From the NCBI RefSeq assembly GCF_007747995.1, contig NZ_CP036276.1:3773001-3837000 (forward strand): a stretch of DNA of 64,000 bases, read 5' to 3'. The position numbers were made by a program, and so were the translations under genes. The DNA comes from Symmachiella dynata (lineage in GTDB: Bacteria > Planctomycetota > Planctomycetia > Planctomycetales > Planctomycetaceae). How positions within the stretch are numbered: position 1 is the stretch's first letter; the number at the start of each line of letters is the position of its first letter. Positions 1 through 64,000 of this stretch are shown piece after piece. The notes beneath the pieces are model-generated. The model saw only the letters and a program-made list of their open reading frames with translations. It did not search any database and had not been told where the DNA came from.

Positions 1-658
1 TTTGGTGATGCGTTTTGGAAAAGGAGCTATGGCCGGCAGCGATCGCGTTATTACTGCGCGGTTCGACGCGGACGTTGTACGGGGGATCCATATTCACGAG
101 ATGCACGAGTGCACCGGCCAACAGCCGATCGACATCGTCGGGACTGCCGGCATCGCCGCACAGCAACCGGTGCTCGCCGAGAATCCACAGGTCACCCGGC
201 TGTGTGATGGGATCATCGGGAGGTTCCGGAATCGCATCCGGATCGGTTTCGCCTTCCGCGACCTGTTGGCCAAATAATTCGGCCAGTTCGTCCGCATTGA
301 ATCCGAGCAGTTCCAGATCGATATTCATCTCCTGGAGTTGCTGCAATTCGGCTGCGAGAAGCTCCTCGTTCCAACTAGAGAGTTCGCCTAGCTTGTTGTC
401 GGCGATCCGGTAGGCCTGTATTTGCTCGAGCGTCAAGCCTTCAGCGACATGGACCGGTACGGTCTCCAGTCCCAGATGACGGGCCGCTTTGAGCCGGGTG
501 TCGCCGACGACGAGTAAGCGTTCCGGCGTCACAACCAGCGGTTGTCGAAATCCGAACTCAGTAATCGAACGTGCCACGGCCGCCACTGCTTGGTCGTTTT
601 GTCGTGGATTTCGCTCGTAAGGAATAATGTCGTCGACGTTTAAGTATTCAATTTTCAT
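1..658 (-). CDS. ParB-like / DNA methyltransferase fusion (3' end off the window)
   Basis: The gene starts at 658 and runs off the left edge, so only the first ~219 residues are visible. Residues 1-95 form a ParB/sulfiredoxin-like domain, with a YERNPRQND box and the GDTRLKAARHLG segment where related proteins carry GHTRxxA. Around residues 188-194 is NMDPPYN, motif IV of a beta-class amino-methyltransferase. Proteins of this shape are phage or mobile-element adenine/cytosine-N4 methyltransferases with a ParB-type N-terminus. A GAGGTG sequence lies upstream of the start. A second, frameshifted member of the family lies at 40557-41784. The gene is third in a minus-strand set with the two genes to its right. 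Target base and role (self-protection or regulation) cannot be read from the sequence. Confidence 0.85.
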   Translation of the reverse strand, partial: MKIEYLNVDDIIPYERNPRQNDQAVAAVARSITEFGFRQPLVVTPERLLVVGDTRLKAARHLGLETVPVHVAEGLTLEQIQAYRIADNKLGELSSWNEELLAAELQQLQEMNIDLELLGFNADELAELFGQQVAEGETDPDAIPEPPDDPITQPGDLWILGEHRLLCGDAGSPDDVDRLLAGALVHLVNMDPPYNVRVEPRSNNAIAAGHSSFSKTHHQ

Positions 659-698
659 AAGCTTCTAATTTTCACCTCAAAAGGATTTCAATGGACAA

Positions 699-750
699 TA
701 AAAAAACGCCTCGCCAGATAACGCACCGTGTGCATTATTTGGCGAGGCGC
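699..750 (-). terminator. Intrinsic terminator on the minus strand
   Basis: Arms at 707-726 and 730-749 can pair over 20 bases with two mismatches that become G-U pairs in RNA, around a 3-base loop. On the minus strand the hairpin is followed by seven T. It lies between the zinc-ribbon gene and the methyltransferase gene, so it may end or attenuate transcription between them. Confidence 0.75.
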
Positions 751-799
751 TCATCTCTCGCATGTGGCCGACACGGCCAGCAGTGTTCAATTATCCGTG

Positions 800-1114
800 T
801 TACCTACGTTTCTCGTCAGTTCGGTGCCAGATGAAGAGTTGGCCACAATTGCCACAGATGAGTTCAACCCGTTTCGTTTGAATGACAGTGGCACAAACCA
901 GATCGCTCAACTCGTAATCCTTCTGATCGAATTGCCCGAATATTATACCGCGGCTGTTGCTTAGACAACCCAAGTGATGGCCGCATTTCCGACACATCAG
1001 CCAATTTGGCTGATCCCGCGACGAGGGCAACACCGCAGTCAGCTGGGCTGTGCGGTGGATGGCGTCGAGGTAATAAATCGTAGAGTCAAAGATCAATTCT
1101 TTAGCTTGGCGCAT
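800..1114 (-). CDS. Small zinc-ribbon protein, phage-like
   Basis: A 104-residue protein of unknown function. Two CxxC pairs are visible (CRKCGHH near residues 41-47 and CGNCGQ near 87-92), consistent with one zinc ribbon. The start is supported by GGAGGA six bases upstream of the ATG, and it overlaps the end of the upstream HTH gene by 14 bases, which suggests translational coupling. Similar tiny zinc-ribbon proteins occur at 35520-35708 and 39962-40153 in the other phage-like element of this window, which supports a phage-type accessory role. No enzyme motif is seen. Confidence 0.7.
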   Translation of the reverse strand: MRQAKELIFDSTIYYLDAIHRTAQLTAVLPSSRDQPNWLMCRKCGHHLGCLSNSRGIIFGQFDQKDYELSDLVCATVIQTKRVELICGNCGQLFIWHRTDEKRR

Positions 1115-1640
1115 TTCGTCCTCCAGCAGTTGTTCGCCGGGATTTTGGCGAAGATTTCTTCTTCCGGTTGGTTTTCCTCTTCGGTTTTTGTTTCTGAGTT
1201 GTTTCGGGCTCCTGCGGCTGCAACGCGTCGCTGACTCGCTCGAGCTTTGACAATGGTAATCCGCATTTGCGCTTTAGCGATGCGATCAAACAGGCGATGA
1301 ACGCGTCGCGCCGACTAAACAGCATTGCTCGGCCCTTTGTACCGCTGCGGTCGCGGATCGAGGGAGTCAGGATATCTGCCTTGATCCAGGCGTGTACGGT
1401 GGGGCCCTTCTGTTGCGCCATGGTGGCGACCTCGGTCAACATAAAAGTCTGCCGTGGAGGAGCTTCGCGCTCAAACTTTTCCAGGAGTTCCTCCAAGTCG
1501 ATCACGGCCATTTGCATGGGACCTGGCCCCTCTGGGCGGACAAAGACCTCATCCTGTTTCATGAGCGCGGCCGTGCCCTCGAGAAGTTCGATCACGAGGT
1601 ATTTTTGGCCGTTCGCGATTTGTTGCTGTATGGTGTGCAT
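1101..1640 (-). CDS. MerR-like helix-turn-helix protein
   Basis: A 179-residue protein. Residues ~70-140 resemble a MerR-like winged helix: a helix-turn-helix (EVATMAQQKGPTVHAWIKAD), then a wing and the LFSRRDAFIACLI helix. The tail (residues ~145-179) is very rich in lysine and arginine and probably disordered and nucleic-acid binding. No effector domain or metal-binding cysteine is visible, so it is more likely a phage-type DNA-binding regulator than a metal sensor. It is first in the minus-strand operon leading to the methyltransferase. No strong ribosome-binding site is seen before the ATG, so the exact start is less certain. Confidence 0.65.
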   Translation of the reverse strand: MHTIQQQIANGQKYLVIELLEGTAALMKQDEVFVRPEGPGPMQMAVIDLEELLEKFEREAPPRQTFMLTEVATMAQQKGPTVHAWIKADILTPSIRDRSGTKGRAMLFSRRDAFIACLIASLKRKCGLPLSKLERVSDALQPQEPETTQKQKPKRKTNRKKKSSPKSRRTTAGGRNAPS

Positions 1641-2577
1641 AGCTGATTTTAAAAGTCATATTCAATGGTATGAAATGGTAAGGGCATTGATGCTCCTGGG
1701 CAAGATGATTTCCCGGAATTTTTCAAAAATTTATTTATTCGCGGTTCGGAGCGGTTATTGATTGTGGCATACTGACGACGATGCCCTGAAGGTTCGGCAA
1801 CCACGTCGTCAGTTGTACATTCGTCCGCAGCAATTGCATCGTTTGTCATGTCGATCCGGGGGCGGCGCTATGTTCACCGCAAACTCCAAAGGATGTCGAT
1901 TTCACTGAACTAATAAAAAAGCCTCGTCCCACGAGAAGAAGAGAGCGCACCTTTTACGTTGGTGGGGATCGGCTCTTCTTCTCGTGGGACGAGGCTTTTA
2001 AGCTGACGCTTGCGGGCTTTGTCCACACGTGATCAACTCAACGTACCATACGCACGAAACCGTGCAACATCAATTTCTGCGATTTATACGATTGCCTAGA
2101 AAATTTTCCCGGCCATTTTCAAGGCAACTAATTGCCGTCCGTATTCGGAAAACCATCCGAGAAATGTGAACGCTTCGGCAACCGGCGCTCCACTGCGGGA
2201 CGACCCATAACATGGCCAGACTGAGTCAGTCTTACCAGCGTTCTAGAGATCGAATCAGATGACCTAGTCGCCTCGTGCGGGTTAACTGCGCCGTACCGCA
2301 GGTACGTGCCAGTTCGCGCGCAAGCTGGAATTGGGTGATGCTTTAGTAAAGGGCTCACCAACGCAAGTCGACGATTTTGCGCGACATATAATAAGAGTGT
2401 CAGCACGCAAAACAGTCGTCATTGTGGTCTTGAAGCGATGTGAACGGTTTGGGGACAGCTTTGGACATGATGAAAGCCGTAAGCCATTGAAACGCAAGAA
2501 CTCCCGTCGATCGTGCCGCATGCCAATCCCGCGAAAACACGCAGGCCAATATTAAGACCCATGGGTATCAGGAACCT
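1641..2577. other. Intergenic stretch without convincing genes
   Basis: I see no credible coding region here. Short open frames exist on both strands but lack ribosome-binding sites and recognisable motifs. The stretch holds the long hairpin at 1921-1995, described separately, and presumably the promoter of the minus-strand operon starting at 1640. Confidence 0.6.
1914..2000. terminator. Long hairpin, likely bidirectional terminator
   Basis: Arms 1921-1943 and 1973-1995 are perfectly complementary over 23 bases around a 29-base loop. The left arm is preceded by six A and the right arm is followed by four T, so it can act as an intrinsic terminator on either strand. The left side (AATAAAAAAGCCTCG) resembles the start of the hairpin at 699-750. 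Confidence 0.7.
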
Positions 2578-2605
2578 AGGACTCTCTCCGCGCGGAGAGA
2601 GTCCT
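2578..2605. repeat. 28-bp perfect palindrome
   Basis: The sequence from 2578 to 2605 is its own reverse complement over 28 bases, centred on CCGCGCGG, with no loop. It sits just outside the IS256 remnant. It could be a cruciform, a protein-binding site or a hairpin; no T-run follows. Confidence 0.85.
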
Positions 2606-2634
2606 TCGGAACTGGTGAAATAAAGGGGAGATGC

Positions 2635-2925
2635 GGGCAGTACGCTGGGTGAGAACTGCACGCGGTCTGCGGCATTCGGCGAATTATCGCGAACGTGCCA
2701 ATGCTTGACTTCAATGGAGCTTGCACCGGTAAGAAATTTCCGTGCGTGTAAGCTGCCGTTCTTGACGACCAACCGCCGGCCCGCCTCGTCGCGTCAATTC
2801 TGGAGCGCTTCGATGAAGGCCTCGACTTCTGCATCGATAGCCGCTAGCAACATGCGCCGGGCTCCTTCGTTGATGATTCCATCGAGTGGGCTGCGGTCAT
2901 CGAACTGATGCCGAAAGGCAAGCAC
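2635..2925 (-). pseudogene. Decayed IS256-family transposase, N-terminal fragment
   Basis: On the minus strand the first frame encodes DGIINEGARRMLLAAIDAEV followed by EAFIEALQ, matching the start of mutator/IS256-type transposases. After a frame change near 2800 the next frame gives RRDEAGRRLVVKNG and then VRDNSPNAADRVQFSPSVLP, the continuation in the same family. The DDE catalytic region is missing, so this is a short inactive relic. A leaderless upstream open frame on the same strand is fortuitous. Confidence 0.85.
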
Positions 2926-3250
2926 TTCGGGATCAGAATGAGCGTCCCCTGGTAATCGTCGCGTATTTTCTGTTGTCTTGTGCAAGGCGTGTCTTTGTGT
3001 CCACGTCGGGCTGTTGAATTGGTAAAAGATATCAACAGGATGCGCCGTGATGAATGAATCCCTCAAGAACACGATTTTGACAATACCTCCCGAGTCAAGC
3101 AAGATACATGCGAATTGGACTTTGTGTTGGCATCTCAGATTTGAAATAACCCTCCAACTCCAAGCCATTTGTTTAGTCGACCTGACCTTTTCATCCACAA
3201 TCATTGCTCGTCAACACAACCAACTTCCCCTAAGAATCGCTGGACAATCG
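2926..3250. other. Intergenic, no gene seen
   Basis: About 325 bases between the IS256 relic and the porin stop codon. I see no coding signal, strong hairpin or repeat. Confidence 0.5.
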
Positions 3251-4639
3251 TTAGAACAACAGAATCACCGACATCGTAAATGCGAAGACGTCTGGGATTC
3301 CGGTGCTTTGTGCGGGATCGTCGATATACGTGAGATTGGGCTGCACGAATAAATTCTTAGACACATTGCACTGGTAGTACGTGGTATAAATTAGCTCGTG
3401 AGACCCCAGTTCCAGCGCGGGATCATCGTTCATTTTTCCATATGCGGCCATGACTCCCATTGAATCGTGATCACGGCTAGGAAGCGGTCCGAAGTAGGTC
3501 AGTCCGCATCCAAAGTAACGATGCGTTTCGATAAATGCCGAGTTTGTGGCAGCATACTGCACGAATGCCGAAATCCCCTGGTCGCTCTGGTCGGGGTGCT
3601 CATAATAGAGGCGTTGTGAGAGGAAAAGATACATTCCATCGGCGCCGTTTACACTGCCGCTCGCTGTCGCCAACTCTCCGGTCTGCTTCCAACCGCCGAT
3701 GCCAAATTTTCCCGGCTTTTTTTGGGCGCCGAGCGTCCAGTCTGCCCCCGCTTCGAGAATATGTAGGTTGAAGCCGTTAAAGTGCGGACCTGATAAACCG
3801 GTCTGTCGACCTGCAGCTAAGTTGCCGTCGTACCATCCGTATTGCAGATATGTATCTAGCGGAAGGGTCAAAGCTGTTGTAGCACCGAATGCTGAATTGT
3901 AATAACCAGGCATGATGCCGAGTTGTGTTGGGTTGACGAACAGGGGAGTTAAGATCGCGCTTGAGACCGCCGGAATGTTGTAAGCCCCGTCGCTAAAAGG
4001 GATAGAGCGAACGACGTTGTTAAAGTCGGCGGTGGGAACCATCTTTCCGAAGCGGACTGTCAGTCGATCGTCGAGCATCTTCTGGCGGTACCATAGCTGA
4101 TAGATTTCCACGCGAGATCGCGGGGCAGTGACGTCCAGCGAATTATAGCCCATCACGGTACCTGCGTCGTCGTTGGTAGTCCCGCCACTATAGTACAAGA
4201 ATTGGCCACCCCATCGGCCACCTCGCCAGCCATAGGATTCTTCTGTATCCAACGATAAATCGACCAAGGTGAGGCTATTCGAAGTCCAATGGCCAGGCTT
4301 CAGCCCACCACTGATCTGATCATTTAATGATGTGATATTCAACCCGCCCACTCGAAACCCATTGTGGTTCACGCCGAGGAAATCCCCTAGCAACCCCGAA
4401 CCGGTCATGATTTCAGTGGCGGCAGGGTTTCCGGCAATCGGTCCTGCGTGCGTGTCGGGACTGACAAAGCTGGTCCCTCCCGAGGAGGGACCGTTGCCGG
4501 CATTACTGAAGCGTGATCCCAGGTCGGAAAAGGAAGACCTAGCATCCCTCTCCTGACAAGCAGCTGAATTGAGACAGACCAGCCAAGCGCATACTACGAT
4601 CGTCATCGCGGGGCATCTGAGCTTGAAGTTGAGCGGCAT
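3251..4639 (-). CDS. Carbohydrate-selective porin, OprB family
   Basis: A predicted outer-membrane beta-barrel of 462 residues. An N-terminal signal segment (MTIVVCAWLVCLNSAAC) is followed by a Ser/Gly-rich linker. Then comes the OprB-type body with NDQISGGLKPGHW, the FGKMVPTADFNNVVRS plug-like segment, and many alternating aromatic/polar strands ending in the terminal LLF typical of outer-membrane barrels. Family members let sugars diffuse across the outer membrane. The start at 4639 is preferred over an upstream ATG at 4690 because AAAGGA lies at a good distance before it. The signal peptide ends in AAC, so lipidation is possible. The gene is divergent from the secreted-protein gene at 4907. 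Confidence 0.85.
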   Translation of the reverse strand: MPLNFKLRCPAMTIVVCAWLVCLNSAACQERDARSSFSDLGSRFSNAGNGPSSGGTSFVSPDTHAGPIAGNPAATEIMTGSGLLGDFLGVNHNGFRVGGLNITSLNDQISGGLKPGHWTSNSLTLVDLSLDTEESYGWRGGRWGGQFLYYSGGTTNDDAGTVMGYNSLDVTAPRSRVEIYQLWYRQKMLDDRLTVRFGKMVPTADFNNVVRSIPFSDGAYNIPAVSSAILTPLFVNPTQLGIMPGYYNSAFGATTALTLPLDTYLQYGWYDGNLAAGRQTGLSGPHFNGFNLHILEAGADWTLGAQKKPGKFGIGGWKQTGELATASGSVNGADGMYLFLSQRLYYEHPDQSDQGISAFVQYAATNSAFIETHRYFGCGLTYFGPLPSRDHDSMGVMAAYGKMNDDPALELGSHELIYTTYYQCNVSKNLFVQPNLTYIDDPAQSTGIPDVFAFTMSVILLF

Positions 4640-4906
4640 GGCCGCATCCTTTCGGCACATTTTCAGCGGTTGTTGAATCAGGCCGGGCAAAGAGAGTCTG
4701 TTAGACTAAATCGCCGGTGTGTTGGCCGCCCGATGATGAAAAATCTCATGACTTGCACAATCCTGATAATCAGTACCTCTTTCTAGGCCCAGGCATTCAC
4801 AATACATAATTCTCGCTCATTATTTTGACCTGATTTATTTTTTACCTTACGTTCTAGCATATAGTCCCACCTTCAATTTCCCTCCTATTATTGTTAAAGG
4901 TTCACC

Positions 4907-6028
4907 ATGCTCACCAACCTTGCATCGAAGACATTGGCCAGCTTGGTCGTTGCGACTCTGGTCATCACCTGTTGCAGCTCAACGCTCTATGGCCAGAAAG
5001 TCCCCGATCTGCTTAAGGCTAGACCCAACGACAAGCCAAAATCGACAGAACCCAGCCAGATCGCCGCGGATAACATTTTGGCCCTTGATGTTGCCATGAT
5101 GGGTATCTACAAGGGCGCTTTGACTCAGTTTCAACAAGAGATTCTCAGTGAAACCCCGATCATCCTGGCCATGTTCACCAGCGATGGCGGGCAAATGGTG
5201 CTCTACCGTCCCGCCCACGATCCGATCACGGCACCTTCGGTTCCTATCGCCTATCAATTCGCCAAGTCGTGCGGGCATAGCGCGATGGCCGTTTACCAAC
5301 TTACCGCCCCGTATCTCAACCGTCCCACAGATAAATCATGGCGAAGTCCAATGATGGCACTTCGAGCTCAGGTTCAGGCGGCACTGGATACACTGCCTGC
5401 GCTAAAAATCGACGACAAGAATCGAAAGACGCTGCAGTTAATTTTGGAGCATAATCTCACATTCATGGATAATTGTCTCAAGAAAAATATTTTCACGATC
5501 GAAGAGCTTGAGTCATTTGCGAAACAGTTCAAACCTTTGGCTGAGAAGGCAATCGCTATCGCTGCCGGCGCTCAAGTTTCGCACTGGATGAGCGTTCTGG
5601 ATGAGTGGAAAAAGGACCTCGGCGACGATTGGGGGAAAACCTATGCTGCTACAAACACCATGTACGTCACTCGACAAAATAACATTCTGTACAGCATTCT
5701 CGCTCAGTACATGGGTAAAGATGCAATTCACCGCCGGTTGCTGTTATTTGAAACAACGGATTTCTTCACGACGAAAGAACAAATGCTCAGTCTGCTGACG
5801 CGGATTATGGCCGACCGAGCGCTGGGTGAGGTCTTTTTCGGCAACAAGTATCTGATGGACTACGAATTACTAGGCAGCCAAGCGCGACGCGACATCGTGT
5901 CGGAAAGTGAACGTCGAGGTCTGCCTGTGATTCTGCCGACAATGTCGCCGTTTAATTCCACCGAGTGGCCCTGGAGAACGGATCCCAACAGCGGCTCAGG
6001 ACCGTCAACGATTGAAGAAACGGACTGA
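4907..6028 (+). CDS. Secreted protein of unknown function
   Basis: A 373-residue protein with a clear N-terminal signal segment (LASLVVATLVITCCSS) followed by a mature part that looks largely helical. The signal ends with cysteines, so a lipoprotein is possible. No catalytic motif or known domain is recognised. AAAGG lies just before the ATG. It is divergent from the OprB porin and is followed by a terminator and then the GlcG-like gene, so a shared periplasmic or envelope role is possible but unproven. Confidence 0.75.
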   Translation: MLTNLASKTLASLVVATLVITCCSSTLYGQKVPDLLKARPNDKPKSTEPSQIAADNILALDVAMMGIYKGALTQFQQEILSETPIILAMFTSDGGQMVLYRPAHDPITAPSVPIAYQFAKSCGHSAMAVYQLTAPYLNRPTDKSWRSPMMALRAQVQAALDTLPALKIDDKNRKTLQLILEHNLTFMDNCLKKNIFTIEELESFAKQFKPLAEKAIAIAAGAQVSHWMSVLDEWKKDLGDDWGKTYAATNTMYVTRQNNILYSILAQYMGKDAIHRRLLLFETTDFFTTKEQMLSLLTRIMADRALGEVFFGNKYLMDYELLGSQARRDIVSESERRGLPVILPTMSPFNSTEWPWRTDPNSGSGPSTIEETD

Positions 6029-6095
6029 CCGTGGACGTAGAGTGTTGATTACGAATTTTGCTGGGTCATTTTTAAAACAGGACACCAGAGTTGCG

Positions 6096-6133
6096 GGTTC
6101 CATTGGTAGCGTGCCTGTCAGTGGAACCTTTTT
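6096..6133 (+). terminator. Intrinsic terminator
   Basis: Arms 6096-6105 and 6119-6128 form a 10-bp stem with one wobble pair, followed directly by five T. It lies ~70 bases after the stop codon of the upstream secreted-protein gene. Confidence 0.7.
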
Positions 6134-6162
6134 CCACTAAGCGTTTTAAAAGATAACTAACA

Positions 6163-6693
6163 ATGAAACGTGTACTCTTACTGTTGTTTCTTTATTTGAA
6201 TCTTCTAAGTGTTTCTGTCGGCGCACATGGTGAAGAAGAGGCCCGTCCAGCGTTGGCGGTGAAATCCTCCATCAGTTATACGGCCGCATTGAAGATTGCC
6301 CAGCGCGCGTTGCAGGCGGGCGCAGAGCAGGGAACCGACCTTGCAGTAGCCGTCGTAGATCGCGAAGGGATTCCTCTGGTCGTCTTGAGGGCCGATAATG
6401 CCACCGAGCAATTCGTCACCGGCGCCACCCGCAAAGCATGGACTGCGGTGAATCTTCGTAACTCAACGCGAAGCCTCTTAAAAGACATCCAAGAAAATAA
6501 GCAAGATGACGGCCAGCTACCGCATGTCGAGAAGGCGTTATTTCTAATGGGCGGAGTGCCCTTGATGGTTGGCAACACTATTGTTGGTGGTGTTGGCGTG
6601 GCGGGATCAGTCAACGGTCTGGATGACGATGCCTGCGCCCGCCAAGCGGCGCAGGCGTTTGCGGAATTGTTGAACGATCGCGAAGGCAAGTAA
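6163..6693 (+). CDS. Secreted GlcG/HbpS-like protein (DUF336)
   Basis: A 176-residue protein with a signal peptide (MKRVLLLLFLYLNLLSVSVG). The mature part fits the GlcG/HbpS family: a first helix (LKIAQRALQAGAEQGTDLAVA), the strand VAVVDREGIPLVVLR, ATRKAWTAVNLR, and the glycine-rich VPLMVGNTIVGGVGVAGSV segment. Family members include haem-binding sensor accessories (HbpS) and GlcG of the glycolate locus. Export suggests periplasmic or surface ligand binding. Length is normal once the signal is removed. The ligand cannot be deduced. Confidence 0.85.
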   Translation: MKRVLLLLFLYLNLLSVSVGAHGEEEARPALAVKSSISYTAALKIAQRALQAGAEQGTDLAVAVVDREGIPLVVLRADNATEQFVTGATRKAWTAVNLRNSTRSLLKDIQENKQDDGQLPHVEKALFLMGGVPLMVGNTIVGGVGVAGSVNGLDDDACARQAAQAFAELLNDREGK

Positions 6694-6926
6694 ACCCCGC
6701 TTTCCCGTGTGCAAATAATCAGTCCTGCTAAAATGCCAAGGCCGCGCGGTTCAAAAACTATGACGGACGAAAGTCGAACGACGAAACGAAGTTCGTGTGA
6801 AAATCGCATGGGAAAACTGTCGGCGAAAATGATGTTAACAGCCGATAAAGGCGATTTCAAATCGGATGCTTTCCGGGAACGTGCGCACGGAGAACGCAAT
6901 CGTCGAGAACGGAAGCGACCAAAACC

Positions 6927-7035
6927 TCACGCGGCGCGTTCGTACCATTGGATCAATCGCCGTGTCGTTCGCGGCGGACGATCTGATCAGCTTCGATTGT
7001 ATTATTTTCAGCAATGTCGCTGCGATTGAGGCTGG
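6927..7035 (-). pseudogene. Decayed C-terminus of an integrase-type transposase
   Basis: Read on the minus strand with one frame correction, the DNA encodes IVRRERHGG-LIQWYERAA-stop. This matches the C-terminal signature of integrase-core transposases (compare [15 protein letters not shown] at the end of the neighbouring gene) and the relic at 63513-63719. Only the tail survives; it sits immediately beyond the end of the intact transposase gene. Confidence 0.65.
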
Positions 7036-7070
7036 TAGACGTTCGCACTGCCGAAGATCGCGCCCCTTGC

Positions 7071-8129
7071 TCAAGCTGCTCTCCTTTCGTAGTGCCGCAA
7101 CACGCCGCCAAGCCGCGTCCGACAAACCACAGCATCAGGTGTGAACCCGTCTTGCCCATTGGTCTCACCCATCAACGGCACGTTCCCAACCCCCTGATGC
7201 GGCCGCTCCGTGTGGTAATACTCGACGTATTCTGAGATCAGATAATCGAAATGTTTGGGATCACAGGCGATGAAGTAATCCAACGCCTCCTGCTGCAAGC
7301 TCTGGATAAACCGCTCGATGTGGGCCTGCAGATTGGGAGCCCGCACGCTGTTCTTCTTCACCTTGATGCCAGCACCGCGCAGGACTTTATCAAAGTCTTG
7401 CCGGTAAAGGCTGTCGCGATCCCGTAATAGCAGCGTGGCTTCTTGGCCAGTGGATTTCACGTGTTCCACAAATCGCTGGGCCTGCTCGATCATCCATTCC
7501 GTCGTCGGCTTCCGCGTGCACTTCGTCACGAACACCTTTCGACTGCCCAGGTGCAGAAACACCAACACGAAGTACTGTCGCGGACCGAACTTCGTCCAGA
7601 CGCGCTTCGAAAAGAAATCGCACTGATAGAGCGTCTCCGCATGGCGTTTGAGGAACTCGTGCCAGCTATCTGGACCGCGGTTCGGACCTGGATCAAGGTC
7701 GTGTGCTTTCATGATTCGCTTGACCGTGTTGCGAGAAGGCGGCTTGAGTCCGAGCTTCTTTAGTTCCCCCATGATGCGGGTGTAACCCCAGCCGGTTTCC
7801 GAGCCGATCTTCACGATCACCTTGCGGATCGATTCAGCAGTTCGCGGGCGACCCATTTTCTTAGGCTTATGACCGCCCCGCTCTATTCGCAGCCAGCTCA
7901 GAAATGTGTTGTATGACACGATTGTGATTAAGTGTTTGAGGTCGGACCCGATCCCCTGCCCCAGTTTCATCAGCCGCGCCTTCTCTTCGGGTTCAAGGAA
8001 GATCCGCTTCTTGTCCACGCGCTTGCGGAGCATTTCGTTCTCCGCTTTGAGCCATTCCACCTGCCGGATCAATTCATTACGGGTGCATCGAGCGAGTAGA
8101 AACAGCAGCGGCTGGAAAACCCGTCCCAT
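7071..8129 (-). CDS. Integrase-core (DDE) transposase
   Basis: A 352-residue transposase. Residues ~20-45 form a leucine-rich coiled coil (RQVEWLKAENEMLRKR). A helix-turn-helix/IS3-like region follows (GRPRTAESIRKVI, GWGYTRIMGELKKLGL). The rve-type catalytic core shows candidate acidic residues in LYQCDFFSKRVW, LLLRDRDSLYRQ and HIERFIQSLQQE, then YHTERPHQG and a [15 protein letters not shown] tail. It looks intact in one frame. Terminal repeats were not identified with confidence. A truncated relative lies at 22719-22964 in the opposite orientation. Confidence 0.85.
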   Translation of the reverse strand: MGRVFQPLLFLLARCTRNELIRQVEWLKAENEMLRKRVDKKRIFLEPEEKARLMKLGQGIGSDLKHLITIVSYNTFLSWLRIERGGHKPKKMGRPRTAESIRKVIVKIGSETGWGYTRIMGELKKLGLKPPSRNTVKRIMKAHDLDPGPNRGPDSWHEFLKRHAETLYQCDFFSKRVWTKFGPRQYFVLVFLHLGSRKVFVTKCTRKPTTEWMIEQAQRFVEHVKSTGQEATLLLRDRDSLYRQDFDKVLRGAGIKVKKNSVRAPNLQAHIERFIQSLQQEALDYFIACDPKHFDYLISEYVEYYHTERPHQGVGNVPLMGETNGQDGFTPDAVVCRTRLGGVLRHYERRAA

Positions 8130-8425
8130 CTTGGTAGAATCCCTTCAAATTCAGCGGTTTCCTGGGGGTGTTCAAAACTATTGATACACCGCTGGAACGC
8201 TCACCGCACCCGGTTGACGGGCCGAAATGAGGCCTCCCGACGCATTGACCAACGCTGGTCCTCAAATCCTGCGCAGATTGCCGCCGGGAATTTGCGCGCG
8301 GGCTGTTAACCAACTTCAAAAAAGTTCGAAGAGGGTTGGTTACGTTTCGAGCCACCGTGACGGACTCGAACTTTTGTAAACCCTTGCTACTACTGGGTTT
8401 CAAAAAACAGTCCCAAAGAGCATGG

Positions 8426-10096
8426 TTACGAGGAGAGAAACAAGTTATCGGGCAAGATTTCGCTACGGAGGTGCACGACGCCGCGTTTCAAACGGAATGG
8501 TCGTTGCCCGTGATATTTGTCCCGCTCGCTCCAAACCTCGATGCACTGAAACGCCCGCTGGCAGAATTCTCGCACTTTTGTCGCATCGCCTTCTTCTAGC
8601 GTCTTGCGTAACGAAGCCAATTGCTGCATCGCGAGGTCGATACTCCGGTCACAATCTGCGTCCCGTTGCCGAGACGGCGTTTCTGCCGCTTGGACGTCGC
8701 ATTCGAGGCTTGCCAGGGTTTGTTGCAACACGCGTATATGATCTTGAACGACCGGCAGCATGTCCGCATCAACTTCCACCAACCGCCGCTTGGCCTTGGT
8801 GAGGCTTGATTCGATCTCTCGCATCTCCGCTCGAGTTTTGGCGACGTCGACGCGGTTGGATTTTTGCGTGAGTTGCCGTCGCATTTCGTCCCGCAACTTG
8901 GCTACGTTATCATCGCTCAAGAAATCACCTAAGACGGCCTTGGCGACTGCTTCCAGCAGTTGGTCCTGTCGTGCAGCATTCCGGTCACAGGTTCCTTTGT
9001 GGTCTCCATTCGTGCATTGATAACGAGCAATTCCGTTCTCAGATCGCCCGTTCATTCTACCGCCGCATTTGCCGCAACGAATGATCCCGGTGAACGCATA
9101 GCCACCGCCATTGCGATGTGGCGTTGTCTTCGTGCGGCGCTCCTGCAATCGCTGTTGAACTATGTCGAAGGTTTCGGCGTTGATAATTGCCGGATGGTGG
9201 TCGTCGAAGACAATTCGGTCCGTCTCCACAGTTTTCCCCGGGCGGAAGTCGCTTGTAACTTCGCCTCCCCCGACTGCGTGGTACTTCCCGCAGCGTTTGG
9301 AATTCCAGACATAACGCCCGATGTACGTTTCACATGTTAGGATTGCCCGCACAACTTTCGGCGACCACGTCTTGCTATTTGGAGACTTGATGCCGTCAGC
9401 GTTCAATGCTACGCAGACCCCACGAATGGAAAGCCCATTGCAATAGCCCTCGAAGATTCGTCGAACGACTTTCACCTGCGATGACGGCCCGAGCTTGAGC
9501 GTCTTCTGCTTTACAATGTATCCATATGGGGCGCGGCCCATCCATTCGCCCCGTTTTGCTGCTGCCAGTTTGCCCCGCATTACGTTGCGGCTGAGGTCGC
9601 GCAAGAACGCATGCTTGCCCTCTTGTTTGATGGAGTACATCACGCGGCCAGCGAAGTCGGACCAATCAATCGGCCCGCTGTCGAGCGTCACTAACGCGAC
9701 ACCTGCTTGCACCAGCGGGAACACCCAGTGCCCTGCCTCAATGCTGTCGAACCTGCCGAAGCGGTCTTGGTCCCAAACCAGAATTGCCTGGAAAGTGCCC
9801 TTGGCCGCGTCGGCAATCATTCGGCGAAATTCATGCCGTTTCTCAGTGGCGTCTCCACTGATTCCGACATCGGAGTATTCCGCAACGATGCGATACCCGT
9901 GCTCGGCTGCGTACCTATTGATCGACTTTCGTTGTTCCGGTATCGATTCCGTTTGTTTGTCACTGCTCATTCGCAGATAGGCAACAGCCAGAATCGGTTT
10001 GCCTTTGGTAGCTGCTCTGCTAAGCTTGGTTCTAGTCACGTCGATGCCCTCCATGTCAGGGTTTCGTGATAAGAGCCGCCGCGGTGTTGAAGCCAT
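8426..10096 (-). CDS. Large serine recombinase
   Basis: A 556-residue site-specific recombinase. The resolvase domain (residues ~35-190) has YLRMSSDKQ with the likely nucleophile Ser44, and the RFGR box. The recombinase domain (~205-310) includes APYGYIVK. A zinc ribbon follows (IIRCGKCGGRMNG ... CTNGDHKGTC, ~350-385), then a coiled coil (~395-480) typical of phage and integrative-element integrases. It borders the restriction/defence island and could be the enzyme that inserted it, though no attachment site was found. The start at 10096 has no clear ribosome-binding site; Met15 is an alternative. Confidence 0.9.
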   Translation of the reverse strand: MASTPRRLLSRNPDMEGIDVTRTKLSRAATKGKPILAVAYLRMSSDKQTESIPEQRKSINRYAAEHGYRIVAEYSDVGISGDATEKRHEFRRMIADAAKGTFQAILVWDQDRFGRFDSIEAGHWVFPLVQAGVALVTLDSGPIDWSDFAGRVMYSIKQEGKHAFLRDLSRNVMRGKLAAAKRGEWMGRAPYGYIVKQKTLKLGPSSQVKVVRRIFEGYCNGLSIRGVCVALNADGIKSPNSKTWSPKVVRAILTCETYIGRYVWNSKRCGKYHAVGGGEVTSDFRPGKTVETDRIVFDDHHPAIINAETFDIVQQRLQERRTKTTPHRNGGGYAFTGIIRCGKCGGRMNGRSENGIARYQCTNGDHKGTCDRNAARQDQLLEAVAKAVLGDFLSDDNVAKLRDEMRRQLTQKSNRVDVAKTRAEMREIESSLTKAKRRLVEVDADMLPVVQDHIRVLQQTLASLECDVQAAETPSRQRDADCDRSIDLAMQQLASLRKTLEEGDATKVREFCQRAFQCIEVWSERDKYHGQRPFRLKRGVVHLRSEILPDNLFLSS

Positions 10097-10418
10097 CGTT
10101 GCGGCTCGTTTTATATAATGGGGTTATTTTCGCTCTGACGGCGTGAATTTGCAAGTTCAGATAGTCGTATGTCGAGTTATTGGAGGTGCCATTGGTGTCA
10201 CATTCGTTGTCTTCTTGAGCCGAGTTACTCATAGAGGATCTCGCAGCCCGAAGATCGGCTTACCTACTCGTCCGTAGTGAAAACTTTTCGGATCAATTGC
10301 ACCATTCTGATTCGTATGCATGCCACAATTATTCGCGTCAGAGAATTGCCGGGAAGGTTTTCGCCTCCAAATAGCGGGTTATTTTCATTTCCCAAATATC
10401 GTCAAATAAGGTTGCCAG
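10097..10418. other. Divergent intergenic region
   Basis: About 320 AT-rich bases between the serine recombinase and the plus-strand genes. No coding signal is seen. By position it could carry promoters for both sides and possibly an attachment site for the recombinase, but I could not identify one. Confidence 0.4.
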
Positions 10419-10886
10419 ATGAAATTTGTGATCGCCGGAGTTGATCGTGTTACAGGCGCGGAACGACGAATTGAAGTTGAGGCAGAAAGTGAAAAAGAAG
10501 CCCTCGCAATGGCGAGTGCTGAGGGCATCATGCCGACCTCTGCACGGGCGTCGAAGAAACCAAAGCCGCAGCCAAAATCTCCCGCTCCTCCCGTTCCAGA
10601 CTCAGTTCCCGGGCCGTACACCTACAAGATGGTTCAAATCTATCTCGGACTGCAAGTCGTCAATGAACGTGGGAACGAAGCTGCGCACCATATGCAAACT
10701 GCAGTTAATGAGTGGGCAGAACATGGATGGGAGTTTTATCGCGCAGATAGATTTGATGTATTTGAGCCGCCGGGATGCATAGGGATTCTATTGTCTGGAC
10801 TAGGGATTTGGGGAAGTGGATTAGGGAAAGTGTCGCACTATCACGTGCTGACATTTCGCAGTCCCCATCCGCGACATGAGTTTTAG
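10419..10886 (+). CDS. Hypothetical protein with DUF4177-like C-terminal half
   Basis: A 155-residue cytoplasmic protein. Residues 1-40 form a small beta-alpha unit (VIAGVDRVTGAERRIEVEAE followed by an EALAMASAEG helix). A Pro/Lys-rich linker spans ~42-65. The second half (YKMVQIYLGLQVV, a helix ending in NEWAEHGWEFYRAD, then YHVLTFRSP) resembles DUF4177-type small domains. The start is supported by AAGG before the ATG. It opens the plus-strand island ahead of the restriction gene with a ~200-base gap. Function is unknown. Confidence 0.6.
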   Translation: MKFVIAGVDRVTGAERRIEVEAESEKEALAMASAEGIMPTSARASKKPKPQPKSPAPPVPDSVPGPYTYKMVQIYLGLQVVNERGNEAAHHMQTAVNEWAEHGWEFYRADRFDVFEPPGCIGILLSGLGIWGSGLGKVSHYHVLTFRSPHPRHEF

Positions 10887-11091
10887 AAAATCCCGTTTTC
10901 TGATTCCTACCGCATTTTGCCACCACAGCGGCATATCAACTCCTTTACATCCCCGCGCATTCCTGGTCTACTGGATTGCTTAATTGCGCTCGGGGACAAA
11001 CGCGCTTCCCGTCGCTCACTTTGGCATTCGCCGAAAATCTGTGCTGGCCTGTCATTTCCGTTCAGCGATTTTTGGCTAGGTGGGTGGTTCC

Positions 11092-14000
11092 ATGACCGAG
11101 GATTTCTTTTCGCAGCCTATTCTTAATTCCCCCTACGAATACCCTGGGCGGCATTGGGGGCTCGACAGTTCCCATCAACCCACGAACCGAATTGTCGAGG
11201 CACGGCGGATTTCGGCCTATATGACGCCGATTCCAAAGCCGAAAAAACGCAAGGGCAAGTCCGCTCAAAAGGAAATTGTATTTGAAGATGAAGCAGGCGT
11301 CTCGACCGAAGAGCAGCAATATGATCCGACGCCCATCATCAATGAGATTCGAAAGAAGCTGGACTTCTGGCGATCGATTCCCGATCCAACAAAGTGGGAC
11401 GTGACGCCCGACACGGCGCGCCTGCTGCAGTATTGGCGGCATCACGACTTCCAGGGCATTCGTCCGTTCTTCTGCCAAGTCGAAGCGGTCGAGGCCGCTA
11501 TATGGCTCACCGAAGTTGCGCCAAAACGCCGCAAGGGCGAAACGCATATCTTGGAACATCTCGAAAACGCCAACGCGCAATCCAACCCCGAACTTATGCG
11601 ACTTGCGCTGAAGCTGGCGACGGGGGCGGGCAAAACTACCGTCATGGCCATGTTGATCGCTTGGCAGACGATCAACGCGGTGCGGCGGCCGAACAGTAAG
11701 CGGTTTACGCGGGGGTTTTTGATCGTGGCGCCTGGAATCACGATCCGTGATCGACTTCGAGTGTTATTACCGAATGACCCCGACAGCTACTACAAAAACC
11801 GCGAACTTGTCCCGCACGACATGCTGCAGGACCTGGAGCGGGCGAAGATCGTCATTACGAATTTCCATGCCTTTAAGCTGCGGGAACGCACCGATGTCTC
11901 CAAGGGCACGCGGGCGGCGCTGGAAGGGTGGCGCAATGAGTCTATCGACACTCTGGAAACCGAGGGCCAGATGGTCCAGCGGGTGATGCCCGAACTGATG
12001 GGCCTCAAGAATATCTTGGTCCTCAACGACGAAGCGCACCACTGTTACCGAGCCAAACCACCTGAACCCGATGACGTTGACCTCAAAGGTGACGAAAAGA
12101 AGGAAGCCGAGGAAAATACCAAGGCGGCCCGCATGTGGATTTCGGGGCTGGAGGCGGTCAACCGGAAGTTAGGCATCTCGCGGGTGATTGACCTCTCAGC
12201 CACCCCGTTTTTCCTTTCCGGTTCCGGGTATGCCGAAGGCACGTTGTTTCCGTGGACGATGAGCGATTTTTCGTTGATGGACGCGATTGAGTGCGGCATC
12301 GTCAAATTGCCCCGCGTACCTGTCGCCGACAACATTTCCGGCGAGGACATGCCCAAGTTTCGCAACTTGTGGGAACACATTGGCAAGCGGATGCCCAAGA
12401 AGCGTCGCGTTAAGGGCAAGCCGCTCGATCCGCTCAGCCTGCCTGTTGAACTGCAGACGGCCCTACAGGCCCTGTACGGTCATTATGCGAAGACGTACGA
12501 GCTTTGGCAAAAAGAGGGCATCGATGTGCCTCCCTGCTTTATTGTTGTATGTAACAACACCTCGTCCTCAAAATTGGTCTATGATTTCATCTCCGGCTTC
12601 GACCGCGAAAATGATGACGGGACCACGTCTCTGGAAAACGGCCGCTTGGAGTTGTTCCGCAATTACGACGAACACGGTACGCGCCTGGCCAAGCCAAGGA
12701 CTTTGTTGATCGATAGTGAGCAATTGGAATCGGGCGACGCACTCGACAAAAATTTTCGTGAAATGGCTGCCGATGAAATCGAACGATTCCGACGCGAAAT
12801 CGTTGAGCGCACTGGCAATCCCGAAGCCGGTGAAAAAATCACTGACCAGGACCTGCTCCGCGAGGTCATGAACACCGTCGGCAAAAGGGGGCAGCTCGGT
12901 GAATCGATCCGCTGCGTCGTTTCTGTCTCGATGCTCACCGAGGGTTGGGATGCAAATACGGTAACCCACGTTTTGGGCGTGCGGGCATTCGGCACCCAAT
13001 TGTTGTGCGAACAGGTGATCGGCCGCGCGCTGCGTCGGCAGTCTTATGACCTCAACGAAAATAATTTGTTCAACGTCGAATATGCTGACGTTTTGGGTAT
13101 CCCGTTTGACTTCACCGCTAAGCCGGTCGTCGCGCCGCCGCAACGTCCGCGCGATACAATTCAGGTCAAGGCAGTCCGTCCTGATCGAGACGAATTGGAA
13201 ATCAAGTTCCCGCACGTCGATGGTTACCGTGTCGAGTTGCCCGACGAACGACTGACAGCAGAATTTGGCGATGATGCCACGCTTGTGCTCACGCCTGATC
13301 TGGTCGGGCCGTCCGTCACCAACAACCAGGGAATCATCGGTGAAGGCGTCGATCTGACACTGGAACACACCAAGGACATGCGGCCGTCCACGGTCCTGTT
13401 TCACGTTGCCAAGCGGCTGCTCTACAAAAAATTCCGCGATCCTGGCGAAGCCCCAAAGTTGCACCTTTTCGGGCAATTGAAGCGGATCACCAAGCAGTGG
13501 GTCGGCGATCATTTGGTTTGCAAGGGTGGGACCTATCCGGCTCAATTGCTGTATCAAGAATTGGCCGATATGGCGTGCGAGCGGATCTTCAAAGGCATCA
13601 CCACCACGCTCATTGGCGACAACGCCGTACATATCGTGCCGGATGCCTATAACCCCATCGGCTCCACGAATTTCGTCAACTTCACCACGTCGAAACGCGA
13701 CCGCTGGCAAACTGCCCATAACAAATGCCACGTCAATTGGGCGATTCTGGACAGCGACTGGGAAGGGGAATTCTGCCGGATCGCCGAAGGCCATCCCCGT
13801 GTGCTCTCCTACGTCAAAAACCACAATTTGGGACTCAAGGTACCCTACCTGATGGGTTCGACGCCGCGCACGTATATCCCCGATTACATCGTCCTGGTTG
13901 ACGATGGGCATGGCAAGGAAGACCCACTGCACCTCATCGTCGAAATCAAGGGCTATCGCGGCGAGGATGCCAAGGAGAAGGCCAGCACGATGAAAACCTA

Positions 14001-14169
14001 CTGGGTACCCGGTGTGAACAATGCGGGTGAATATGGACGTTGGGCGTTCGCGGAGTTCACCGATGTCTATGCGATGCAGTCGGATTTCGCGGAAGTGGTC
14101 GAGGCGGAATTTAATAATATGATAGCGGCTATCAGCATGATGAGTGTCGAACACGCGAACGATGCGTAA
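11092..14169 (+). CDS. Type III-like restriction enzyme, helicase plus nuclease
   Basis: A 1025-residue ATP-dependent endonuclease subunit. The helicase part shows Walker A (LATGAGKTT, ~176-184), Walker B/DEAH (NDEAHHCYR, ~311-319), the SATPF motif (~367) and the VIGRALRRQSYD motif VI region. The C-terminus carries a PD-(D/E)XK-type nuclease (YIPDYIVLVDD, then HLIVEIKGYRG, ~928-955). The start at 11092 is chosen over an upstream GTG at 11080 because AGGTGGG lies seven bases before it. It is intact and pairs with the interrupted methyltransferase at 15089-17983, with dinD between. It should cut DNA not modified by its partner. Confidence 0.9.
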   Translation: MTEDFFSQPILNSPYEYPGRHWGLDSSHQPTNRIVEARRISAYMTPIPKPKKRKGKSAQKEIVFEDEAGVSTEEQQYDPTPIINEIRKKLDFWRSIPDPTKWDVTPDTARLLQYWRHHDFQGIRPFFCQVEAVEAAIWLTEVAPKRRKGETHILEHLENANAQSNPELMRLALKLATGAGKTTVMAMLIAWQTINAVRRPNSKRFTRGFLIVAPGITIRDRLRVLLPNDPDSYYKNRELVPHDMLQDLERAKIVITNFHAFKLRERTDVSKGTRAALEGWRNESIDTLETEGQMVQRVMPELMGLKNILVLNDEAHHCYRAKPPEPDDVDLKGDEKKEAEENTKAARMWISGLEAVNRKLGISRVIDLSATPFFLSGSGYAEGTLFPWTMSDFSLMDAIECGIVKLPRVPVADNISGEDMPKFRNLWEHIGKRMPKKRRVKGKPLDPLSLPVELQTALQALYGHYAKTYELWQKEGIDVPPCFIVVCNNTSSSKLVYDFISGFDRENDDGTTSLENGRLELFRNYDEHGTRLAKPRTLLIDSEQLESGDALDKNFREMAADEIERFRREIVERTGNPEAGEKITDQDLLREVMNTVGKRGQLGESIRCVVSVSMLTEGWDANTVTHVLGVRAFGTQLLCEQVIGRALRRQSYDLNENNLFNVEYADVLGIPFDFTAKPVVAPPQRPRDTIQVKAVRPDRDELEIKFPHVDGYRVELPDERLTAEFGDDATLVLTPDLVGPSVTNNQGIIGEGVDLTLEHTKDMRPSTVLFHVAKRLLYKKFRDPGEAPKLHLFGQLKRITKQWVGDHLVCKGGTYPAQLLYQELADMACERIFKGITTTLIGDNAVHIVPDAYNPIGSTNFVNFTTSKRDRWQTAHNKCHVNWAILDSDWEGEFCRIAEGHPRVLSYVKNHNLGLKVPYLMGSTPRTYIPDYIVLVDDGHGKEDPLHLIVEIKGYRGEDAKEKASTMKTYWVPGVNNAGEYGRWAFAEFTDVYAMQSDFAEVVEAEFNNMIAAISMMSVEHANDA

Positions 14170-14230
14170 GTCGTGTTTATGGAGCTGGTACGACAATTTT
14201 TTGTCGGCGCTCGCCGACCTGGGGGATTCG

Positions 14231-15088
14231 ATGAAGCACGAAACGGTTATTGAATTGACAGACACATTCGAAGGTCATGCGCAGCAGACGGAGGACGGCG
14301 TCGAGTTTTGGCTGGCGCGTGATTTGCAACATCTATTGGGATACAAGGAATGGCGAAACTTTTCGACTGTGATTTCCAGGGCGAAAACGGCATGCGAGGT
14401 GTCTGGGAACGCGATTGAAGACCATTTTGTTGATGTCAACAAAATGGTCGACTTGGGGTCAGGGAGTACTCGCGAAATCGATGACATGATGCTCACCCGC
14501 TATGCCTGCTACCTTATCGCCCAAAATGGTGACCCCCAGAAAGAACCAATTGCATTCGCGCAGACCTACTTTGCGATGCAGACCCGAAAGGCGGAACTCA
14601 TCGAGCAACGATTACTCGAATCGGAACGGGTATCTGCTCGACAAATACTGACGGTAACAGAAAAGGAATTGTCGTCAGTCATTTACCAACAGACCGGCAG
14701 TGATAAGAACTTTGGGATCATTCGAAGCAAAGGCGACCAGGCGTTGTTTGGCAAATCAACCCAAGCAATGAAGTCGCAATGGAATGTCCCAGCAAAACGT
14801 CCGTTGGCAGATTTTGCGCCAACGATCGTCTTAAAAGCTAAGGACTTTGCAACCGAAATCACGATTCACAATGCCAAAGAACATCAACTCGGCACCGAAA
14901 AGGCAATTTCAAACGAGCATATTACCAATAACAAGGCCGTCCGCCAGACCTTAATCAATCGAGGCATTCGACCCGAAATGCTCTCCCCTGCAGAAGATGT
15001 CAAAAAGGTTGAACGCCGTTTGGCATCAGAAGAAAAGAAGTCGCTAAAGAACCCTGATGCTCTCGGATTGGAAAGCAACGAAGAATAA
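14231..15088 (+). CDS. dinD: DNA-damage-inducible protein D
   Basis: A 285-residue protein matching the DinD family: an N-terminal BRO-like domain (WLARDLQHLLGYKEWRNF, residues ~20-40), DDMMLTRYACYLIAQNGDP (~90-110), FAQTYFAMQTRK, and a C-terminal half with NKAVRQTLINRGIRPE. In E. coli DinD is LexA-regulated and inhibits RecA filament activity. The start at 14231 is chosen because GGGGGA precedes it. The stop codon abuts the methyltransferase ATG. Its place between restriction and modification genes suggests a role in the damage response to restriction, which is inference. Confidence 0.88.
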   Translation: MKHETVIELTDTFEGHAQQTEDGVEFWLARDLQHLLGYKEWRNFSTVISRAKTACEVSGNAIEDHFVDVNKMVDLGSGSTREIDDMMLTRYACYLIAQNGDPQKEPIAFAQTYFAMQTRKAELIEQRLLESERVSARQILTVTEKELSSVIYQQTGSDKNFGIIRSKGDQALFGKSTQAMKSQWNVPAKRPLADFAPTIVLKAKDFATEITIHNAKEHQLGTEKAISNEHITNNKAVRQTLINRGIRPEMLSPAEDVKKVERRLASEEKKSLKNPDALGLESNEE

Positions 15089-17983
15089 ATGGCGAAGAAA
15101 AAAACAACCAAAAAGAAAGCCACCAAAAAAACCGTCGAGGCCCTCACCCACGACGACGCTCGGCGCCCCAACATCCCCACCGCGGAACTGCAGTCGGTGA
15201 TGGGGGCGGATGAGCAGAATCCGATTCGCGTTGCCTATGAGCGGCGCAATCGTGACCTCGACCCGCAGTTGGTTTGGCGGGGCAAGGATGAGCAGGATTG
15301 GTCTGATTTGGTTGTGCATGCGCCGCCGCTGTATATCCAGGAAAAGGTGCATCCCAAGGTGCTCGTCGAGGATCTGTTGCGGGAGAGCGAAGCCCGCGCA
15401 GGGGCGGGTCAGGAGCAGCAGTTGGACCTGTTCGCCGACTTCAACGGGCTGCCGGACGCCGGGAAATCGGCCGAGTTTTATCAGCACGAAGGGAACTGGA
15501 CCAACCGCATGATCCTGGGCGACAGCCTGCAGGTGATGGCGTCGCTGGCCGAGCGCGAAGGGCTGCGGGGCAAGGTGCAGTGCATCTACATCGACCCGCC
15601 CTAGGGCATCAAATTCAACTCCAACTTCCAGTGGTCGACGACCAGCCGCGACGTGAAGGACGGCAAGGCCGACCACATCACCCGCGAGCCGGAGCAGGTC
15701 AAGGCGTTCCGCGATACTTGGCGGGATGGGATTCACTCGTATTTGACGTATTTGCGTGACCGGTTGACGGTTGCGCGGGATTTGCTCGCGGATACGGGTT
15801 CGGTGTTTGTTCAAATCGGCGATGAGAATTTACACCGTGTGCGTTCCGTTATGGACGAGGTGTTCGGCGAACAAAACTTTGCAAAGCTGATATTTTTCAA
15901 GAAGACGGCTGGAGACACCAGTCGGCTAATGCCAGCAATGGGTGACTACATTGTTTGGTTTGCAAAGAATATTGACATGGTTAAATTTCGACCGGTCTTT
16001 GTCAGCAAGATTCTCGGTCAGGGTTCTGGTGAGTTTTATTCAAACATCTGTTCTCCCGATGGTAGCGAATACCGCTCAATGTCTAAGGAGGAAAAACTAA
16101 ATCCATCTTTAATCCCGAAAGGATGGCTGCCGTTTACAAGCGCAGACTTGAAGCGGGCAGGCTTTAGTCCTACCGCCACATTCGAGTACGAATATCACGG
16201 CAAAGCTTTCCATCCAGGATCAACTAGGCAGTGGAAAACGAATCGTGAAGGTATGCACCGCCTAAATGCAGCGAGTTGGCTTCATCCAATCGGGGAACAC
16301 CTTCGCTATCGGCGATTCTTCAAAGACTTTTCCGTGAGTCTCATGGGCAACAATTGGACTGACACGGAAACGGGCAGTTTTATTCAGGATAAAGTGTATG
16401 TTGTTCAAACTGGTGCGAAAGTCGTCGAACGATGTCTACTAATGGCGTCTGATCCTGGTGACCTCGTGATCGACCCCACCTGCGGGTCAGGCACCACGGC
16501 TTACGTCGCCGAACATTGGGGCCGACGCTGGATAACCATCGACACATCCCGCGTCGCACTAGCGCTGGCTCGCGCAAGAATCATGGGGGCACGCTACCCC
16601 TACTACCTGTTGGCCGACAGCCCGGAAGGCAAACAAAAGGAAGCCGAGGTCACCCGCACCGAACCGTCCACCGCGCCGACATACGGCAACATTCGCCAGG
16701 GGTTTGTTTACGAGCGCGTCCCGCACATCACACTCAAATCGATCGCCAACAACGCTGAAATCGACGTGATCTGGGAGAAATTCCAGGAGACGCTCGAACC
16801 GCTTCGGAAAAGTTTGAATGGTGAAGTGGGAAGAGTGAAAGCTAAAATTGAAAAGAAGAATCCACAAGATCCGATTCTTCAAACCTCACCCTTCAAACTT
16901 CACCCTTTCGAGGAGTGGGAAATCCCCCGCGAGGCGGCGGATGATTGGTCCAAAGCGGCGAAGAAACTGCACGCCGACTGGTGGCAGGCCCGCATCGCCC
17001 GGCAGCAGGAAATCGACGCTTCGATCGCCGCCAAAGCGGACCACGAGTACCTGTACGACAAGCCGTACGAGGACAAGAAAAAAGTCCGCGTCGCCGGGCC
17101 GTTCACCGTCGAAAGCATTTCCCCGCACCGCGTACTGGGCGTGGATGAAGACGACGAACTGATCGACGACCGCAGCCCCAAGGCCGACAGCGGCGACGGG
17201 AAGGCCGATTTCGTGCAGATGGTTCTGGATAACCTGCAGACCTCCGGCGTGCAACAATCGGCCAAGGCGGACCGCATCACGTTCACGTCGATCAGCGGCT
17301 GGCCCGGCCAGTACATCGCCGCCGAGGCCCGCTACGTCGAAGGGGAATCGGAAGACGCGCCGGAAAAGCGGGCGGGCATTTTCATCGGCCCGGAATTCGG
17401 CACCGTCGCCCGGCAAGACCTGGTGCGCGCCGCCCGCGAGGCGGGGGATGCGGGCTTCGACGTAGTGATCGCCTGCGCCTTCAACTTCGACGCCCATTCG
17501 GCGGAATTCAACAAGCTGGGAGCAATCCCGGTCCTCAAGGCCCGCATGAACGCCGACCTGCACATGGCTGACGATTTGAAAAACACCGGCAAGGGCAACC
17601 TGTTCGTGATCTTCGGCGAACCGGACATCGACATCCTCGACGCGGCCGACGGGCAGATTCAGGTCAAGATCAACGGCGTCGATGTGTTCCACCCCCAAAC
17701 CGGCGAAGTGCACAGCGACGACGCCGACGGCATAGCCTGCTGGTTCGTCGACACGGACTACAACGAAGAGAGTTTCTTCGTCCGCCACGCCTACTTCCTC
17801 GGCGCCAACGACCCCTACAAGTCGCTCAAGACGACCCTCAAAGCCGAAATCGACCGCGACGCCTGGGAGTCGTTAAACAGCGACACCTCAAGGCCGTTTG
17901 AAAAACCGAAGAGCGGGCGGATTGCGGTGAAGGTGATTAATCATTTGGGTGATGAGGTTATGAAAGTGTTTCGGGTGGAGTGA
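15089..17983 (+). pseudogene. Type III-like DNA methyltransferase (Mod) with an amber stop at DPPY
   Basis: The frame 15089-17983 encodes a beta-class site-specific methyltransferase of ~960 residues, broken by one in-frame TAG at 15602-15604. The residues before it are YIDPP and those after it are GIKFNSNFQ, so the stop replaces the tyrosine of motif IV DPPY. Motif I follows later (VIDPTCGSGTTAY, ~463-475). A basic tail (KKKTTKKKATKK) opens the protein. Everything after the stop is in frame to 17983, and an internal ATG lies at 15653. The segment ~15870-16440, the expected target-recognition region, is visibly more AT-rich than the flanks. Possible explanations are a real nonsense mutation, amber suppression or an assembly error. 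Confidence 0.88.
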
Positions 17984-17984
17984 C

Positions 17985-19805
17985 ATGAAAATTTCATACT
18001 TCAAGATTGAGAATTTCCGAAACATTCGGTTTGCCGAATGTGAGAATCCACCTGATTTCGTTGTCATCTGCGGTGGGAATGGATGCGGAAAAAGTGCGAT
18101 TTTGCAGGCGTTGATGACGGCAAAAGAAAGAGCCGGGGCATATGGCGGATTCAATGTTGACCCACGTGCCGTAACGGCAAACGCAAGCAATGCCATTATT
18201 GAGGTTCGCATCAGTTTTTCTGAAAGCGAACGTACTTGGTACCAAGAAAACCACGGGAAGGAATGTCCAGAATTTGATAATGTGATTATCAACATTTCTA
18301 CCGGTGGCCAGGGACGTGCGACCAAACGTTCAGATTTTACTCGGACATTACTAAGCACATTTTCACGAAAATACAAAGGTTCTCCGGGTTTTTTTGACTA
18401 CATCGATGCACATCGCATTCATGACAAGAAAGAAGTGTCGACGTGGGACGCGTCCTCCTTAAGTGAGGAACGGGTTAAGCAAACCTTGGGGGCAAGTGGT
18501 CGCGAGAAATTCCAATTTACTAAGGAGTTTTTGGCATCAAAGGTGCTGCGCGATTTGCAGTTATTGCAGGCAGCTCACCGGCAGAATAAAGGAACCAAGG
18601 TGCTGATGGATTCCGTGGCGCCAATTCAAAGGTTTTTCAATCGATTCTTTTCGCCTATGGAGTTTGTTGATGTTCGGATCGATACGTCACCATTTCAATT
18701 CATAATCCGTACACCTCACGGTGACATTGACATCGACGACTTGAGCGCGGGTGAGAAAGAAATCCTGAACACGTATATACGATTTCACCAACTTCAACCG
18801 CGTGACGCCGTTATATTGTTTGATGAGGCAGACGCGCACTTGCATCCCGATTTGGAACGTCGGTACTTGCAGGAGCTTCGCACGATCGGTGAGGGGAATC
18901 AGGTATGGCTGACAACTCATTCTCCAGAGATGATGATTGAAGCGGGTAGCGAGTCGCTTTATACCGTGTTAAAGGAGCCCCCAAGTGAGGGCCAGAATCA
19001 GTTTGTCCGCGTCACCTCCAGCGAGGAATTACACACGGCACTGTCAGAACTCATGGGGTCACGTGGGTTAGTTAGTTTTAATCAGCACATCGTGTTCATT
19101 GAAGGAACCGATGCCTCAACTGATCGTCGCCTTTACGAACGGTTTTACCCGCCGAATGAGTACAACATTAGTTTTGTGCCGGCCGGTGATTCGCGCGTGA
19201 TCGGACGGGTAGCCGAGCGAGTCAACCAGCTTCTATCTGAAAGCATCGGTTTTCAACAGTTTCATGCGATCGTCGACGGCGATTTTGAACGTGCTGTGCC
19301 TGATCCCCCTGATGGGCGCCTACACCGTTTGCCGGTGTATCATGTCGAAAACTTTCTGTTGGACGAAAACATAATTTTGTCGGTGCTAAGTGAGGTATTA
19401 TCCGAGCGATGTCCGTATGAGGACGAAGATTCTATGGTGTCGAGTTTGCACCAATTGATGGTGGAAGATGCTCACTTAATGCCGTTCGCTAAAGCGGTGC
19501 TTGACTCTGACCGGGCCAGGAAAGCAAGGGAAGTACGCGACGCGATTTTTTCAGGCAACGACGATCAATCCATCGAAAAAGGGTTTGAATCGTATGCGGA
19601 GGCTTTGGCGGAAGCACGCTCTATCCTTGAAGGTGCTATTTCAGACGACACGTGGAGGTCTAGGTGTAAAGCACGCGACTTGTTGAGAGCACTTTGTGGC
19701 AAACATGGGATCAACTACGAACATTTTCGCAATCTGGTCATTAGCCGAATGGATGGACCGCCGCCTGGATTGCAAGCAATCATCGGCAAAATCCTTGAAT
19801 CGTAA
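17985..19805 (+). CDS. ABC-type ATPase with C-terminal TOPRIM/DUF4435-like domain
   Basis: A 606-residue protein starting one base after the methyltransferase stop. Residues ~1-340 form an SMC/ABC-like ATPase: ICGGNGCGKSAIL (Walker A, ~28-40), DLSAGEKEILN signature (~250), VILFDEADAHLHP (Walker B) and WLTTHSPEM. Residues ~365-480 show a TOPRIM/DUF4435-like fold: VFIEGTDASTDRRLYERF, AIVDGDFE and YHVENFLLDE. This domain order occurs in OLD nucleases, Gabija GajA and fused PARIS proteins, all anti-phage. With a UvrD-like helicase two genes downstream the resemblance to Gabija is notable, but the DUF4435-like part fits PARIS better; the assignment is open. Confidence 0.8.
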   Translation: MKISYFKIENFRNIRFAECENPPDFVVICGGNGCGKSAILQALMTAKERAGAYGGFNVDPRAVTANASNAIIEVRISFSESERTWYQENHGKECPEFDNVIINISTGGQGRATKRSDFTRTLLSTFSRKYKGSPGFFDYIDAHRIHDKKEVSTWDASSLSEERVKQTLGASGREKFQFTKEFLASKVLRDLQLLQAAHRQNKGTKVLMDSVAPIQRFFNRFFSPMEFVDVRIDTSPFQFIIRTPHGDIDIDDLSAGEKEILNTYIRFHQLQPRDAVILFDEADAHLHPDLERRYLQELRTIGEGNQVWLTTHSPEMMIEAGSESLYTVLKEPPSEGQNQFVRVTSSEELHTALSELMGSRGLVSFNQHIVFIEGTDASTDRRLYERFYPPNEYNISFVPAGDSRVIGRVAERVNQLLSESIGFQQFHAIVDGDFERAVPDPPDGRLHRLPVYHVENFLLDENIILSVLSEVLSERCPYEDEDSMVSSLHQLMVEDAHLMPFAKAVLDSDRARKAREVRDAIFSGNDDQSIEKGFESYAEALAEARSILEGAISDDTWRSRCKARDLLRALCGKHGINYEHFRNLVISRMDGPPPGLQAIIGKILES

Positions 19806-19911
19806 CAGCACAAGTTGTACATCACGCATAAGCGACGCCGATGTATCGAGGGCATGCCGAAGGGCGTCCACGCAACACGGTAATTCAAATTAGAGTCAAG
19901 GAGCCACAATC

Positions 19912-20541
19912 GTGATTTCGAGAATGTTTGAAAACGTCACCGACGACGACATAAGCAACTTGATTCAACAAGGTGAAGGGGCGCAAATAGAATTCAAGCG
20001 GGATGTGATCAACATTTTAGATTTAGCGAAGCTGGTTTCTGCTTTTGCAAATACTGATGGTGGCGTGGCAATATTTGGCGTTGAGGAGCCTGATAAGATT
20101 GTAGGATGTAGTTTGCGCCGCACACAGGACCTCGTTGGGAAGATCGAGAATAGAATCCGTCCGGTTCCTGAAATGAGATTGCACGTTCAATCTTATCGTG
20201 GCGTCGAACTTGCAATCCTTGTCGTAAAGCGATTGCAGAGCGGACTTGCGATTTCTGACGCTGGGGCGTTCGTGCGCGAAGGGGAAGCTACGCGGCTCAT
20301 TGATGCGTCGACGATTGAGCGGCGAATACCGGTCAATGAGCCGGTGGAAACGACAAATCAACATCTTCGAGAAATGCTTGAATTGATGAATGATCGCATT
20401 GCTTCTCTGCAGGTCGAAGTCGCATATCCTCGTACATGGCGTGGAAGGGCGATTGCTCTGGTTGTCGCCTTTACAGCAGGGTTTTTCGCTCGGCTCGCCG
20501 CAGGATGGGTGGCTGACCTATTTCAAGGCAAAGACGCGTGA
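19912..20541 (+). CDS. AlbA_2 (Schlafen-type) domain membrane protein
   Basis: A 209-residue protein. Residues ~10-140 match the AlbA_2 domain: GEGAQIEFKRDV, LVSAFANTDGGVAIFGVE, and GAFVREGEATRLID. A C-terminal hydrophobic segment (ALVVAFTAGFFARLAAGW, ~185-202) suggests membrane anchoring. AlbA_2 proteins bind nucleic acids or act as regulators and recur in defence islands. The GTG start at 19912 is preferred because AAGGAG lies eight bases before it. It sits between the ATPase/TOPRIM gene and the helicase gene in the same direction and probably belongs to their operon. Membrane tethering of an AlbA_2 domain is less usual and may matter for its role. Confidence 0.78.
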   Translation: MISRMFENVTDDDISNLIQQGEGAQIEFKRDVINILDLAKLVSAFANTDGGVAIFGVEEPDKIVGCSLRRTQDLVGKIENRIRPVPEMRLHVQSYRGVELAILVVKRLQSGLAISDAGAFVREGEATRLIDASTIERRIPVNEPVETTNQHLREMLELMNDRIASLQVEVAYPRTWRGRAIALVVAFTAGFFARLAAGWVADLFQGKDA

Positions 20542-20605
20542 CAGGTGAGCATAGGGCGTTCTTTAACAAGGGCCTCGAAAAAATCCATCATTGCACGAGT
20601 GATCA

Positions 20606-22678
20606 ATGGAATTTCGCATCTCCGACACCTTCACTGCCAGCTTGGCCAAGTTGAACGCCGCCGAACAAAAGGCGGCCAAGACGACCGTGTTCGATTTGCA
20701 GGTCGATCCCAAGAACCCGGGGATGAGTTTCCACCGGATCGACAAATCCAAGGACGACAATTTTTGGTCGGTCCGTGTCAGCCGGGACATTCGGATCATC
20801 GTACACCAAACCGCCGCCAGCTTGTTGATGTGCTACGTCGACCACCACGACGACGCGTACCGTTGGGCGGAGCGTCGCAAAGTGGAAGTCCACCCCAAGA
20901 CCGGAGCAGCGCAACTAGTAGAAGTCCGGGAGCGGGTCCAAGAAATTACAGTGCCGGTCTATGTCGAGGTCGAGCAACCGGTGCCGGAACTTCCGCCGCT
21001 GTTTGCCGACGTGCCACCGGATGACTTGTTGAGCTACGGCGTGCCACCCGAGTGGCTCGACGATGTCCGCACGGCCACCGAGGACACGCTGTTTGAATTG
21101 TCCGAACACCTACCGCACGAGGCAGCGGAGGCATTGCTGCAATTGGCCACCGGCGCGAAGCCCATACCGCTGCAGGAAGCCACCGCCGGAGCCGACCCAT
21201 TCGCGCACCCAGATGCGCAGCGACGATTCCGAGTGATGACCAATGTGGAGGAGTTGGAGCGGGCGCTGGAATACCCTTGGGAAAAATGGACCGTCTTCCT
21301 GCATCCCGGCCAACAGGAATTAGTCGAACGCCAGTTCAACGGCCCCGCTCGCGTTTCGGGTTCAGCGGGAACCGGCAAAACGATAGTGGCACTCCACCGT
21401 GCCGTCCACCTCGCCCGTCAGCACCCGGAAGCGAAAGTATTGTTAGCGACCTTCTCAGCAACGCTGGCGCGGTCCCTGGCGGCCAAGTTGGTGGTGCTGG
21501 TAGGCAATGAGCCCAAGATCGCCGACCGCATTCACGTCGAATCTACGGCGGGCATCGCACGCCAACTTTATCATGACTTAATCGGTGAGGTCACGATTGC
21601 GCCCCACACAACGATCCAGGAAATTCTCAAAACGGCTGCCACGAAAGTCGACGGGCATAAATTTTCGGATCAGTTTCTGTGGGCGGAATGGACAGAGGTC
21701 GTTGACGCTTGGCAATTGACCACCTGGGAAACCTATCGCAAGGTCACGCGACTGGGGCGCAAGACGCGGCTCAGTGAAAAACATCGCGAGATTGCCTGGT
21801 CGATCTTCGCCCAGGTTCGCGAGGAATTGGAACAACGAAATCTGACGACCATGCCGACGGTCTTCGGACGCGTGGCGGAGGCCCTGCGGGACAGCGCGAA
21901 ACTACCTTTTGATTTCGCCGTCGTCGACGAAGCCCAAGATGTCAGCGTCCCCGAATTGCGATTCCTGGCTGCACTGGGGGCCGCTCGGCCCGACGGGCTG
22001 TTTTTCACCGGCGACCTCGGCCAACGCATCTTCCAGGCCCCGTTTTCCTGGAAAGAACTCGGCGTCGACATCCGTGGCCGCTCGCGGACTCTGCGGATCA
22101 ACTACCGGACCTCGCACCAGATACGCGGCATCGCCGACCGTCTGCTGCCACCCGAAGTTTCCGACGTGGATGGCAATACAGAATCGCGCCGCGGCACGGT
22201 TTCGGTCTTCAATGGCCCCACGCCGGTCGTGCAAGTCTGCGACGACGAGTCAGCCGAAACAGCGACCGTCAGTCAGTGGCTCCTCGACCGCATCGCTGAG
22301 GGCGTCCAGCCGCACGAGGTCGGCCTGTTCGTCCGCTCGGCGGCACAACTACCGCGTGCCCAAAAGGCTGCTCGCACGGCCGCTGTGGCCGCTGTGGAAC
22401 TCGATGACGAAGTGGAAACCAAAACTGGCCACATATCGATCAGCACGATGCACTTGGCCAAGGGGCTCGAATTCCGCGCGGTCGTTGTAATGGCCTGCGA
22501 CGACGAGATATTGCCGTTGCAAGATCGCATCGAGACCGTCGCGGACGATTCCGACCTGGAGGAAGTCTACAATACCGAACGGCACCTACTCTACGTGGCC
22601 TGCACGCGGGCACGGGATCAATTGCTGGTGACGGGTGTCGAACCGGCGTCGGAGTTTTTGGATGATCTTTGCAAGTAG
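20606..22678 (+). CDS. UvrD-like helicase with N-terminal RelE-fold domain
   Basis: A 690-residue protein. Residues ~1-95 look like a RelE/YafQ-type toxin fold (FRISDTFTASLAKLNAAEQK, FWSVRVSRDIRIIVHQ, CYVDHHDDAYRWAERR). After a linker, residues ~235-690 form a superfamily 1 helicase: VSGSAGTGKTIVALHRA (Walker A), FAVVDEAQDVS, LRINYRTSHQIR, STMHLAKGLEFRAVVVMA and LLYVACTRARDQLLV. It ends the plus-strand island. The RelE part could be an active ribonuclease, a DNA-contact module or a degenerate domain; catalytic competence cannot be judged here. With the upstream ATPase/TOPRIM gene it resembles a Gabija-like nuclease/helicase pair. Confidence 0.85.
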   Translation: MEFRISDTFTASLAKLNAAEQKAAKTTVFDLQVDPKNPGMSFHRIDKSKDDNFWSVRVSRDIRIIVHQTAASLLMCYVDHHDDAYRWAERRKVEVHPKTGAAQLVEVRERVQEITVPVYVEVEQPVPELPPLFADVPPDDLLSYGVPPEWLDDVRTATEDTLFELSEHLPHEAAEALLQLATGAKPIPLQEATAGADPFAHPDAQRRFRVMTNVEELERALEYPWEKWTVFLHPGQQELVERQFNGPARVSGSAGTGKTIVALHRAVHLARQHPEAKVLLATFSATLARSLAAKLVVLVGNEPKIADRIHVESTAGIARQLYHDLIGEVTIAPHTTIQEILKTAATKVDGHKFSDQFLWAEWTEVVDAWQLTTWETYRKVTRLGRKTRLSEKHREIAWSIFAQVREELEQRNLTTMPTVFGRVAEALRDSAKLPFDFAVVDEAQDVSVPELRFLAALGAARPDGLFFTGDLGQRIFQAPFSWKELGVDIRGRSRTLRINYRTSHQIRGIADRLLPPEVSDVDGNTESRRGTVSVFNGPTPVVQVCDDESAETATVSQWLLDRIAEGVQPHEVGLFVRSAAQLPRAQKAARTAAVAAVELDDEVETKTGHISISTMHLAKGLEFRAVVVMACDDEILPLQDRIETVADDSDLEEVYNTERHLLYVACTRARDQLLVTGVEPASEFLDDLCK

Positions 22679-22718
22679 AGGTGTTGTGTCGTTGATACAT
22701 TTAACCTTGCAAAACCCA

Positions 22719-22964
22719 TGTTGAGCGGTCCAGAAAAAGCCTGCAGCAAGAGTCGCTCGATTATTTCATTGCGTTTGGTCCGAACCACTTCGACAATCTA
22801 ATCTCGGAGTACGTCGAGCATTACCACACGGAGCGGCCGCATCAGGGGGGGATGTGCCGTTGGCAGGTGATTTCTGCGAGGGTCAGGGTACTAAATCCGA
22901 TGCTGTGGTTTGTCGGACACGGCTTGGCGGCGTGTTGCGGTACTATGAAAAGCCAGCAGCGTAA
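22719..22964 (+). pseudogene. Truncated integrase-type transposase remnant
   Basis: The DNA encodes [20 protein letters not shown] and [14 protein letters not shown], then after a frame change [18 protein letters not shown] and a TAA stop. This is the last quarter of the same transposase family as the gene at 7071-8129, in the opposite orientation. The N-terminus and two of the three catalytic positions are gone. It closes the right side of the restriction/defence island. Confidence 0.85.
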
Positions 22965-23039
22965 AGTAGACGAGCACTCCATTCTGGAATTGGTGTCCAG
23001 CATGGATATGATAATATCCATGCTTCACCAGCTAATTGC

Positions 23040-24365
23040 TCAAAGTCTAAATTCGGCAACGCTGAGTTGAGGTTTATCCGACCGACCGAAATGCAACGCC
23101 CCAAATAACGTACCGTCAGGTAAGATGCTACCAGAGAACCAAGCTGGCCATTCGCTTGACTCTCGCAACATGCTTTTCCTATCCGGCTGAAAGTCGGCAT
23201 CGGCATCGACAATGATGTCCTCCACGCTTCTCAGAATACTCACGTCAATTCCCATGATTGGTACGTCGACGTTCACCCCAGGGTAAGAACGAATCAATGC
23301 CAGAAATACGTTCCACTCAATCAGTGCGAGCCCAAGCGCCTTCATTTCACTTTTTGTAACAATGGCGAATGATTCCTCTCCAAAACTAATCACAACTAGG
23401 TGTCGAGCTGATGTGTCGGTTGTTTGGGCAGATCGGAGCGCCATTCCGGCCCCGACAAGGCCCATACCGATCAGCCACGCTCCATAATTGCCTCGTCGAA
23501 TCCAGTCATTTCGAAATGGCACTGTTTCATCAGCCGTTGCATCTGTTTCCGGATCTACAAACGCGAGAAGTGACGAATCCGGATACGGGTCGGCCTCCTC
23601 CCTCAAGTAAAGGCCGACTGCAAATAGTTTTTTCGGTTGCGGAGAAATCAAATTAGCCCAAGCATCTACTTGCTCAAGTCCCTCGGCAAGATTTTGTTTG
23701 ACCATTTTGGGGCTGGAGTCCGGAGGAACAAACGCACCTTTTGCCTCCGCCAATGCAACCACCCCCTGGCCAGTCTCAAAAGCAAAATCCGGCTCCTTCT
23801 CCGGTGTCTTCCTCTTGAAACGTTTCTTGATCAACTGAGCGAACTGAACTTGCTCGTTATGTGAAATGCGGACATCATTCATCGCGCGTTCAAGGAGCGA
23901 TGGAATATGATCCCAATATATATACCCTTGCTGGAGCATGAAGAGATATGTTGCCGCTTCCCCAAATCGACCTGCCAATGCAGTGCGTGACGAGTCCTTG
24001 CGTGAAAATATCCCACTCCGACGAAGTCGCAGAGTCTCACCAGACCATCGCAAAAGAGACGCCGTCTGAAACGCGATTCCCAACGCGCCCATTTTGACTG
24101 CATCTTCATCAAATGAGCCGGCCAATTCAGTCTTGGCTGCTGCATGGTAAAACTGCCAAGCTTCAATTGGTAACTCGGTTTTCGCATGTCCAAGACAGGT
24201 CGTCGCCAACGCGCTATCATCGTTCGGCCATTTCTGCGGCGATCTGACAATTCGCCTATTAGGGGTTGAGACCGCTGATTTCTCCAGTTCAACAATTGGT
24301 ACGGTCGACGAACCGCGGGGTAATTGAGGGCCTAGTACCTCAAGCATTCGTAATGTCTCGCACAT
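23040..24365 (-). CDS. Unknown protein with PD-(D/E)XK-like motif
   Basis: A 441-residue protein I do not recognise as a named family. Residues ~190-215 contain [11 protein letters not shown] followed by [14 protein letters not shown], which has the spacing and flanking strands of a PD-(D/E)XK nuclease core (P-D ... E-x-K). The rest is mixed alpha/beta with a hydrophobic Gly-rich stretch ([18 protein letters not shown]). GAGGA precedes the ATG. It lies 234 bases downstream of the giant TPR gene on the same strand, so the two probably share a transcript. As an inference it may be the DNA- or RNA-cutting effector, with the TPR protein as sensor. The gene is more AT-rich than the restriction island beside it. 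Confidence 0.6.
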
Positions 24366-24599
24366 CTAACATGTCCTCGCAGAAGTGTCATTGCTTCATT
24401 ACCATTGTCGCGCGATCTCGAATAAGTCGGAGCGTTATCAGACGAGATCACGACCAAAGTCGCGAGATTCAGAGATGCGTACAAAGGACGCATTCTCGAA
24501 CTGGACCGCCGAGGCTCATCGACTTTCTACGATGGATGCATCGGTTCACTAATAGAACACCACGCCATTTCTTGTAATAGACACATTCGAACCACCAAT

Positions 24600-27500
24600 T
24601 TAACGGCGTAGTGAAGCGAGGGTATCACGTATTCTGGCGGAAACAAATGGCGGAGCCCATCTGGCGACTTCCTGGAAATGCGTTCGCCACAACTCAAACT
24701 GCTCACGCGTATATTGCGAATGGCTACCACCAAGTGGACGTCGCAACAACGCCGGAGCTTCTCCAGCAGTAGCGGCAACGATGCTAAAAGCTAAGAGTTT
24801 CTGTCGACGTTCCTCTGGCATTTCCGCTGTTAGCGCAGTATCCAAATATGCATTAGGAAGTAGCACATCCCATGAATCACGGAATCGAGCCTGCACCTCG
24901 CCAAAGAAGTCCGCGACATCAACTAATGCGTCGCTATCCATTTTTGAAAGAGTATCGCGATACCAATCTGCCGACTCGAGTAGTCTAGCAACATCTTGAT
25001 GCGGAAACACGCCGGTGTACGATATCGAATGTAGCAAACTTGAAACAAATCGTTGGCTCATCGTTTCTAGCTGTGAAATCCCTTCTAGCGACTTGATGGC
25101 CCATTCGTCTCCATGCGTGAGTTCCGTTGCGTCAATTGCTGATTCCAGAAGTTTTCTTGCCGAAGCATTCGTTAACTCCTTAGCAACCATTACAGACACG
25201 GACACCGCTGACTCATTGTGAGCCCAGATGTTATTTGATTTATTAGCCTGCCCCGAATCGAATCGTAGGCAACCCACCGTCAGAAGATCCGCGAGACATC
25301 GTTGTTGCGCGCCGCTTAGATGTCCAACACCAAGACTTGATGCTTGGCAAAGCGACAAGGCAAGAGCATAAGGCCAACTGGCAGGATGATGAAGTGCGAT
25401 ATGTCTTGCCTGAGACGACTCGCGGCTAGGCCGAGCCACTTCCCACGCCAACTGAGTTGCGAAAGCCAACTGTCTTATATCGTCACGAAATGCCGTCAGC
25501 GTTTCGTCACTGCTCCCATAATCATCGATAACATCGGACACTTGCGCTCCGGCCCAATAAGAAAGGCACAACAATTGTTCGTTCGGGAGAAATGGCGCAT
25601 GAAGCTCGAAATGACGCAGAAAATGCTGCGTGAGATTGTTTCGAATCTCCCAAAGGTACGTTGAAACATCGTGATTAGACTCTTTTCTGGCAACATTTAG
25701 AACTTTAAAACACTCCGACCAAAACTCATCTTGACGCTGTTTTGGGATCAGGGATGGGTTCTCAGCAAAGGCTCGGCATGCGTGATAGCGACGAAATATA
25801 GTTCGCCTCTCTTTGACCCAATTCCATACCGTCTTCCATACCGCCGTGCTATTCGCCGACTCGCACCATTGCTTTAGTAGCCCTCCCATTGAGAATGGAA
25901 TACCCAATGGCAAGTGTCCAAACCTCACCTCGTAGGCATCCAACGTTTTTGCGAGAGAACTGTGGTCAACGAGGCGACCAAACATTCTAACACATTGTTT
26001 GGCTGTGCGACCGTCACCATGGACTGCACAAAGGTGTTGAACGTCGGGCCGAAGTACTTTGCCCCAGTGATAGTCGCAATTTTCATTTAATGAAGCATGC
26101 AAGCTTTGACGGAGCGCGCTGATCTGAATTTTAAAATCACCGGCGAGACAGTCCTGAATTCTACACGCGACGGGAAACCAGGTTATAAACTCATCGGAAG
26201 TCGAGGACTCGCTACCTACGTTAATCGTCTCCTTGGAGTATGGCGATAGAGGGCATTCGCCCGAATCTTTGATAAACGTGATCGCAGCACTCCTCGCTTC
26301 CTTGCTTGGTGCGACCAAGAAATCCGGAACGAATTCAGCATACCGCGCCTTACTTCGAGTCTGATCGCGATGTTGGAAGAACACGTATGGGCCTGGCTCG
26401 GAAATCGGACTTCGTTTCGAACTTGATTGGATGGCGGATATCACCGCCTCGTCTGGCGTTGGCAACTCCTGGCCCTGATCAAGGATGCCGAGGTGCTCCG
26501 CGAGAAGACATGATCGCACGCCTTGAATACGCCCGTCGCGAATCAGGCTGATTAGAAACATACGTTGCTGGTAAGCAAGCTGAAGTTCCTCTTCGTCCTG
26601 GAGACTATTCGTTTCGACCGTAAGAATATGACTGACAACTGATTCGAAATCTCTTTCTGTTATGCCAATTAAGTCTGACACGGCTTTTACGGCGGCCTTT
26701 GCCGTTAACAGGTCGTCAATATCACACGCTCGTACCAGAAACGCCGCGAGAAATGTCTCGACCGAGCTTTCTGCCAATTGGAAACGCCCCGATGTTGGCA
26801 AATTACGTGGGGGGGTGGGCAGGCACTCCGAAACAATCCACTCTGTGAGCGTAATCCGTTGTTTCTCGTCCAATTCCTTCAGATTCCACACTTGTGCTGC
26901 AAACTCGGCCCAACGGCCCAGGGACTGTATGTAATAATGAAGCGCTACGCTCGTGGCCGGCTCGGTTGGCTCTTTGCCCGCCAGCAGACCACAATCTCTC
27001 ATACAGTCATGCATGTACTGACTGATTTCAACCAATGGATCATTTATGCCATGATAGCGTCGGACAAAATCCAACAAGACCGTCGCATCCGGGAGCAAAA
27101 ACCGGTATCGCCATCGCACGAGTTGCAGAAATGCGTCAGCAAATTGTTCACTGGAAATCTTGCCTTCCTGATACATCCGTTTGATAACGCAATCAGTGCT
27201 GCAAGCGGTAGTTTCAACATTCGATGTGTCATTCATTACGCCCATCAAACAGAACCGATCGTCAGCCACCAGGGGGATTTTCTCCTGGAGTGCTAAAAGC
27301 ACGCCATCGATCATCCATTTTCGCTGGCGTTCGCTTTCGTCGACTGGGGCTCCGGAATCGTCGTCGGATTCGTTGGACGGAGATGTAATGACAGCCTTAG
27401 CCGTAATTCGGTCGTTGTTTAACCACGCCGCTCCAAGGCTTTCGTTGAGCTCGGCCATTTCTTGGTCGAAGCGAAAACGGTCGATTTCGTGCCTAATCTT

Positions 27501-30500
27501 TTCGTAACAAACGTCGGTGATACAAAGAGCCATCTCTCGAAGAAGTGGTTCCAGACAGCCGGAAGTGTGCAAGAGAAAAATCGCGGTCTCATCAATCATC
27601 ACCTCACGGGAAGCCATAGCTTCTGCAAATCCCTCACGTGCCGTGTCTTCTGTTCGGCTCTGCTGGATGTTTTCGACAACGCCCAAGTCAATTTTGCCAT
27701 TTGCGAAGAGCCAACGGGCAATATCCAAGGGGCGAAACACTGATCCTGAGCGAGTCAAGCCATCCTTTTCGGAGACGAGTGTGATACCATCACTCGAATC
27801 GGCCGATTTGATCGTTACGCGTGAATTTGGCAATTGGATCTGTTCTATGATTGCTTCGAGTGCCGTCCATTGAGACTGTTGCCCCGATTCCAGCATCGCT
27901 TGATCACGCAATCGCTTCTTATCATACTCGTCCGGATATAAGATCGTGCCAAAAAAGGAGGCCGCAACATCCAATAGGTTGAGTTGGTGAAGTGTGATCA
28001 AAGCTGACAAATCCATTACGACTCGCTGTTCGGGTGGCGGAGCTTGAATATCGACAAGGGTGCTCACCTGATCGCCGGCCTCACGAACAGCAAACGCATT
28101 TGTCGCGTAGATGGAATATTCGGCATATGTTTCAGGAGTTGTAAACAACGCTCCTGGTTGAGTGCGGATCTTCCAGATTTTACAAACTGGCGCATGGGCA
28201 ACTTCGCTTACGATCGTCCAGGGAGATCGTGCTTCGATTAATAATTTGTTCAATCGCTCGAACGCGTCCCATCGCGCTTCCAAAAGAGCTTTGATGTCAT
28301 CAGGCGCTACGGCATGGAGGACCCGTTTTTTTGCTGTTCCGTCCTCCTGTAATTCCAATATACGTTGCATCGCGCGTCCAGCAGCGGCATCTTGGCCCAC
28401 TTCATAGCCCAGCCCCATGTAAACCGCAAGGAATTCGACATCGTCCCAAAACTCTTCTCGAACGCCGTAGAGCGAATCAAATGCGGCCCCTTTCTGACGA
28501 CTGATTCTCAATAGACGCGCGCGCTGCAGTACCGCGTCGCGATAGTGGGGCTCACGTTCGCAAATGTCCGCACATAATTCAATTGCCGTCGAGACGTCGC
28601 CAGCAAGTGCGAATTCGCCGGACGCTTCGACTAAGTATTTGTGTCGCGTCGGGACTAGATTAGCTAATTGGACCAGATTGTCTGCCGCGCTTCGATGACG
28701 TCCAAGTCGCACATATCCAAAAGCAAGATTGTGACGTGCGTTGATATTTGTTGGTTCAAGAACCACGACTTTTTCGAGGCACTCAACCATTTCCTCAATA
28801 CGGTCAGTTTCAGATAGTGCCATGGCGGCCTCATACCAGACGCTACCCCGACGACAGAACTGGGTCGCTTCCAGCAAGTCATTTGCGGCCTTGTTGAGGT
28901 CACCAAGCATGCGATGAGTGTCAGCTGAATACCTCAACCATTCCGGCTCAGTTCGATTCTCTTCCTCATCCAGCATTCTCCGTGCTTCTTCCGCTTCACC
29001 ACGCCGAAGACACGACTGGACTCCAAGTAACCTATGCCTTGGATGTTCGGCTGGAAGATATTTTTTACAAAGTGCTACCACCACATTGAACCGCACGATA
29101 TCGTCTTCAGCGACGACATCGGACATTAGTCCGATTATCCGATCTTGGCTCTGGTCATCTTTGGCAAATGGCAAAACACGACGAGCGTCGTCAAAAACCC
29201 TTATCGGTAGCTTTCCCAAGAAAATGAGATCAATCAGGACCGCAAGAAACTGTGCTTCAAATGACCGTGGGTGATCTTTGCGTAGATCTGCCGGAAGCGA
29301 TTCTGACGGTGCTATGTCGCGCCGCATAACTGCGTGTGCTACGGCAATCGGAATTGGGCGACATCTTGCCAATATATTGGCAAGATCGCGGCATTCATTC
29401 TTCTGGCCAATTATGTGATGAGCGAGACATGCGTAACCAAGTGCATCCACCTCAAGTCCATTTGAGGGTTTTCCAACGGCAAGGGGACGGGCAATGACAC
29501 GCTGAAGTGAGTCAATTGCTTTTGTAATGTCGGCCCGAATACCGTCCTTCACGTCAAGGGATGTCGTAATACCATCAGGGTGCCCAATCTTGTAGTGCAA
29601 GAGAATTGAGTGTGCAAAAGCCACATTGCATTGATCTGCAACGCGATCGTTAGCATTTTCATTCGCCCAATTTAACGCATTGAGGCCGTCATCTAATCGT
29701 GCGGCATTAATGAAGGCTACGATTGCCTGCTCAATCCACTTTTCATGATAGGGAGCCGTTGACGCTAAATCTGCCGCTTCCACATTTTTTTGTAGGTCGA
29801 GGTTCATTGCCAATCGAGTTGACAGAATTGCGGGCTCAAGCGAGTCTTCCAACATACTGTTAGCTTTATCCGAAAATCCTCGGAGATATTCCAACTTTGC
29901 GTCGAGAGCTATGACTCGGGCTTCGCTCTCGCTGTCGGAATGGTCCACCTCGTCTTTTGCCCGGTCCAAATGCTTTTGAGCTTCGGACAAATCGAGATTT
30001 CGCTTTTCGTTAGGGTGGATCATCTCTAATAATGAAAGATGAGCCAACAAAACGTGTGCCTTCGATCGAAGATTTGGCGTTAGGCGATCCCCACTGTGAT
30101 CAAGCCATTGTTTAAGGCCCTTTCCCTTCTGAATTGCCGCTGTCGAATTGCGTAGCGCCAATTCCTCCTGAATCTCATCCCATCGCGTCTCTAATTGGCT
30201 ATCGACGAACTGGCGTTCGCGATTGGAAAGGCGGATATTTTCGCCGATGAGGTAGTCAAAGTGCTCAATTTCCTGGGGCGCCAACGCTTCCTCATTCGTG
30301 ACAGTGTCCCGCCGTTCAATCGTCCTCACAGACTCTACAATCTTCCCCTGGCCAGCAAGAAGCTGATATAGAATGCCTTGGATTTCGGTGTGTTCGGCCA
30401 CATCGCCCTGGCGAGCAATGATTAAAAATTGAGCGAGGAGTTCACTATCCTTGGAAATGACAAATTCAATTGCACCACATACAACCCGACCAATCGTGTT

Positions 30501-30845
30501 TTGCACTTCTCGGATCTTATCATCGTTCCGTGATACATACGATAGCATGACCAACTGCTGCTCAATCAAAAACCTTCCGACCGCTGAAGGCTCATTTTCC
30601 GCGCAGAGTTTAAACAGAGATTTGAGATGTCCGGCCTCTAAGACATCTCGTCGAACTTGCGGAACCCCATCGCAGATTGTCTTGACATCCGTATCAGAAC
30701 GAAACTTCTGATTGATCACTCTGGCCAGGTTAGCTTGGCGAAGTCGCTTTATTGCCATGTCCCATGCCACACCTATTGTTTTAGTCACAACAGTGCTGCC
30801 AAGCAATTTAAATACTGGCCACAAGACTATTCCGTCTGCCATCAT
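24600..30845 (-). CDS. Giant TPR protein with central PIN-like domain
   Basis: A 2081-residue protein in one uninterrupted frame. After a short hydrophobic N-terminus the first ~900 residues are helical with TPR-like units (for example AMALSETDRIEEMVECLEKV and NARHNLAFGYVRLGRHRSAA). Around residues 940-1200 three acidic clusters fit a PIN-like nuclease: VVMDLSALITLHQ, VMIDETAIFLLHTSG and IPLVADDRFCLM. The remaining ~850 residues are helical and unassigned. AAGGTAGG precedes the ATG. PIN domains usually cut RNA; TPR scaffolds often sense partners. A neighbouring PD-(D/E)XK-like gene follows on the same strand. I know no named system with this pairing. The PIN call rests on motif spacing only. 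Confidence 0.7.
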   Translation of the reverse strand: MMADGIVLWPVFKLLGSTVVTKTIGVAWDMAIKRLRQANLARVINQKFRSDTDVKTICDGVPQVRRDVLEAGHLKSLFKLCAENEPSAVGRFLIEQQLVMLSYVSRNDDKIREVQNTIGRVVCGAIEFVISKDSELLAQFLIIARQGDVAEHTEIQGILYQLLAGQGKIVESVRTIERRDTVTNEEALAPQEIEHFDYLIGENIRLSNRERQFVDSQLETRWDEIQEELALRNSTAAIQKGKGLKQWLDHSGDRLTPNLRSKAHVLLAHLSLLEMIHPNEKRNLDLSEAQKHLDRAKDEVDHSDSESEARVIALDAKLEYLRGFSDKANSMLEDSLEPAILSTRLAMNLDLQKNVEAADLASTAPYHEKWIEQAIVAFINAARLDDGLNALNWANENANDRVADQCNVAFAHSILLHYKIGHPDGITTSLDVKDGIRADITKAIDSLQRVIARPLAVGKPSNGLEVDALGYACLAHHIIGQKNECRDLANILARCRPIPIAVAHAVMRRDIAPSESLPADLRKDHPRSFEAQFLAVLIDLIFLGKLPIRVFDDARRVLPFAKDDQSQDRIIGLMSDVVAEDDIVRFNVVVALCKKYLPAEHPRHRLLGVQSCLRRGEAEEARRMLDEEENRTEPEWLRYSADTHRMLGDLNKAANDLLEATQFCRRGSVWYEAAMALSETDRIEEMVECLEKVVVLEPTNINARHNLAFGYVRLGRHRSAADNLVQLANLVPTRHKYLVEASGEFALAGDVSTAIELCADICEREPHYRDAVLQRARLLRISRQKGAAFDSLYGVREEFWDDVEFLAVYMGLGYEVGQDAAAGRAMQRILELQEDGTAKKRVLHAVAPDDIKALLEARWDAFERLNKLLIEARSPWTIVSEVAHAPVCKIWKIRTQPGALFTTPETYAEYSIYATNAFAVREAGDQVSTLVDIQAPPPEQRVVMDLSALITLHQLNLLDVAASFFGTILYPDEYDKKRLRDQAMLESGQQSQWTALEAIIEQIQLPNSRVTIKSADSSDGITLVSEKDGLTRSGSVFRPLDIARWLFANGKIDLGVVENIQQSRTEDTAREGFAEAMASREVMIDETAIFLLHTSGCLEPLLREMALCITDVCYEKIRHEIDRFRFDQEMAELNESLGAAWLNNDRITAKAVITSPSNESDDDSGAPVDESERQRKWMIDGVLLALQEKIPLVADDRFCLMGVMNDTSNVETTACSTDCVIKRMYQEGKISSEQFADAFLQLVRWRYRFLLPDATVLLDFVRRYHGINDPLVEISQYMHDCMRDCGLLAGKEPTEPATSVALHYYIQSLGRWAEFAAQVWNLKELDEKQRITLTEWIVSECLPTPPRNLPTSGRFQLAESSVETFLAAFLVRACDIDDLLTAKAAVKAVSDLIGITERDFESVVSHILTVETNSLQDEEELQLAYQQRMFLISLIRDGRIQGVRSCLLAEHLGILDQGQELPTPDEAVISAIQSSSKRSPISEPGPYVFFQHRDQTRSKARYAEFVPDFLVAPSKEARSAAITFIKDSGECPLSPYSKETINVGSESSTSDEFITWFPVACRIQDCLAGDFKIQISALRQSLHASLNENCDYHWGKVLRPDVQHLCAVHGDGRTAKQCVRMFGRLVDHSSLAKTLDAYEVRFGHLPLGIPFSMGGLLKQWCESANSTAVWKTVWNWVKERRTIFRRYHACRAFAENPSLIPKQRQDEFWSECFKVLNVARKESNHDVSTYLWEIRNNLTQHFLRHFELHAPFLPNEQLLCLSYWAGAQVSDVIDDYGSSDETLTAFRDDIRQLAFATQLAWEVARPSRESSQARHIALHHPASWPYALALSLCQASSLGVGHLSGAQQRCLADLLTVGCLRFDSGQANKSNNIWAHNESAVSVSVMVAKELTNASARKLLESAIDATELTHGDEWAIKSLEGISQLETMSQRFVSSLLHSISYTGVFPHQDVARLLESADWYRDTLSKMDSDALVDVADFFGEVQARFRDSWDVLLPNAYLDTALTAEMPEERRQKLLAFSIVAATAGEAPALLRRPLGGSHSQYTREQFELWRTHFQEVARWAPPFVSARIRDTLASLRR

Positions 30846-31174
30846 CGCCTACCTTTATTGCGATTCCAGTTGTGTTTCTTAGACGCTTTAATGGTACACA
30901 TCATTCGATTGCAACGCACGTCATCGTGTTACGGGGTATTGGGAATATGTGCCTTTCCCGAGTTCGATACAAAGATGCAGAGTTGGTAATGCGCCAATCG
31001 CACTTCTATCCAATGAAAGGGACTATGTGCGATGATAAGCAATGATGGTCGAGCGTCTGAGAAAGTCGTTGTTCGGACAACTCAAATTATTGGGGAAGTC
31101 TAAGCAGGATTCTACTCGTCGCGGTTCGCGACTCGATGGTAACCGCTACATTCTCGCTGGCAGCCTTTCAAGCC
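30846..31174. other. Intergenic region upstream of the giant TPR gene
   Basis: No gene is seen. The stretch is AT-rich and presumably holds the promoter of the minus-strand TPR gene. It ends at a terminase relic. Confidence 0.45.
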
Positions 31175-31335
31175 GCGTCAAAGACAAAATCCCGCGCTTG
31201 TCCTTTACGCTCGTACAAGGGGCCTGCGTGCTTGCCCGGTCTAACCCGATGAGCAATGTCACTATCCCATCGATCCGCTCGACGCAGTTTGTTTCGACGG
31301 CTTTCAGTTGTCGGCGGCAGCGGTTTCGATAGCAT
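31175..31335 (-). pseudogene. Decayed C-terminus of phage terminase large subunit
   Basis: The minus strand, with frame breaks, reads like the last ~50 codons of the terminase at 32751-34367 (the stretch from SKKKSVERIDG through DRASTQDLC to KRG). Nucleotide similarity continues past the stop codon into the downstream flank (GCGTCAAAG at both places), so the relic came from a copy of the same module and not from the present gene alone. Confidence 0.8.
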
Positions 31336-31534
31336 TATTCCTTGAAATCCAACGTTTTTGCGGAGGGTTAAGAGCCCGAGCGAAGAAAACTCGATGCCTG
31401 AAATATCTCCGACAGTGAAAGTTGCATTTTCTGCAGAGTGATCTCGTGGCATAATGCAGGGTCGACTTTGGCGGCGTTCGGACGCAGATTGGATTGCTTG
31501 TTTCAGCGACGTAACGTCACGGTAAAGTCACGAT

Positions 31535-32506
31535 TCATTTTGACGCAAGTTGCTTCATTGTTTCTATGACCTTGCGTGCTTTGCCCTGTGCTTCTCCGCC
31601 AATGTTCAACGCAATTATTTGGCCACCACGGAGATTTTGCTTTCCTGATCCAGTGACGCGGAATGTATTCGCAGAACCTTCTTCAATGTTCAAAGAGCAC
31701 GACACACCGCTCCACGACCCCCAACTCATTCCAGTTTGAAAAGTCACGAGTCCTAAGGCGTCATTCGCTTGGTCCAACTTCCACCCGAGTTCCTGGATAG
31801 CGCGCATCGCCAGCTTGACCATCGACGTCATCGTACCAGAAAATAAACCGGAATTCGGATCATAGCGGACGATGGTGGGTATTTGTTGTTCTGGTGTCGT
31901 TGTCTCATTGATCGGACAACCGCAACCTGGACACTGGCCGGCACGTTTGGAGACCGATTTTCCACAATCCGGGCAATTTATCAGATTCGTCCCTGCAGCT
32001 GAGGGAGGTAGTTTAGTAGGGGTCGGCGGTGGCATCGGAGAGTCAATTAACGTGAATTGGACCACCCGCTTACACTTTGGGCAATTGTTTGGACGGCCTA
32101 AATGTGAAGATTTACCGCGAACCGTCGCGCTACACAACGGGCACCGCATTCGTACTTCATGTTCACTTTGGCTTGCGCTAACTGAGTTTTTGTTTCGATG
32201 TTCCTCGGATTCTTGATCACCAGCGACCGTCTGTTTCGGCTCCTTTTTTATTTTGGATCTCTGGCGTTTTTCTTCTTTCTTTCGCTCTTTTTCTTTCAGC
32301 AGGGTATTGCGTTGTTTGTCAATTTCCGACAGCGCGGTAGGCGAGATGCGAAAAGGTTGTTTGCATTCTGGACACCAATCTTCCTCTTGGATTTCCGCTT
32401 CGCTAGATCGAAGTTCGGAACTGCAATGTGGACAATTGAAACGGACTTGATATTTGCCGAGCAGAGTTTTTGTGATCTCGTATGAATTCACGAATGAGTC
32501 GCTCAT
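31535..32506 (-). CDS. Multi-zinc-ribbon protein of unknown function
   Basis: A 323-residue protein with three C4 zinc ribbons: FNCPHCSSEL/WCPECKQPF (~20-50), MRCPLCSATV/NCPKCKRVV (~115-150) and NCPDCGKSVSKRAGQCPGCG (~175-195). A charged Lys/Glu-rich coil separates the first two. The last ~110 residues form an alpha/beta domain (ELGWKLDQANDALGLVTFQT ... RKVIETMKQLA). GGAG upstream of Met at 32506 makes this the likely start; an open frame extends further upstream. It lies downstream of the terminase where a portal gene would be expected. Zinc ribbons suggest nucleic-acid or protein binding. The C-terminal domain is not recognised. Confidence 0.7.
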   Translation of the reverse strand: MSDSFVNSYEITKTLLGKYQVRFNCPHCSSELRSSEAEIQEEDWCPECKQPFRISPTALSEIDKQRNTLLKEKERKKEEKRQRSKIKKEPKQTVAGDQESEEHRNKNSVSASQSEHEVRMRCPLCSATVRGKSSHLGRPNNCPKCKRVVQFTLIDSPMPPPTPTKLPPSAAGTNLINCPDCGKSVSKRAGQCPGCGCPINETTTPEQQIPTIVRYDPNSGLFSGTMTSMVKLAMRAIQELGWKLDQANDALGLVTFQTGMSWGSWSGVSCSLNIEEGSANTFRVTGSGKQNLRGGQIIALNIGGEAQGKARKVIETMKQLASK

Positions 32507-32750
32507 CGCTATCTCCATGGGGATTTGACCGTCTTGGGAAGTGCATATCTCGACGATACAACGAAACGAGGGAGAATGCCACAACTTCTCACTGTGGATA
32601 TCGATGTGAATCAAACCGTTCGTGCCAAGCGGACGTATTTTCGGTCGCTCGATATTCGCCAAGACTTTGAACCGAATTTAAGAGGGCATCAACGGCTTGC
32701 CCATTGGCACGCACGAATTCCCATTGTTGATGGGGAATGTGCAGGCTGCG

Positions 32751-34367
32751 TCAAAGCGAAAGAATTCCCCGTTTGTCATACACGCTGGTGCACAAGTCCT
32801 GCGTGCTCGCCCGGTCCAATCCCATGACCAGCGCCACAATGCCGTCGATCCGCTCAACACTCTTCTTTTTCGACGGCTTCCAGTTATCTGCCGCGTCAGT
32901 TTCGATCGAGACGTTGCCCGCCATCCACCGCAACACCGGGTGCCCAGCGTGGGCGAGTTTGCAGCTCAGTACCACCTCTTCGAGCTTCTTCGTCGGCGCG
33001 CTCATGCTGGCGTAGCCTTGGCCGAAGGCGATCATCTCGAAGCCATCGCCTTCCAGTTGTGTCGCCAACTGCGTGGCGTTCCAGCGGTCGATGGCGATTT
33101 CGCGGATCTCGAACTGTTCGTTCAGCTCATTGATCCGCCGACGGATCACGTCGTAGTCGACCACTTCACCGGACGTCGCCTCCATGTGGTCGTCCCGTAT
33201 CCACTGCACGTACGGCACGCGGTCGCGGCGTTCACGTTTGCGGGCGCCTTCTTCGGGAACCCAAAAGTACGGTAGAACATCGAACCGCCCTTCGTCCTCA
33301 TCCGGAAAGACCAGCACCAGCGCCGAGACGTCGGTCGTGGACGAGAGGTCCAACCCGGCGAAACAGACTCGCCCACGCAAATCCTCCAGCGGTGTCCCGC
33401 AAGCATCCCATTTGTCCATGCTCAGCCAACGTACGTCTTGCTCGGTCCATTGGTTGAGGCGGTAACGGCGGAACGAGTTTTCCTTGGCGGGAGATTCTTG
33501 AGCTTCCGTGCAATCCTCAGCAAACTGATCCGCGTTGATTGTGATCCCAAAACTGGGGTTGGCTGTTTTCCAGACGTTGGGATCAGTCCAATCCGCCTCA
33601 TCATTGGCCGCAGCCACGAATGGAAAGAACGACGTATCCTCAATCGTGCCGTCGAGCACCTTGAGTGCGTAGTCGTGTTGTTCCCAGCAGATTGAGTGTC
33701 GGTCGTAACCGGCGGTGGTGATCGCCAATTGCAACGGTTGCCGCCGCGATGCCCCCGCATTACGAAGCGTGTCCCACAGATCTCGAGTCCGTTGGGCGTG
33801 CAGTTCGTCAATCAGCACCGCATGTGCGTTGAGACCCTCCTTGGCTGGGACGTCGGCGGACAGCGCTTTGTAGAACGACCGCGTGCGGTGATACACGATC
33901 CGCTTGGTAGAACGTACCACCTTCAAACGCCGGGAGAGGTCGGGCGATTCGTCGACCATGTGTGCCGCTTCGCCATAGACAATTGAAGCTTGATCCCGGT
34001 CGACAGCGGCGGAGTAGATCTCCGCGCCCGGTTCGTTATCGCCCACCAGCAGGTACAGGCTCAGTCCGGAGAAGAGCGTGCTCTTGCCGTTCTTTTTGGG
34101 GACCTCGATATATCCTCGACGGAACCGCCGCGTGCCATCGGGACGCTTCCAGCCGAATAGCGGAGCAACGACCTCTTGCCATTGCCATTCCAGCAGGTCG
34201 AACGGTTGACCCGCCCATTGCCCTTTGGAATGCCTGAGGAACTTGCGGAAGAACGTGCGAACGCGCTCGGCAGCCTGGAGGTCAAACCAGCAGCCATCAG
34301 CAACGGCCCGCTCGTCGGCGGTCGTGCATATCCAATCCGAAGTCAGCGATTCAACCTCACGCGGCAT
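32751..34367 (-). CDS. Phage terminase large subunit
   Basis: A 538-residue DNA-packaging motor. The ATPase part has Walker A VPKKNGKST (89-97), Walker B AVLIDELHA (183-191), and a coupling region around LAITTAGYDR (215-224). The nuclease part has FAGLDLSSTTDVSAL with Asp340 as a likely metal ligand, further acidic residues around IAIDRW, and a C-terminal KKKSVERIDGIVALVMGLDR stretch. It starts inside the stop codon of the small subunit, so the two are coupled. Length is normal and the gene looks intact, yet no portal, protease or capsid gene follows; a zinc-ribbon gene does. Two decayed copies lie elsewhere in the window. Confidence 0.95.
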   Translation of the reverse strand: MPREVESLTSDWICTTADERAVADGCWFDLQAAERVRTFFRKFLRHSKGQWAGQPFDLLEWQWQEVVAPLFGWKRPDGTRRFRRGYIEVPKKNGKSTLFSGLSLYLLVGDNEPGAEIYSAAVDRDQASIVYGEAAHMVDESPDLSRRLKVVRSTKRIVYHRTRSFYKALSADVPAKEGLNAHAVLIDELHAQRTRDLWDTLRNAGASRRQPLQLAITTAGYDRHSICWEQHDYALKVLDGTIEDTSFFPFVAAANDEADWTDPNVWKTANPSFGITINADQFAEDCTEAQESPAKENSFRRYRLNQWTEQDVRWLSMDKWDACGTPLEDLRGRVCFAGLDLSSTTDVSALVLVFPDEDEGRFDVLPYFWVPEEGARKRERRDRVPYVQWIRDDHMEATSGEVVDYDVIRRRINELNEQFEIREIAIDRWNATQLATQLEGDGFEMIAFGQGYASMSAPTKKLEEVVLSCKLAHAGHPVLRWMAGNVSIETDAADNWKPSKKKSVERIDGIVALVMGLDRASTQDLCTSVYDKRGILSL

Positions 34368-34831
34368 CAGCCCGCCTCCAGGAACAGATCGAACTCATCA
34401 ACCGTACCGGAACCTTCGGGTAATTTGATCCGACTGCGGCTACTGGGCGTGAGGCCGAACTCGACCATCAGCTTCCGCATCGCCTCCATGGCCTGATCCG
34501 CAACGGTCAGATACGGACTCTTCATCGGGAATCCCTTGGCGGGTGATTTTACGATCGTGCCGTATTTTTTGACTTGCTCTTCAGCATGCACCCACCGTGA
34601 ATAGGCCACGCAGTAAGCTGCCAGCGCCGAGCGATCGGCCAATGTCAGCAGGCCCATGTCTATGAGCACTTTCGCCGTGCGGAACCATTCGGCGCGAGTC
34701 ACATCGTCAAGATGCTCCGGGCAGTCGGGCACCTCGGGGGGAGCATGCGGTTCGCGAGCATTGAGCGGTCGCTTACCCGGATTCCCCTCTAATGTTTTCA
34801 ATGCTGTTGGCTTTGGTTTGCGACCTCGCAT
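34367..34831 (-). CDS. Phage terminase small subunit, P27 family
   Basis: A 154-residue protein starting with MRGRKPKPTALKTLEGNPGK, the hallmark N-terminus of P27-type small terminases, followed by a helical core (LADRSALAAYCVAYSRWVHA, and the LMVEFGLTPSSRSR segment near the end). It recognises phage DNA for packaging with the large subunit. The start at 34831 is chosen because it gives the family N-terminus and has GGAAAG upstream; the open frame extends 21 codons further. Its TGA overlaps the terminase large subunit ATG by one base. Confidence 0.93.
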   Translation of the reverse strand: MRGRKPKPTALKTLEGNPGKRPLNAREPHAPPEVPDCPEHLDDVTRAEWFRTAKVLIDMGLLTLADRSALAAYCVAYSRWVHAEEQVKKYGTIVKSPAKGFPMKSPYLTVADQAMEAMRKLMVEFGLTPSSRSRIKLPEGSGTVDEFDLFLEAG

Positions 34832-34969
34832 GACATGCTTTCCAGCATCAAATTGATACGAATTGATGCGAAATGATGCTTTACCCAGCTTCACACCCCC
34901 CGGTCTCTAATTTCGCGGAAAAACACGCATCGTTGGCGATGTGGTATGGGGGGTTGAGTCCTTAGGGAT

Positions 34970-35407
34970 CTAAGGTACCCCCCTTAGGGACCCGGTCATC
35001 TTTCCACAGGCAGCGACCCGGTCAGCATTCGGCGCGGTGACCCCGGCCGCATACTTCCGTTTGTCCTCATCCGTTTTCAACTTGTGATGCCGACGGCAGC
35101 ACGTCCGTAGGTTGTCGAGATCGAGCCGCAAGTCGGGACGAACGTCGATGGGAATGATGTGATCGACTTCCAGGTTCCGCGTATTGACCACGCCGTCGTC
35201 GAGGCAGTCCTCGCAATAGGGATGCCGCTTGATATGAATGCGCCGCACCTTCCGCCAACGTTCGTCGTACCCGCGCTGCGCCGGGGTGCTACGTCGCTCG
35301 TCCGACCAGCGGTGCGATGCCTCGCGGCGGTGCGTATCGCAGAACCGGTCCCGCGTCGTGTTGGGACAACCGGGATGGCAGCAGCGGGTCTTGAGCTTGG
35401 CGGGCAT
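34970..35407 (-). CDS. Phage HNH endonuclease
   Basis: A 145-residue HNH nuclease. An N-terminal Cys/His zinc site (CCHPGCPNTTRDRFCDTH) is followed by RGYDERWRKVRR, the CEDCLDDG pair, LEVDHIIPI (HNH His) and LDNLRTCCRRHHKLKT. Such genes sit directly upstream of terminase small subunits in many tailed phages, where the HNH protein aids genome packaging or cos cleavage; the order here is the same. The start at 35407 is supported by GGAGGA. Confidence 0.93.
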   Translation of the reverse strand: MPAKLKTRCCHPGCPNTTRDRFCDTHRREASHRWSDERRSTPAQRGYDERWRKVRRIHIKRHPYCEDCLDDGVVNTRNLEVDHIIPIDVRPDLRLDLDNLRTCCRRHHKLKTDEDKRKYAAGVTAPNADRVAACGKMTGSLRGVP

Positions 35408-35519
35408 GCGAACGTCCTCCGTAGAAACCACTGCAGACATTCTATGCGGCGTGCCACGTGGATAAAGACCGAATCAATGCCAATCACAACCAACGTCGAA
35501 AATCATTCCGTATCTAGCG

Positions 35520-35708
35520 TTAGGCCGCAGAAAAACTTTCGATCTCCACCTCGTACGCGACAATTATCCGCCCACAACTAGGGCAACGCTTGCGGCGACG
35601 TATCCGCCCGTTGGGTAGCGGTTCGGAATTGGTCGTAAAGAAATGCCCTCTACCGCACCGGGGGCACGTGAGGCCACGTGGGGCGTTGTCGTTGTTCCCG
35701 TTGTCCAT
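35520..35708 (-). CDS. Small zinc-ribbon protein
   Basis: A 62-residue protein with one zinc ribbon: CPRCGRGHFF and RKRCPSCGRIIVAYE, resembling the zinc ribbon of NrdR-like proteins. GGAGG lies upstream of the ATG. It is similar in layout to the protein at 39962-40153. Role unknown, probably nucleic-acid binding in the phage-like element. Confidence 0.72.
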   Translation of the reverse strand: MDNGNNDNAPRGLTCPRCGRGHFFTTNSEPLPNGRIRRRKRCPSCGRIIVAYEVEIESFSAA

Positions 35709-35898
35709 TGCTCAAGCCTCCGCGTTTGGTAGCGCCGTGGGGCCCGTGTTCGCCCCGAATTCTTTTCAGCGAAATCCTGTGTAATTCTACCAGATGTGGC
35801 TGGATGTCCGTTCTGGATCGAGGTAACTGACTGTCCTGTCGGTGGCCGCGTTGGCTGCCGCATAGACACGAACCCCATAACTCGAAAGGGACGACACG

Positions 35899-36270
35899 AT
35901 GGCCACGAAGAAAACCACGGCGAAGAAGGCGACGACAAAGAAGACCGCAACGCGGAAACCGGCTACGGCAAAGAAGGCTCCCGCTAAGGCAGCGACGAAG
36001 AAACCCGCCACCAAGAAGGTCGCTGCCAAAACGACCGGCAAGAAAATGAGCGCCCTCGACGCGGCAGCGAAGATCCTCGGCGAAGCGAAGGAACCGCTCA
36101 ATGCCAAGACGATGATTGAACGGATGGCGGCCAAAGGCTATTGGACGAGCCCTGGCGGTAAAACGCCGCACGCCACGATTTACGCCGCTATCCTCCGCGA
36201 GATCCAAACCAAAGGGAAAGAGGCCCGGTTTACGAAGACCGACCGCGGGCATTTCACGCTAAACCAATAG
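35899..36270 (+). CDS. HARE-HTH protein with histone H1-like tail
   Basis: A 123-residue DNA-binding protein. Residues 1-48 are a Lys/Ala/Thr-rich repeat tail like bacterial histone H1-type proteins. Residues ~50-120 form a HARE-HTH winged helix (ALDAAAKILGEAKEPLNAKT, GYWTSPGGKTPHATIYAAI, TDRGHFTL). HARE-HTH domains occur in RNA-polymerase delta subunit, eukaryotic ASXL proteins and bacterial nucleases; basic-tail versions are common in Planctomycetota. AAAGGGAC precedes the ATG. It is the only plus-strand gene in the phage-like element and has its own terminator. It may be a chromatin-like or regulatory factor. Confidence 0.85.
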   Translation: MATKKTTAKKATTKKTATRKPATAKKAPAKAATKKPATKKVAAKTTGKKMSALDAAAKILGEAKEPLNAKTMIERMAAKGYWTSPGGKTPHATIYAAILREIQTKGKEARFTKTDRGHFTLNQ

Positions 36271-36297
36271 GCCCGCTCCCAGCCCAGGCCCCGACAG

Positions 36298-36330
36298 ACG
36301 CCCCACGTTCGCCACGTCGGGGCGTTTTCT
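36298..36330 (+). terminator. Intrinsic terminator after the HARE-HTH gene
   Basis: ACGCCCCACGT and ACGTCGGGGCGT pair with one bulge around a short loop, followed by TTTTCTT. It lies ~28 bases past the stop codon. Confidence 0.75.
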
Positions 36331-36440
36331 TGTAGTCGAATGTAGTTTCGGGACAACGCGTCATCGGGTTTGCCATGCGGGACAACTTTCTCGCCAGCCT
36401 GCTGAGTTTGCGAGAAGCATCCAGTGGTCTCGGCGGGGGC

Positions 36441-38066
36441 CTATTTGTCATCGAGGTAACGGTTATACCATGACATGAGTGGATGGCGCCGGCCGAAATC
36501 AGGTCCAGTTAGTGGCTTTTGTTTTTCAGTTTTCAGGTGCTCTGTATATCCTTCTGCGGCCCCAATCAATGCGGCAATACGTCTAGCACGCAGAAGCTTC
36601 TCTGACCACGCGAGGGCGCCCTTGACGTCGCCCATGGACGCCTGTGCCTCGGCCGCCTTCCTGACATCCCAATCATGCGTGATTGCCTTATGAGGAACTG
36701 ATCCTGGTCCGTCCAGCGCTATCCGGCATCGCACAGCCGCGGCCAGCAGGTCTCCGTCCATTTCCATTCCATGAAGCGTGCTGGACATCGTAAATCCTTG
36801 TGATCTCTCAAACGGTAAGTCCCACGTTTGGGGATCATCAAACTTGAATTTAGTTTTAGGCAGACGGCCAAACCTACTGGACATCATAGGATAATCCAAT
36901 CCTTGAGCAATCTTGCGCGCCTCATTCACTTTTCCCTGTTTTGCAATTATTGCCGCGACCTCCAACATTCCCTGTGCACGTCGCAAATCATTCTTAATCG
37001 ATGTTGCACTGCCCAGCGCGTCCTTATAATCGCCGACCCGTGCATGAGCCTTGGCGATTTCGAACAGAAGGAGAAATTTGGTATCGGACTCGGGACTTTG
37101 CAGAATCGTCTTCTCGGCACCTTCAAGATCTCCTTGGTCCCACTGCAATAGAGCAATATTCATGAGTGCCGTGTGGCGGTCACCACCCGCATGTGAGGCC
37201 GCGCGGAGTGCGCCCTCCATATCGCCGATTCGCGCATGGGCGACAGCGATGTACCGCCAACAGTTCTCGCCTCCCAAAGTATCCTCATCAATGGCATCGT
37301 GAGCCTCCCTTAACATGCGGAGCGGGCCATCACTTGCTTCGCCAAGCATAAAGTGGAATGTCGCCAATCGGGCTAAGAGCAGGCCCCGATCCTGCCCTTT
37401 GGTCGGCAATTTCTTCGCCAGCATATCAACTTGCACACCGATGGCTTTTGCACCGACGATATCTCCCATACTGATTAGAACTTTTGCCACGCGGATGCGT
37501 CGCAATGCACTGAGATGCACGTCGGAATCAATCTTTAAGAGGGCATCATCGCAAGTTTTTCGCGCACCTTTTGAATCTCCGGTGTTTGCTTGCGCACGGG
37601 CGATAATCAAAAGCTCATTGAAGGAAGCACTTCGCTGAGACTTTCGGCGATGATTCTTCAGCACGATATAAGCTGCCTGTACATCTCCGGCCCGCACATG
37701 AGCGGCAGCGATGGCCGATAGGAAGTATCGGTACGAATCGCCACAGTTGAGGCAGTCGTCGTCGGCTGGCAGTGCATCGGCTGTTCGTTGAGCACCTTCC
37801 AAATCGTTTAGGCCAAGTTGGCAAATCCCGATGTCCGCCAAGATGCGGCCATCCTCCCAAGTGCCCAGTTCGAACTTTTCTTTCTCGTTGAACGGCTTCA
37901 CCACGATGTCCTGGGTAGCTTCGCGCAGCCGAGTGACCAGGATAGCCCGCTCGTCGGCGACAGCCTTCGACGTATTGTCGACTGACAACAGTATGGCCCA
38001 GCATCCAACTGACGCTATGATGAACAATCGCTGTGTCCATATGTCCGTTTCGTTAATCATATTCAT
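36441..38066 (-). CDS. Exported TPR-like repeat protein
   Basis: A 541-residue protein with an N-terminal hydrophobic segment (RLFIIASVGCWAILLSV) that is a signal peptide or anchor. About ten degenerate TPR-like helical hairpins follow, built on A-x-x-G-D-x-x-G-A units (for example AHARIGDMEGALRAASHAGG, NTGDSKGARKTCDDALLK). The C-terminus (~ 400-541) is less regular. Proteins of this kind are common in Planctomycetota and usually unassigned. It looks like cargo inserted into the phage-like element: related 65-base segments lie on each side of it (36271-36335 and 38226-38292). Function unknown; probably protein-protein contacts outside the cytoplasm. Confidence 0.75.
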   Translation of the reverse strand: MNMINETDIWTQRLFIIASVGCWAILLSVDNTSKAVADERAILVTRLREATQDIVVKPFNEKEKFELGTWEDGRILADIGICQLGLNDLEGAQRTADALPADDDCLNCGDSYRYFLSAIAAAHVRAGDVQAAYIVLKNHRRKSQRSASFNELLIIARAQANTGDSKGARKTCDDALLKIDSDVHLSALRRIRVAKVLISMGDIVGAKAIGVQVDMLAKKLPTKGQDRGLLLARLATFHFMLGEASDGPLRMLREAHDAIDEDTLGGENCWRYIAVAHARIGDMEGALRAASHAGGDRHTALMNIALLQWDQGDLEGAEKTILQSPESDTKFLLLFEIAKAHARVGDYKDALGSATSIKNDLRRAQGMLEVAAIIAKQGKVNEARKIAQGLDYPMMSSRFGRLPKTKFKFDDPQTWDLPFERSQGFTMSSTLHGMEMDGDLLAAAVRCRIALDGPGSVPHKAITHDWDVRKAAEAQASMGDVKGALAWSEKLLRARRIAALIGAAEGYTEHLKTEKQKPLTGPDFGRRHPLMSWYNRYLDDK

Positions 38067-38225
38067 TCCAATTGAATAGCAGAAACGCGTCTCGTTTGAC
38101 GTCTAGCAACGTACTTTTACCAGATACCTTAGCGATTGATAGTCTTTTTACCTTATCGCATCCGAAGTAGCTCGATGCTGATCGTGGTTAAAATACGTTG
38201 GGAATTGGACGCAGAGCACGGGCCA

Positions 38226-38292
38226 GTAGCCCGCTTCCCGCCCCAGGCCGCGACAAACGCTTCGCGTTCGCCACGTTGGGGCGTTTTCTTAT
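38226..38292 (+). repeat. Decayed copy of the terminator segment at 36271-36335
   Basis: The stretch with CCAGGCC, then TTCGCCACGT and GGGGCGTTTTCTT matches the region after the HARE-HTH gene. The left arm of the hairpin is altered here, so termination would be weaker. The two copies are in the same orientation and flank the TPR gene. Confidence 0.7.
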
Positions 38293-38421
38293 GGGTGGTA
38301 GGATTCGTCAACGTCCCGCCTTTGGCCAGGTGGGCAAACGTCGTCGCCCTGCGCGAAATACTTTTGATCACGCTGATTGCCACCCAATACAACTGCCCTG
38401 CGCCAATATTTTGAAACACCA

Positions 38422-39573
38422 TCAACAATATGAGAAAGGCTGGAGTTTCTCCGCCAATTCGCGGTCACTTAACTCGACCAAACGCTTGAAATGTGCGTGC
38501 CCCTTGTCGCTGAAGGCCTCTTCAAGCCCGGTGACGGCAACATCCTCACCCGTTGCGCCGGAGAAAGCATGCTCGGCCGCAAACATACCGGCTTCGAGCG
38601 CGCGTAGAACAGTGTCTTGCCGGTCAGGTGTCAATTCCTTGCGAACCAAATCGCATCCTCCCCCGTAGATAAATGAGCGACGAAGGGCAATTGGCGGGTA
38701 GGATTCGACGGCGAAATCACTTCCGATGAATCGCATGTCACCAAATAGTCGAAACAGAATGTTGGCAGAAAATGAATAGTCAAAGGCGAGCTGTCCCAGA
38801 CTTGCAAGCTCTTCGCGCGTAGGCGCACCGGTGTTCTCGCTGCTCTGCGCACAGGCACCCCCAAGTAGGCTATTAAACGAATATTGGTCTGCTTGGGCTT
38901 CGATTATCTGACGTTCGATCGGCTCGATTGCACCTGCAGCGGTCGCACCGAATTCGGCCAAGAATTGACTGCCAGTCTTCGCACAAAGATAGTCGACGTG
39001 TCCGCACGAAATGTGGGCAATTTCATGTCCAATCAGAAAGATTGCCGCTAGGTTTATGAGTCTGCACGAATACGTCCACCGGGCTTCGTCCTTCGGAATG
39101 CAAACCAGGGTATCACCTTCTAAAAGATGCATGGCGTCTGGTGTGAAGCTTTTTATGAACGGGGGGCTAGGCTCCTCCATTGACGGATCGCCAATATCCG
39201 GGAACAGTTTCGGATCGGCAAACACTCGGTGCAAGACTAATTGCAGCAGCGTAACAGCGCCGCCTGTAATCCCGATAAAGTATTCATGGTCCCACTTGCA
39301 CGCAATGCCATTAATCGCATTGGAATTTATGAAATCAAATTGGATTTCGGGTAGTCGTGGATTCAGCCCACGCGCCCTGGAAATCAAGTCGTTCGCAATC
39401 TTGTATATCGTGGGAACTGCTTTGGAGCTTGGTGGCAAAAGCTCCCAGGGCAAACGCCCGCCGTGCGACCTCATAGCTTTGTGAAACTTGAGTTGTGCTG
39501 GGGTATGCGATGCCATCGCTGATAGACGTTTTAACAACATAGGGGGGACCAATGAGATGTTTTGAGCCGACAT
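38422..39573 (-). CDS. Zinc metallopeptidase-like protein (HExxH)
   Basis: A 383-residue protein with IGHEIAHISCGH at ~181-192 (His183, Glu184, His187) and IIEAQADQYS at ~223-232, where Glu225 is the likely third zinc ligand; this is the gluzincin pattern seen in M48-like peptidases. No signal peptide or membrane segment is evident, so it is probably cytoplasmic. The N-terminal ~170 residues and the C-terminus are not recognised. Domesticated peptidases of this type occur as toxins or anti-phage effectors next to regulators, but no partner is evident here. The ribosome-binding site is weak, so Met20 is an alternative start. Confidence 0.7.
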   Translation of the reverse strand: MSAQNISLVPPMLLKRLSAMASHTPAQLKFHKAMRSHGGRLPWELLPPSSKAVPTIYKIANDLISRARGLNPRLPEIQFDFINSNAINGIACKWDHEYFIGITGGAVTLLQLVLHRVFADPKLFPDIGDPSMEEPSPPFIKSFTPDAMHLLEGDTLVCIPKDEARWTYSCRLINLAAIFLIGHEIAHISCGHVDYLCAKTGSQFLAEFGATAAGAIEPIERQIIEAQADQYSFNSLLGGACAQSSENTGAPTREELASLGQLAFDYSFSANILFRLFGDMRFIGSDFAVESYPPIALRRSFIYGGGCDLVRKELTPDRQDTVLRALEAGMFAAEHAFSGATGEDVAVTGLEEAFSDKGHAHFKRLVELSDRELAEKLQPFSYC

Positions 39574-39961
39574 GCGAACTAAGCGGAGCTTCGTACTTCG
39601 TTGAAGTTTGGATTTTCAAGTTGCAATGTCATTTTACTCGAAGAAACAACGGGCACAAGACATCGCCAATCGCCGGAAGGTCAGTGAATTGGTCACACCA
39701 TGTCAGCATTGTCTAATATTTGGCTCAGACTTGTTTTCAGTCGGACTTTCTAAATTGTACGAGTTCGCGTGTTTTTTCATTTTCTGCGCCTCATCGTAAC
39801 GTTGATTAGAAAGATTCGATTGCCCATACGAGCGCAGACGTTAGGACGTATATTGGGGAAGACTAGGTGATGCCACCGAATAGTTCGGTGGCTATCGAAA
39901 GTGCTCATGATGACTTTCGATCGGGTACCCCGGTACATATCCGAAGTCGCGCCAAACGGTA
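39574..39961. other. Intergenic, no gene seen
   Basis: About 390 AT-rich bases between the peptidase gene and the small zinc-ribbon gene. Short open frames show no motif or ribosome-binding site. Confidence 0.45.
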
Positions 39962-40153
39962 TCACTCACATCCGGCCGTTCGTTCCCAAGTTGTAATCCG
40001 CGCACCACAATTCCGGCACTCTCGCCGCCGCACCAGTTTACTGCCTTTCGCGGCCCGCGTGTAGATCACACGCAAACGCTGATGGCCGCAGGCACTGCAC
40101 TGCAAGCCACGCTGCTGATCCAGTGCTTTGTTATTCTCGACTCGCTCGGTCAT
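39962..40153 (-). CDS. Small zinc-ribbon protein
   Basis: A 63-residue protein with CSACGHQRLRVIYTR and RRRECRNCGARITTWER, a single zinc ribbon like the N-terminus of NrdR. Its ATG overlaps the stop codon of the upstream DUF1937 gene (ATGA), so it is translationally coupled. Probably a phage accessory DNA- or RNA-binding protein. Confidence 0.78.
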   Translation of the reverse strand: MTERVENNKALDQQRGLQCSACGHQRLRVIYTRAAKGSKLVRRRECRNCGARITTWERTAGCE

Positions 40154-40560
40154 CCGTTTCTTGCTCCTTTGTCATATTGGCAAATCCAACCTCTTTGGGC
40201 GATTACTCCAATCCGGCCCTCGCCGACATTGGCAATCGACCCCACATCGAGGTACCGAACCGGCTTATTCAGTTCCTTCGCGATCTCGATTTCCGCCGCA
40301 ACGCCCACACTCACCCGACAGCCGTCGAGCGTGAGCACAACGACCTCATCGCACTGTTCCAAGAACCGCCGGTCGTGCGCTTCCCAAAACGACCAATCGG
40401 TCGGCACACCGTACAACGAAATCGCGTGGCCATGAGCCACCGGCGAAAACACGACCTCACCAGCGCGAATCAATCTCGCCGCCATCCGGCAGGCTGCACG
40501 AAACCGGCGCTCGCGAATGATGGCGTCCGGATGCGAATAAGGAGAAGCCAAATAGATCAT
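40150..40560 (-). CDS. DUF1937 family protein
   Basis: A 136-residue protein that fits DUF1937: the N-terminal MIYLASPYSHPD, a long helix ending in AARLIRAGEVVFSPVAHGHA, WSFWEAHDRRFLEQCDEVVV and SVGVAAEIEIAKELNKPVRY. The fold is related to nucleoside 2-deoxyribosyltransferases and the family is common in phages, with no settled activity. It overlaps the genes on both sides by ATGA junctions and so forms a tight operon with the methyltransferase and the zinc-ribbon gene. Confidence 0.85.
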   Translation of the reverse strand: MIYLASPYSHPDAIIRERRFRAACRMAARLIRAGEVVFSPVAHGHAISLYGVPTDWSFWEAHDRRFLEQCDEVVVLTLDGCRVSVGVAAEIEIAKELNKPVRYLDVGSIANVGEGRIGVIAQRGWICQYDKGARNG

Positions 40561-41784
40561 GCCTTCACCTCCTCAGTGGCAGGAATTCGCTCCGCCTTTT
40601 GGCCCGTGAATTGCTCCCAGCGCTCGACGGCAACATCCACGAATGCTGGAGCGATCTCAATGGCGAAACAGCGGCGGCCTAACTGTTCCGCTGCCAAGAT
40701 TTGTGATCCGGAACCACTAAACGGCTCGAAACAGACATCGCCTGCGCGTGTATGCTTCCGCATTGGGCGTGCGAAAAGCTCGACCGGTTTCTGGGTCGGG
40801 TGTTTATTTCCCACAACGCGGGCCTTACCTTCCCAGTCGACATTCCAGACAGAATCCACCTCGTGCCGACCGTCATGCTCCGGTTGGCTACCACGGACCC
40901 AACCCAGCATGCAGGGCTCGTGCCGGAAGTGCCAATAGACGCGGCCAAAGACCGGCGTCGGCTTAACCCAAATAATTTGCTGGTGGTCTAGAATGCCTAG
41001 TTGATCCCAGGTCCGTTGAATCACACCGCACGCGTTTGTGCGCGTGCCAACAGTAGATCGCCGCCTTGGGTGCGACCACTCCGAGAACGCAAGTGAATAG
41101 CTGCGTAAAGAAAGCATCCGCATCGGAGATGTCGATCTCCCGGTAGGTATCTGACCAATCTTTCCCGGACTCATTGGGCCGATCACCGGTGTAATCAACG
41201 AGATACGGAGGATCAGTCGCGACAAGCGCGGCTTTCTCACCGTCCATCACGCGCAAAGTATCTTCGATTGATGTGGAGTCACCACAAAAAAGTCTGTGGC
41301 TGCCCAAAAGCCAGAGGTCGCCGGGTTGCGTAATTGGCTCATCCAGCGTTTCCGGCACGTCATCCGGATCGGTGAGGCCTTCTTTCATCTCATCACTAGA
41401 CCACTTCGCCAACTCGTCCTCACTAAAACCGGTTAGTTCCAGGTCAAACCCCATCGCTTGCAGGTCGGCCAATTCCAGGGAAAGGAGATCCGGGTCCCAT
41501 TCGGCCAGTTCGTTGGTTTTGTTGTCGGCAAGCCTATAGGCCCGCGCCTGCGCCGGCGAAAGTCCCATGGCCACGTGGATGGGCACTTTCTTTAGCCCAA
41601 GTTTTTGTGATGCTTTCCAGCGTGTGTGGCCCGCGATGATCACGCCTTCTTCGTCCACAACTACCGGTTGCCTAAATCCAAATTGCTCAATTGACTTCGC
41701 TACCGCGTCGACAGCCTGATCGTTGATACGCGGATTTTGCTCGTACGGTTTCACACGGTCAATACGCCATTGTTCAATTTTCAT
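40557..41784 (-). pseudogene. ParB-like / DNA methyltransferase with a frameshift
   Basis: The first frame (41784 down to ~41030) encodes a ParB-like domain (VKPYEQNPRINDQAVDAVAK, IIAGHTRWKASQKLGL) and motif IV TDPPYLVDYTG. Past IYCWHAHK it loses homology. The continuation IQRTWDQLGILDHQQIIWVK and then KHPTQKPVELF and the FEPFSGSGSQIL motif I lies in another frame that ends at 40557. So the catalytic motifs IV and I are in different frames, joined only if ribosomes skip one base near 41030-41055. It is either a recent frameshift, programmed frameshifting or a sequence error. GGAGAG precedes the ATG. It is a paralogue of the gene at 1-658. Confidence 0.88.
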
Positions 41785-41861
41785 TACTTATTCGCTCTCC
41801 AAACGAAATTTTGAAACTTGGTTATTCGTCCGTCTCGATTTCCACAAATGGACGTCCGTAA

Positions 41862-42071
41862 TGCCGAACCTGCCGTACCTGCCGAACCTTTTCCCAAGAG
41901 GTGAATTTCCGCGCGTGCGCGTGTGCGCGCGCAATGTAATGCGATGCTAAAAAGGTTCGGCAGGTACGGCACCCACGTTGCAAGTCGTTCTCTTTCAATA
42001 AGTTAGACGTGCCGAACCTACATGTTTTCGAGGTTCGGCAGAGGTTCGGCAGACGGGCTAAGGTTCGGCAC
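41862..42071. repeat. Iteron-like TGCCGAACCT array with inverted repeat, possible origin
   Basis: The 10-mer TGCCGAACCT occurs at 41862, 41880 and 42010; its complement AGGTTCGGCA occurs at 41953, 42031, 42042 and 42061; variants with one changed base are at 41871 and 41962. The first three form a head-to-tail array with a 9-base period. The stretch 41871-41892 is perfectly complementary to 41950-41971 (22 bases). Between these arms, 41910-41933 is a strict pyrimidine-purine alternation of 24 bases, prone to Z-DNA. The array lies at the 3' end of the primase gene and beyond it. Iterons beside a replication gene suggest an origin. Confidence 0.75.
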
Positions 42072-44747
42072 ATTGTTCTCAAATGACACCCGGTAGATGT
42101 TTCCTTTGCGATCGGTCGATCTTTGGAACACAACTGCACGGCCGTCATTGTGTAAAAAAGGCTCTGCGACGAACCGGCCGGCAATTGTCCCCATCTTGGT
42201 TGCCAAGGAGCGTGGCGAGCCCTCGCCAAGGTCCGCAACCAGTAGGCCGTGCTTCCCGCATAGTTGAGCAAGCTGGGATGCTGTCCAGGTCCCCTGTGAA
42301 TGGTTAGCGATCAGCGAAATCAGTTCACTGAAATCACGTCGTGTTTCGTCCAATTCAGAGGCGGATTCGTCGGCATTAGACAGAAAGTCCTGGCGATCAC
42401 AGGTTGCAAGAATGCCACCGATGATGTTGCCCCAACCTCGTTTATTGAAGCGCGTGTGTACATTAGCCTGGGGCATGCCGTCATACTTCCAGCGCTCCAC
42501 CATGCCAAGCAATTCGCCAAGCAATTCCGTCCGGTATTGTTGGGCGTATCCTTCCGGATCGGCTATCGAAAAGCCTCGCCGTTTCGGATCGCCTTCGTGA
42601 TACAGATTGATGACAATACTGCGTGTGACGAGGTCGCGGCTCACGTCTGGCGAGTTGGCCGTGATACAAAATATGTGGGAATTCTCGGCACGGATCGTTG
42701 CTGATTGTCCGAGTAATCGGAATGAGAGTATGGGATCAGTGACCGATCGTTCTAAGCACGCCGATTCGATCCGGGGGTTGCGACCACGACCTTTGGCATT
42801 GTCGATGATGATCGTCGTCGTCCCCCGCCGCACAATCGCGCCCAACCGTTTCTCAAATTCCTCGTCGTTGGGGTTGTAGGTCGCAGTTTCCGCCGGTTGT
42901 CCGTCCCTCAACGTGGCAATGATTTGCGCTAAGATTGATTTGCCCAATCCGGGTTGATTACCGTTCAGCAACACGGCCGGCTTTGAGCCAATAAAACGCG
43001 GAACCAAGAGTGTCGTCAGCAGCACGCCGAGAAAGTTCGTTCGATCACCGATACTTTTGAAACAAAAATCCGACAACAGGTGGTCCAGATGCTTGGTTCC
43101 TTGGCGGATGTCAATCGGCGGACCGGCGTAATAGATGCCAGTCGGGGCATCGAAGCCCGGAGCAACGCGACGCCAATCTTCGGTGAAGACAGGATTGCGA
43201 GTGAACAGTGAAATTACCGGTAAACGCGTTTTTTCTCGGTGATTGTTGAGCCAAGTATTGGCATAGGCGGAGGGAAACGGTTTGAATTCCGCGGCTTCGT
43301 CTTTTACGAATAGGAACTCCACATGTTGATTGAGCAGTCCTGCCAACTCTGCCGCAGAAAGAATCGATGATGTCTGTGTGCCATTGATAACGATCAACTG
43401 CTCGGTGCGATTGAAACAATTTCCCGCCTGAATGAGGCAGTCCGTGACTTCGTGCAACGTGTCGCCAACCTGCACCGTCGTGGGGTCAACGTAGATTGTT
43501 GGACGCATTTCACTTTGATTGGGATCGCTTTCCTCTAAATCGCCTTCCACGTCCGCACACGCTGTTTGGGGGACGGCGTCGGCTTTAAGCGTTTTCGTCA
43601 CATCACGTTTCTGAAGTTCGTCGTACTTTGTTACTTGGGAATCATAGGCAGCGTTGTCCCAAGTGAGATCGAAATACCGACGACCTTGTTCGGCGAATTT
43701 GCCAACCGATTCGACTTGTGCCCAGACATCCTCTTTGGCGATGCCATTACGGATGGCATAACAACAAACCGCGAAATCGGCCTCGGAGCGCCTTCCTGCC
43801 TCGGCAATCGAGCTGCCGGCGATGAGTTCAGCAAGTCTGTCGACCTTCGATGGTGAGGGCTTGCGGACGTGCGGCAGCGGCATCGCGACAATTTGCTTCG
43901 CACGTTTAGCTATTGGCGACTCGACTATAAATGGCTCAAAGTCTGAAAGTGAACATTTACGGGTGGCATCGCACTTCACAAGTTCTGTTGGTATTGGCTC
44001 CTGCCCGTTGCGTTGATCTTTACGATTCAACGAACCTGGTAGCCGCAACAAACGAGACAGGTCCGTCGTGTGGTCGGCATCCAACGCTGAGGCGATTCCC
44101 GCCAGGACGTTTTGAAGGTGCTCGGCCTTAACACTGAGCCGTGAAATGTGTTGCCGCTGATCCAGGAAGACCTTGTCGCCATCCTCTAGGATGTATTTAC
44201 GAGGGCGATTCCGGCCATCACGCGTTTTCGTCCATTCCGTTTCCACCGCCGGAGGATCATCTACGTCGTCAATGAGGTACGGTTCATCCAGCAACCAATA
44301 CAGATGTACGCCATTCCCAGAATTTACGATGATAGTTGGTATTGGTAGCCCAGACTTAGCAATTCGTTCGTGGGCTTCATCAACAGTGACGTGATCGATG
44401 TCAGACCATAGAACACGGACGGTTCGTATTTGCCAAGCCAAATCGAAGCGACCATCATCGCCAAGGCGAGGACACACACCGAAGAAAAGATTTAGATTGC
44501 TCTCTGCTGCACGGCGAAGAAGGTATAGCAGGTTGAGCCGCAATAACTCTGGCTCCGCTTTACGGTACCTCGTGTTGTGATAGTCGACCCGACTACGTTT
44601 TCGCCCCGAATCCACCCAGGTCTCGATGGGACGGAACAGGATTGTGTCCGATTCTGAGAATAGGGTCTGCAAGAAAGTCACACCGACTTCGACGGCGGGA
44701 CCATGCTCACCATAATCCGGTGTTTGGTATTGAATGAGGGGCTCCAT
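42018..44747 (-). CDS. Phage/plasmid primase-like protein with C-terminal ATPase
   Basis: A 909-residue replication protein. The N-terminal part (~30-270) resembles RepB/archaeo-eukaryotic-type primases: VRVLWSDIDHVTVDEAHERI, TIIVNSGNGVHLYWLLDEPY, and LSRLLRLPGSLNRK. A linker follows, then a P-loop ATPase/helicase-like domain (~560-760) with Walker A NGNQPGLGKSILAQII, TTIIIDNAKG and a FCITANSPDVSRDLVTR arginine-finger-like region. A winged-helix-like tail ends in residues encoded by the iteron repeats. Start at 44747 (ATG with GGAG nine bases before) is preferred over a GTG at 44762. It probably initiates replication of the element at the adjacent repeats. Confidence 0.82.
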   Translation of the reverse strand: MEPLIQYQTPDYGEHGPAVEVGVTFLQTLFSESDTILFRPIETWVDSGRKRSRVDYHNTRYRKAEPELLRLNLLYLLRRAAESNLNLFFGVCPRLGDDGRFDLAWQIRTVRVLWSDIDHVTVDEAHERIAKSGLPIPTIIVNSGNGVHLYWLLDEPYLIDDVDDPPAVETEWTKTRDGRNRPRKYILEDGDKVFLDQRQHISRLSVKAEHLQNVLAGIASALDADHTTDLSRLLRLPGSLNRKDQRNGQEPIPTELVKCDATRKCSLSDFEPFIVESPIAKRAKQIVAMPLPHVRKPSPSKVDRLAELIAGSSIAEAGRRSEADFAVCCYAIRNGIAKEDVWAQVESVGKFAEQGRRYFDLTWDNAAYDSQVTKYDELQKRDVTKTLKADAVPQTACADVEGDLEESDPNQSEMRPTIYVDPTTVQVGDTLHEVTDCLIQAGNCFNRTEQLIVINGTQTSSILSAAELAGLLNQHVEFLFVKDEAAEFKPFPSAYANTWLNNHREKTRLPVISLFTRNPVFTEDWRRVAPGFDAPTGIYYAGPPIDIRQGTKHLDHLLSDFCFKSIGDRTNFLGVLLTTLLVPRFIGSKPAVLLNGNQPGLGKSILAQIIATLRDGQPAETATYNPNDEEFEKRLGAIVRRGTTTIIIDNAKGRGRNPRIESACLERSVTDPILSFRLLGQSATIRAENSHIFCITANSPDVSRDLVTRSIVINLYHEGDPKRRGFSIADPEGYAQQYRTELLGELLGMVERWKYDGMPQANVHTRFNKRGWGNIIGGILATCDRQDFLSNADESASELDETRRDFSELISLIANHSQGTWTASQLAQLCGKHGLLVADLGEGSPRSLATKMGTIAGRFVAEPFLHNDGRAVVFQRSTDRKGNIYRVSFENNVPNLSPSAEPLPNLENM

Positions 44748-44817
44748 TTGAGTCTTCTCCACGGCCTACAGTCATCCGCCGCAAAATGTAAAAAACGCCC
44801 AATTCTGACAGGTGGAT

Positions 44818-46089
44818 TTAGCTTGCTGAATCGTCGGCATCATCCAGGTTGTTCACCGCGATGTCCGCCAGCACCCGGTCCCAGGCCAGGGTCGGGTCCT
44901 TTTTCAGTCGCGACTCGATTTTCTGCCGTAGCCCAGGCGGCAACTGAGCATTCGCGGCAATTTCTTCGGCGCGATCCAGGTTTTCCCTGATCTGCTCATT
45001 CACGTGGGCAATCTTCATCGCCCGCCGATAAGCGACCTCGAGGTCATCCTTGTCGGGGATCACCTTTTCGATTCCGTGCTCTTTGAGCTTGCCTTCGATC
45101 CAGGTGATGAAGTCCTCGGAGTTGAAAGCGTTCAATTCCACCCGCTGCCCTGCGTGCAGGAATTCTTGCTCCTCTTGGGTAGCGATTGAGTCGCTGTCAA
45201 AACCGCCTTTGAACTCACACTCTTCCGGCTCGAGGCCCCATTCTTCGATGTCGGACAGCCGCAATCCCAGATCGATGGCGTTGATCTTGTTGCGAAAGCG
45301 ATAACGCTCGGTATTGGTTTCCTGAGCGCGGAATGACGTCTGTACAAGCCGCTCAGAGATCAGGAATCCCGCCTTATCGAAATCGTGCAGAATCAGCAGC
45401 GGCACGTCACCATGGCACAGTTCGTCCACCAACCTTCGTCCGGCGACGACCGACTGTCCTTTGCAACTCATAATGGCAATGTCATACCGCTCGGCCAGTC
45501 GTACTTCTTCGAACAGCGGCGCGAAGCCTTCCTTCTCGATGTAGAGCACGGCCCGATAGCGATTGCGGGGACCGGCGGTGGGAAAGTCGGACGGGTATTG
45601 CGGAAAAGCCAACTCGACGTCCGCGCCAACGTGGCAGTCACGCAAGTAGCGGTCGACCTCGATTGTGCCCAACGCCAACGGTTCGGACCTTCGCCACTGA
45701 TAGTGCGGTTCCACCAAATGCCCCCGCGCGTCGTAAACCACCTTCCAGTTCTTAGTTTCCTCGGGGTGATCCGCAATGTACTTCGGTAGTAATGTTTGCG
45801 TGAAGTAGTCGTCGCGGAGCGTCTTACCCGTCCGCTGCTGTATCTGGGGCCGGGCTTTGTAAAAGATCTGGCGGGCGTTAGCGTGCAGGTTTCTGGTCCC
45901 CGAAACCTGGGCATACGCCTGCGGGGTGACGACCTCAGAGGCCTCAGTCATATATTCCGCACGATCGTAGGAGAACGTTTCCCGGCGTTGGGAGCGGCTC
46001 CGCGAATTACGGATTTCGGATTTGCGCTGGCGTTCCCATTTCTTCGTCACCTTCTTGGTACTTTTGATCAAGTCGTCGGCAATGCTCAT
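44818..46089 (-). CDS. Topoisomerase VI subunit A-like (Spo11-type) protein
   Basis: A 423-residue protein. Residues ~60-130 resemble the winged-helix 5Y-CAP region, with ANARQIFYKARP placing Tyr77 as candidate nucleophile, and VVYDARGHLVEPH. Residues ~175-250 form a TOPRIM domain: RAVLYIEKEGFAPLFEE (Glu185) and LLILHDFDKAGF (Asp236, Asp238). A helical C-terminal extension follows. Subunit A cuts both strands of DNA through two tyrosines in the dimer. Its start overlaps the B-like gene stop by ATGA. Type IIB topoisomerases are rare in bacteria but known in mobile elements, so a role in element replication or segregation is likely. Confidence 0.8.
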   Translation of the reverse strand: MSIADDLIKSTKKVTKKWERQRKSEIRNSRSRSQRRETFSYDRAEYMTEASEVVTPQAYAQVSGTRNLHANARQIFYKARPQIQQRTGKTLRDDYFTQTLLPKYIADHPEETKNWKVVYDARGHLVEPHYQWRRSEPLALGTIEVDRYLRDCHVGADVELAFPQYPSDFPTAGPRNRYRAVLYIEKEGFAPLFEEVRLAERYDIAIMSCKGQSVVAGRRLVDELCHGDVPLLILHDFDKAGFLISERLVQTSFRAQETNTERYRFRNKINAIDLGLRLSDIEEWGLEPEECEFKGGFDSDSIATQEEQEFLHAGQRVELNAFNSEDFITWIEGKLKEHGIEKVIPDKDDLEVAYRRAMKIAHVNEQIRENLDRAEEIAANAQLPPGLRQKIESRLKKDPTLAWDRVLADIAVNNLDDADDSAS

Positions 46090-47495
46090 GCTTGCACCTC
46101 CTTGTTACCCGACTTCAAGACGATGGCTGATTTACCGCGATCCGCATATTCCACGCGTGGATGCGCCAGGTGCACCAGAAACAGAACCGGCTGTTCAGCA
46201 TCGGCGAATTGGTCGGAGAGCAACCCTTCCAGTCCCTGGCCGGCACGACCGAATGAACGAAATGGATTGTTAATCGCCGCGGACCAGTTGGCACCGGCGA
46301 AGACCTGACGCTGGTCCGGCGCGTCGTCTCCCAACCAAGCGAATGCGACTTCCAGCACGTATGGCAGTCCCTCTTCCTCGCGGGCTGTTTTGTCATATGT
46401 GATTTGCTCGGGATCGCCCCCTAGCTCTTTGAGTCGTTCAGAGATGTGATCCTTGCCAATCACCCCCAACCGCGATGGCTTGACCGGTTTGGTATGTGCT
46501 TGCATGGCTTGCAGAAGCTTGGCAATGGCCTCTTGGTTGAACGTACCTCCCTCCGTTAGAAACGACAGGCAGGTGCGCTGCAGTCCCGCTTCATCCAGGA
46601 CGGACTTCCGTTTGCGAGACCCGCTCAGGCCATCGAACTCAGAAACGAATTCGGCGATCGTGCGGTCCGTGCCGTGGTCGCGGTCGTGCGTCACATAGGC
46701 AGCGATCAATCGTTCCAAGTGGGACTGGCCATACCAATGCGGCGACGTTGGCTGATTCGGCTTCCACTTTTTCCACGCGGTATTAGTAGCGTCAAAGTGC
46801 GTCTGCTCGCCAAACCAATCCAGTGAAATCGTGAGGTGTGGATTGAAGAGTGCATAACCGCGAACCATCGCCAGCACTCGCAACTTGATCTCCCTGGCCC
46901 ACCAGAGTGTCTTTGGTCCGGGCACGACCGTCATGTCGTCAAATGGCCAGACAATTTCGTGCTTGTCATTGTGATTCTCCGACCACTGCACGCGTATCAC
47001 GGTGCCCGGAACTTCGGGAATCGACTCGGTTTCATCCTCCACAATCGCACGTTGGGTAATCGGGTCGGCACGGCAAATGATCCGGTGCCGCACTCCACCC
47101 GTTTCGACGACCAGGCAGCCATCGCCGGGATCGACGACAAATGGCATCGATAGGATCGTCATCAGCGCGTTGCCTTGTGCCCCCCGGTCGGGCGCCACAT
47201 ACGCTTCCCGGTTCGAAGCCCGAACCGTGAAATCCAAGGCGCCCGCCAAAGTAGCCTCCGGCAGACCCGGTCCGTTATCCTGAACGGTTATCCCGCCCGC
47301 GTCACAAGCTATATGGATCACTGGCGTAACATCGGCTTGTTCACAAGCGTCGAGTGCGTTGTCTGTCAATTCCTTGATGACGACCAGTGGCCACTCCTGA
47401 ATGCCGTGCCCGGTCTGCGTAGTCAGTTCTTTCTCGGAGAAGAAATCCATTTCACGCGACGTCTGAAATGTCGTACGCTCCAGCACTTGAGCCAT
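46086..47495 (-). CDS. Topoisomerase VI subunit B-like GHKL ATPase
   Basis: A 469-residue GHKL ATPase. The N-terminus carries the N box VVIKELTDNALDACE (Glu42, Asn46), the G1 box VQDNGPGLP (Asp73, Gly75) and a GAQGNALMTIL lid-like segment. A transducer-like region follows, then a C-terminal domain (YVLEVAFAWLGDDAPDQ, NPFRSFGRAGQGL, FLVHLAHPRVEYADRGKSAI), the last like the TopoVIB segment where lysine contacts ATP. AAAGG precedes the ATG. It overlaps the A-like gene, giving a two-gene type IIB topoisomerase module next to the primase. Confidence 0.82.
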   Translation of the reverse strand: MAQVLERTTFQTSREMDFFSEKELTTQTGHGIQEWPLVVIKELTDNALDACEQADVTPVIHIACDAGGITVQDNGPGLPEATLAGALDFTVRASNREAYVAPDRGAQGNALMTILSMPFVVDPGDGCLVVETGGVRHRIICRADPITQRAIVEDETESIPEVPGTVIRVQWSENHNDKHEIVWPFDDMTVVPGPKTLWWAREIKLRVLAMVRGYALFNPHLTISLDWFGEQTHFDATNTAWKKWKPNQPTSPHWYGQSHLERLIAAYVTHDRDHGTDRTIAEFVSEFDGLSGSRKRKSVLDEAGLQRTCLSFLTEGGTFNQEAIAKLLQAMQAHTKPVKPSRLGVIGKDHISERLKELGGDPEQITYDKTAREEEGLPYVLEVAFAWLGDDAPDQRQVFAGANWSAAINNPFRSFGRAGQGLEGLLSDQFADAEQPVLFLVHLAHPRVEYADRGKSAIVLKSGNKEVQA

Positions 47496-47510
47496 CGTTC
47501 AGCCTTTCGA

Positions 47511-47561
47511 TTTGTAAAAAACGGGGATTTGGGAATGTGGATTCAGCTTGCTAAATCGGTC
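47511..47561 (-). repeat. Duplicated hairpin-plus-T-run element (other copy 44786-44836)
   Basis: Both places contain an 18-base imperfect palindrome (47540-47557 and 44815-44832) followed on the minus strand, ~20 bases on, by CGTTTTTTACA. In the second copy the palindrome includes the stop codon of the topoisomerase A-like gene. They may be weak terminators or processing sites between operon genes. Confidence 0.5.
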
Positions 47562-47566
47562 GTTAC

Positions 47567-47791
47567 TCAATGCGCGTTTTCAATGGGGATCGTCGCCGGG
47601 GAGTGGGCCGTGACCGAATCCGGGGTGCAATCAGGCGGATCGGCGGCGGCGTTCTGGTCCTGCTCGCGTTCGACAAAGTCCAGCAGAAGTGTCGCCAAGG
47701 CCGAGATGGCCGCATCAGAGATTGTGCCCTCGACAGTGAAATCCGGTTTCGCGGGCGCAGGGTCAGCGGCGTTGGGCGACGACTTGATCAC
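47567..47791 (-). CDS. Small hypothetical protein
   Basis: A 74-residue protein without recognised domain. The middle (GTISDAAISALATLLLDFVE) is a likely helix pair, and the rest is Pro/Ala/Asp-rich. It starts inside the stop codon of the HTH gene (ATGA overlap), which is the main evidence that it is real. It lies just upstream of the topoisomerase B-like gene in the same operon. Confidence 0.5.
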   Translation of the reverse strand: MIKSSPNAADPAPAKPDFTVEGTISDAAISALATLLLDFVEREQDQNAAADPPDCTPDSVTAHSPATIPIENAH

Positions 47792-47991
47792 TGCGCTGCC
47801 CCTCCCCGATCGCAGCTACCTACGACGACTGCGGGCACTCGGACCAACAATGCCTCGATTTCCGTTGGATCGAATCGGATCGAACCGTCCGGAAGGATGA
47901 CGTGCGGCAGTCGCCGTTGACGAGCGAGTCGCTCAGCCCGTCCCTGTTTCCAATTCAGTTTTCGGTCAATATCGTCGCTATAAACAAGCAT
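47788..47991 (-). CDS. Small winged-helix/excisionase-like protein
   Basis: A 67-residue protein: LNWKQGRAERLARQRRLPHV and LPDGSIRFDPTEIEALLVRV match the helix-turn-helix plus wing of excisionase/MerR-like small DNA-binding proteins. GGGAGGG lies upstream of the ATG. It heads the tightly coupled set running to the topoisomerase and primase genes, so it may act as excisionase or as operon regulator. Confidence 0.7.
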   Translation of the reverse strand: MLVYSDDIDRKLNWKQGRAERLARQRRLPHVILPDGSIRFDPTEIEALLVRVPAVVVGSCDRGGAAQ

Positions 47992-48067
47992 GGCGTGTTG
48001 CCCTCCCTATAAACTCATGGGAAGCAACACGCCACGGATACCTTTTGGTATGTTTTCGTATGTTTTG

Positions 48068-48886
48068 CTATGTTTTGTGGTCGCGTCTGCGTTTTTTGAC
48101 TCCTCCTTTGATTTCTGGCGCGGCAGTTCCGTCGCGACCAGAGTCATGCTGGGATTCCGCCGAAAGTTTTTTACCACTTTGCTGGTTTGCCAATTCCTGT
48201 TGCTTGACCGCCAGCGAATTCCACCATGCAATCAATATGGTTTTTTCAACGATTGGCTGACCGCCTTTAGGCGGCTTGGGAATGGGGCCATCCATGCGAT
48301 CGTTGAGGCTCTTAACTTTCGACTGCTCGTCCGACTTTAGTTCTAATGCCGAAGTGATTTCCCGCCACCCAGTCAAGAGCACGACGGGCTTTAGCTCAGT
48401 CGTAGTCTGGGGAATATTGTCACCCCCATGGGACATGCTGTCGTCGTAATTTGCTATTCCTGATGGTGGAGATTCGATGGCCAGCCGTTCGCATGCGGAT
48501 ACGGAAACTTGCTCCACTTGCCGAATGTAACCGCGCAGCAACCATTGAGTCGTCTGGATACCGTCGTTAGACAATTCCAGCTGTATTGGCTGCTCCATTC
48601 GAAATCTGGCTGGAAACTCAGATTGCAAAAACCGACACCATCGTGCGAAGTCGTCCGGTTCTTGTTCGATTTCATTTAGTAAGGTCACATTGCTAGCGAT
48701 TAAATACTGGCCGGCAGTGACCGCAAGTTCGGTAAATCTTGCCTGCCCAGTAATGAAATTATGCGTTTCCCATCGTTCACGAGAATCGCCATATTGGCTC
48801 CACACCACCGCTCCGCCGTTGCCAACAAAGGAATCTCGCGAATGCTGGGCTTGGCCAAACTGTTGGGACAAATAACTCCAATCCAC
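48068..48886 (-). CDS. Hypothetical phage-like protein with C-terminal HTH-like region
   Basis: A 272-residue protein starting with GTG; an in-frame stop lies just upstream and GAGGTGG precedes the start. The N-terminal ~130 residues are mixed and unrecognised. Residues ~175-245 (LLTGWREITSALELKSDEQS, then a Pro/Gly-rich stretch and EKTILIAWWNSLAVKQQ) look like a helix-turn-helix module of the kind used to choose DNA sites. The tail is Lys/Arg-rich (KKRRRDHKT). It lies at the right end of the phage-like element and could be a replication or regulatory protein. Confidence 0.6.
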   Translation of the reverse strand: MDWSYLSQQFGQAQHSRDSFVGNGGAVVWSQYGDSRERWETHNFITGQARFTELAVTAGQYLIASNVTLLNEIEQEPDDFARWCRFLQSEFPARFRMEQPIQLELSNDGIQTTQWLLRGYIRQVEQVSVSACERLAIESPPSGIANYDDSMSHGGDNIPQTTTELKPVVLLTGWREITSALELKSDEQSKVKSLNDRMDGPIPKPPKGGQPIVEKTILIAWWNSLAVKQQELANQQSGKKLSAESQHDSGRDGTAAPEIKGGVKKRRRDHKT

Positions 48887-49204
48887 GCCGCCACCTCATC
48901 CAAAAGTGACCACCCAAGAAGAAACGCGGCGAGCCGGTGGATGGAACTGGTTTTCGGGCCGTCGCCCTAGCCGCGTAAATCGATTTTACCCGGTCACGCA
49001 GTACGTTCCAGTTCGAAAGGAATTTGGATAACTTGTTTCCCTCTATACGAAGAGGGTTTGGCACGGGGAGGTATCTGGCTTATTTTGCAGCCGCAATAGG
49101 AAAGCGACTTGCGTAATTCCTTCCGTGGAGAGTTGGGGGAAATGATCGCTCCGATGCCAAGTCTTTCCCGGAAATGTATTCTTCTTGTGACCTGCATCAA
49201 ATTC
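48887..49204. other. Intergenic region left of the IS3 element
   Basis: About 320 bases without a convincing gene. By position it should hold the promoter of the GTG-started gene at 48886 and may include one end of the phage-like element, but no attachment-site repeat was recognised. Confidence 0.4.
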
Positions 49205-49216
49205 CTGTACCACCGC

Positions 49217-50146
49217 TTATGAAGATCGGGTTAGGTAAAGCACGTCCTGTTTTTCATCGGAAGCTTCGTGAGCCCCGTTCGCCTTCGCTGTCGCCTCGGC
49301 CTGCGTAGCGGGAGGGGCCGAGGGGGCGGCGATGGTGGGCGGGGCGGACCCCGTTTGTCGAGTTCGAGCTGAGGTCAACCTCTGCCCAAACTCCGCCGGC
49401 GTCAAATATCCCAGTGAACTGTGTGGCCGATGCTCGTTGTAATCTTCACGCCAAACTGTTGTCAGCTGTCGTGCCGCTCGCAAACTTTCAAACTCCTCGG
49501 TCGCTAAAAACTCATCACGAAACCGGCTGTGAAAGCTTTCCGCAAAACCATTCTCCCACGGACTGCCCGGCGCGATGTACAACGCCTCCACGCCCAACTG
49601 TCCTAACCAACTCCGAAGCGCCTGCGCCACAAACTCCGGACCATTGTCGCTGCGAACATGACGCGGCACGCCCCGCATGGCGAACAATTCCGCCAGCGTG
49701 TCGATCACATCTTCACTTGTAATGCTGCGATCCACTTTCAAAGCCAAACACTCCCGGGTGTGTTCGTCGACGATCGACAACCACTTCAGCGGACTGCCGC
49801 TCGCCGTGCGATCGAACACAAAATCCCACGCCCACACATCGTTCTGGGACGCCGCTTTTCGCCGGTGACAGCCATTGGCAGTCGTTCCCAGACGGCGTTT
49901 CTTACGCTTCTTCTGCGGCACTTTCAGCCCTTCTCGACGCCACAGCCGATAGACCCGCGTGTCGCTCGCCCGCCAACCTTCGCGACGCAGCAAATGGGCG
50001 ATGCGGCGATAACCGAACCGCGAACGACGGCCTACCAACTGCAGCATCCGCTTGAGCAAACCATGCTCATCGTCGCGCGGTTGCGCCACATAGCGTTGGC
50101 TGCTACGAGGCTGCTTCACCACGTGGCACGCTCGCCGCTCCGACAC
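49217..50146 (-). CDS. IS3-family transposase OrfB
   Basis: The catalytic half of the IS3 transposase, 309 residues as drawn from the ATG at 50146. An HTH_21 region (RRSRFGYRRIAHLLRREGW) is followed by the rve core with VWAWDFVFDRTAS, VRSDNGPEFVAQAL and ENGFAESFHSRFRDEFL, giving D, D and E, then YNEHRPHSSLGYLTPAEF. The frame is open further upstream (KLVSPSRKRSAVRELQ), so the active protein is probably made as an OrfAB fusion by ribosomal frameshifting near 50200. Confidence 0.92.
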   Translation of the reverse strand: MSERRACHVVKQPRSSQRYVAQPRDDEHGLLKRMLQLVGRRSRFGYRRIAHLLRREGWRASDTRVYRLWRREGLKVPQKKRKKRRLGTTANGCHRRKAASQNDVWAWDFVFDRTASGSPLKWLSIVDEHTRECLALKVDRSITSEDVIDTLAELFAMRGVPRHVRSDNGPEFVAQALRSWLGQLGVEALYIAPGSPWENGFAESFHSRFRDEFLATEEFESLRAARQLTTVWREDYNEHRPHSSLGYLTPAEFGQRLTSARTRQTGSAPPTIAAPSAPPATQAEATAKANGAHEASDEKQDVLYLTRSS

Positions 50147-50196
50147 CGCAAACGTGTGTTGCAGTTCACGGACGGCACTACGCTTTCGAGAAGGGC

Positions 50197-50481
50197 TTAC
50201 CAGTTTCCCTCCGCAAGGTGTTTCAACATCTTGATGTCCAACGTCTGGTCCGCCACGATTTCCTTCAGCCGCCGGTTCTCATCTTCCAAGGCCTTGAGTC
50301 GCATCGCCTCCTCCGACTTCATCCCGCCGTACTGTTTCCGCCAACGGTCCAATGTCGCTTGGCTGACTTCCAGCGACTGCAGCACGACCGCTTCGTCTTG
50401 CCCGGCATTGAGCATCGCATCGGCGTCACGCAACTTCTTCACAATCTGCTGCGGCGAATGCCGCCTGCGTCGTTTCGTCAT
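50197..50481 (-). CDS. IS3-family transposase OrfA
   Basis: A 94-residue DNA-binding half: RRHSPQQIVKKLRDADAML, a helix-turn-helix (VVLQSLEVSQATLDRWRKQY) and a leucine-zipper-like coil (LKALEDENRRLKEIVADQTL). GGAG precedes the ATG at 50481. It ends in LKHLAEGNW, the usual junction with OrfB, where a frameshift would create the full transposase. Confidence 0.92.
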   Translation of the reverse strand: MTKRRRRHSPQQIVKKLRDADAMLNAGQDEAVVLQSLEVSQATLDRWRKQYGGMKSEEAMRLKALEDENRRLKEIVADQTLDIKMLKHLAEGNW

Positions 50482-50534
50482 TAAAAGATCTCCTTGCAAA
50501 AATCGCTCAGAAACCTTCATAACCAATGGCACAG

Positions 50535-50910
50535 TTTTTTAAAGGCAGGCCACTTGCATCCAAGCCGATGCCCCATACAATTAATGGCAGCGAGAAAGCG
50601 TCCACATTTACGGGAAGGTTGCGGTGAGCGTCGGCGGAGAATCTGACTGTCCAACAAGTTGGTGTCCTTGGCTGACTGCTTCGTTCACGAATTGCATTTC
50701 TTTGCATTGGCCAGATTGTTGAAGTTTTAGCGGATTGCGAGATGTACTTCGGCGAGTGTCAGCATTTTCTACTCGGATCACATTCGGTGGAACGATGCCG
50801 TCACTGTCCTCACCCCCTAATATCGACTCACACGCTATATACCGCTTTTAAGTTTGGCACGACGGCCGATTACAACTTCTGCGAGACCGAGTAAAGGTGA
50901 GGAGTGGGCA
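50535..50910. other. Intergenic upstream of the serine protease
   Basis: About 375 bases between the IS3 element and the protease gene. No coding signal is seen. The right part should hold the protease promoter. Confidence 0.45.
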
Positions 50911-53085
50911 ATGTCATTCAATCGATCGAATTTGCTGTCTATTCTCCTGGCAATCTTGGCCCTCTCATTGCAAACACGTATTACGTGTGGTGCGCAGGAC
51001 AATTTTGTACGCGCTGGAAAATCGTCGACCGCGCTAGCGGATCTGGGCCCTTTGGGAAGCGGCACGGCGTTCTGTATCGATTCCAGCGGCCTATTTGTTA
51101 CCAACTATCACGTCGTCGCGGCTCTGGATTCAAACCAGCACGTCGATTTAGTCTTGAATGCAGGTGATACAGGCCAACGAGTTTTGAAGGCGCAAGTTGT
51201 CCACACGAATCGCGAATATGATTTGGCTCTATTGCGTGTCGACCGTGCCACCGGCCTCTCGCCTCTGCAGTTGGGAATCGATACGAATCTCAGTGAGACT
51301 GATGACATCACCGCATTTGGCTATCCATTTGGAAAGATGCTTTCTTTAGAAGAAGGGTATCCATCTATCAGCGTTAGCACCGGAAAGATCACTTCGCTGC
51401 GTAAGGTTAAAGAAGAGTTAGCCTTGGTGCAAATTGATGCAAGTTTGAATCCCGGTAATTCAGGCGGTCCGATCCTTGCTCAGGACGGTTCAGTAATTGG
51501 AGTTGTTGTTTCCGGGATACCAGGGTCCGCCGTCAGTTTCGCGATTCCTGTCAGCCTTGTCAAAAAGTTCTTAAGCGAACCACGGCTTACGCTAAACGTA
51601 GGGAAGATTACCCGAGCTAATTTGTTGCGTCCCTGCAGTTTTCGTGTCCAAGTGCGAAACCCACAAGACGCTCCTTTACATCTCACGGGAGTGGAAATCA
51701 CATTGACTTCCGAGGCGGGCAATTCGAAAACAGTCTCAATGGTCGAAGGCCAATCCGGCGAATACGTAGCAAACACAACTCCGGTTTCTAAAACTGTTGA
51801 TTCGGCTGTCGTCCATACTCGAGTAAAACTCGGACAGTTGTCTTTGGATGGAGTCACGCAAAATCAATGGATCAGGCTTGACGACAAGACCTTCCGCCTG
51901 ACCGACATTCAGAAAATCGAGTTCGGCGATAAGCGCCGCGTGACCATGAGAGACGGCAAAACATTTACTGGTGGATTATTTTCGTGCAGTGCAGTACGCG
52001 TAGATCTTGGAATGGATGTTGTTGAATTGTTTCCGCCTAGGGGAGAATCGCTTGAAGTCACAAAAGTTAATCCGATCGTGAACTCAATACTTTATGAGGT
52101 TGCGGCCATGAATGGAGAAAAGGTTATCTCCACGATTAGCGGGAGAATCCCTGTGGAAGGAGACGACAATTCTGCCCCCGCGCCAGTGAAACAATTATTG
52201 CTCGATCCCGAAGCCGGTGGTGAACAGGAAATCGTCGTGAACGTGTTTCTCGATGACGCATCCGACTTGCATATCACTCCTTTTGGCTTGTATTGGAAGC
52301 ACTATTCAGGAACTAAGCCCGGCACCCAGCATGACATCGAAGTCAATGGTAAACCGTGGCATACCGTTTTTAAGAAATTTGCCCCTCACCTCCCCTTTGA
52401 ATCTGGTCTTTTTCCTGTCGATTTGCGTACGTTTGATCTGGACTTTCAACTTTTGGGAATTGGGGAGAATCCAAATCCTTCTTCAATCGCCGGTGGCCGA
52501 AGCAGCATCACTTCGCTACGTCGCAGCCACGACATGGTAGTGGTTTTGCGAGACGTAGAGCCGGGCGGCGCCTGGTATCGTTTCAAATTGCTGCGCAAGC
52601 AAAGAACGGCGCAAGCCTCGTCCAACGTTGCTTTAAACGCTGAGACAAGTGCCAATTCCCAGGCGGAAAAAAATGGGGCCCCAGGAAAAGCAGTCGATGG
52701 AAGCTACGATTTAAGTCATGGTGAGTATTGGTTCCCTGGCAGCCGTCCACCGACTCCGGATCACTTGGTGATCACTTTCCCAGAGCGCAGCAGCGTCAAG
52801 ACGATTCGAATGTTGATTCCGATGGGAACAAAACTGTATGTCCACGGCCACGAGCCTTTGGACTACAAGATCATTCTCGAACATGGCGAAGATCAGACAG
52901 TTGTCGCGGATGTCAAGGATGGCCAACACCCGAAGATCGAGCGCAATGGGGAATCCTTCACGCAATTCGTTACCTTTGACTTGCCAGAGGCTGTGCCGGC
53001 CGAACGCGTCAAATTCATTTGTTCAAGAACCTCAGGGCTGAACTACGGCCCTGTCATTTTTGAATTTGAAGTGCGCAAACCGTAA
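50911..53085 (+). CDS. Secreted trypsin-like serine protease with discoidin-like tail
   Basis: A 724-residue exported protein. A signal peptide (LLSILLAILALSLQTRITCG) is followed by an HtrA-like S1 protease domain with the triad His67 (FVTNYHVVA), Asp104 (REYDLALLR) and Ser184 (NPGNSGGP). No PDZ domain follows; instead there is a beta-rich middle part (RVTMRDGKTFTGGL resembles an SHK1-like/LamG-adjacent planctomycete segment, uncertain). A C-terminal F5/8 type C-like domain (~575-724) has ALNAETSANS, GKAVDGSYD and KFICSRTSGLNYGPVIFEFE. Start at 50911 is chosen because AGGTGAGGAG precedes it. It may act on surface or extracellular proteins bound through the tail. Confidence 0.85.
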   Translation: MSFNRSNLLSILLAILALSLQTRITCGAQDNFVRAGKSSTALADLGPLGSGTAFCIDSSGLFVTNYHVVAALDSNQHVDLVLNAGDTGQRVLKAQVVHTNREYDLALLRVDRATGLSPLQLGIDTNLSETDDITAFGYPFGKMLSLEEGYPSISVSTGKITSLRKVKEELALVQIDASLNPGNSGGPILAQDGSVIGVVVSGIPGSAVSFAIPVSLVKKFLSEPRLTLNVGKITRANLLRPCSFRVQVRNPQDAPLHLTGVEITLTSEAGNSKTVSMVEGQSGEYVANTTPVSKTVDSAVVHTRVKLGQLSLDGVTQNQWIRLDDKTFRLTDIQKIEFGDKRRVTMRDGKTFTGGLFSCSAVRVDLGMDVVELFPPRGESLEVTKVNPIVNSILYEVAAMNGEKVISTISGRIPVEGDDNSAPAPVKQLLLDPEAGGEQEIVVNVFLDDASDLHITPFGLYWKHYSGTKPGTQHDIEVNGKPWHTVFKKFAPHLPFESGLFPVDLRTFDLDFQLLGIGENPNPSSIAGGRSSITSLRRSHDMVVVLRDVEPGGAWYRFKLLRKQRTAQASSNVALNAETSANSQAEKNGAPGKAVDGSYDLSHGEYWFPGSRPPTPDHLVITFPERSSVKTIRMLIPMGTKLYVHGHEPLDYKIILEHGEDQTVVADVKDGQHPKIERNGESFTQFVTFDLPEAVPAERVKFICSRTSGLNYGPVIFEFEVRKP

Positions 53086-53299
53086 ATCGTTCACAGGTGA
53101 TCCTGTCCTGATTTCCATGGGTATGGCCGACACTGAAGGGACATCGGATAACAGGACAAACCGTCGGCACCCCCGCACTTAGCGCATATCCCCTCGTGCC
53201 AGTTGATGCTGGCGCTGCAAACGCGAGTTTGAATTGCCGATGAAATTCAACAGACGGCGTGAATAGGTCAGCGACTTCGGGTTGGCTGGGTGGTCTAGC

Positions 53300-53659
53300 G
53301 CGGCCAAGGAAGGACTCAACGCGCATGCGGTGCTGATTGATGAACTTCACGCCCAGCGGACTCGGGATCTGTGGGACACGCTCCGCTACGCCGGTGCATC
53401 ACGATGGCAACCGATGCAATTGGCAATCACGACCGCCGGTTACGACCGGCATTCGATTTGCTGGGAACAGCACGACTATATGCTGAAAGTGCTGGACGGC
53501 TCGATCGAGACCGACGCCGCCGACAACTGGAAGCCGTCCAAGAAAAAGAGCGTCGAGCGGATCGACGGGATCGTGGCGTTGATCATGGGACTGGACCGGG
53601 CGAGCACGCAGGACGTGTGCACGAGCGTGTATGAGAAGCATGGGCTGCGATCGCTTTAA
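53300..53659 (+). pseudogene. Terminase large subunit relic with internal deletion
   Basis: The DNA encodes residues ~175-240 of the terminase at 32751-34367 (KEGLNAHAVLIDELHAQRTR ... HDYMLKVLDG) joined in frame to its last ~55 residues (SIETDAADNWKPSKKKSVER ... QDVCTSVYEK). About 245 codons are missing. Both parental sites contain a similar CGAT(T/C)GA, which suggests deletion between short repeats. The frame is still open, but the Walker A and most of the nuclease are lost, so it is a relic. Confidence 0.9.
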
Positions 53660-54205
53660 CGCGGGCATCTGCGTGCAACCGTCGATGCGGGGGATTTAGA
53701 CCAGACGCTTTTGCAGCGACAGGCGGGCGTTGCCACCACTGTCAATCCAAGTCGTATCCACCCACCATCGTACGTTTTCCACTGGGGCTCGACGCGATCC
53801 TATCACGGCCAGGGGTTAATGCATGGACCGAAGGACGAAGAATGGAATGATTGGCTTTCTGTTGATGGGCTCAACGGCGGGATGGCCATGATTGTGCCGG
53901 TGTTCGATACGGAAACGGGCCCGCATTCTCGACATTGTAGAGCATCAGGAGTTCGCGATAATCAATTGAAATATGCACACCTGAATGTCGACGGAGATTT
54001 CTATAAGGATCTTGAACGGGGATCTCGTGATGAATGAGCCCCTCGCGTTGTGGCTTCGGGCGAGATAGGTGAAGTGAGAAATGACCTTGTCAATGCGCAG
54101 TAACTGGCCAAGTTGCGCGTAGGTGCTAGTTGAATAACTCCTCTAACGTTATCACAATCCTATTGAAGGATGGTCAGTCTCAGCTCGACGCGCATCTTAC
54201 TGAGA
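53660..54205. other. Degenerate region; weak open frame at 53711-54037
   Basis: The stretch holds one plus-strand open frame of 108 codons (SYVFHWGSTRSYHGQGLMHG, then WNDWLSVDGLNGGMAMIVPV). Parts read like a real protein, but the frame has no ribosome-binding site and a ragged end, so I read it as a decayed gene of unknown family. No repeat or RNA is seen in the remainder. Confidence 0.35.
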
Positions 54206-56821
54206 TTAAAACGCAAAGTAGTCCTCCGGAACCGTCTCGGTTGGTCGCCAGTCGATTTCGCCGGCTTGGGCGCCTTTGTATTTGAGCAAAATTTCGCTCA
54301 TCTTGTCCTTATCGAGTTCTGGCTGTTTCAATTTGCTGTGATTGACCCATTCGTCAACGGCCGTGGCATCGAGTTCGCCGCTTTTGGTCAGGCCGATCAC
54401 CAACACCAGAATGTGTTTGCAAATCGAACCGCGGAGTCCCCCGCAAGGATTGAGGTTTTGCGTACAACAGGCGAATTGACCGTCGTGATTGAGCGAACAG
54501 GAATAGACGAGATCACTGTCGGTTTGGCTCTTGACGACGCCGGCGACGCTGCCAGTGGCAATTTCAGAAAAGAGTTGAAACGAGTCCGCCTTGAGCATCT
54601 TGGTCGCCTTTTTGAGCCGCGATGAATCGGTGATTTCGTTGAGCCGCTCCATAAAGCTATCAAAGTCGAGCGGACCTTGGGCCGGTTTATTCTGCGAGCG
54701 CTCATGTGGTGGCAGTCCGCCACCGACCCAGTTCAATGATTTCAAGTGGTCCGTTGTGACCGATGTAGGAAATCTTGTCTTTTCGTTGTAGTAACAATTA
54801 GCGAGCTTCGCACTGCCAAGTTCCGCGGTCGACAGGTCAACGCCGCATAGGTCGACCTGTTTGATCGTTGCGCCATTAAAGATTGCCTTCTTGGTATTGG
54901 CACCGGTCAATACGGTTTCCACCAGCTTCGCCTTGGTGAAATCAGCAGCTGTCAAGTCGGCGCCGCGGAGGTTCGCTGCTTTGAGATTTGCTGATTTCAA
55001 CGTGGCTTCGGTTAGATTGACCTTGCGCAGTTGGGCATTTTCTAAATTGCCACCACTTAGATCAGCAGCGGACAAATCGCTGTCGGAAAAATCCAAATTT
55101 ACCAGTTTGATTTTTTTGAGTTTGGCGCCCGCCAATTTGGACTTCTTAAACGCTGGTACATTCTTGCTGCCGTTTAACTCGCGACGATTGAATTGCGCCA
55201 CGCGGCCCGCTTCCAAGTCAGCGAGAATTTCCTTCCGCAAGTTTGCCGCTTCGGTTTTCGTTTTTTTTTGCGATTGGGCGATCTCCTCCTTGGTTTGCGG
55301 CGGTTTGCCCAGCACTTCGCAGTTCGCGACATAAATTAGTTGTTTGAGCTCCGCTGGTTTGAGGGGACACTTGGATGATTTCGTCCTGATCGAACCGGGA
55401 TCGATGTCAGTCATGCCAGATTCGATAATAGCGCCGAGTAAATTCCGTCGGATGTCATCCTTCGTAGCCTTGGTGCCATAAAGATAGGTCCGCTGATTCG
55501 CGTCCATTCCACTCTTCGCACTTTTATATAGGATGTCGATGCCAGCATTCATGATGAAATGCAATTCCGTAGCATCCTTGTCGTCAATAGAATAATTCAG
55601 CGTGAATTCGAGGCGACCGGATTGAAACGCGATGTCTACAAACTGCTCGATGTTTTGATACGAGGCAGGGTTCCACAAGGTTTCCGCCGGAACCGGTTTC
55701 ATTTGCGCCAGTTGTGCGTCGTTGGCCCGTGCAAATAGTATCTGGCACTTATCGAGCGTGCATTCGGTCTGGTGCGAGTTGCCGAAATCGATCAGACGCC
55801 CTTGACAATTGATGAATTGGCAATCGACCAACTCGCAGTCGTCGAAAATAAAGTCGCCAAATTCGAGCTTTTGGAATTTGACGTTTTGCAAGCGGCATTT
55901 TGAAAACCGGGCAATATGCAACTCGCTATTGCGAAACACAACGTCCGTTAGGGTACATGATTCAAAAACAAATTTTCCCGGATCATCAACGCTCTCGACT
56001 GGACTGCCGCAGGTGATGTGATCGAACGTCGTGTGGGAAAAATTCGAGGCGATGATATGGGTGCCGCGGTCATCACTCCGCAATCGCAGGTTAGTGACGA
56101 TTGAATTGTGGAACTCGCAACCGTTCATAACATACATTGATACGCTGGAAAAACGTGCTTTCTCAAATCGGCATTGCCTCACGCTGTCAAAACTAATGTT
56201 TTTGCCTCGCAGCTGTGAAAAACTGCAATCGTATGTATTGCCAAACTCAACACTGTCGAATTGACCGCCGTCAAACATACACTCCTTGATCGGCTGCCAC
56301 CCCCATTCACTCAAAGATACGCTCCGCATTTTGCAATTCGAGAAAGAGCAACCTTCAAAACACAGTTTTTGCAGATTGATCTCTTGCGACTCGCTTCCCT
56401 CCCACTTTGTGCCTTGGAAAGTTGCCGACTGGATTTTGATCGAATCTTGAAACAACCAGGATGGAGTGGTCAATCGGACGAGTTGAGGCAATCTCGCCGG
56501 AATGGCCAGAAGTTTCAACCACTCGTCGGGGGACACTGTGACCAATGTTTTCAAATCCTCAACAAGGTGAATCGTCGCTTTGCCAGCCGTATTGAGTTTC
56601 TCAGCCTTCGCTTGTTTAGCGCTCCGTCGCCCCGAGCCGACAATGAGCAAGTCGAGTTCCGGCTTAACGTCGTCGACGAGCGTCGCTCCCTCGGCTTCCA
56701 GCAACTGCACCAATTCGTCTTTGTTGGGGGAGTAGTCAAAACGGCCGGCCAGACAGACTTTTTGATTGTGAAACAACTGCTTCGGAATCGCGGGCGGCTG
56801 AGCGGCTTTTTTCTTTGGCAT
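54206..56821 (-). CDS. BRCT - pentapeptide-repeat - SWIM zinc-finger protein
   Basis: An 871-residue protein. Residues ~15-95 form a BRCT domain (QKVCLAGRFDYSPNKDELVQ, LDLLIVGSGRRSAK). Residues ~120-360 hold irregular pentapeptide-like repeats with many C/F-x-x-x units. Residues ~560-700 hold classical A(D/N)Lxx repeats (LSAADLSGGNLENAQLRKVN, LKSANLKAANLRGADLTAAD). The C-terminus (~790-830) has a SWIM-type zinc finger (FACCTQNLNPCGG ... ICKHILVLVIGL). AAGGAGCG precedes the ATG. It diverges from the MoxR/DUF5682/vWA genes; SWIM proteins often accompany these. It probably scaffolds DNA-linked assembly, which is inference. Confidence 0.85.
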   Translation of the reverse strand: MPKKKAAQPPAIPKQLFHNQKVCLAGRFDYSPNKDELVQLLEAEGATLVDDVKPELDLLIVGSGRRSAKQAKAEKLNTAGKATIHLVEDLKTLVTVSPDEWLKLLAIPARLPQLVRLTTPSWLFQDSIKIQSATFQGTKWEGSESQEINLQKLCFEGCSFSNCKMRSVSLSEWGWQPIKECMFDGGQFDSVEFGNTYDCSFSQLRGKNISFDSVRQCRFEKARFSSVSMYVMNGCEFHNSIVTNLRLRSDDRGTHIIASNFSHTTFDHITCGSPVESVDDPGKFVFESCTLTDVVFRNSELHIARFSKCRLQNVKFQKLEFGDFIFDDCELVDCQFINCQGRLIDFGNSHQTECTLDKCQILFARANDAQLAQMKPVPAETLWNPASYQNIEQFVDIAFQSGRLEFTLNYSIDDKDATELHFIMNAGIDILYKSAKSGMDANQRTYLYGTKATKDDIRRNLLGAIIESGMTDIDPGSIRTKSSKCPLKPAELKQLIYVANCEVLGKPPQTKEEIAQSQKKTKTEAANLRKEILADLEAGRVAQFNRRELNGSKNVPAFKKSKLAGAKLKKIKLVNLDFSDSDLSAADLSGGNLENAQLRKVNLTEATLKSANLKAANLRGADLTAADFTKAKLVETVLTGANTKKAIFNGATIKQVDLCGVDLSTAELGSAKLANCYYNEKTRFPTSVTTDHLKSLNWVGGGLPPHERSQNKPAQGPLDFDSFMERLNEITDSSRLKKATKMLKADSFQLFSEIATGSVAGVVKSQTDSDLVYSCSLNHDGQFACCTQNLNPCGGLRGSICKHILVLVIGLTKSGELDATAVDEWVNHSKLKQPELDKDKMSEILLKYKGAQAGEIDWRPTETVPEDYFAF

Positions 56822-56963
56822 GATCGCTCCTTGTGTGGCGCTGCGGGAGATTTGTTGTGCCTCATTCTAACGTATTGCTTTGACGAAATCACGTGGATAA
56901 GATACCTACCGATGATTCCACTGAAATTGGATTGATGGTGATTCACGATCGGATGAACATACG

Positions 56964-57314
56964 ATGTCGAACAACGCAATACTGTCGACCGTATTGCAGG
57001 TGCACCGCGAAGTCGAAGCGGCGGGATTCCGCGGAATCGCCGTCATTTCCGCCGAACAGTTGAATTGGCTCCGCAACACGCTCACCGCAATCGAGGAGAT
57101 GGGGGCGGAGTTCCTCGCGCAGCGTTTGCGGCGTTTCATAGAATCTGCCGAACAGCAGGACAAACATGCCGGAGCGCGGCTGTTGGAATTGCTTACTACG
57201 CTCCGCCTGTTTGAACGGGCGCTCACTCTAGAAGCCGCGCAGTTCCAACTCGGCGGGCTTTGCGCGGTTCACGACAGCTTTGCTGTCGACAATGAACACG
57301 GGGAGGAGGCATGA
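56964..57314 (+). CDS. Small unknown protein of the MoxR/vWA cluster
   Basis: A 116-residue helical protein without recognised domain (LSTVLQVHREVEAAGFRGIA, LRRFIESAEQQDKHAGARLL). Its stop overlaps the next gene start (ATGA), so the two are coupled. It opens the plus-strand operon 142 bases from the divergent BRCT/SWIM gene. Probably a subunit or adaptor of the cluster. Confidence 0.65.
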   Translation: MSNNAILSTVLQVHREVEAAGFRGIAVISAEQLNWLRNTLTAIEEMGAEFLAQRLRRFIESAEQQDKHAGARLLELLTTLRLFERALTLEAAQFQLGGLCAVHDSFAVDNEHGEEA

Positions 57315-58414
57315 AGCCGCTCTCGCACTCAGAGAGAAAGTCGTTGATTCCCCATCTGCACCGGACCGCCGCTGCCATCGAACAGATCCTGGAAGCGGGG
57401 CTGACGACCGCCAGCGATGCCACGCACCAGAGCTTTGCCGTGACATTCCAAGAAGCAGCGCGGCTAAAACTGCTTCGCTTGGGAAGTACGCTGAGAAACA
57501 CACAAGAGGAGATTGCGCGGTTCGTCAAAGACGATCCGCGATTCTCACAGCCGCGGTTGATGTTCTTCCTCAATCGCAGTTGGCTGTTATGCAAAGGGAT
57601 CGAACAATCGCTGGATGACGGCGACGACGCTCGGCTGGAACAACTTTTCGGAACACCGGCGGCGAAAAAAATCGACACGCTCCGCGTCGTCTGTCTCGGC
57701 GTCATAAAAAAAATCGCAGCGGGCACTTTCTGCTCGTTCGAATTCCGGTTGCGTTCACTCGACGACGGCGAATATTGGACGTGGTCTACCGTCTTCCCCT
57801 TACGGCCGGGATTGGAAATTCCGCCCGAAGGATTCTTACATATTCCCCAAAAACAGAAATTTTCCGCCAATCTGTTTTTGGAAAGGCAGCCGATCGAGAT
57901 CACGTCTGCGATGGCCGGTGAGACACCGCTGGGACATCGCAAGCTGCAGTTGACCAACGAAAGTACCGTCAGCGCTGTCGAAGGCTCGATCGATTGGACG
58001 CGTTACTTGCATTGGAAGCCCGCTGGGGCGCGACAGCGGATCACCCAGCATGAGATCAGTCCCTTCGAAGTCGACGTCGAGTTGCAGGAGGAGGTGATGT
58101 TCGACGACTATATGCTGCGATCCGCGGAACTACGTGAATCCGACAATCAGCACGTCTTTCCGCTGAATTATTTGGGGACGGAGTTTGACGTCGTCGTTGC
58201 CGATTCGGTGGAAGGGGAGTCTGCAAAAGCGGCGCTGGAAGCGCAGGTAGAAAAGGATGATCCGCCCCCACTTTACGGCGTGTTGCATTACGCCAAAGCA
58301 CGACTGGTCGTGCAGCCGTTGACGCTGTTTGACGATGGACAGCCCAATTACATCACGATATCGGAAAAGGCCGTCGACCGCAAAGCGTTATTGTCGGTAC
58401 TGAACTTCAGGTAA
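57311..58414 (+). CDS. Unknown protein of the MoxR/vWA cluster
   Basis: A 367-residue cytoplasmic protein I do not recognise. The first ~110 residues are helical (HRTAAAIEQILEAGLTTASD, FFLNRSWLLCKGIEQSLDDG). The rest is beta-rich (CSFEFRLRSLDDGEYWTWST, and YGVLHYAKARLVVQPLTLFD near the end). GGGGAGGAGG precedes the ATG, which overlaps the previous stop. It lies 72 bases before the MoxR gene and is probably part of the same complex. Confidence 0.72.
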   Translation: MKPLSHSERKSLIPHLHRTAAAIEQILEAGLTTASDATHQSFAVTFQEAARLKLLRLGSTLRNTQEEIARFVKDDPRFSQPRLMFFLNRSWLLCKGIEQSLDDGDDARLEQLFGTPAAKKIDTLRVVCLGVIKKIAAGTFCSFEFRLRSLDDGEYWTWSTVFPLRPGLEIPPEGFLHIPQKQKFSANLFLERQPIEITSAMAGETPLGHRKLQLTNESTVSAVEGSIDWTRYLHWKPAGARQRITQHEISPFEVDVELQEEVMFDDYMLRSAELRESDNQHVFPLNYLGTEFDVVVADSVEGESAKAALEAQVEKDDPPPLYGVLHYAKARLVVQPLTLFDDGQPNYITISEKAVDRKALLSVLNFR

Positions 58415-58486
58415 TTGTTCCAAGAGCCCGTTTCTCATTTTTATTTGTTACATTCCATCTACTTCTGTTCATCTTACGGCGGATCA

Positions 58487-59680
58487 ATGGCCAAAAAGAA
58501 AACCAGGACTCGAAGAGCGACCTCATCGGCAACTCAGTTGCCGAAAAATAAATCGACGAATTCCGACCATACTGTACTCCGTAAGCCGGCCGAAGTTCAA
58601 TTCGCCGACCAAATAGAAGCATTGCGGCAAAATGATACGGGCATCGCTCCGGCATCGTGGATTCTCTCACCGCGTGCGGTGCTTGATTACCTGATCGGCG
58701 GCAAAGTCCTTTCGGTAACGATCGACGGCACAAAGACCAAGATCGAAATCACCAAAAAGTTCTTCGGCGATGAGCGAATCATCGAACGAGCGATCGTGAC
58801 GCTCGCGTCAGAGCGGGCACTGCTGCTCGTGGGCGAACCGGGAACCGGCAAGAGTTGGGTCAGCGAGCATCTCGCCGCGGCGATTTCGGGAAATTCGACA
58901 TTGACCGTTCAAGGCACCGCCGGGACGACGGAAGAGAACATCAAATATTCGTGGAACATCGCCCGTGTCATCGCCGATGGCCCCTGCCCCGACAATCTGA
59001 TCCCCTCCCCCACGATGGTTGCCATGCGGCAGGGCGGATTATTGCGGTTTGAGGAAATCACCCGTTGCGTCCCCGACGTACAGGATTCGTTGGTTTCGAT
59101 TCTCTCGGACAAAGTCATCGTCATTCCGGAACTGCCGGACGCCAATACCATGTGGGCCAAACCGGGCTTTAATGTGATTGCCACGGCGAACACACGCGAC
59201 CAAGGCGTGAATGATCTCTCGGCCGCACTCAAGCGACGTTTCAACTACGTTCACATTCCGATCGTGGCCGACCAGAACACGGAAATTGAAATCGTCGAGC
59301 AGCGAACCGCAGAGTTAATGCAGCACTACGACGTTCAATTGCAGATCCCGCGACCGATTATTGAACTGTTGGCAACCGCGTTTCGTGAATTGCGACAGGG
59401 AAAAACGAATGATGGCATCAAAGTCAAACAACCCTCGACAACGCTTTCGACCGCCGAAGCGATAGGTGTGGCGTTGGACGCGGCCCTGTATGCGCAATAC
59501 TTTGGTGCCGGCAAAGTCTCTGCTGCCGACGTCGCCCGCAATATCCTCGGTAGCATAGTCAAGGAAGATCCCGCTGATGCGAAGATTCTCAAGGAATACG
59601 CCATGTTGATCGCCAAACGTCGGGGCAAGGACAAGCGGTGGAACGAATTTCATAACACCATGAGTCAGATCATCCCCTAG
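58487..59680 (+). CDS. MoxR-type AAA+ ATPase
   Basis: A 397-residue AAA+ ATPase. After a basic tail (AKKKTRTRRATSS), the core has Walker A GEPGTGKSW (~116-124), Walker B region LLRFEEITR (~186-194), sensor 1 VIATANTRDQG (~227-237), and LKRRFNYVHIP with the arginine finger. MoxR ATPases work as chaperones with vWA proteins to insert cofactors or remodel partners. Start at 58487 is preferred because it has GGCGGA upstream; the frame extends further. It is followed within 10 bases by the DUF5682-like gene and then the vWA gene, the usual partners. Confidence 0.9.
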   Translation: MAKKKTRTRRATSSATQLPKNKSTNSDHTVLRKPAEVQFADQIEALRQNDTGIAPASWILSPRAVLDYLIGGKVLSVTIDGTKTKIEITKKFFGDERIIERAIVTLASERALLLVGEPGTGKSWVSEHLAAAISGNSTLTVQGTAGTTEENIKYSWNIARVIADGPCPDNLIPSPTMVAMRQGGLLRFEEITRCVPDVQDSLVSILSDKVIVIPELPDANTMWAKPGFNVIATANTRDQGVNDLSAALKRRFNYVHIPIVADQNTEIEIVEQRTAELMQHYDVQLQIPRPIIELLATAFRELRQGKTNDGIKVKQPSTTLSTAEAIGVALDAALYAQYFGAGKVSAADVARNILGSIVKEDPADAKILKEYAMLIAKRRGKDKRWNEFHNTMSQIIP

Positions 59681-59689
59681 GACAGACCA

Positions 59690-62179
59690 TTGGCAAAAGC
59701 AAGTCCAACAAAGACGCCGCGGGATCAGGTTGCGGAGGAGGTCGCGAGTATTGCCGAACGTGCTCAGGCGATTCTCGACGAACCGTGGTACTGGTTCCCA
59801 GTGCGGCACCACTCCGCCGCGGTCGCCAAGCTATTGGAAACGGCGATTCGCACGCGGCGCCCGCGGCGGATTTTCGTCGAAGGCCCCAGCGATGCCAACC
59901 ACCTGATTCCCTTTTTGGCATCCCGGCAAACGCGCCCGCCGGTCGCGATCTACTCCTGTTTTTCGGACGACGATAACTCTTTTCAGTTGGCGGGTATCGC
60001 CTCACCGTCCGAAGACATCCCGCCGCGCTGGGCCTGTTGGTATCCATTCATTGACTACTCACCCGAACTGGTGGCGATCCGCACAGCCCAGGAAATTGGG
60101 ACGGACGTGCGGTTTTTTGATCTTCCGCACTACGGCCGCCTTGATCGGGAGGTACAGCAGTTATTGCACGAATCGGACGAGCGTGGCGAAGAGGATGACA
60201 CGTCGGACTCCAATGCGATCGACGAATCCGGTAGTCGCAATTGGCATACCGAGAAATTGATTGCGGAAAGCGACTTCTATCAATCTCTGGCAGCGGCGGG
60301 GGGCTACAAATCTTGGGACGAGGGTTGGGATACGCTCTTTGAATTCCGCGCGTTCGCCGACCCGGAAGAATACCGGCGAGAGATGCTGGCATTTTGCTGC
60401 GCCGCCCGACTTTCCTGTGCGGCTCAACGAATTGCCGAAGACGGTACACTGGATCGCGAACGCTTCATGCTGAATTTCATTCGCCAAGAAATTGCCGAAA
60501 GCGGAATACGGGACGACGAGGTTATGATCGTCTGCGGTGGGTTTCACGCGTTTTTAAACCGTGATGATCCGGAGCCGCCTCCTACAATTCCCAGCGGAAC
60601 CCGCTACACGACGGTCGTGCCTTATTCGACGTTTCGCATCGCTGACCTATCGGGATATGGTGCCGGCAATCGCGCGCCGCAGTTTTACCAGTTGCACTGG
60701 GAATCACTATCTGGCAACGAGCCGCATCCCCGCAATCGCTATGTCGTTTCGGTTTTGCAGGAAGCTCGCAATATGGGCGAACCGCTCTCCGCGGCTGATG
60801 CAATCTCCGTCGCGCAGCACGCGCGCATGCTGGCCGCCTTGCGGGGGCGGGACGTTCCGATCTTGGATGATCTACACGACGCCCTGTTTACCTGCTGCTG
60901 CAAAGGGGATCCGCACGAGCAGGGTGCCCGACTCGGTCGTGCCATCGATGCGGTGAATATCGGCAATCGCGTTGGCAAGGTCATGTCGGGGGTTCCGCGG
61001 TTGCCAATCGTCGACGACTTTTATAATCAAATCGAACGGCTGGAACTGGGAAGACTCGTCGCCCGCGAAAAACGAGAACGGCTCGAACTCGACAAGCGGC
61101 AAATAGCGGATTTCCAAACAGCGGCATTCTTTCATCGGCTGCGGTTCATCGAAATCCCATTTTGCCAAATGGAAGCGACGCCTCAGTCCGACTTTGATAC
61201 CGGACTGATTTTTCGGGAACGGTGGCAGACGAAATGGAGTCCCGACGTCGAAGCCAAGTTGATCGAAAAGAATCTGTTGGGGGATTCGATCGACGCGGCA
61301 GCGGTCAATCAAATGCGCGAAATCATCGCCGAGAACCATGGGCAATCCGGCGTGATATGCGGCATTCTCGTTGACGGGACGAAAATGGATCTTCCCCATC
61401 TGGTCGACCAAGTCGTTGAATTAGCGGTTAATGCCATCGACGAGGACCCCCGTTTCGAGTCGCTTTGCCGAGCGGTCGCGGAGCTTTCTGTGCTCGATCG
61501 TTATGCGGTGCACCAAGCGATAAAACGAGAGCAAATCGCTCGCATGTTGAATCGTGCTTTTACCCGTGCATGTTTTGCAATGATCGACATCATTGCCGCT
61601 CCGGATGATCACTTCCCGCACATCGTCAACGGCCTGACTACGCTGGCAGAAATTGTGGTGAAAGGGGATGATCCGGCGCAACGGCAATTGTTCGCACATT
61701 ATGTAGCCAGCGCGTCGCGAGAATCGACGGTTCCCTTTCTGAAGGGAGCACTGTTGGGATTGGCCGTCGAAATACAGATCGAATCGCAACAGACGATTAC
61801 TGACGAAATCTTGGCCTATGCCCGTTCGTCGCAGGATAAAATGGCCCTTGCCGGAGACTTTGTGCACGGCGTGATTTCGGTGTCGCGGGTCTCGATCATG
61901 GGCGGGAGCAGTAGTCTGGTTGATGCCCTGGACGTATTAGTTCGTGCCGCGGAATGGGATGCGTTCATTGTCATGCTCCCGCGGCTGCGGGCGGCGATGG
62001 AACTGCTGCACGCCCATCACCGTGACTCACTTGCGACTCGCGTCGCTGAACTTTACGGTCTGGCCGAGGCACGCACTTTGCAAAAACTGAGCATCTCCGT
62101 CGGCGAAGCGGCAGATATTGTGCGGATTGACCGCGAAGTTGCCGAGATCATGCAACGTTGGAGCATTATCGATGAGTAA
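59690..62179 (+). CDS. DUF5682-family protein
   Basis: An 829-residue protein, read from a TTG start with AGGAC before it. The N-terminal ~290 residues match DUF5682: WYWFPVRHHSAAVAKLL, RRIFVEGPSDANHLIPFL, ACWYPFIDYSPELVAIRTAQ, DVRFFDLPHY and MIVCGGFHAFL. This part resembles TraB/ChaN-like folds; a haem- or metal-related activity is possible but unproven. The remaining ~540 residues are mostly helical. It overlaps the vWA gene by 8 bases. In actinobacteria and planctomycetes such proteins are found with MoxR, vWA and SWIM proteins, as here. Its enzymatic role is unknown. Confidence 0.85.
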   Translation: MAKASPTKTPRDQVAEEVASIAERAQAILDEPWYWFPVRHHSAAVAKLLETAIRTRRPRRIFVEGPSDANHLIPFLASRQTRPPVAIYSCFSDDDNSFQLAGIASPSEDIPPRWACWYPFIDYSPELVAIRTAQEIGTDVRFFDLPHYGRLDREVQQLLHESDERGEEDDTSDSNAIDESGSRNWHTEKLIAESDFYQSLAAAGGYKSWDEGWDTLFEFRAFADPEEYRREMLAFCCAARLSCAAQRIAEDGTLDRERFMLNFIRQEIAESGIRDDEVMIVCGGFHAFLNRDDPEPPPTIPSGTRYTTVVPYSTFRIADLSGYGAGNRAPQFYQLHWESLSGNEPHPRNRYVVSVLQEARNMGEPLSAADAISVAQHARMLAALRGRDVPILDDLHDALFTCCCKGDPHEQGARLGRAIDAVNIGNRVGKVMSGVPRLPIVDDFYNQIERLELGRLVAREKRERLELDKRQIADFQTAAFFHRLRFIEIPFCQMEATPQSDFDTGLIFRERWQTKWSPDVEAKLIEKNLLGDSIDAAAVNQMREIIAENHGQSGVICGILVDGTKMDLPHLVDQVVELAVNAIDEDPRFESLCRAVAELSVLDRYAVHQAIKREQIARMLNRAFTRACFAMIDIIAAPDDHFPHIVNGLTTLAEIVVKGDDPAQRQLFAHYVASASRESTVPFLKGALLGLAVEIQIESQQTITDEILAYARSSQDKMALAGDFVHGVISVSRVSIMGGSSSLVDALDVLVRAAEWDAFIVMLPRLRAAMELLHAHHRDSLATRVAELYGLAEARTLQKLSISVGEAADIVRIDREVAEIMQRWSIIDE

Positions 62180-63320
62180 TCCCGTTCATCCTGAATCTCA
62201 CCAATTGGCCCGTTGGCGTCTGGTGTTGGGCAAAGATGCCGAAGCACACAACATCGGTTGCCAGGAGGATGCCGCCTGCCAGCGTATCGAATCATTGGTG
62301 GGTTTCTTGTTCGATGACAGTGCATCAGGCGGCGGCGGGAGTCAGGGGGGGGAACGCAGCGGCGGAGGACCGGCGGGCCATCCGCTCACCGTGCCGGAAT
62401 GGGTGGAAGCGGTCAATGAGTTGTTCCCCCACCAAGCCAAGGAGGTCATGCAGCGCGAACTGATTCGTCGCCGCGGCATTGATCAATTGCTCGAGTCGCC
62501 GGAGCTCTTGGAAAAAGTCGAGCCTAACGTCGATCTGGCCAAGACGATTATGACGCACCGGGACCTGCTGACGCCCAAGACCCGCGTGCTGGCCCGCAAG
62601 TTGATTGAACGAGTGGTACAGCAACTTAAGGAGCGGATGCAGATTCAGATCGCACAAGCGATCACCGGTGCGATTCGCCGCGATAAGCATTCGCCGCGGG
62701 CGGTGTACCGCAATCTCGATCTGAGTACGACGATTCGCCGCAATCTAAAAAACTACGACCGCGATCTCCAGCGGCTGTTGGTGGACCGCCTTTATTTCTA
62801 CGCCGCGGAGCGCAAAAAACGTCCCTGGCACATCATCGTTGCTGTGGACCAATCGGGTTCGATGCTCGATTCGGCCATTTTCTCGACGATCATGGCGTCG
62901 ATTTTCTACGAGTTGCCTTCGGTGCGGACGAGCCTGTTTCTGTTCGACACTGAAATTGCCGACCTGAGCGAGATGGTTGGACAACCTGTAGACATACTGC
63001 TCTCGGTCCAATTGGGGGGCGGCACAAACATCGCCAAGGCCGTCACCTATGCCGAGCAGATCACACGCGAACCGGCGCGGACGATCGTGGTGTTGATCAC
63101 GGACTTTTACGAGGGAGGCTCTGAGAGCGACCTTGTCAACAAAATCGGCGAAATGGCGCAAGCGGGAATTCGCCTGATCGGCTTGGGGGCATTGGGTTAC
63201 GACGCGCGACCGGACTACAACAAAGCCACGGCCAAAAAGTGCCGCAAAGCTGGCATGGACATTTTGGTTTGCACACCGGAGAATCTGGCGGAGTGTATGG
63301 CACAGATAATATTGGGATAA
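62172..63320 (+). CDS. vWA-domain protein partner of MoxR
   Basis: A 382-residue protein. The N-terminal half has a Gly/Ser-rich linker (SASGGGGSQGGERSGGG) and helices. The C-terminal half is a von Willebrand A domain with the MIDAS motif VAVDQSGSM (~219-227), a LQLGGGTNIAKA segment (~280) and VVLITDFYEGG (~310-320), ending in a Rossmann-type core. vWA proteins of this sort (CoxE-like) bind metal through DxSxS and act with MoxR ATPases. Start at 62172 is preferred because it gives an 8-base overlap with the upstream gene; the frame extends further upstream. It closes the operon. Confidence 0.88.
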   Translation: MSNPVHPESHQLARWRLVLGKDAEAHNIGCQEDAACQRIESLVGFLFDDSASGGGGSQGGERSGGGPAGHPLTVPEWVEAVNELFPHQAKEVMQRELIRRRGIDQLLESPELLEKVEPNVDLAKTIMTHRDLLTPKTRVLARKLIERVVQQLKERMQIQIAQAITGAIRRDKHSPRAVYRNLDLSTTIRRNLKNYDRDLQRLLVDRLYFYAAERKKRPWHIIVAVDQSGSMLDSAIFSTIMASIFYELPSVRTSLFLFDTEIADLSEMVGQPVDILLSVQLGGGTNIAKAVTYAEQITREPARTIVVLITDFYEGGSESDLVNKIGEMAQAGIRLIGLGALGYDARPDYNKATAKKCRKAGMDILVCTPENLAECMAQIILG

Positions 63321-63512
63321 ACCTGCCGGCGCAGTCCACCAACATTTACGAACAGAATTCGAACATCAACAGGAGGTTCGCAAGAAAAACACATGGAAGA
63401 ACTTTTGCCGGAACTGATCGTAACCAGCGGCTAATTGGAGTTTAAATCAGAAGGTTTTCAGGAGTGCGCGCACGGAGAGCGGGACCTTATTATAAAACGG
63501 TGGATTAAGAAT
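63321..63512. other. Intergenic with an IS-end-like sequence
   Basis: No gene is seen. The stretch near 63465-63480 (GCGCACGGAGAGCG) matches 6887-6900 (GCGCACGGAGAACG), each ~40 bases beyond a decayed transposase tail, so both are probably remains of the same insertion-sequence end. Confidence 0.5.
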
Positions 63513-63719
63513 TCACGCACCCCGTTCGTACCATTGAATCAGCCCGCCGAGTCGTTCGCAGCGGATGATGTTATCGAGTACGGTAGTGTTGTTTTGCGGT
63601 TGTGGATCGATACAAGACGGGGGTCGCGTGCCGACCGCAACGAGTCCAGCTGTTAACTCCTTGCCGTCCCATTTCGAAGAGGGTTCCTTTCGGGGAGGGG
63701 TCGCGCAGTCCAGTCGCAT
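63513..63719 (-). pseudogene. Decayed C-terminus of an integrase-type transposase
   Basis: The minus strand encodes LDNIIRCERLGGLIQWYERG followed by A and a stop, the C-terminal signature of integrase-core transposases, with a nearly identical nucleotide relic at 6927-7035 (CAATGGTACGAACG in both). The upstream part is too decayed to place catalytic residues. Confidence 0.65.
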
Positions 63720-63785
63720 CGTCTAATGATGAGTGATGCCCAGCATCAACGCGGGGAGTCCGACTGCTGACGCCCCTTGCTAACG

Positions 63786-64000
63786 CTAACTGCCACGACT
63801 GTTGTCGACCATTCGCACGTCAAGGGGGGCCTGTTCGCTGTTGAGAGAAGTGTGCGTGATCCGATTTGGCAATGAAAAACTGATTCCTTGGTCTTCGAAA
63901 GCATGGAATACCGCTAGATTGAACGTTTCACCAAAAGCGAGGTAATCCCAGTAATTCGGCGGGTGATACCAATAGATCGCACGAATTGTGAATGCGGTCG
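63786..64000 (-). CDS. MscS-type mechanosensitive channel, C-terminal part
   Basis: Only the last ~70 residues are inside the window; the gene continues off the right edge. The minus strand encodes AIYWYHPPNYWDYLAFGE, FNLAVFHAFEDQGISFSLPN and a short tail ending at TAG 63786-63788. These match the cytoplasmic C-terminal domain of MscS-family channels, which open under membrane tension. The pore helices are outside the window. Confidence 0.7.
   Translation of the reverse strand, partial: TAFTIRAIYWYHPPNYWDYLAFGETFNLAVFHAFEDQGISFSLPNRITHTSLNSEQAPLDVRMVDNSRGS

Follow-up and report, generated by a model that had tools for sequence, protein, structure and literature searches.

The described system that comes closest to the locus analysed here is the TPR-GreA/B-C-PIN conflict system (Pfam family PF20698), which, according to the available text of its description, combines a variable effector with a constant core, and whose anti-invader activity is a prediction in the published work too (Kaur et al., 2021, eLife; PMC8195603). 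A second point of comparison is the Pfam family PF24407 (HTH_upst_double_PIN), for which a paper was not found among the literature matches listed. The window analysed, a stretch of 64,000 nucleotides of the Symmachiella dynata contig NZ_CP036276.1, encodes a giant protein of 2081 residues, and the gene for a 441-residue protein follows it on the same strand. The original prediction regarded the arrangement as belonging to no named system. This is half right: the core of the giant resembles both of these families, and a paper on the form with a double PIN and a C-terminal module was not found among the matches listed in a partial literature collection.

Architecture of the Giant Protein

The giant is encoded by an uninterrupted frame with an ATG start and has a full-length homologue in the genome G088 (37.8% identity over 2096 columns); its 2081 codons and this homologue together exclude a chance frame. 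The frames, coordinates and motifs reported earlier for the TPR protein and its 441-residue neighbour were confirmed, and the features are collected in Table 1. The front of the giant is now set at residues ~1–130, because the following stretch is shared with the fused protein of the locus L042.

Table 1. Features of the giant gene and of the neighbouring gene; positions are those of the window.
Feature	Positions	Strand	Remarks
Giant CDS, 2081 aa	24600..30845	-	Variable front, helical/TPR repeats, linker, tandem PIN-type units, all-helical C module
Variable front, residues ~1–130	30456..30845	-	Common to G088 only; without Pfam match
Residues ~131–345	29811..30455	-	Common to G088 and the fused L042 protein; constant region begins here in fused members
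Repeat scaffold, residues 346–820	28386..29810	-	TPR matches at ~609–792; model helical from 640; 346–639 by alignment only
Linker, residues 821–935	28041..28385	-	PF24407 region in relatives (5/9, the window protein not among them); conserved IYATN-type motif
PIN-type unit 1, residues 936–1072	27630..28040	-	D945, D1041 in 9/9
PIN-type unit 2, residues 1073–1265	27051..27629	-	D1195, D1196 in 9/9; D1218 in 8/9; first-strand acid degenerate
C-terminal module, residues 1420–2081	24603..26588	-	All-helical model; encoded by its own overlapping gene at 5 other loci
Intergenic gap, 234 bp	24366..24599	-	Separates the giant and 441-aa genes; scan listed no promoter- or terminator-like site here
441-aa protein, PD-(D/E)XK-type motif	23040..24365	-	ATG frame; contains EPDFAFE; neighbour, judged outside the giant's system
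D193...E207-x-K209 motif of the 441-aa protein	23739..23789	-	Q232 further on; invariant in 6/6 aligned

In the AlphaFold2 model of residues 640–1420 (mean pLDDT 80.9, pTM 0.62), TPR-like helices come first and are followed by two successive strand-helix units. Three PIN-type acidic clusters had been placed at ~940–1200. The PIN type is supported, but the clusters most likely belong to two tandem units rather than three: one would be strand 1 of unit 1 (D945), and unit 2 would account for the others with its degenerate first strand (~1077–1083) and its ADDR strand (D1195, D1196). The structural check suggested with that prediction yielded two modelled units, but did not confirm the PIN fold: TPR and other helical-repeat structures filled the 50 Foldseek matches listed of 1405, so that the fold is neither confirmed nor refuted. 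A search of PDB sequences with unit 2 gave three matches, with E-values of 0.03 or worse, which we judged to be chance, and the model of the C-terminal module had no PDB match at E ≤ 0.001.

Inspection by eye indicates that unit 1 keeps the acids of the first and last strands and is missing the DD of the fourth, and that unit 2 keeps those of the fourth and last strands without the conserved first-strand Asp. Since neither has the full canonical acid set, one or both of the units may be inactive.

Distribution and Relationships of the Core

The core was found at nine distinct loci, every one of them assigned to Planctomycetota, and is present at near full length in 7 of the 392 genomes of the phylum; this count leaves out 49 further genomes in which the matches were confined to the TPR stretch, just as a further 21 of this kind were left out of an earlier search. 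Searches of genome contigs with the single giant, of viral contigs with the core and of plasmids with the giant returned no relatives. Asp945, Asp1041, Asp1195 and Asp1196 are kept in all nine cores and Asp1218 in eight, and this conservation across divergent members suggests selection for metal binding.

Three features connect the giant family with the TPR-GreA/B-C-PIN system: an exchangeable N-terminal part (five kinds at seven loci), a TPR repeat region and a PIN of the PF20698 type. The PF20698 profile matched all nine cores at E ≤ 0.1 (best 1.9e-9; window 6.1e-6), although the match of the window protein covers only profile positions 1–38 of 138 and its scores, 24.2 and 27.0 bits, lie under the Pfam curated cut-off of 27.8. 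In the genome-wide search, PF20698 reached E ≤ 0.001 in only two of the seven core genomes (G089 and G518), in neither case above the cut-off, and a sub-cut-off match also appeared in one control archaeon. In hhalign comparisons against two canonical PF20698 PINs, unit 2 aligned over 171 columns (92%) and unit 1 over 37 (88%); the alignment of the two units with each other spanned 68 columns (76%). When the giant family was aligned by hhalign with canonical TPR-GreA/B-C-PIN members, only the PIN part was aligned.

The published system has one PIN, whereas the giant family has two PIN-type units, and it adds a helical C-terminal module of ~660 residues, which is a separate gene in five loci. 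The GreA/B-C domain (PF01272) had no match in the nine members of the family at E ≤ 0.1, with a profile of limited sensitivity that recovered the canonical protein of G223 (4e-4) and missed that of G334; the modelled linker of the giant holds two short strands only, without room for this domain. Because GreA/B-C was not found, and because of the two PINs and the extra module, we keep the giant out of the TPR-GreA/B-C-PIN membership: it works like this system without being a member of it, and looks like a variant of the predicted TPR-PIN conflict family with a second PIN and a C-terminal module.

The PF24407 profile matched five of the nine members (best 6.9e-17), in L042 and L043 just upstream of the PIN units. 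The giant of the window was unmatched, as was the window genome at E ≤ 0.001, and a search across 101 family genomes gave a single sub-threshold match, in another genome.

Exchangeable Fronts and the C-Terminal Module

A front could be read in seven core loci, and five kinds were recognized. It is a separate DUF676 hydrolase gene in G518, a fused alpha/beta hydrolase in G197, a calcineurin-like phosphoesterase gene in G493 (PF00149, 8e-14) and a 312-residue gene with membrane segments apparent by eye in G089; the front of L042 and that shared by the window and G088 have no assigned domain kind. The alpha/beta hydrolase and calcineurin-like phosphoesterase fronts are absent from the fronts named in the available text on the TPR-GreA/B-C-PIN system, which are some of 13 (PMC8195603). 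The C-terminal modules are homologous across all nine core loci, and are either fused to the core or encoded by a downstream overlapping gene. The front, core and C-module genes overlap by 8–50 bp in four loci, lengths that rest on mechanically picked start codons.

The core loci adjoin restriction genes, recombinases and phage genes. For the window, a location beside a restriction and defence island had been claimed, and this is borne out by the restriction/methylase genes, the AriAB/PARIS-like protein, the Schlafen/AlbA protein and the UvrD-type helicase at 11–22.7 kb. A scan of positions 22600–31600 gave 5 promoter and 7 terminator sites, fewer than in shuffled sequence (means 8.5 and 9.0), and the repeat pairs across the locus were merely short or imperfect and were taken as chance.

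Proposed Function of the Giant

We infer, with a probability of roughly 0.6, that the giant is a single-chain conflict protein, probably directed against phages, that consists of an exchangeable front, a core of TPRs and tandem PINs, and a helical C-terminal module. The TPR and C-terminal helical parts would sense a cue from the invader and keep the PIN pair inactive; upon sensing, the PIN units would cut RNA, be it transcripts or tRNA, or the front would act itself or recruit an effector, or both would happen, with the result that the cell or the phage is arrested. The front of the window protein is more likely an adaptor or an autoinhibitory part than an enzyme, since it comprises ~130 residues without a recognized catalytic domain.

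PIN and TPR domains are widely used in RNA processing, which would fit a regulatory or house-keeping scaffold for this task. Such a role seems rather improbable for a core that is rare and patchy in the phylum, that exchanges its fronts for a hydrolase or a phosphoesterase and that has restriction genes, recombinases and phage genes next to it. It is also unlikely that the PIN units are catalytically dead, serving as a sensor that binds RNA or nucleotides and leaving the front as the sole effector. The incomplete acid sets of both units would fit this, but the four invariant Asp residues and the nearly invariant D1218 argue against it, and the two units may form a composite site.

The conflict protein that we favour may have a more specific form, which we advance only tentatively: a distinct, predicted three-part defence system of planctomycetes that comprises an exchangeable effector, a TPR/tandem-PIN core and a helical C subunit. 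The PIN units, each half-degenerate and complementary to the other, would jointly form one RNase centre within a single chain, and the 2081-residue protein of the window would be an end-to-end fusion of core and C subunit. If the general reading as a conflict protein is right, the giant family would be a relative of the predicted TPR-PIN conflict proteins in which a GreA/B-C domain for binding RNA polymerase is not detected and to which a second PIN and a constant helical module have been added, with hydrolases and phosphoesterases serving as its exchangeable fronts. The published model of docking to RNA polymerase could then not hold generally for TPR-PIN proteins, given a relative in which GreA/B-C was not found.

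The Neighbouring 441-Residue Protein

The original prediction joined the giant and the 441-residue protein in one defence system with two nucleases, and the genes are indeed adjacent, on the same strand and within a defence island. Nevertheless, a joint system is very improbable. Among the 392 genomes of the phylum, only that of the window carries both the core and the 441-residue protein or a relative. The 441-residue profile matched none of nine genomes with the core (8) or a remnant of the C-terminal module (1), while all three positive controls were matched, and PIN unit 2 was found in none of the five other carriers of 441-residue relatives (four genomes and one plasmid record), in a search without a positive control of its own. 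A lack of co-occurring homologues had been named beforehand as evidence against the pair, and such a lack was seen in the genomes compared, apart from the window's own. Furthermore, relatives of the 441-residue protein occur together with HmaB in three of four genomes, and the giant and its neighbour are separated by 234 bp, in contrast to the overlapping genes of the split core loci. The two are thus probably neighbours rather than a pair.

The PD-(D/E)XK-type motif attributed to the 441-residue protein stood up to alignment. As in this superfamily, the protein has D193-x13-E207-x-K209 together with Q232, and we take its D...ExK signature to be the PD-(D/E)XK catalytic motif. No significant match to a family or a solved structure was obtained, and weak ones (E 0.06–0.6) were judged to be chance.

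The protein or a relative was found in 4 of the 392 genomes of the phylum, that of the window being one of them. In three of four other planctomycete carriers, the relative sits in an Hma-type locus with HmaB, that is, in loci of the BREX-related, Hma/DUF499-centred kind treated in the available parts of PMC8565338 and PMC12839542. In G066 and G364, HmaA scored 1717 and 1952 bits and HmaB 1232 and 1583 bits, and HmaC scored 1000 bits in G066; DUF499 is present in the loci of G364 and G323, the latter being partial, at a contig end. In two genomes the gene of the relative and that of the HmaB methylase overlap by 4 bp. Unlike these loci, the gene in the window is an orphan, as neither DUF499 nor HmaB was matched anywhere in the genome. 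Its sequence suggests that the 441-residue protein is a separate, putative nuclease of the PD-(D/E)XK type; most of its relatives lie alongside Hma operons, and here it is an orphan neighbour. If this is right, a PD-(D/E)XK-type family that lacks annotation occurs in the neighbourhood of Hma operons. Viral contigs, searched with two versions of the alignment, held no relatives, and the plasmids yielded one weak relative from Pantoea (L075, 62% covered).

The Two Genes Probably Do Not Form One System

Both frames of the original prediction exist: a 2081-aa giant protein and, 234 bp downstream on the same strand, a 441-aa protein. It had been proposed that they act as one system; however, the two genes occur together in the genome of the window alone (7.77 Mb, one contig). 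A profile built from six 441-aa sequences recovered all three positive controls (the window's genome G000 and the genomes G066 and G364), and matched none of nine genomes, eight with the core of the giant (TPR and tandem PIN region) and one with a remnant of its C-terminal module. A profile of PIN unit 2, used without a known-positive run, matched none of the five other carriers of the 441-aa protein (four genomes and one plasmid record). Furthermore, G180, G323, and G364 were not among the core matches of a 392-genome phylum search, and G066 gave a TPR match only in a 170-genome order search. Several genomes are drafts, and the absences are therefore not absolute. Since unrelated defense genes gather in defense islands, adjacency in the island of one genome needs no further explanation, and the pairing claim fails.

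Relatives of the 441-aa protein were found beyond the window in G066, G180, G323, and G364, along with a weak one on a Pantoea plasmid. Residues D193, E207, K209, and Q232 are invariant in all six aligned sequences, a PD-(D/E)XK-type signature in a putative nuclease. No significant family match was obtained in four libraries; weak matches in NCBIfam (E 0.16) and PHROGs (E 0.063) were judged to be due to chance.

In G066 and G364, the relative sits between HmaA (1717 and 1952 bits, respectively) and HmaB (1232 and 1583 bits) of the DUF499-centered, BREX-related system Hma, which received its name in PMC8565338. HmaC is also found in G066 (1000 bits), while the G364 locus contains DUF499 and has the relative one gene from HmaB. 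In G323, the relative directly precedes a DUF1156 methylase, which is followed by a DUF499 ATPase; the overlap with the methylase gene is 4 bp in both G066 and G323. Among 11 genomes searched, the HmaB profile matched three (G066, G323, and G364) and was not found in G180, the window's genome or six other core genomes. PMC12839542 reports auxiliary nucleases, PD-(D/E)XK ones among them, in BREX-related DUF499 systems. On the Pantoea megaplasmid, the distant relative and the gene before it, whose product has no match in Pfam, are perhaps a two-gene cassette (see the table).

A Planctomycete Family With Exchanged Fronts

The search for relatives of the giant covered 170 genomes from the order, 392 from the phylum and, by a two-pattern scan, a collection of 84,980 species. 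The scan matched 28 stretches, five of which were confirmed, in records assigned to Planctomycetota, Gemmataceae, or Candidatus Scalindua; G088 belongs to the family of the window's host. In the phylum search 56 genomes matched at E ≤ 1e-10, with a near-whole core in only seven (G000, G088, G089, G518, G493, G243, and G197) and the TPR stretch only in the remaining 49. The order search gave 25 matches at E ≤ 1e-3, the true relatives being G088, G089, the window itself, and G038, the last with a C-module remnant that by eye adjoins a transposase-like gene; the other 21, matched by the TPR stretch only, were discarded. Scan and phylum search combined yielded nine distinct core loci: the window, G088 (locus record L044), G089, G518 (L041), G493, G243, G197 (L043), L042, and L045.

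The C modules are homologous across all nine loci (blastp against the window copy, 1.6e-12 or better), as are the cores. All parts form a single chain in the window, G088, and L042, and three consecutive genes (front, TPR-PIN core, and C) in G089, G518, and G493. A contig end interrupts the front gene of G243 and cuts L045, which retains core plus C. Neighboring genes overlap by 8–50 bp in G089, G518, G493, and G243, and by 107 bp between the fused front and core of G197 and its C gene, values that depend on mechanically chosen starts.

The fronts vary, with five kinds among seven loci: a DUF676-type hydrolase as its own gene in G518 and a similar (E 3e-7) alpha/beta hydrolase fused to the core in G197; a calcineurin-like phosphoesterase in G493 (PF00149, 8e-14); a 312-aa protein in G089 in which two membrane segments are apparent by eye; the unassigned first ~240 residues of L042, with a Mrr-like D...QxK pattern by eye; and ~130 residues common to the window and G088 only. 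Window residues ~130–345 match L042 (E 8e-14) and are therefore part of the constant region in fused members. The C module (662 residues) was modeled as all-helical except for two strands (pTM 0.82, mean pLDDT 77.9); its top PDB matches were armadillo/HEAT proteins with E of at least 1.6e-3 and low TM-scores, and "solenoid-like" is thus a description, with no claim of homology.

Tandem PIN Units and Likeness to a Known Conflict System

Pfam annotates TPRs on the giant and places PIN-TPR-GreABC near threshold at residues 943–979 (24.2 bits against a cut-off of 27.8). PF20698 was detected in all nine cores at E ≤ 0.1, with 6.1e-6 for the window and 1.9e-9 as the best value. PF24407 ("HTH_upst_double_PIN") was detected in five of the nine (best 6.9e-17), the window protein giving no match to it. 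Genome-wide, PF20698 reached E ≤ 0.001 in only two of seven core genomes (G089 and G518) and exceeded the cut-off in none, which counts against the PIN reading; 14 control genomes gave one sub-cut-off match (Methanocaldococcus jannaschii), and only G223 and G334, both with canonical TPR-GreA/B-C-PIN proteins, lay above the cut-off.

With the PIN region split in two, hhalign against a two-sequence profile of the G223 and G334 PINs aligned unit 2 over 171 columns (92%) and unit 1 over 37 (88%); the units aligned with each other over 68 columns (76%, E 2e-5), and from the unsplit core unit 2 alone aligned (83%). In an AlphaFold2 model of residues 640–1420 (six sequences, mean pLDDT 80.9, pTM 0.62), the TPR helices lead into a linker, partly of low confidence, that has two short strands; two strand-helix units then follow one another. 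Helical-repeat proteins made up the best 50 of 1405 PDB matches of this model, a search that did not thereby probe the PIN fold. Acids D945, D1041, D1195, and D1196 are kept in all nine cores and D1218 in eight. By eye, each unit lacks part of the canonical PIN acid set; therefore, activity may need both units, or be lost.

Kaur et al. (PMC8195603) describe a TPR-GreA/B-C-PIN conflict system that swaps its front against a constant core, and the planctomycete family likewise exchanges fronts on a constant core. However, profile search found GreA/B-C in none of its nine members. The same profile gave a sub-threshold match in canonical G223 and missed G334, so the test is weak alone and the model bears part of the argument. 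Because this defining feature was not found, we do not file the giant as a TPR-GreA/B-C-PIN member, although its mode of action appears similar. With the pairing set aside, the giant is a genuine and in part new form of a conflict family that is itself predicted.

Beside the demonstrated architecture, front exchange, conservation and context of this family, we propose that the TPR part and C module would sense, the PIN pair would cleave RNA, and the front would escalate the response. The DefensePredictor paper reports two PIN-containing systems that need their PIN residues for phage defense; this makes PIN effectors plausible and is no evidence on the giant's family itself.

Genomic Surroundings

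At one end of the window island is a large serine recombinase and at the other are phage genes (32.7–44.8 kb), with restriction-type, AriAB-like, Schlafen-type, and UvrD genes in between. By eye, genes resembling recombinases are also present close to the G089 core, the G038 remnant, and the canonical protein of G334. We infer that the recombinase and phage-gene surroundings fit the cargo of a mobile element. The two methyltransferase frames appear to be a split gene or the result of a frameshift.

Features of the window and of three locus records
Record	Positions	Strand	Feature	Remark
Window	8426-10096		Large serine recombinase	One end of island
Window	15089-15604, 15653-17983	+	Type III-like methyltransferase, two frames	Match successive stretches (positions 74-195 and 213-983) of a single PADLOC profile
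Window	17985-19805	+	606 aa, ATPase plus DUF4435	Top PADLOC match AriAB (PARIS-like, fused)
Window	20606-22678	+	UvrD-type helicase	Weak HigB-like toxin match near N terminus, E 0.011, sub-cut-off
Window	23040-24365	-	441-aa protein	
Window	24600-30845	-	Giant, 2081 aa	PIN unit 1, residues 936-1072; unit 2, 1073-1265; C module, 1420-2081
Window	32751-44762	-	Phage terminase large and small subunits, HNH endonuclease, ParB-like/methyltransferase, primase-like genes	Prophage-like segment adjoining defense island
L037 (G066 Hma locus)	6490-8841		Dynamin-type GTPase gene (PF00350)	Directly before 441-aa relative
L075 (Pantoea megaplasmid)	8822-10942		Distant 441-aa relative and, before it, 307-aa hypothetical-protein gene	No match in Pfam for 307-aa product
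L036 (near G089 core)	17180-17938		252-aa frame, PDIVME...YLVEAKAS	PD-(D/E)XK-like by eye; no match in Pfam; overlaps another frame resembling type I specificity subunit
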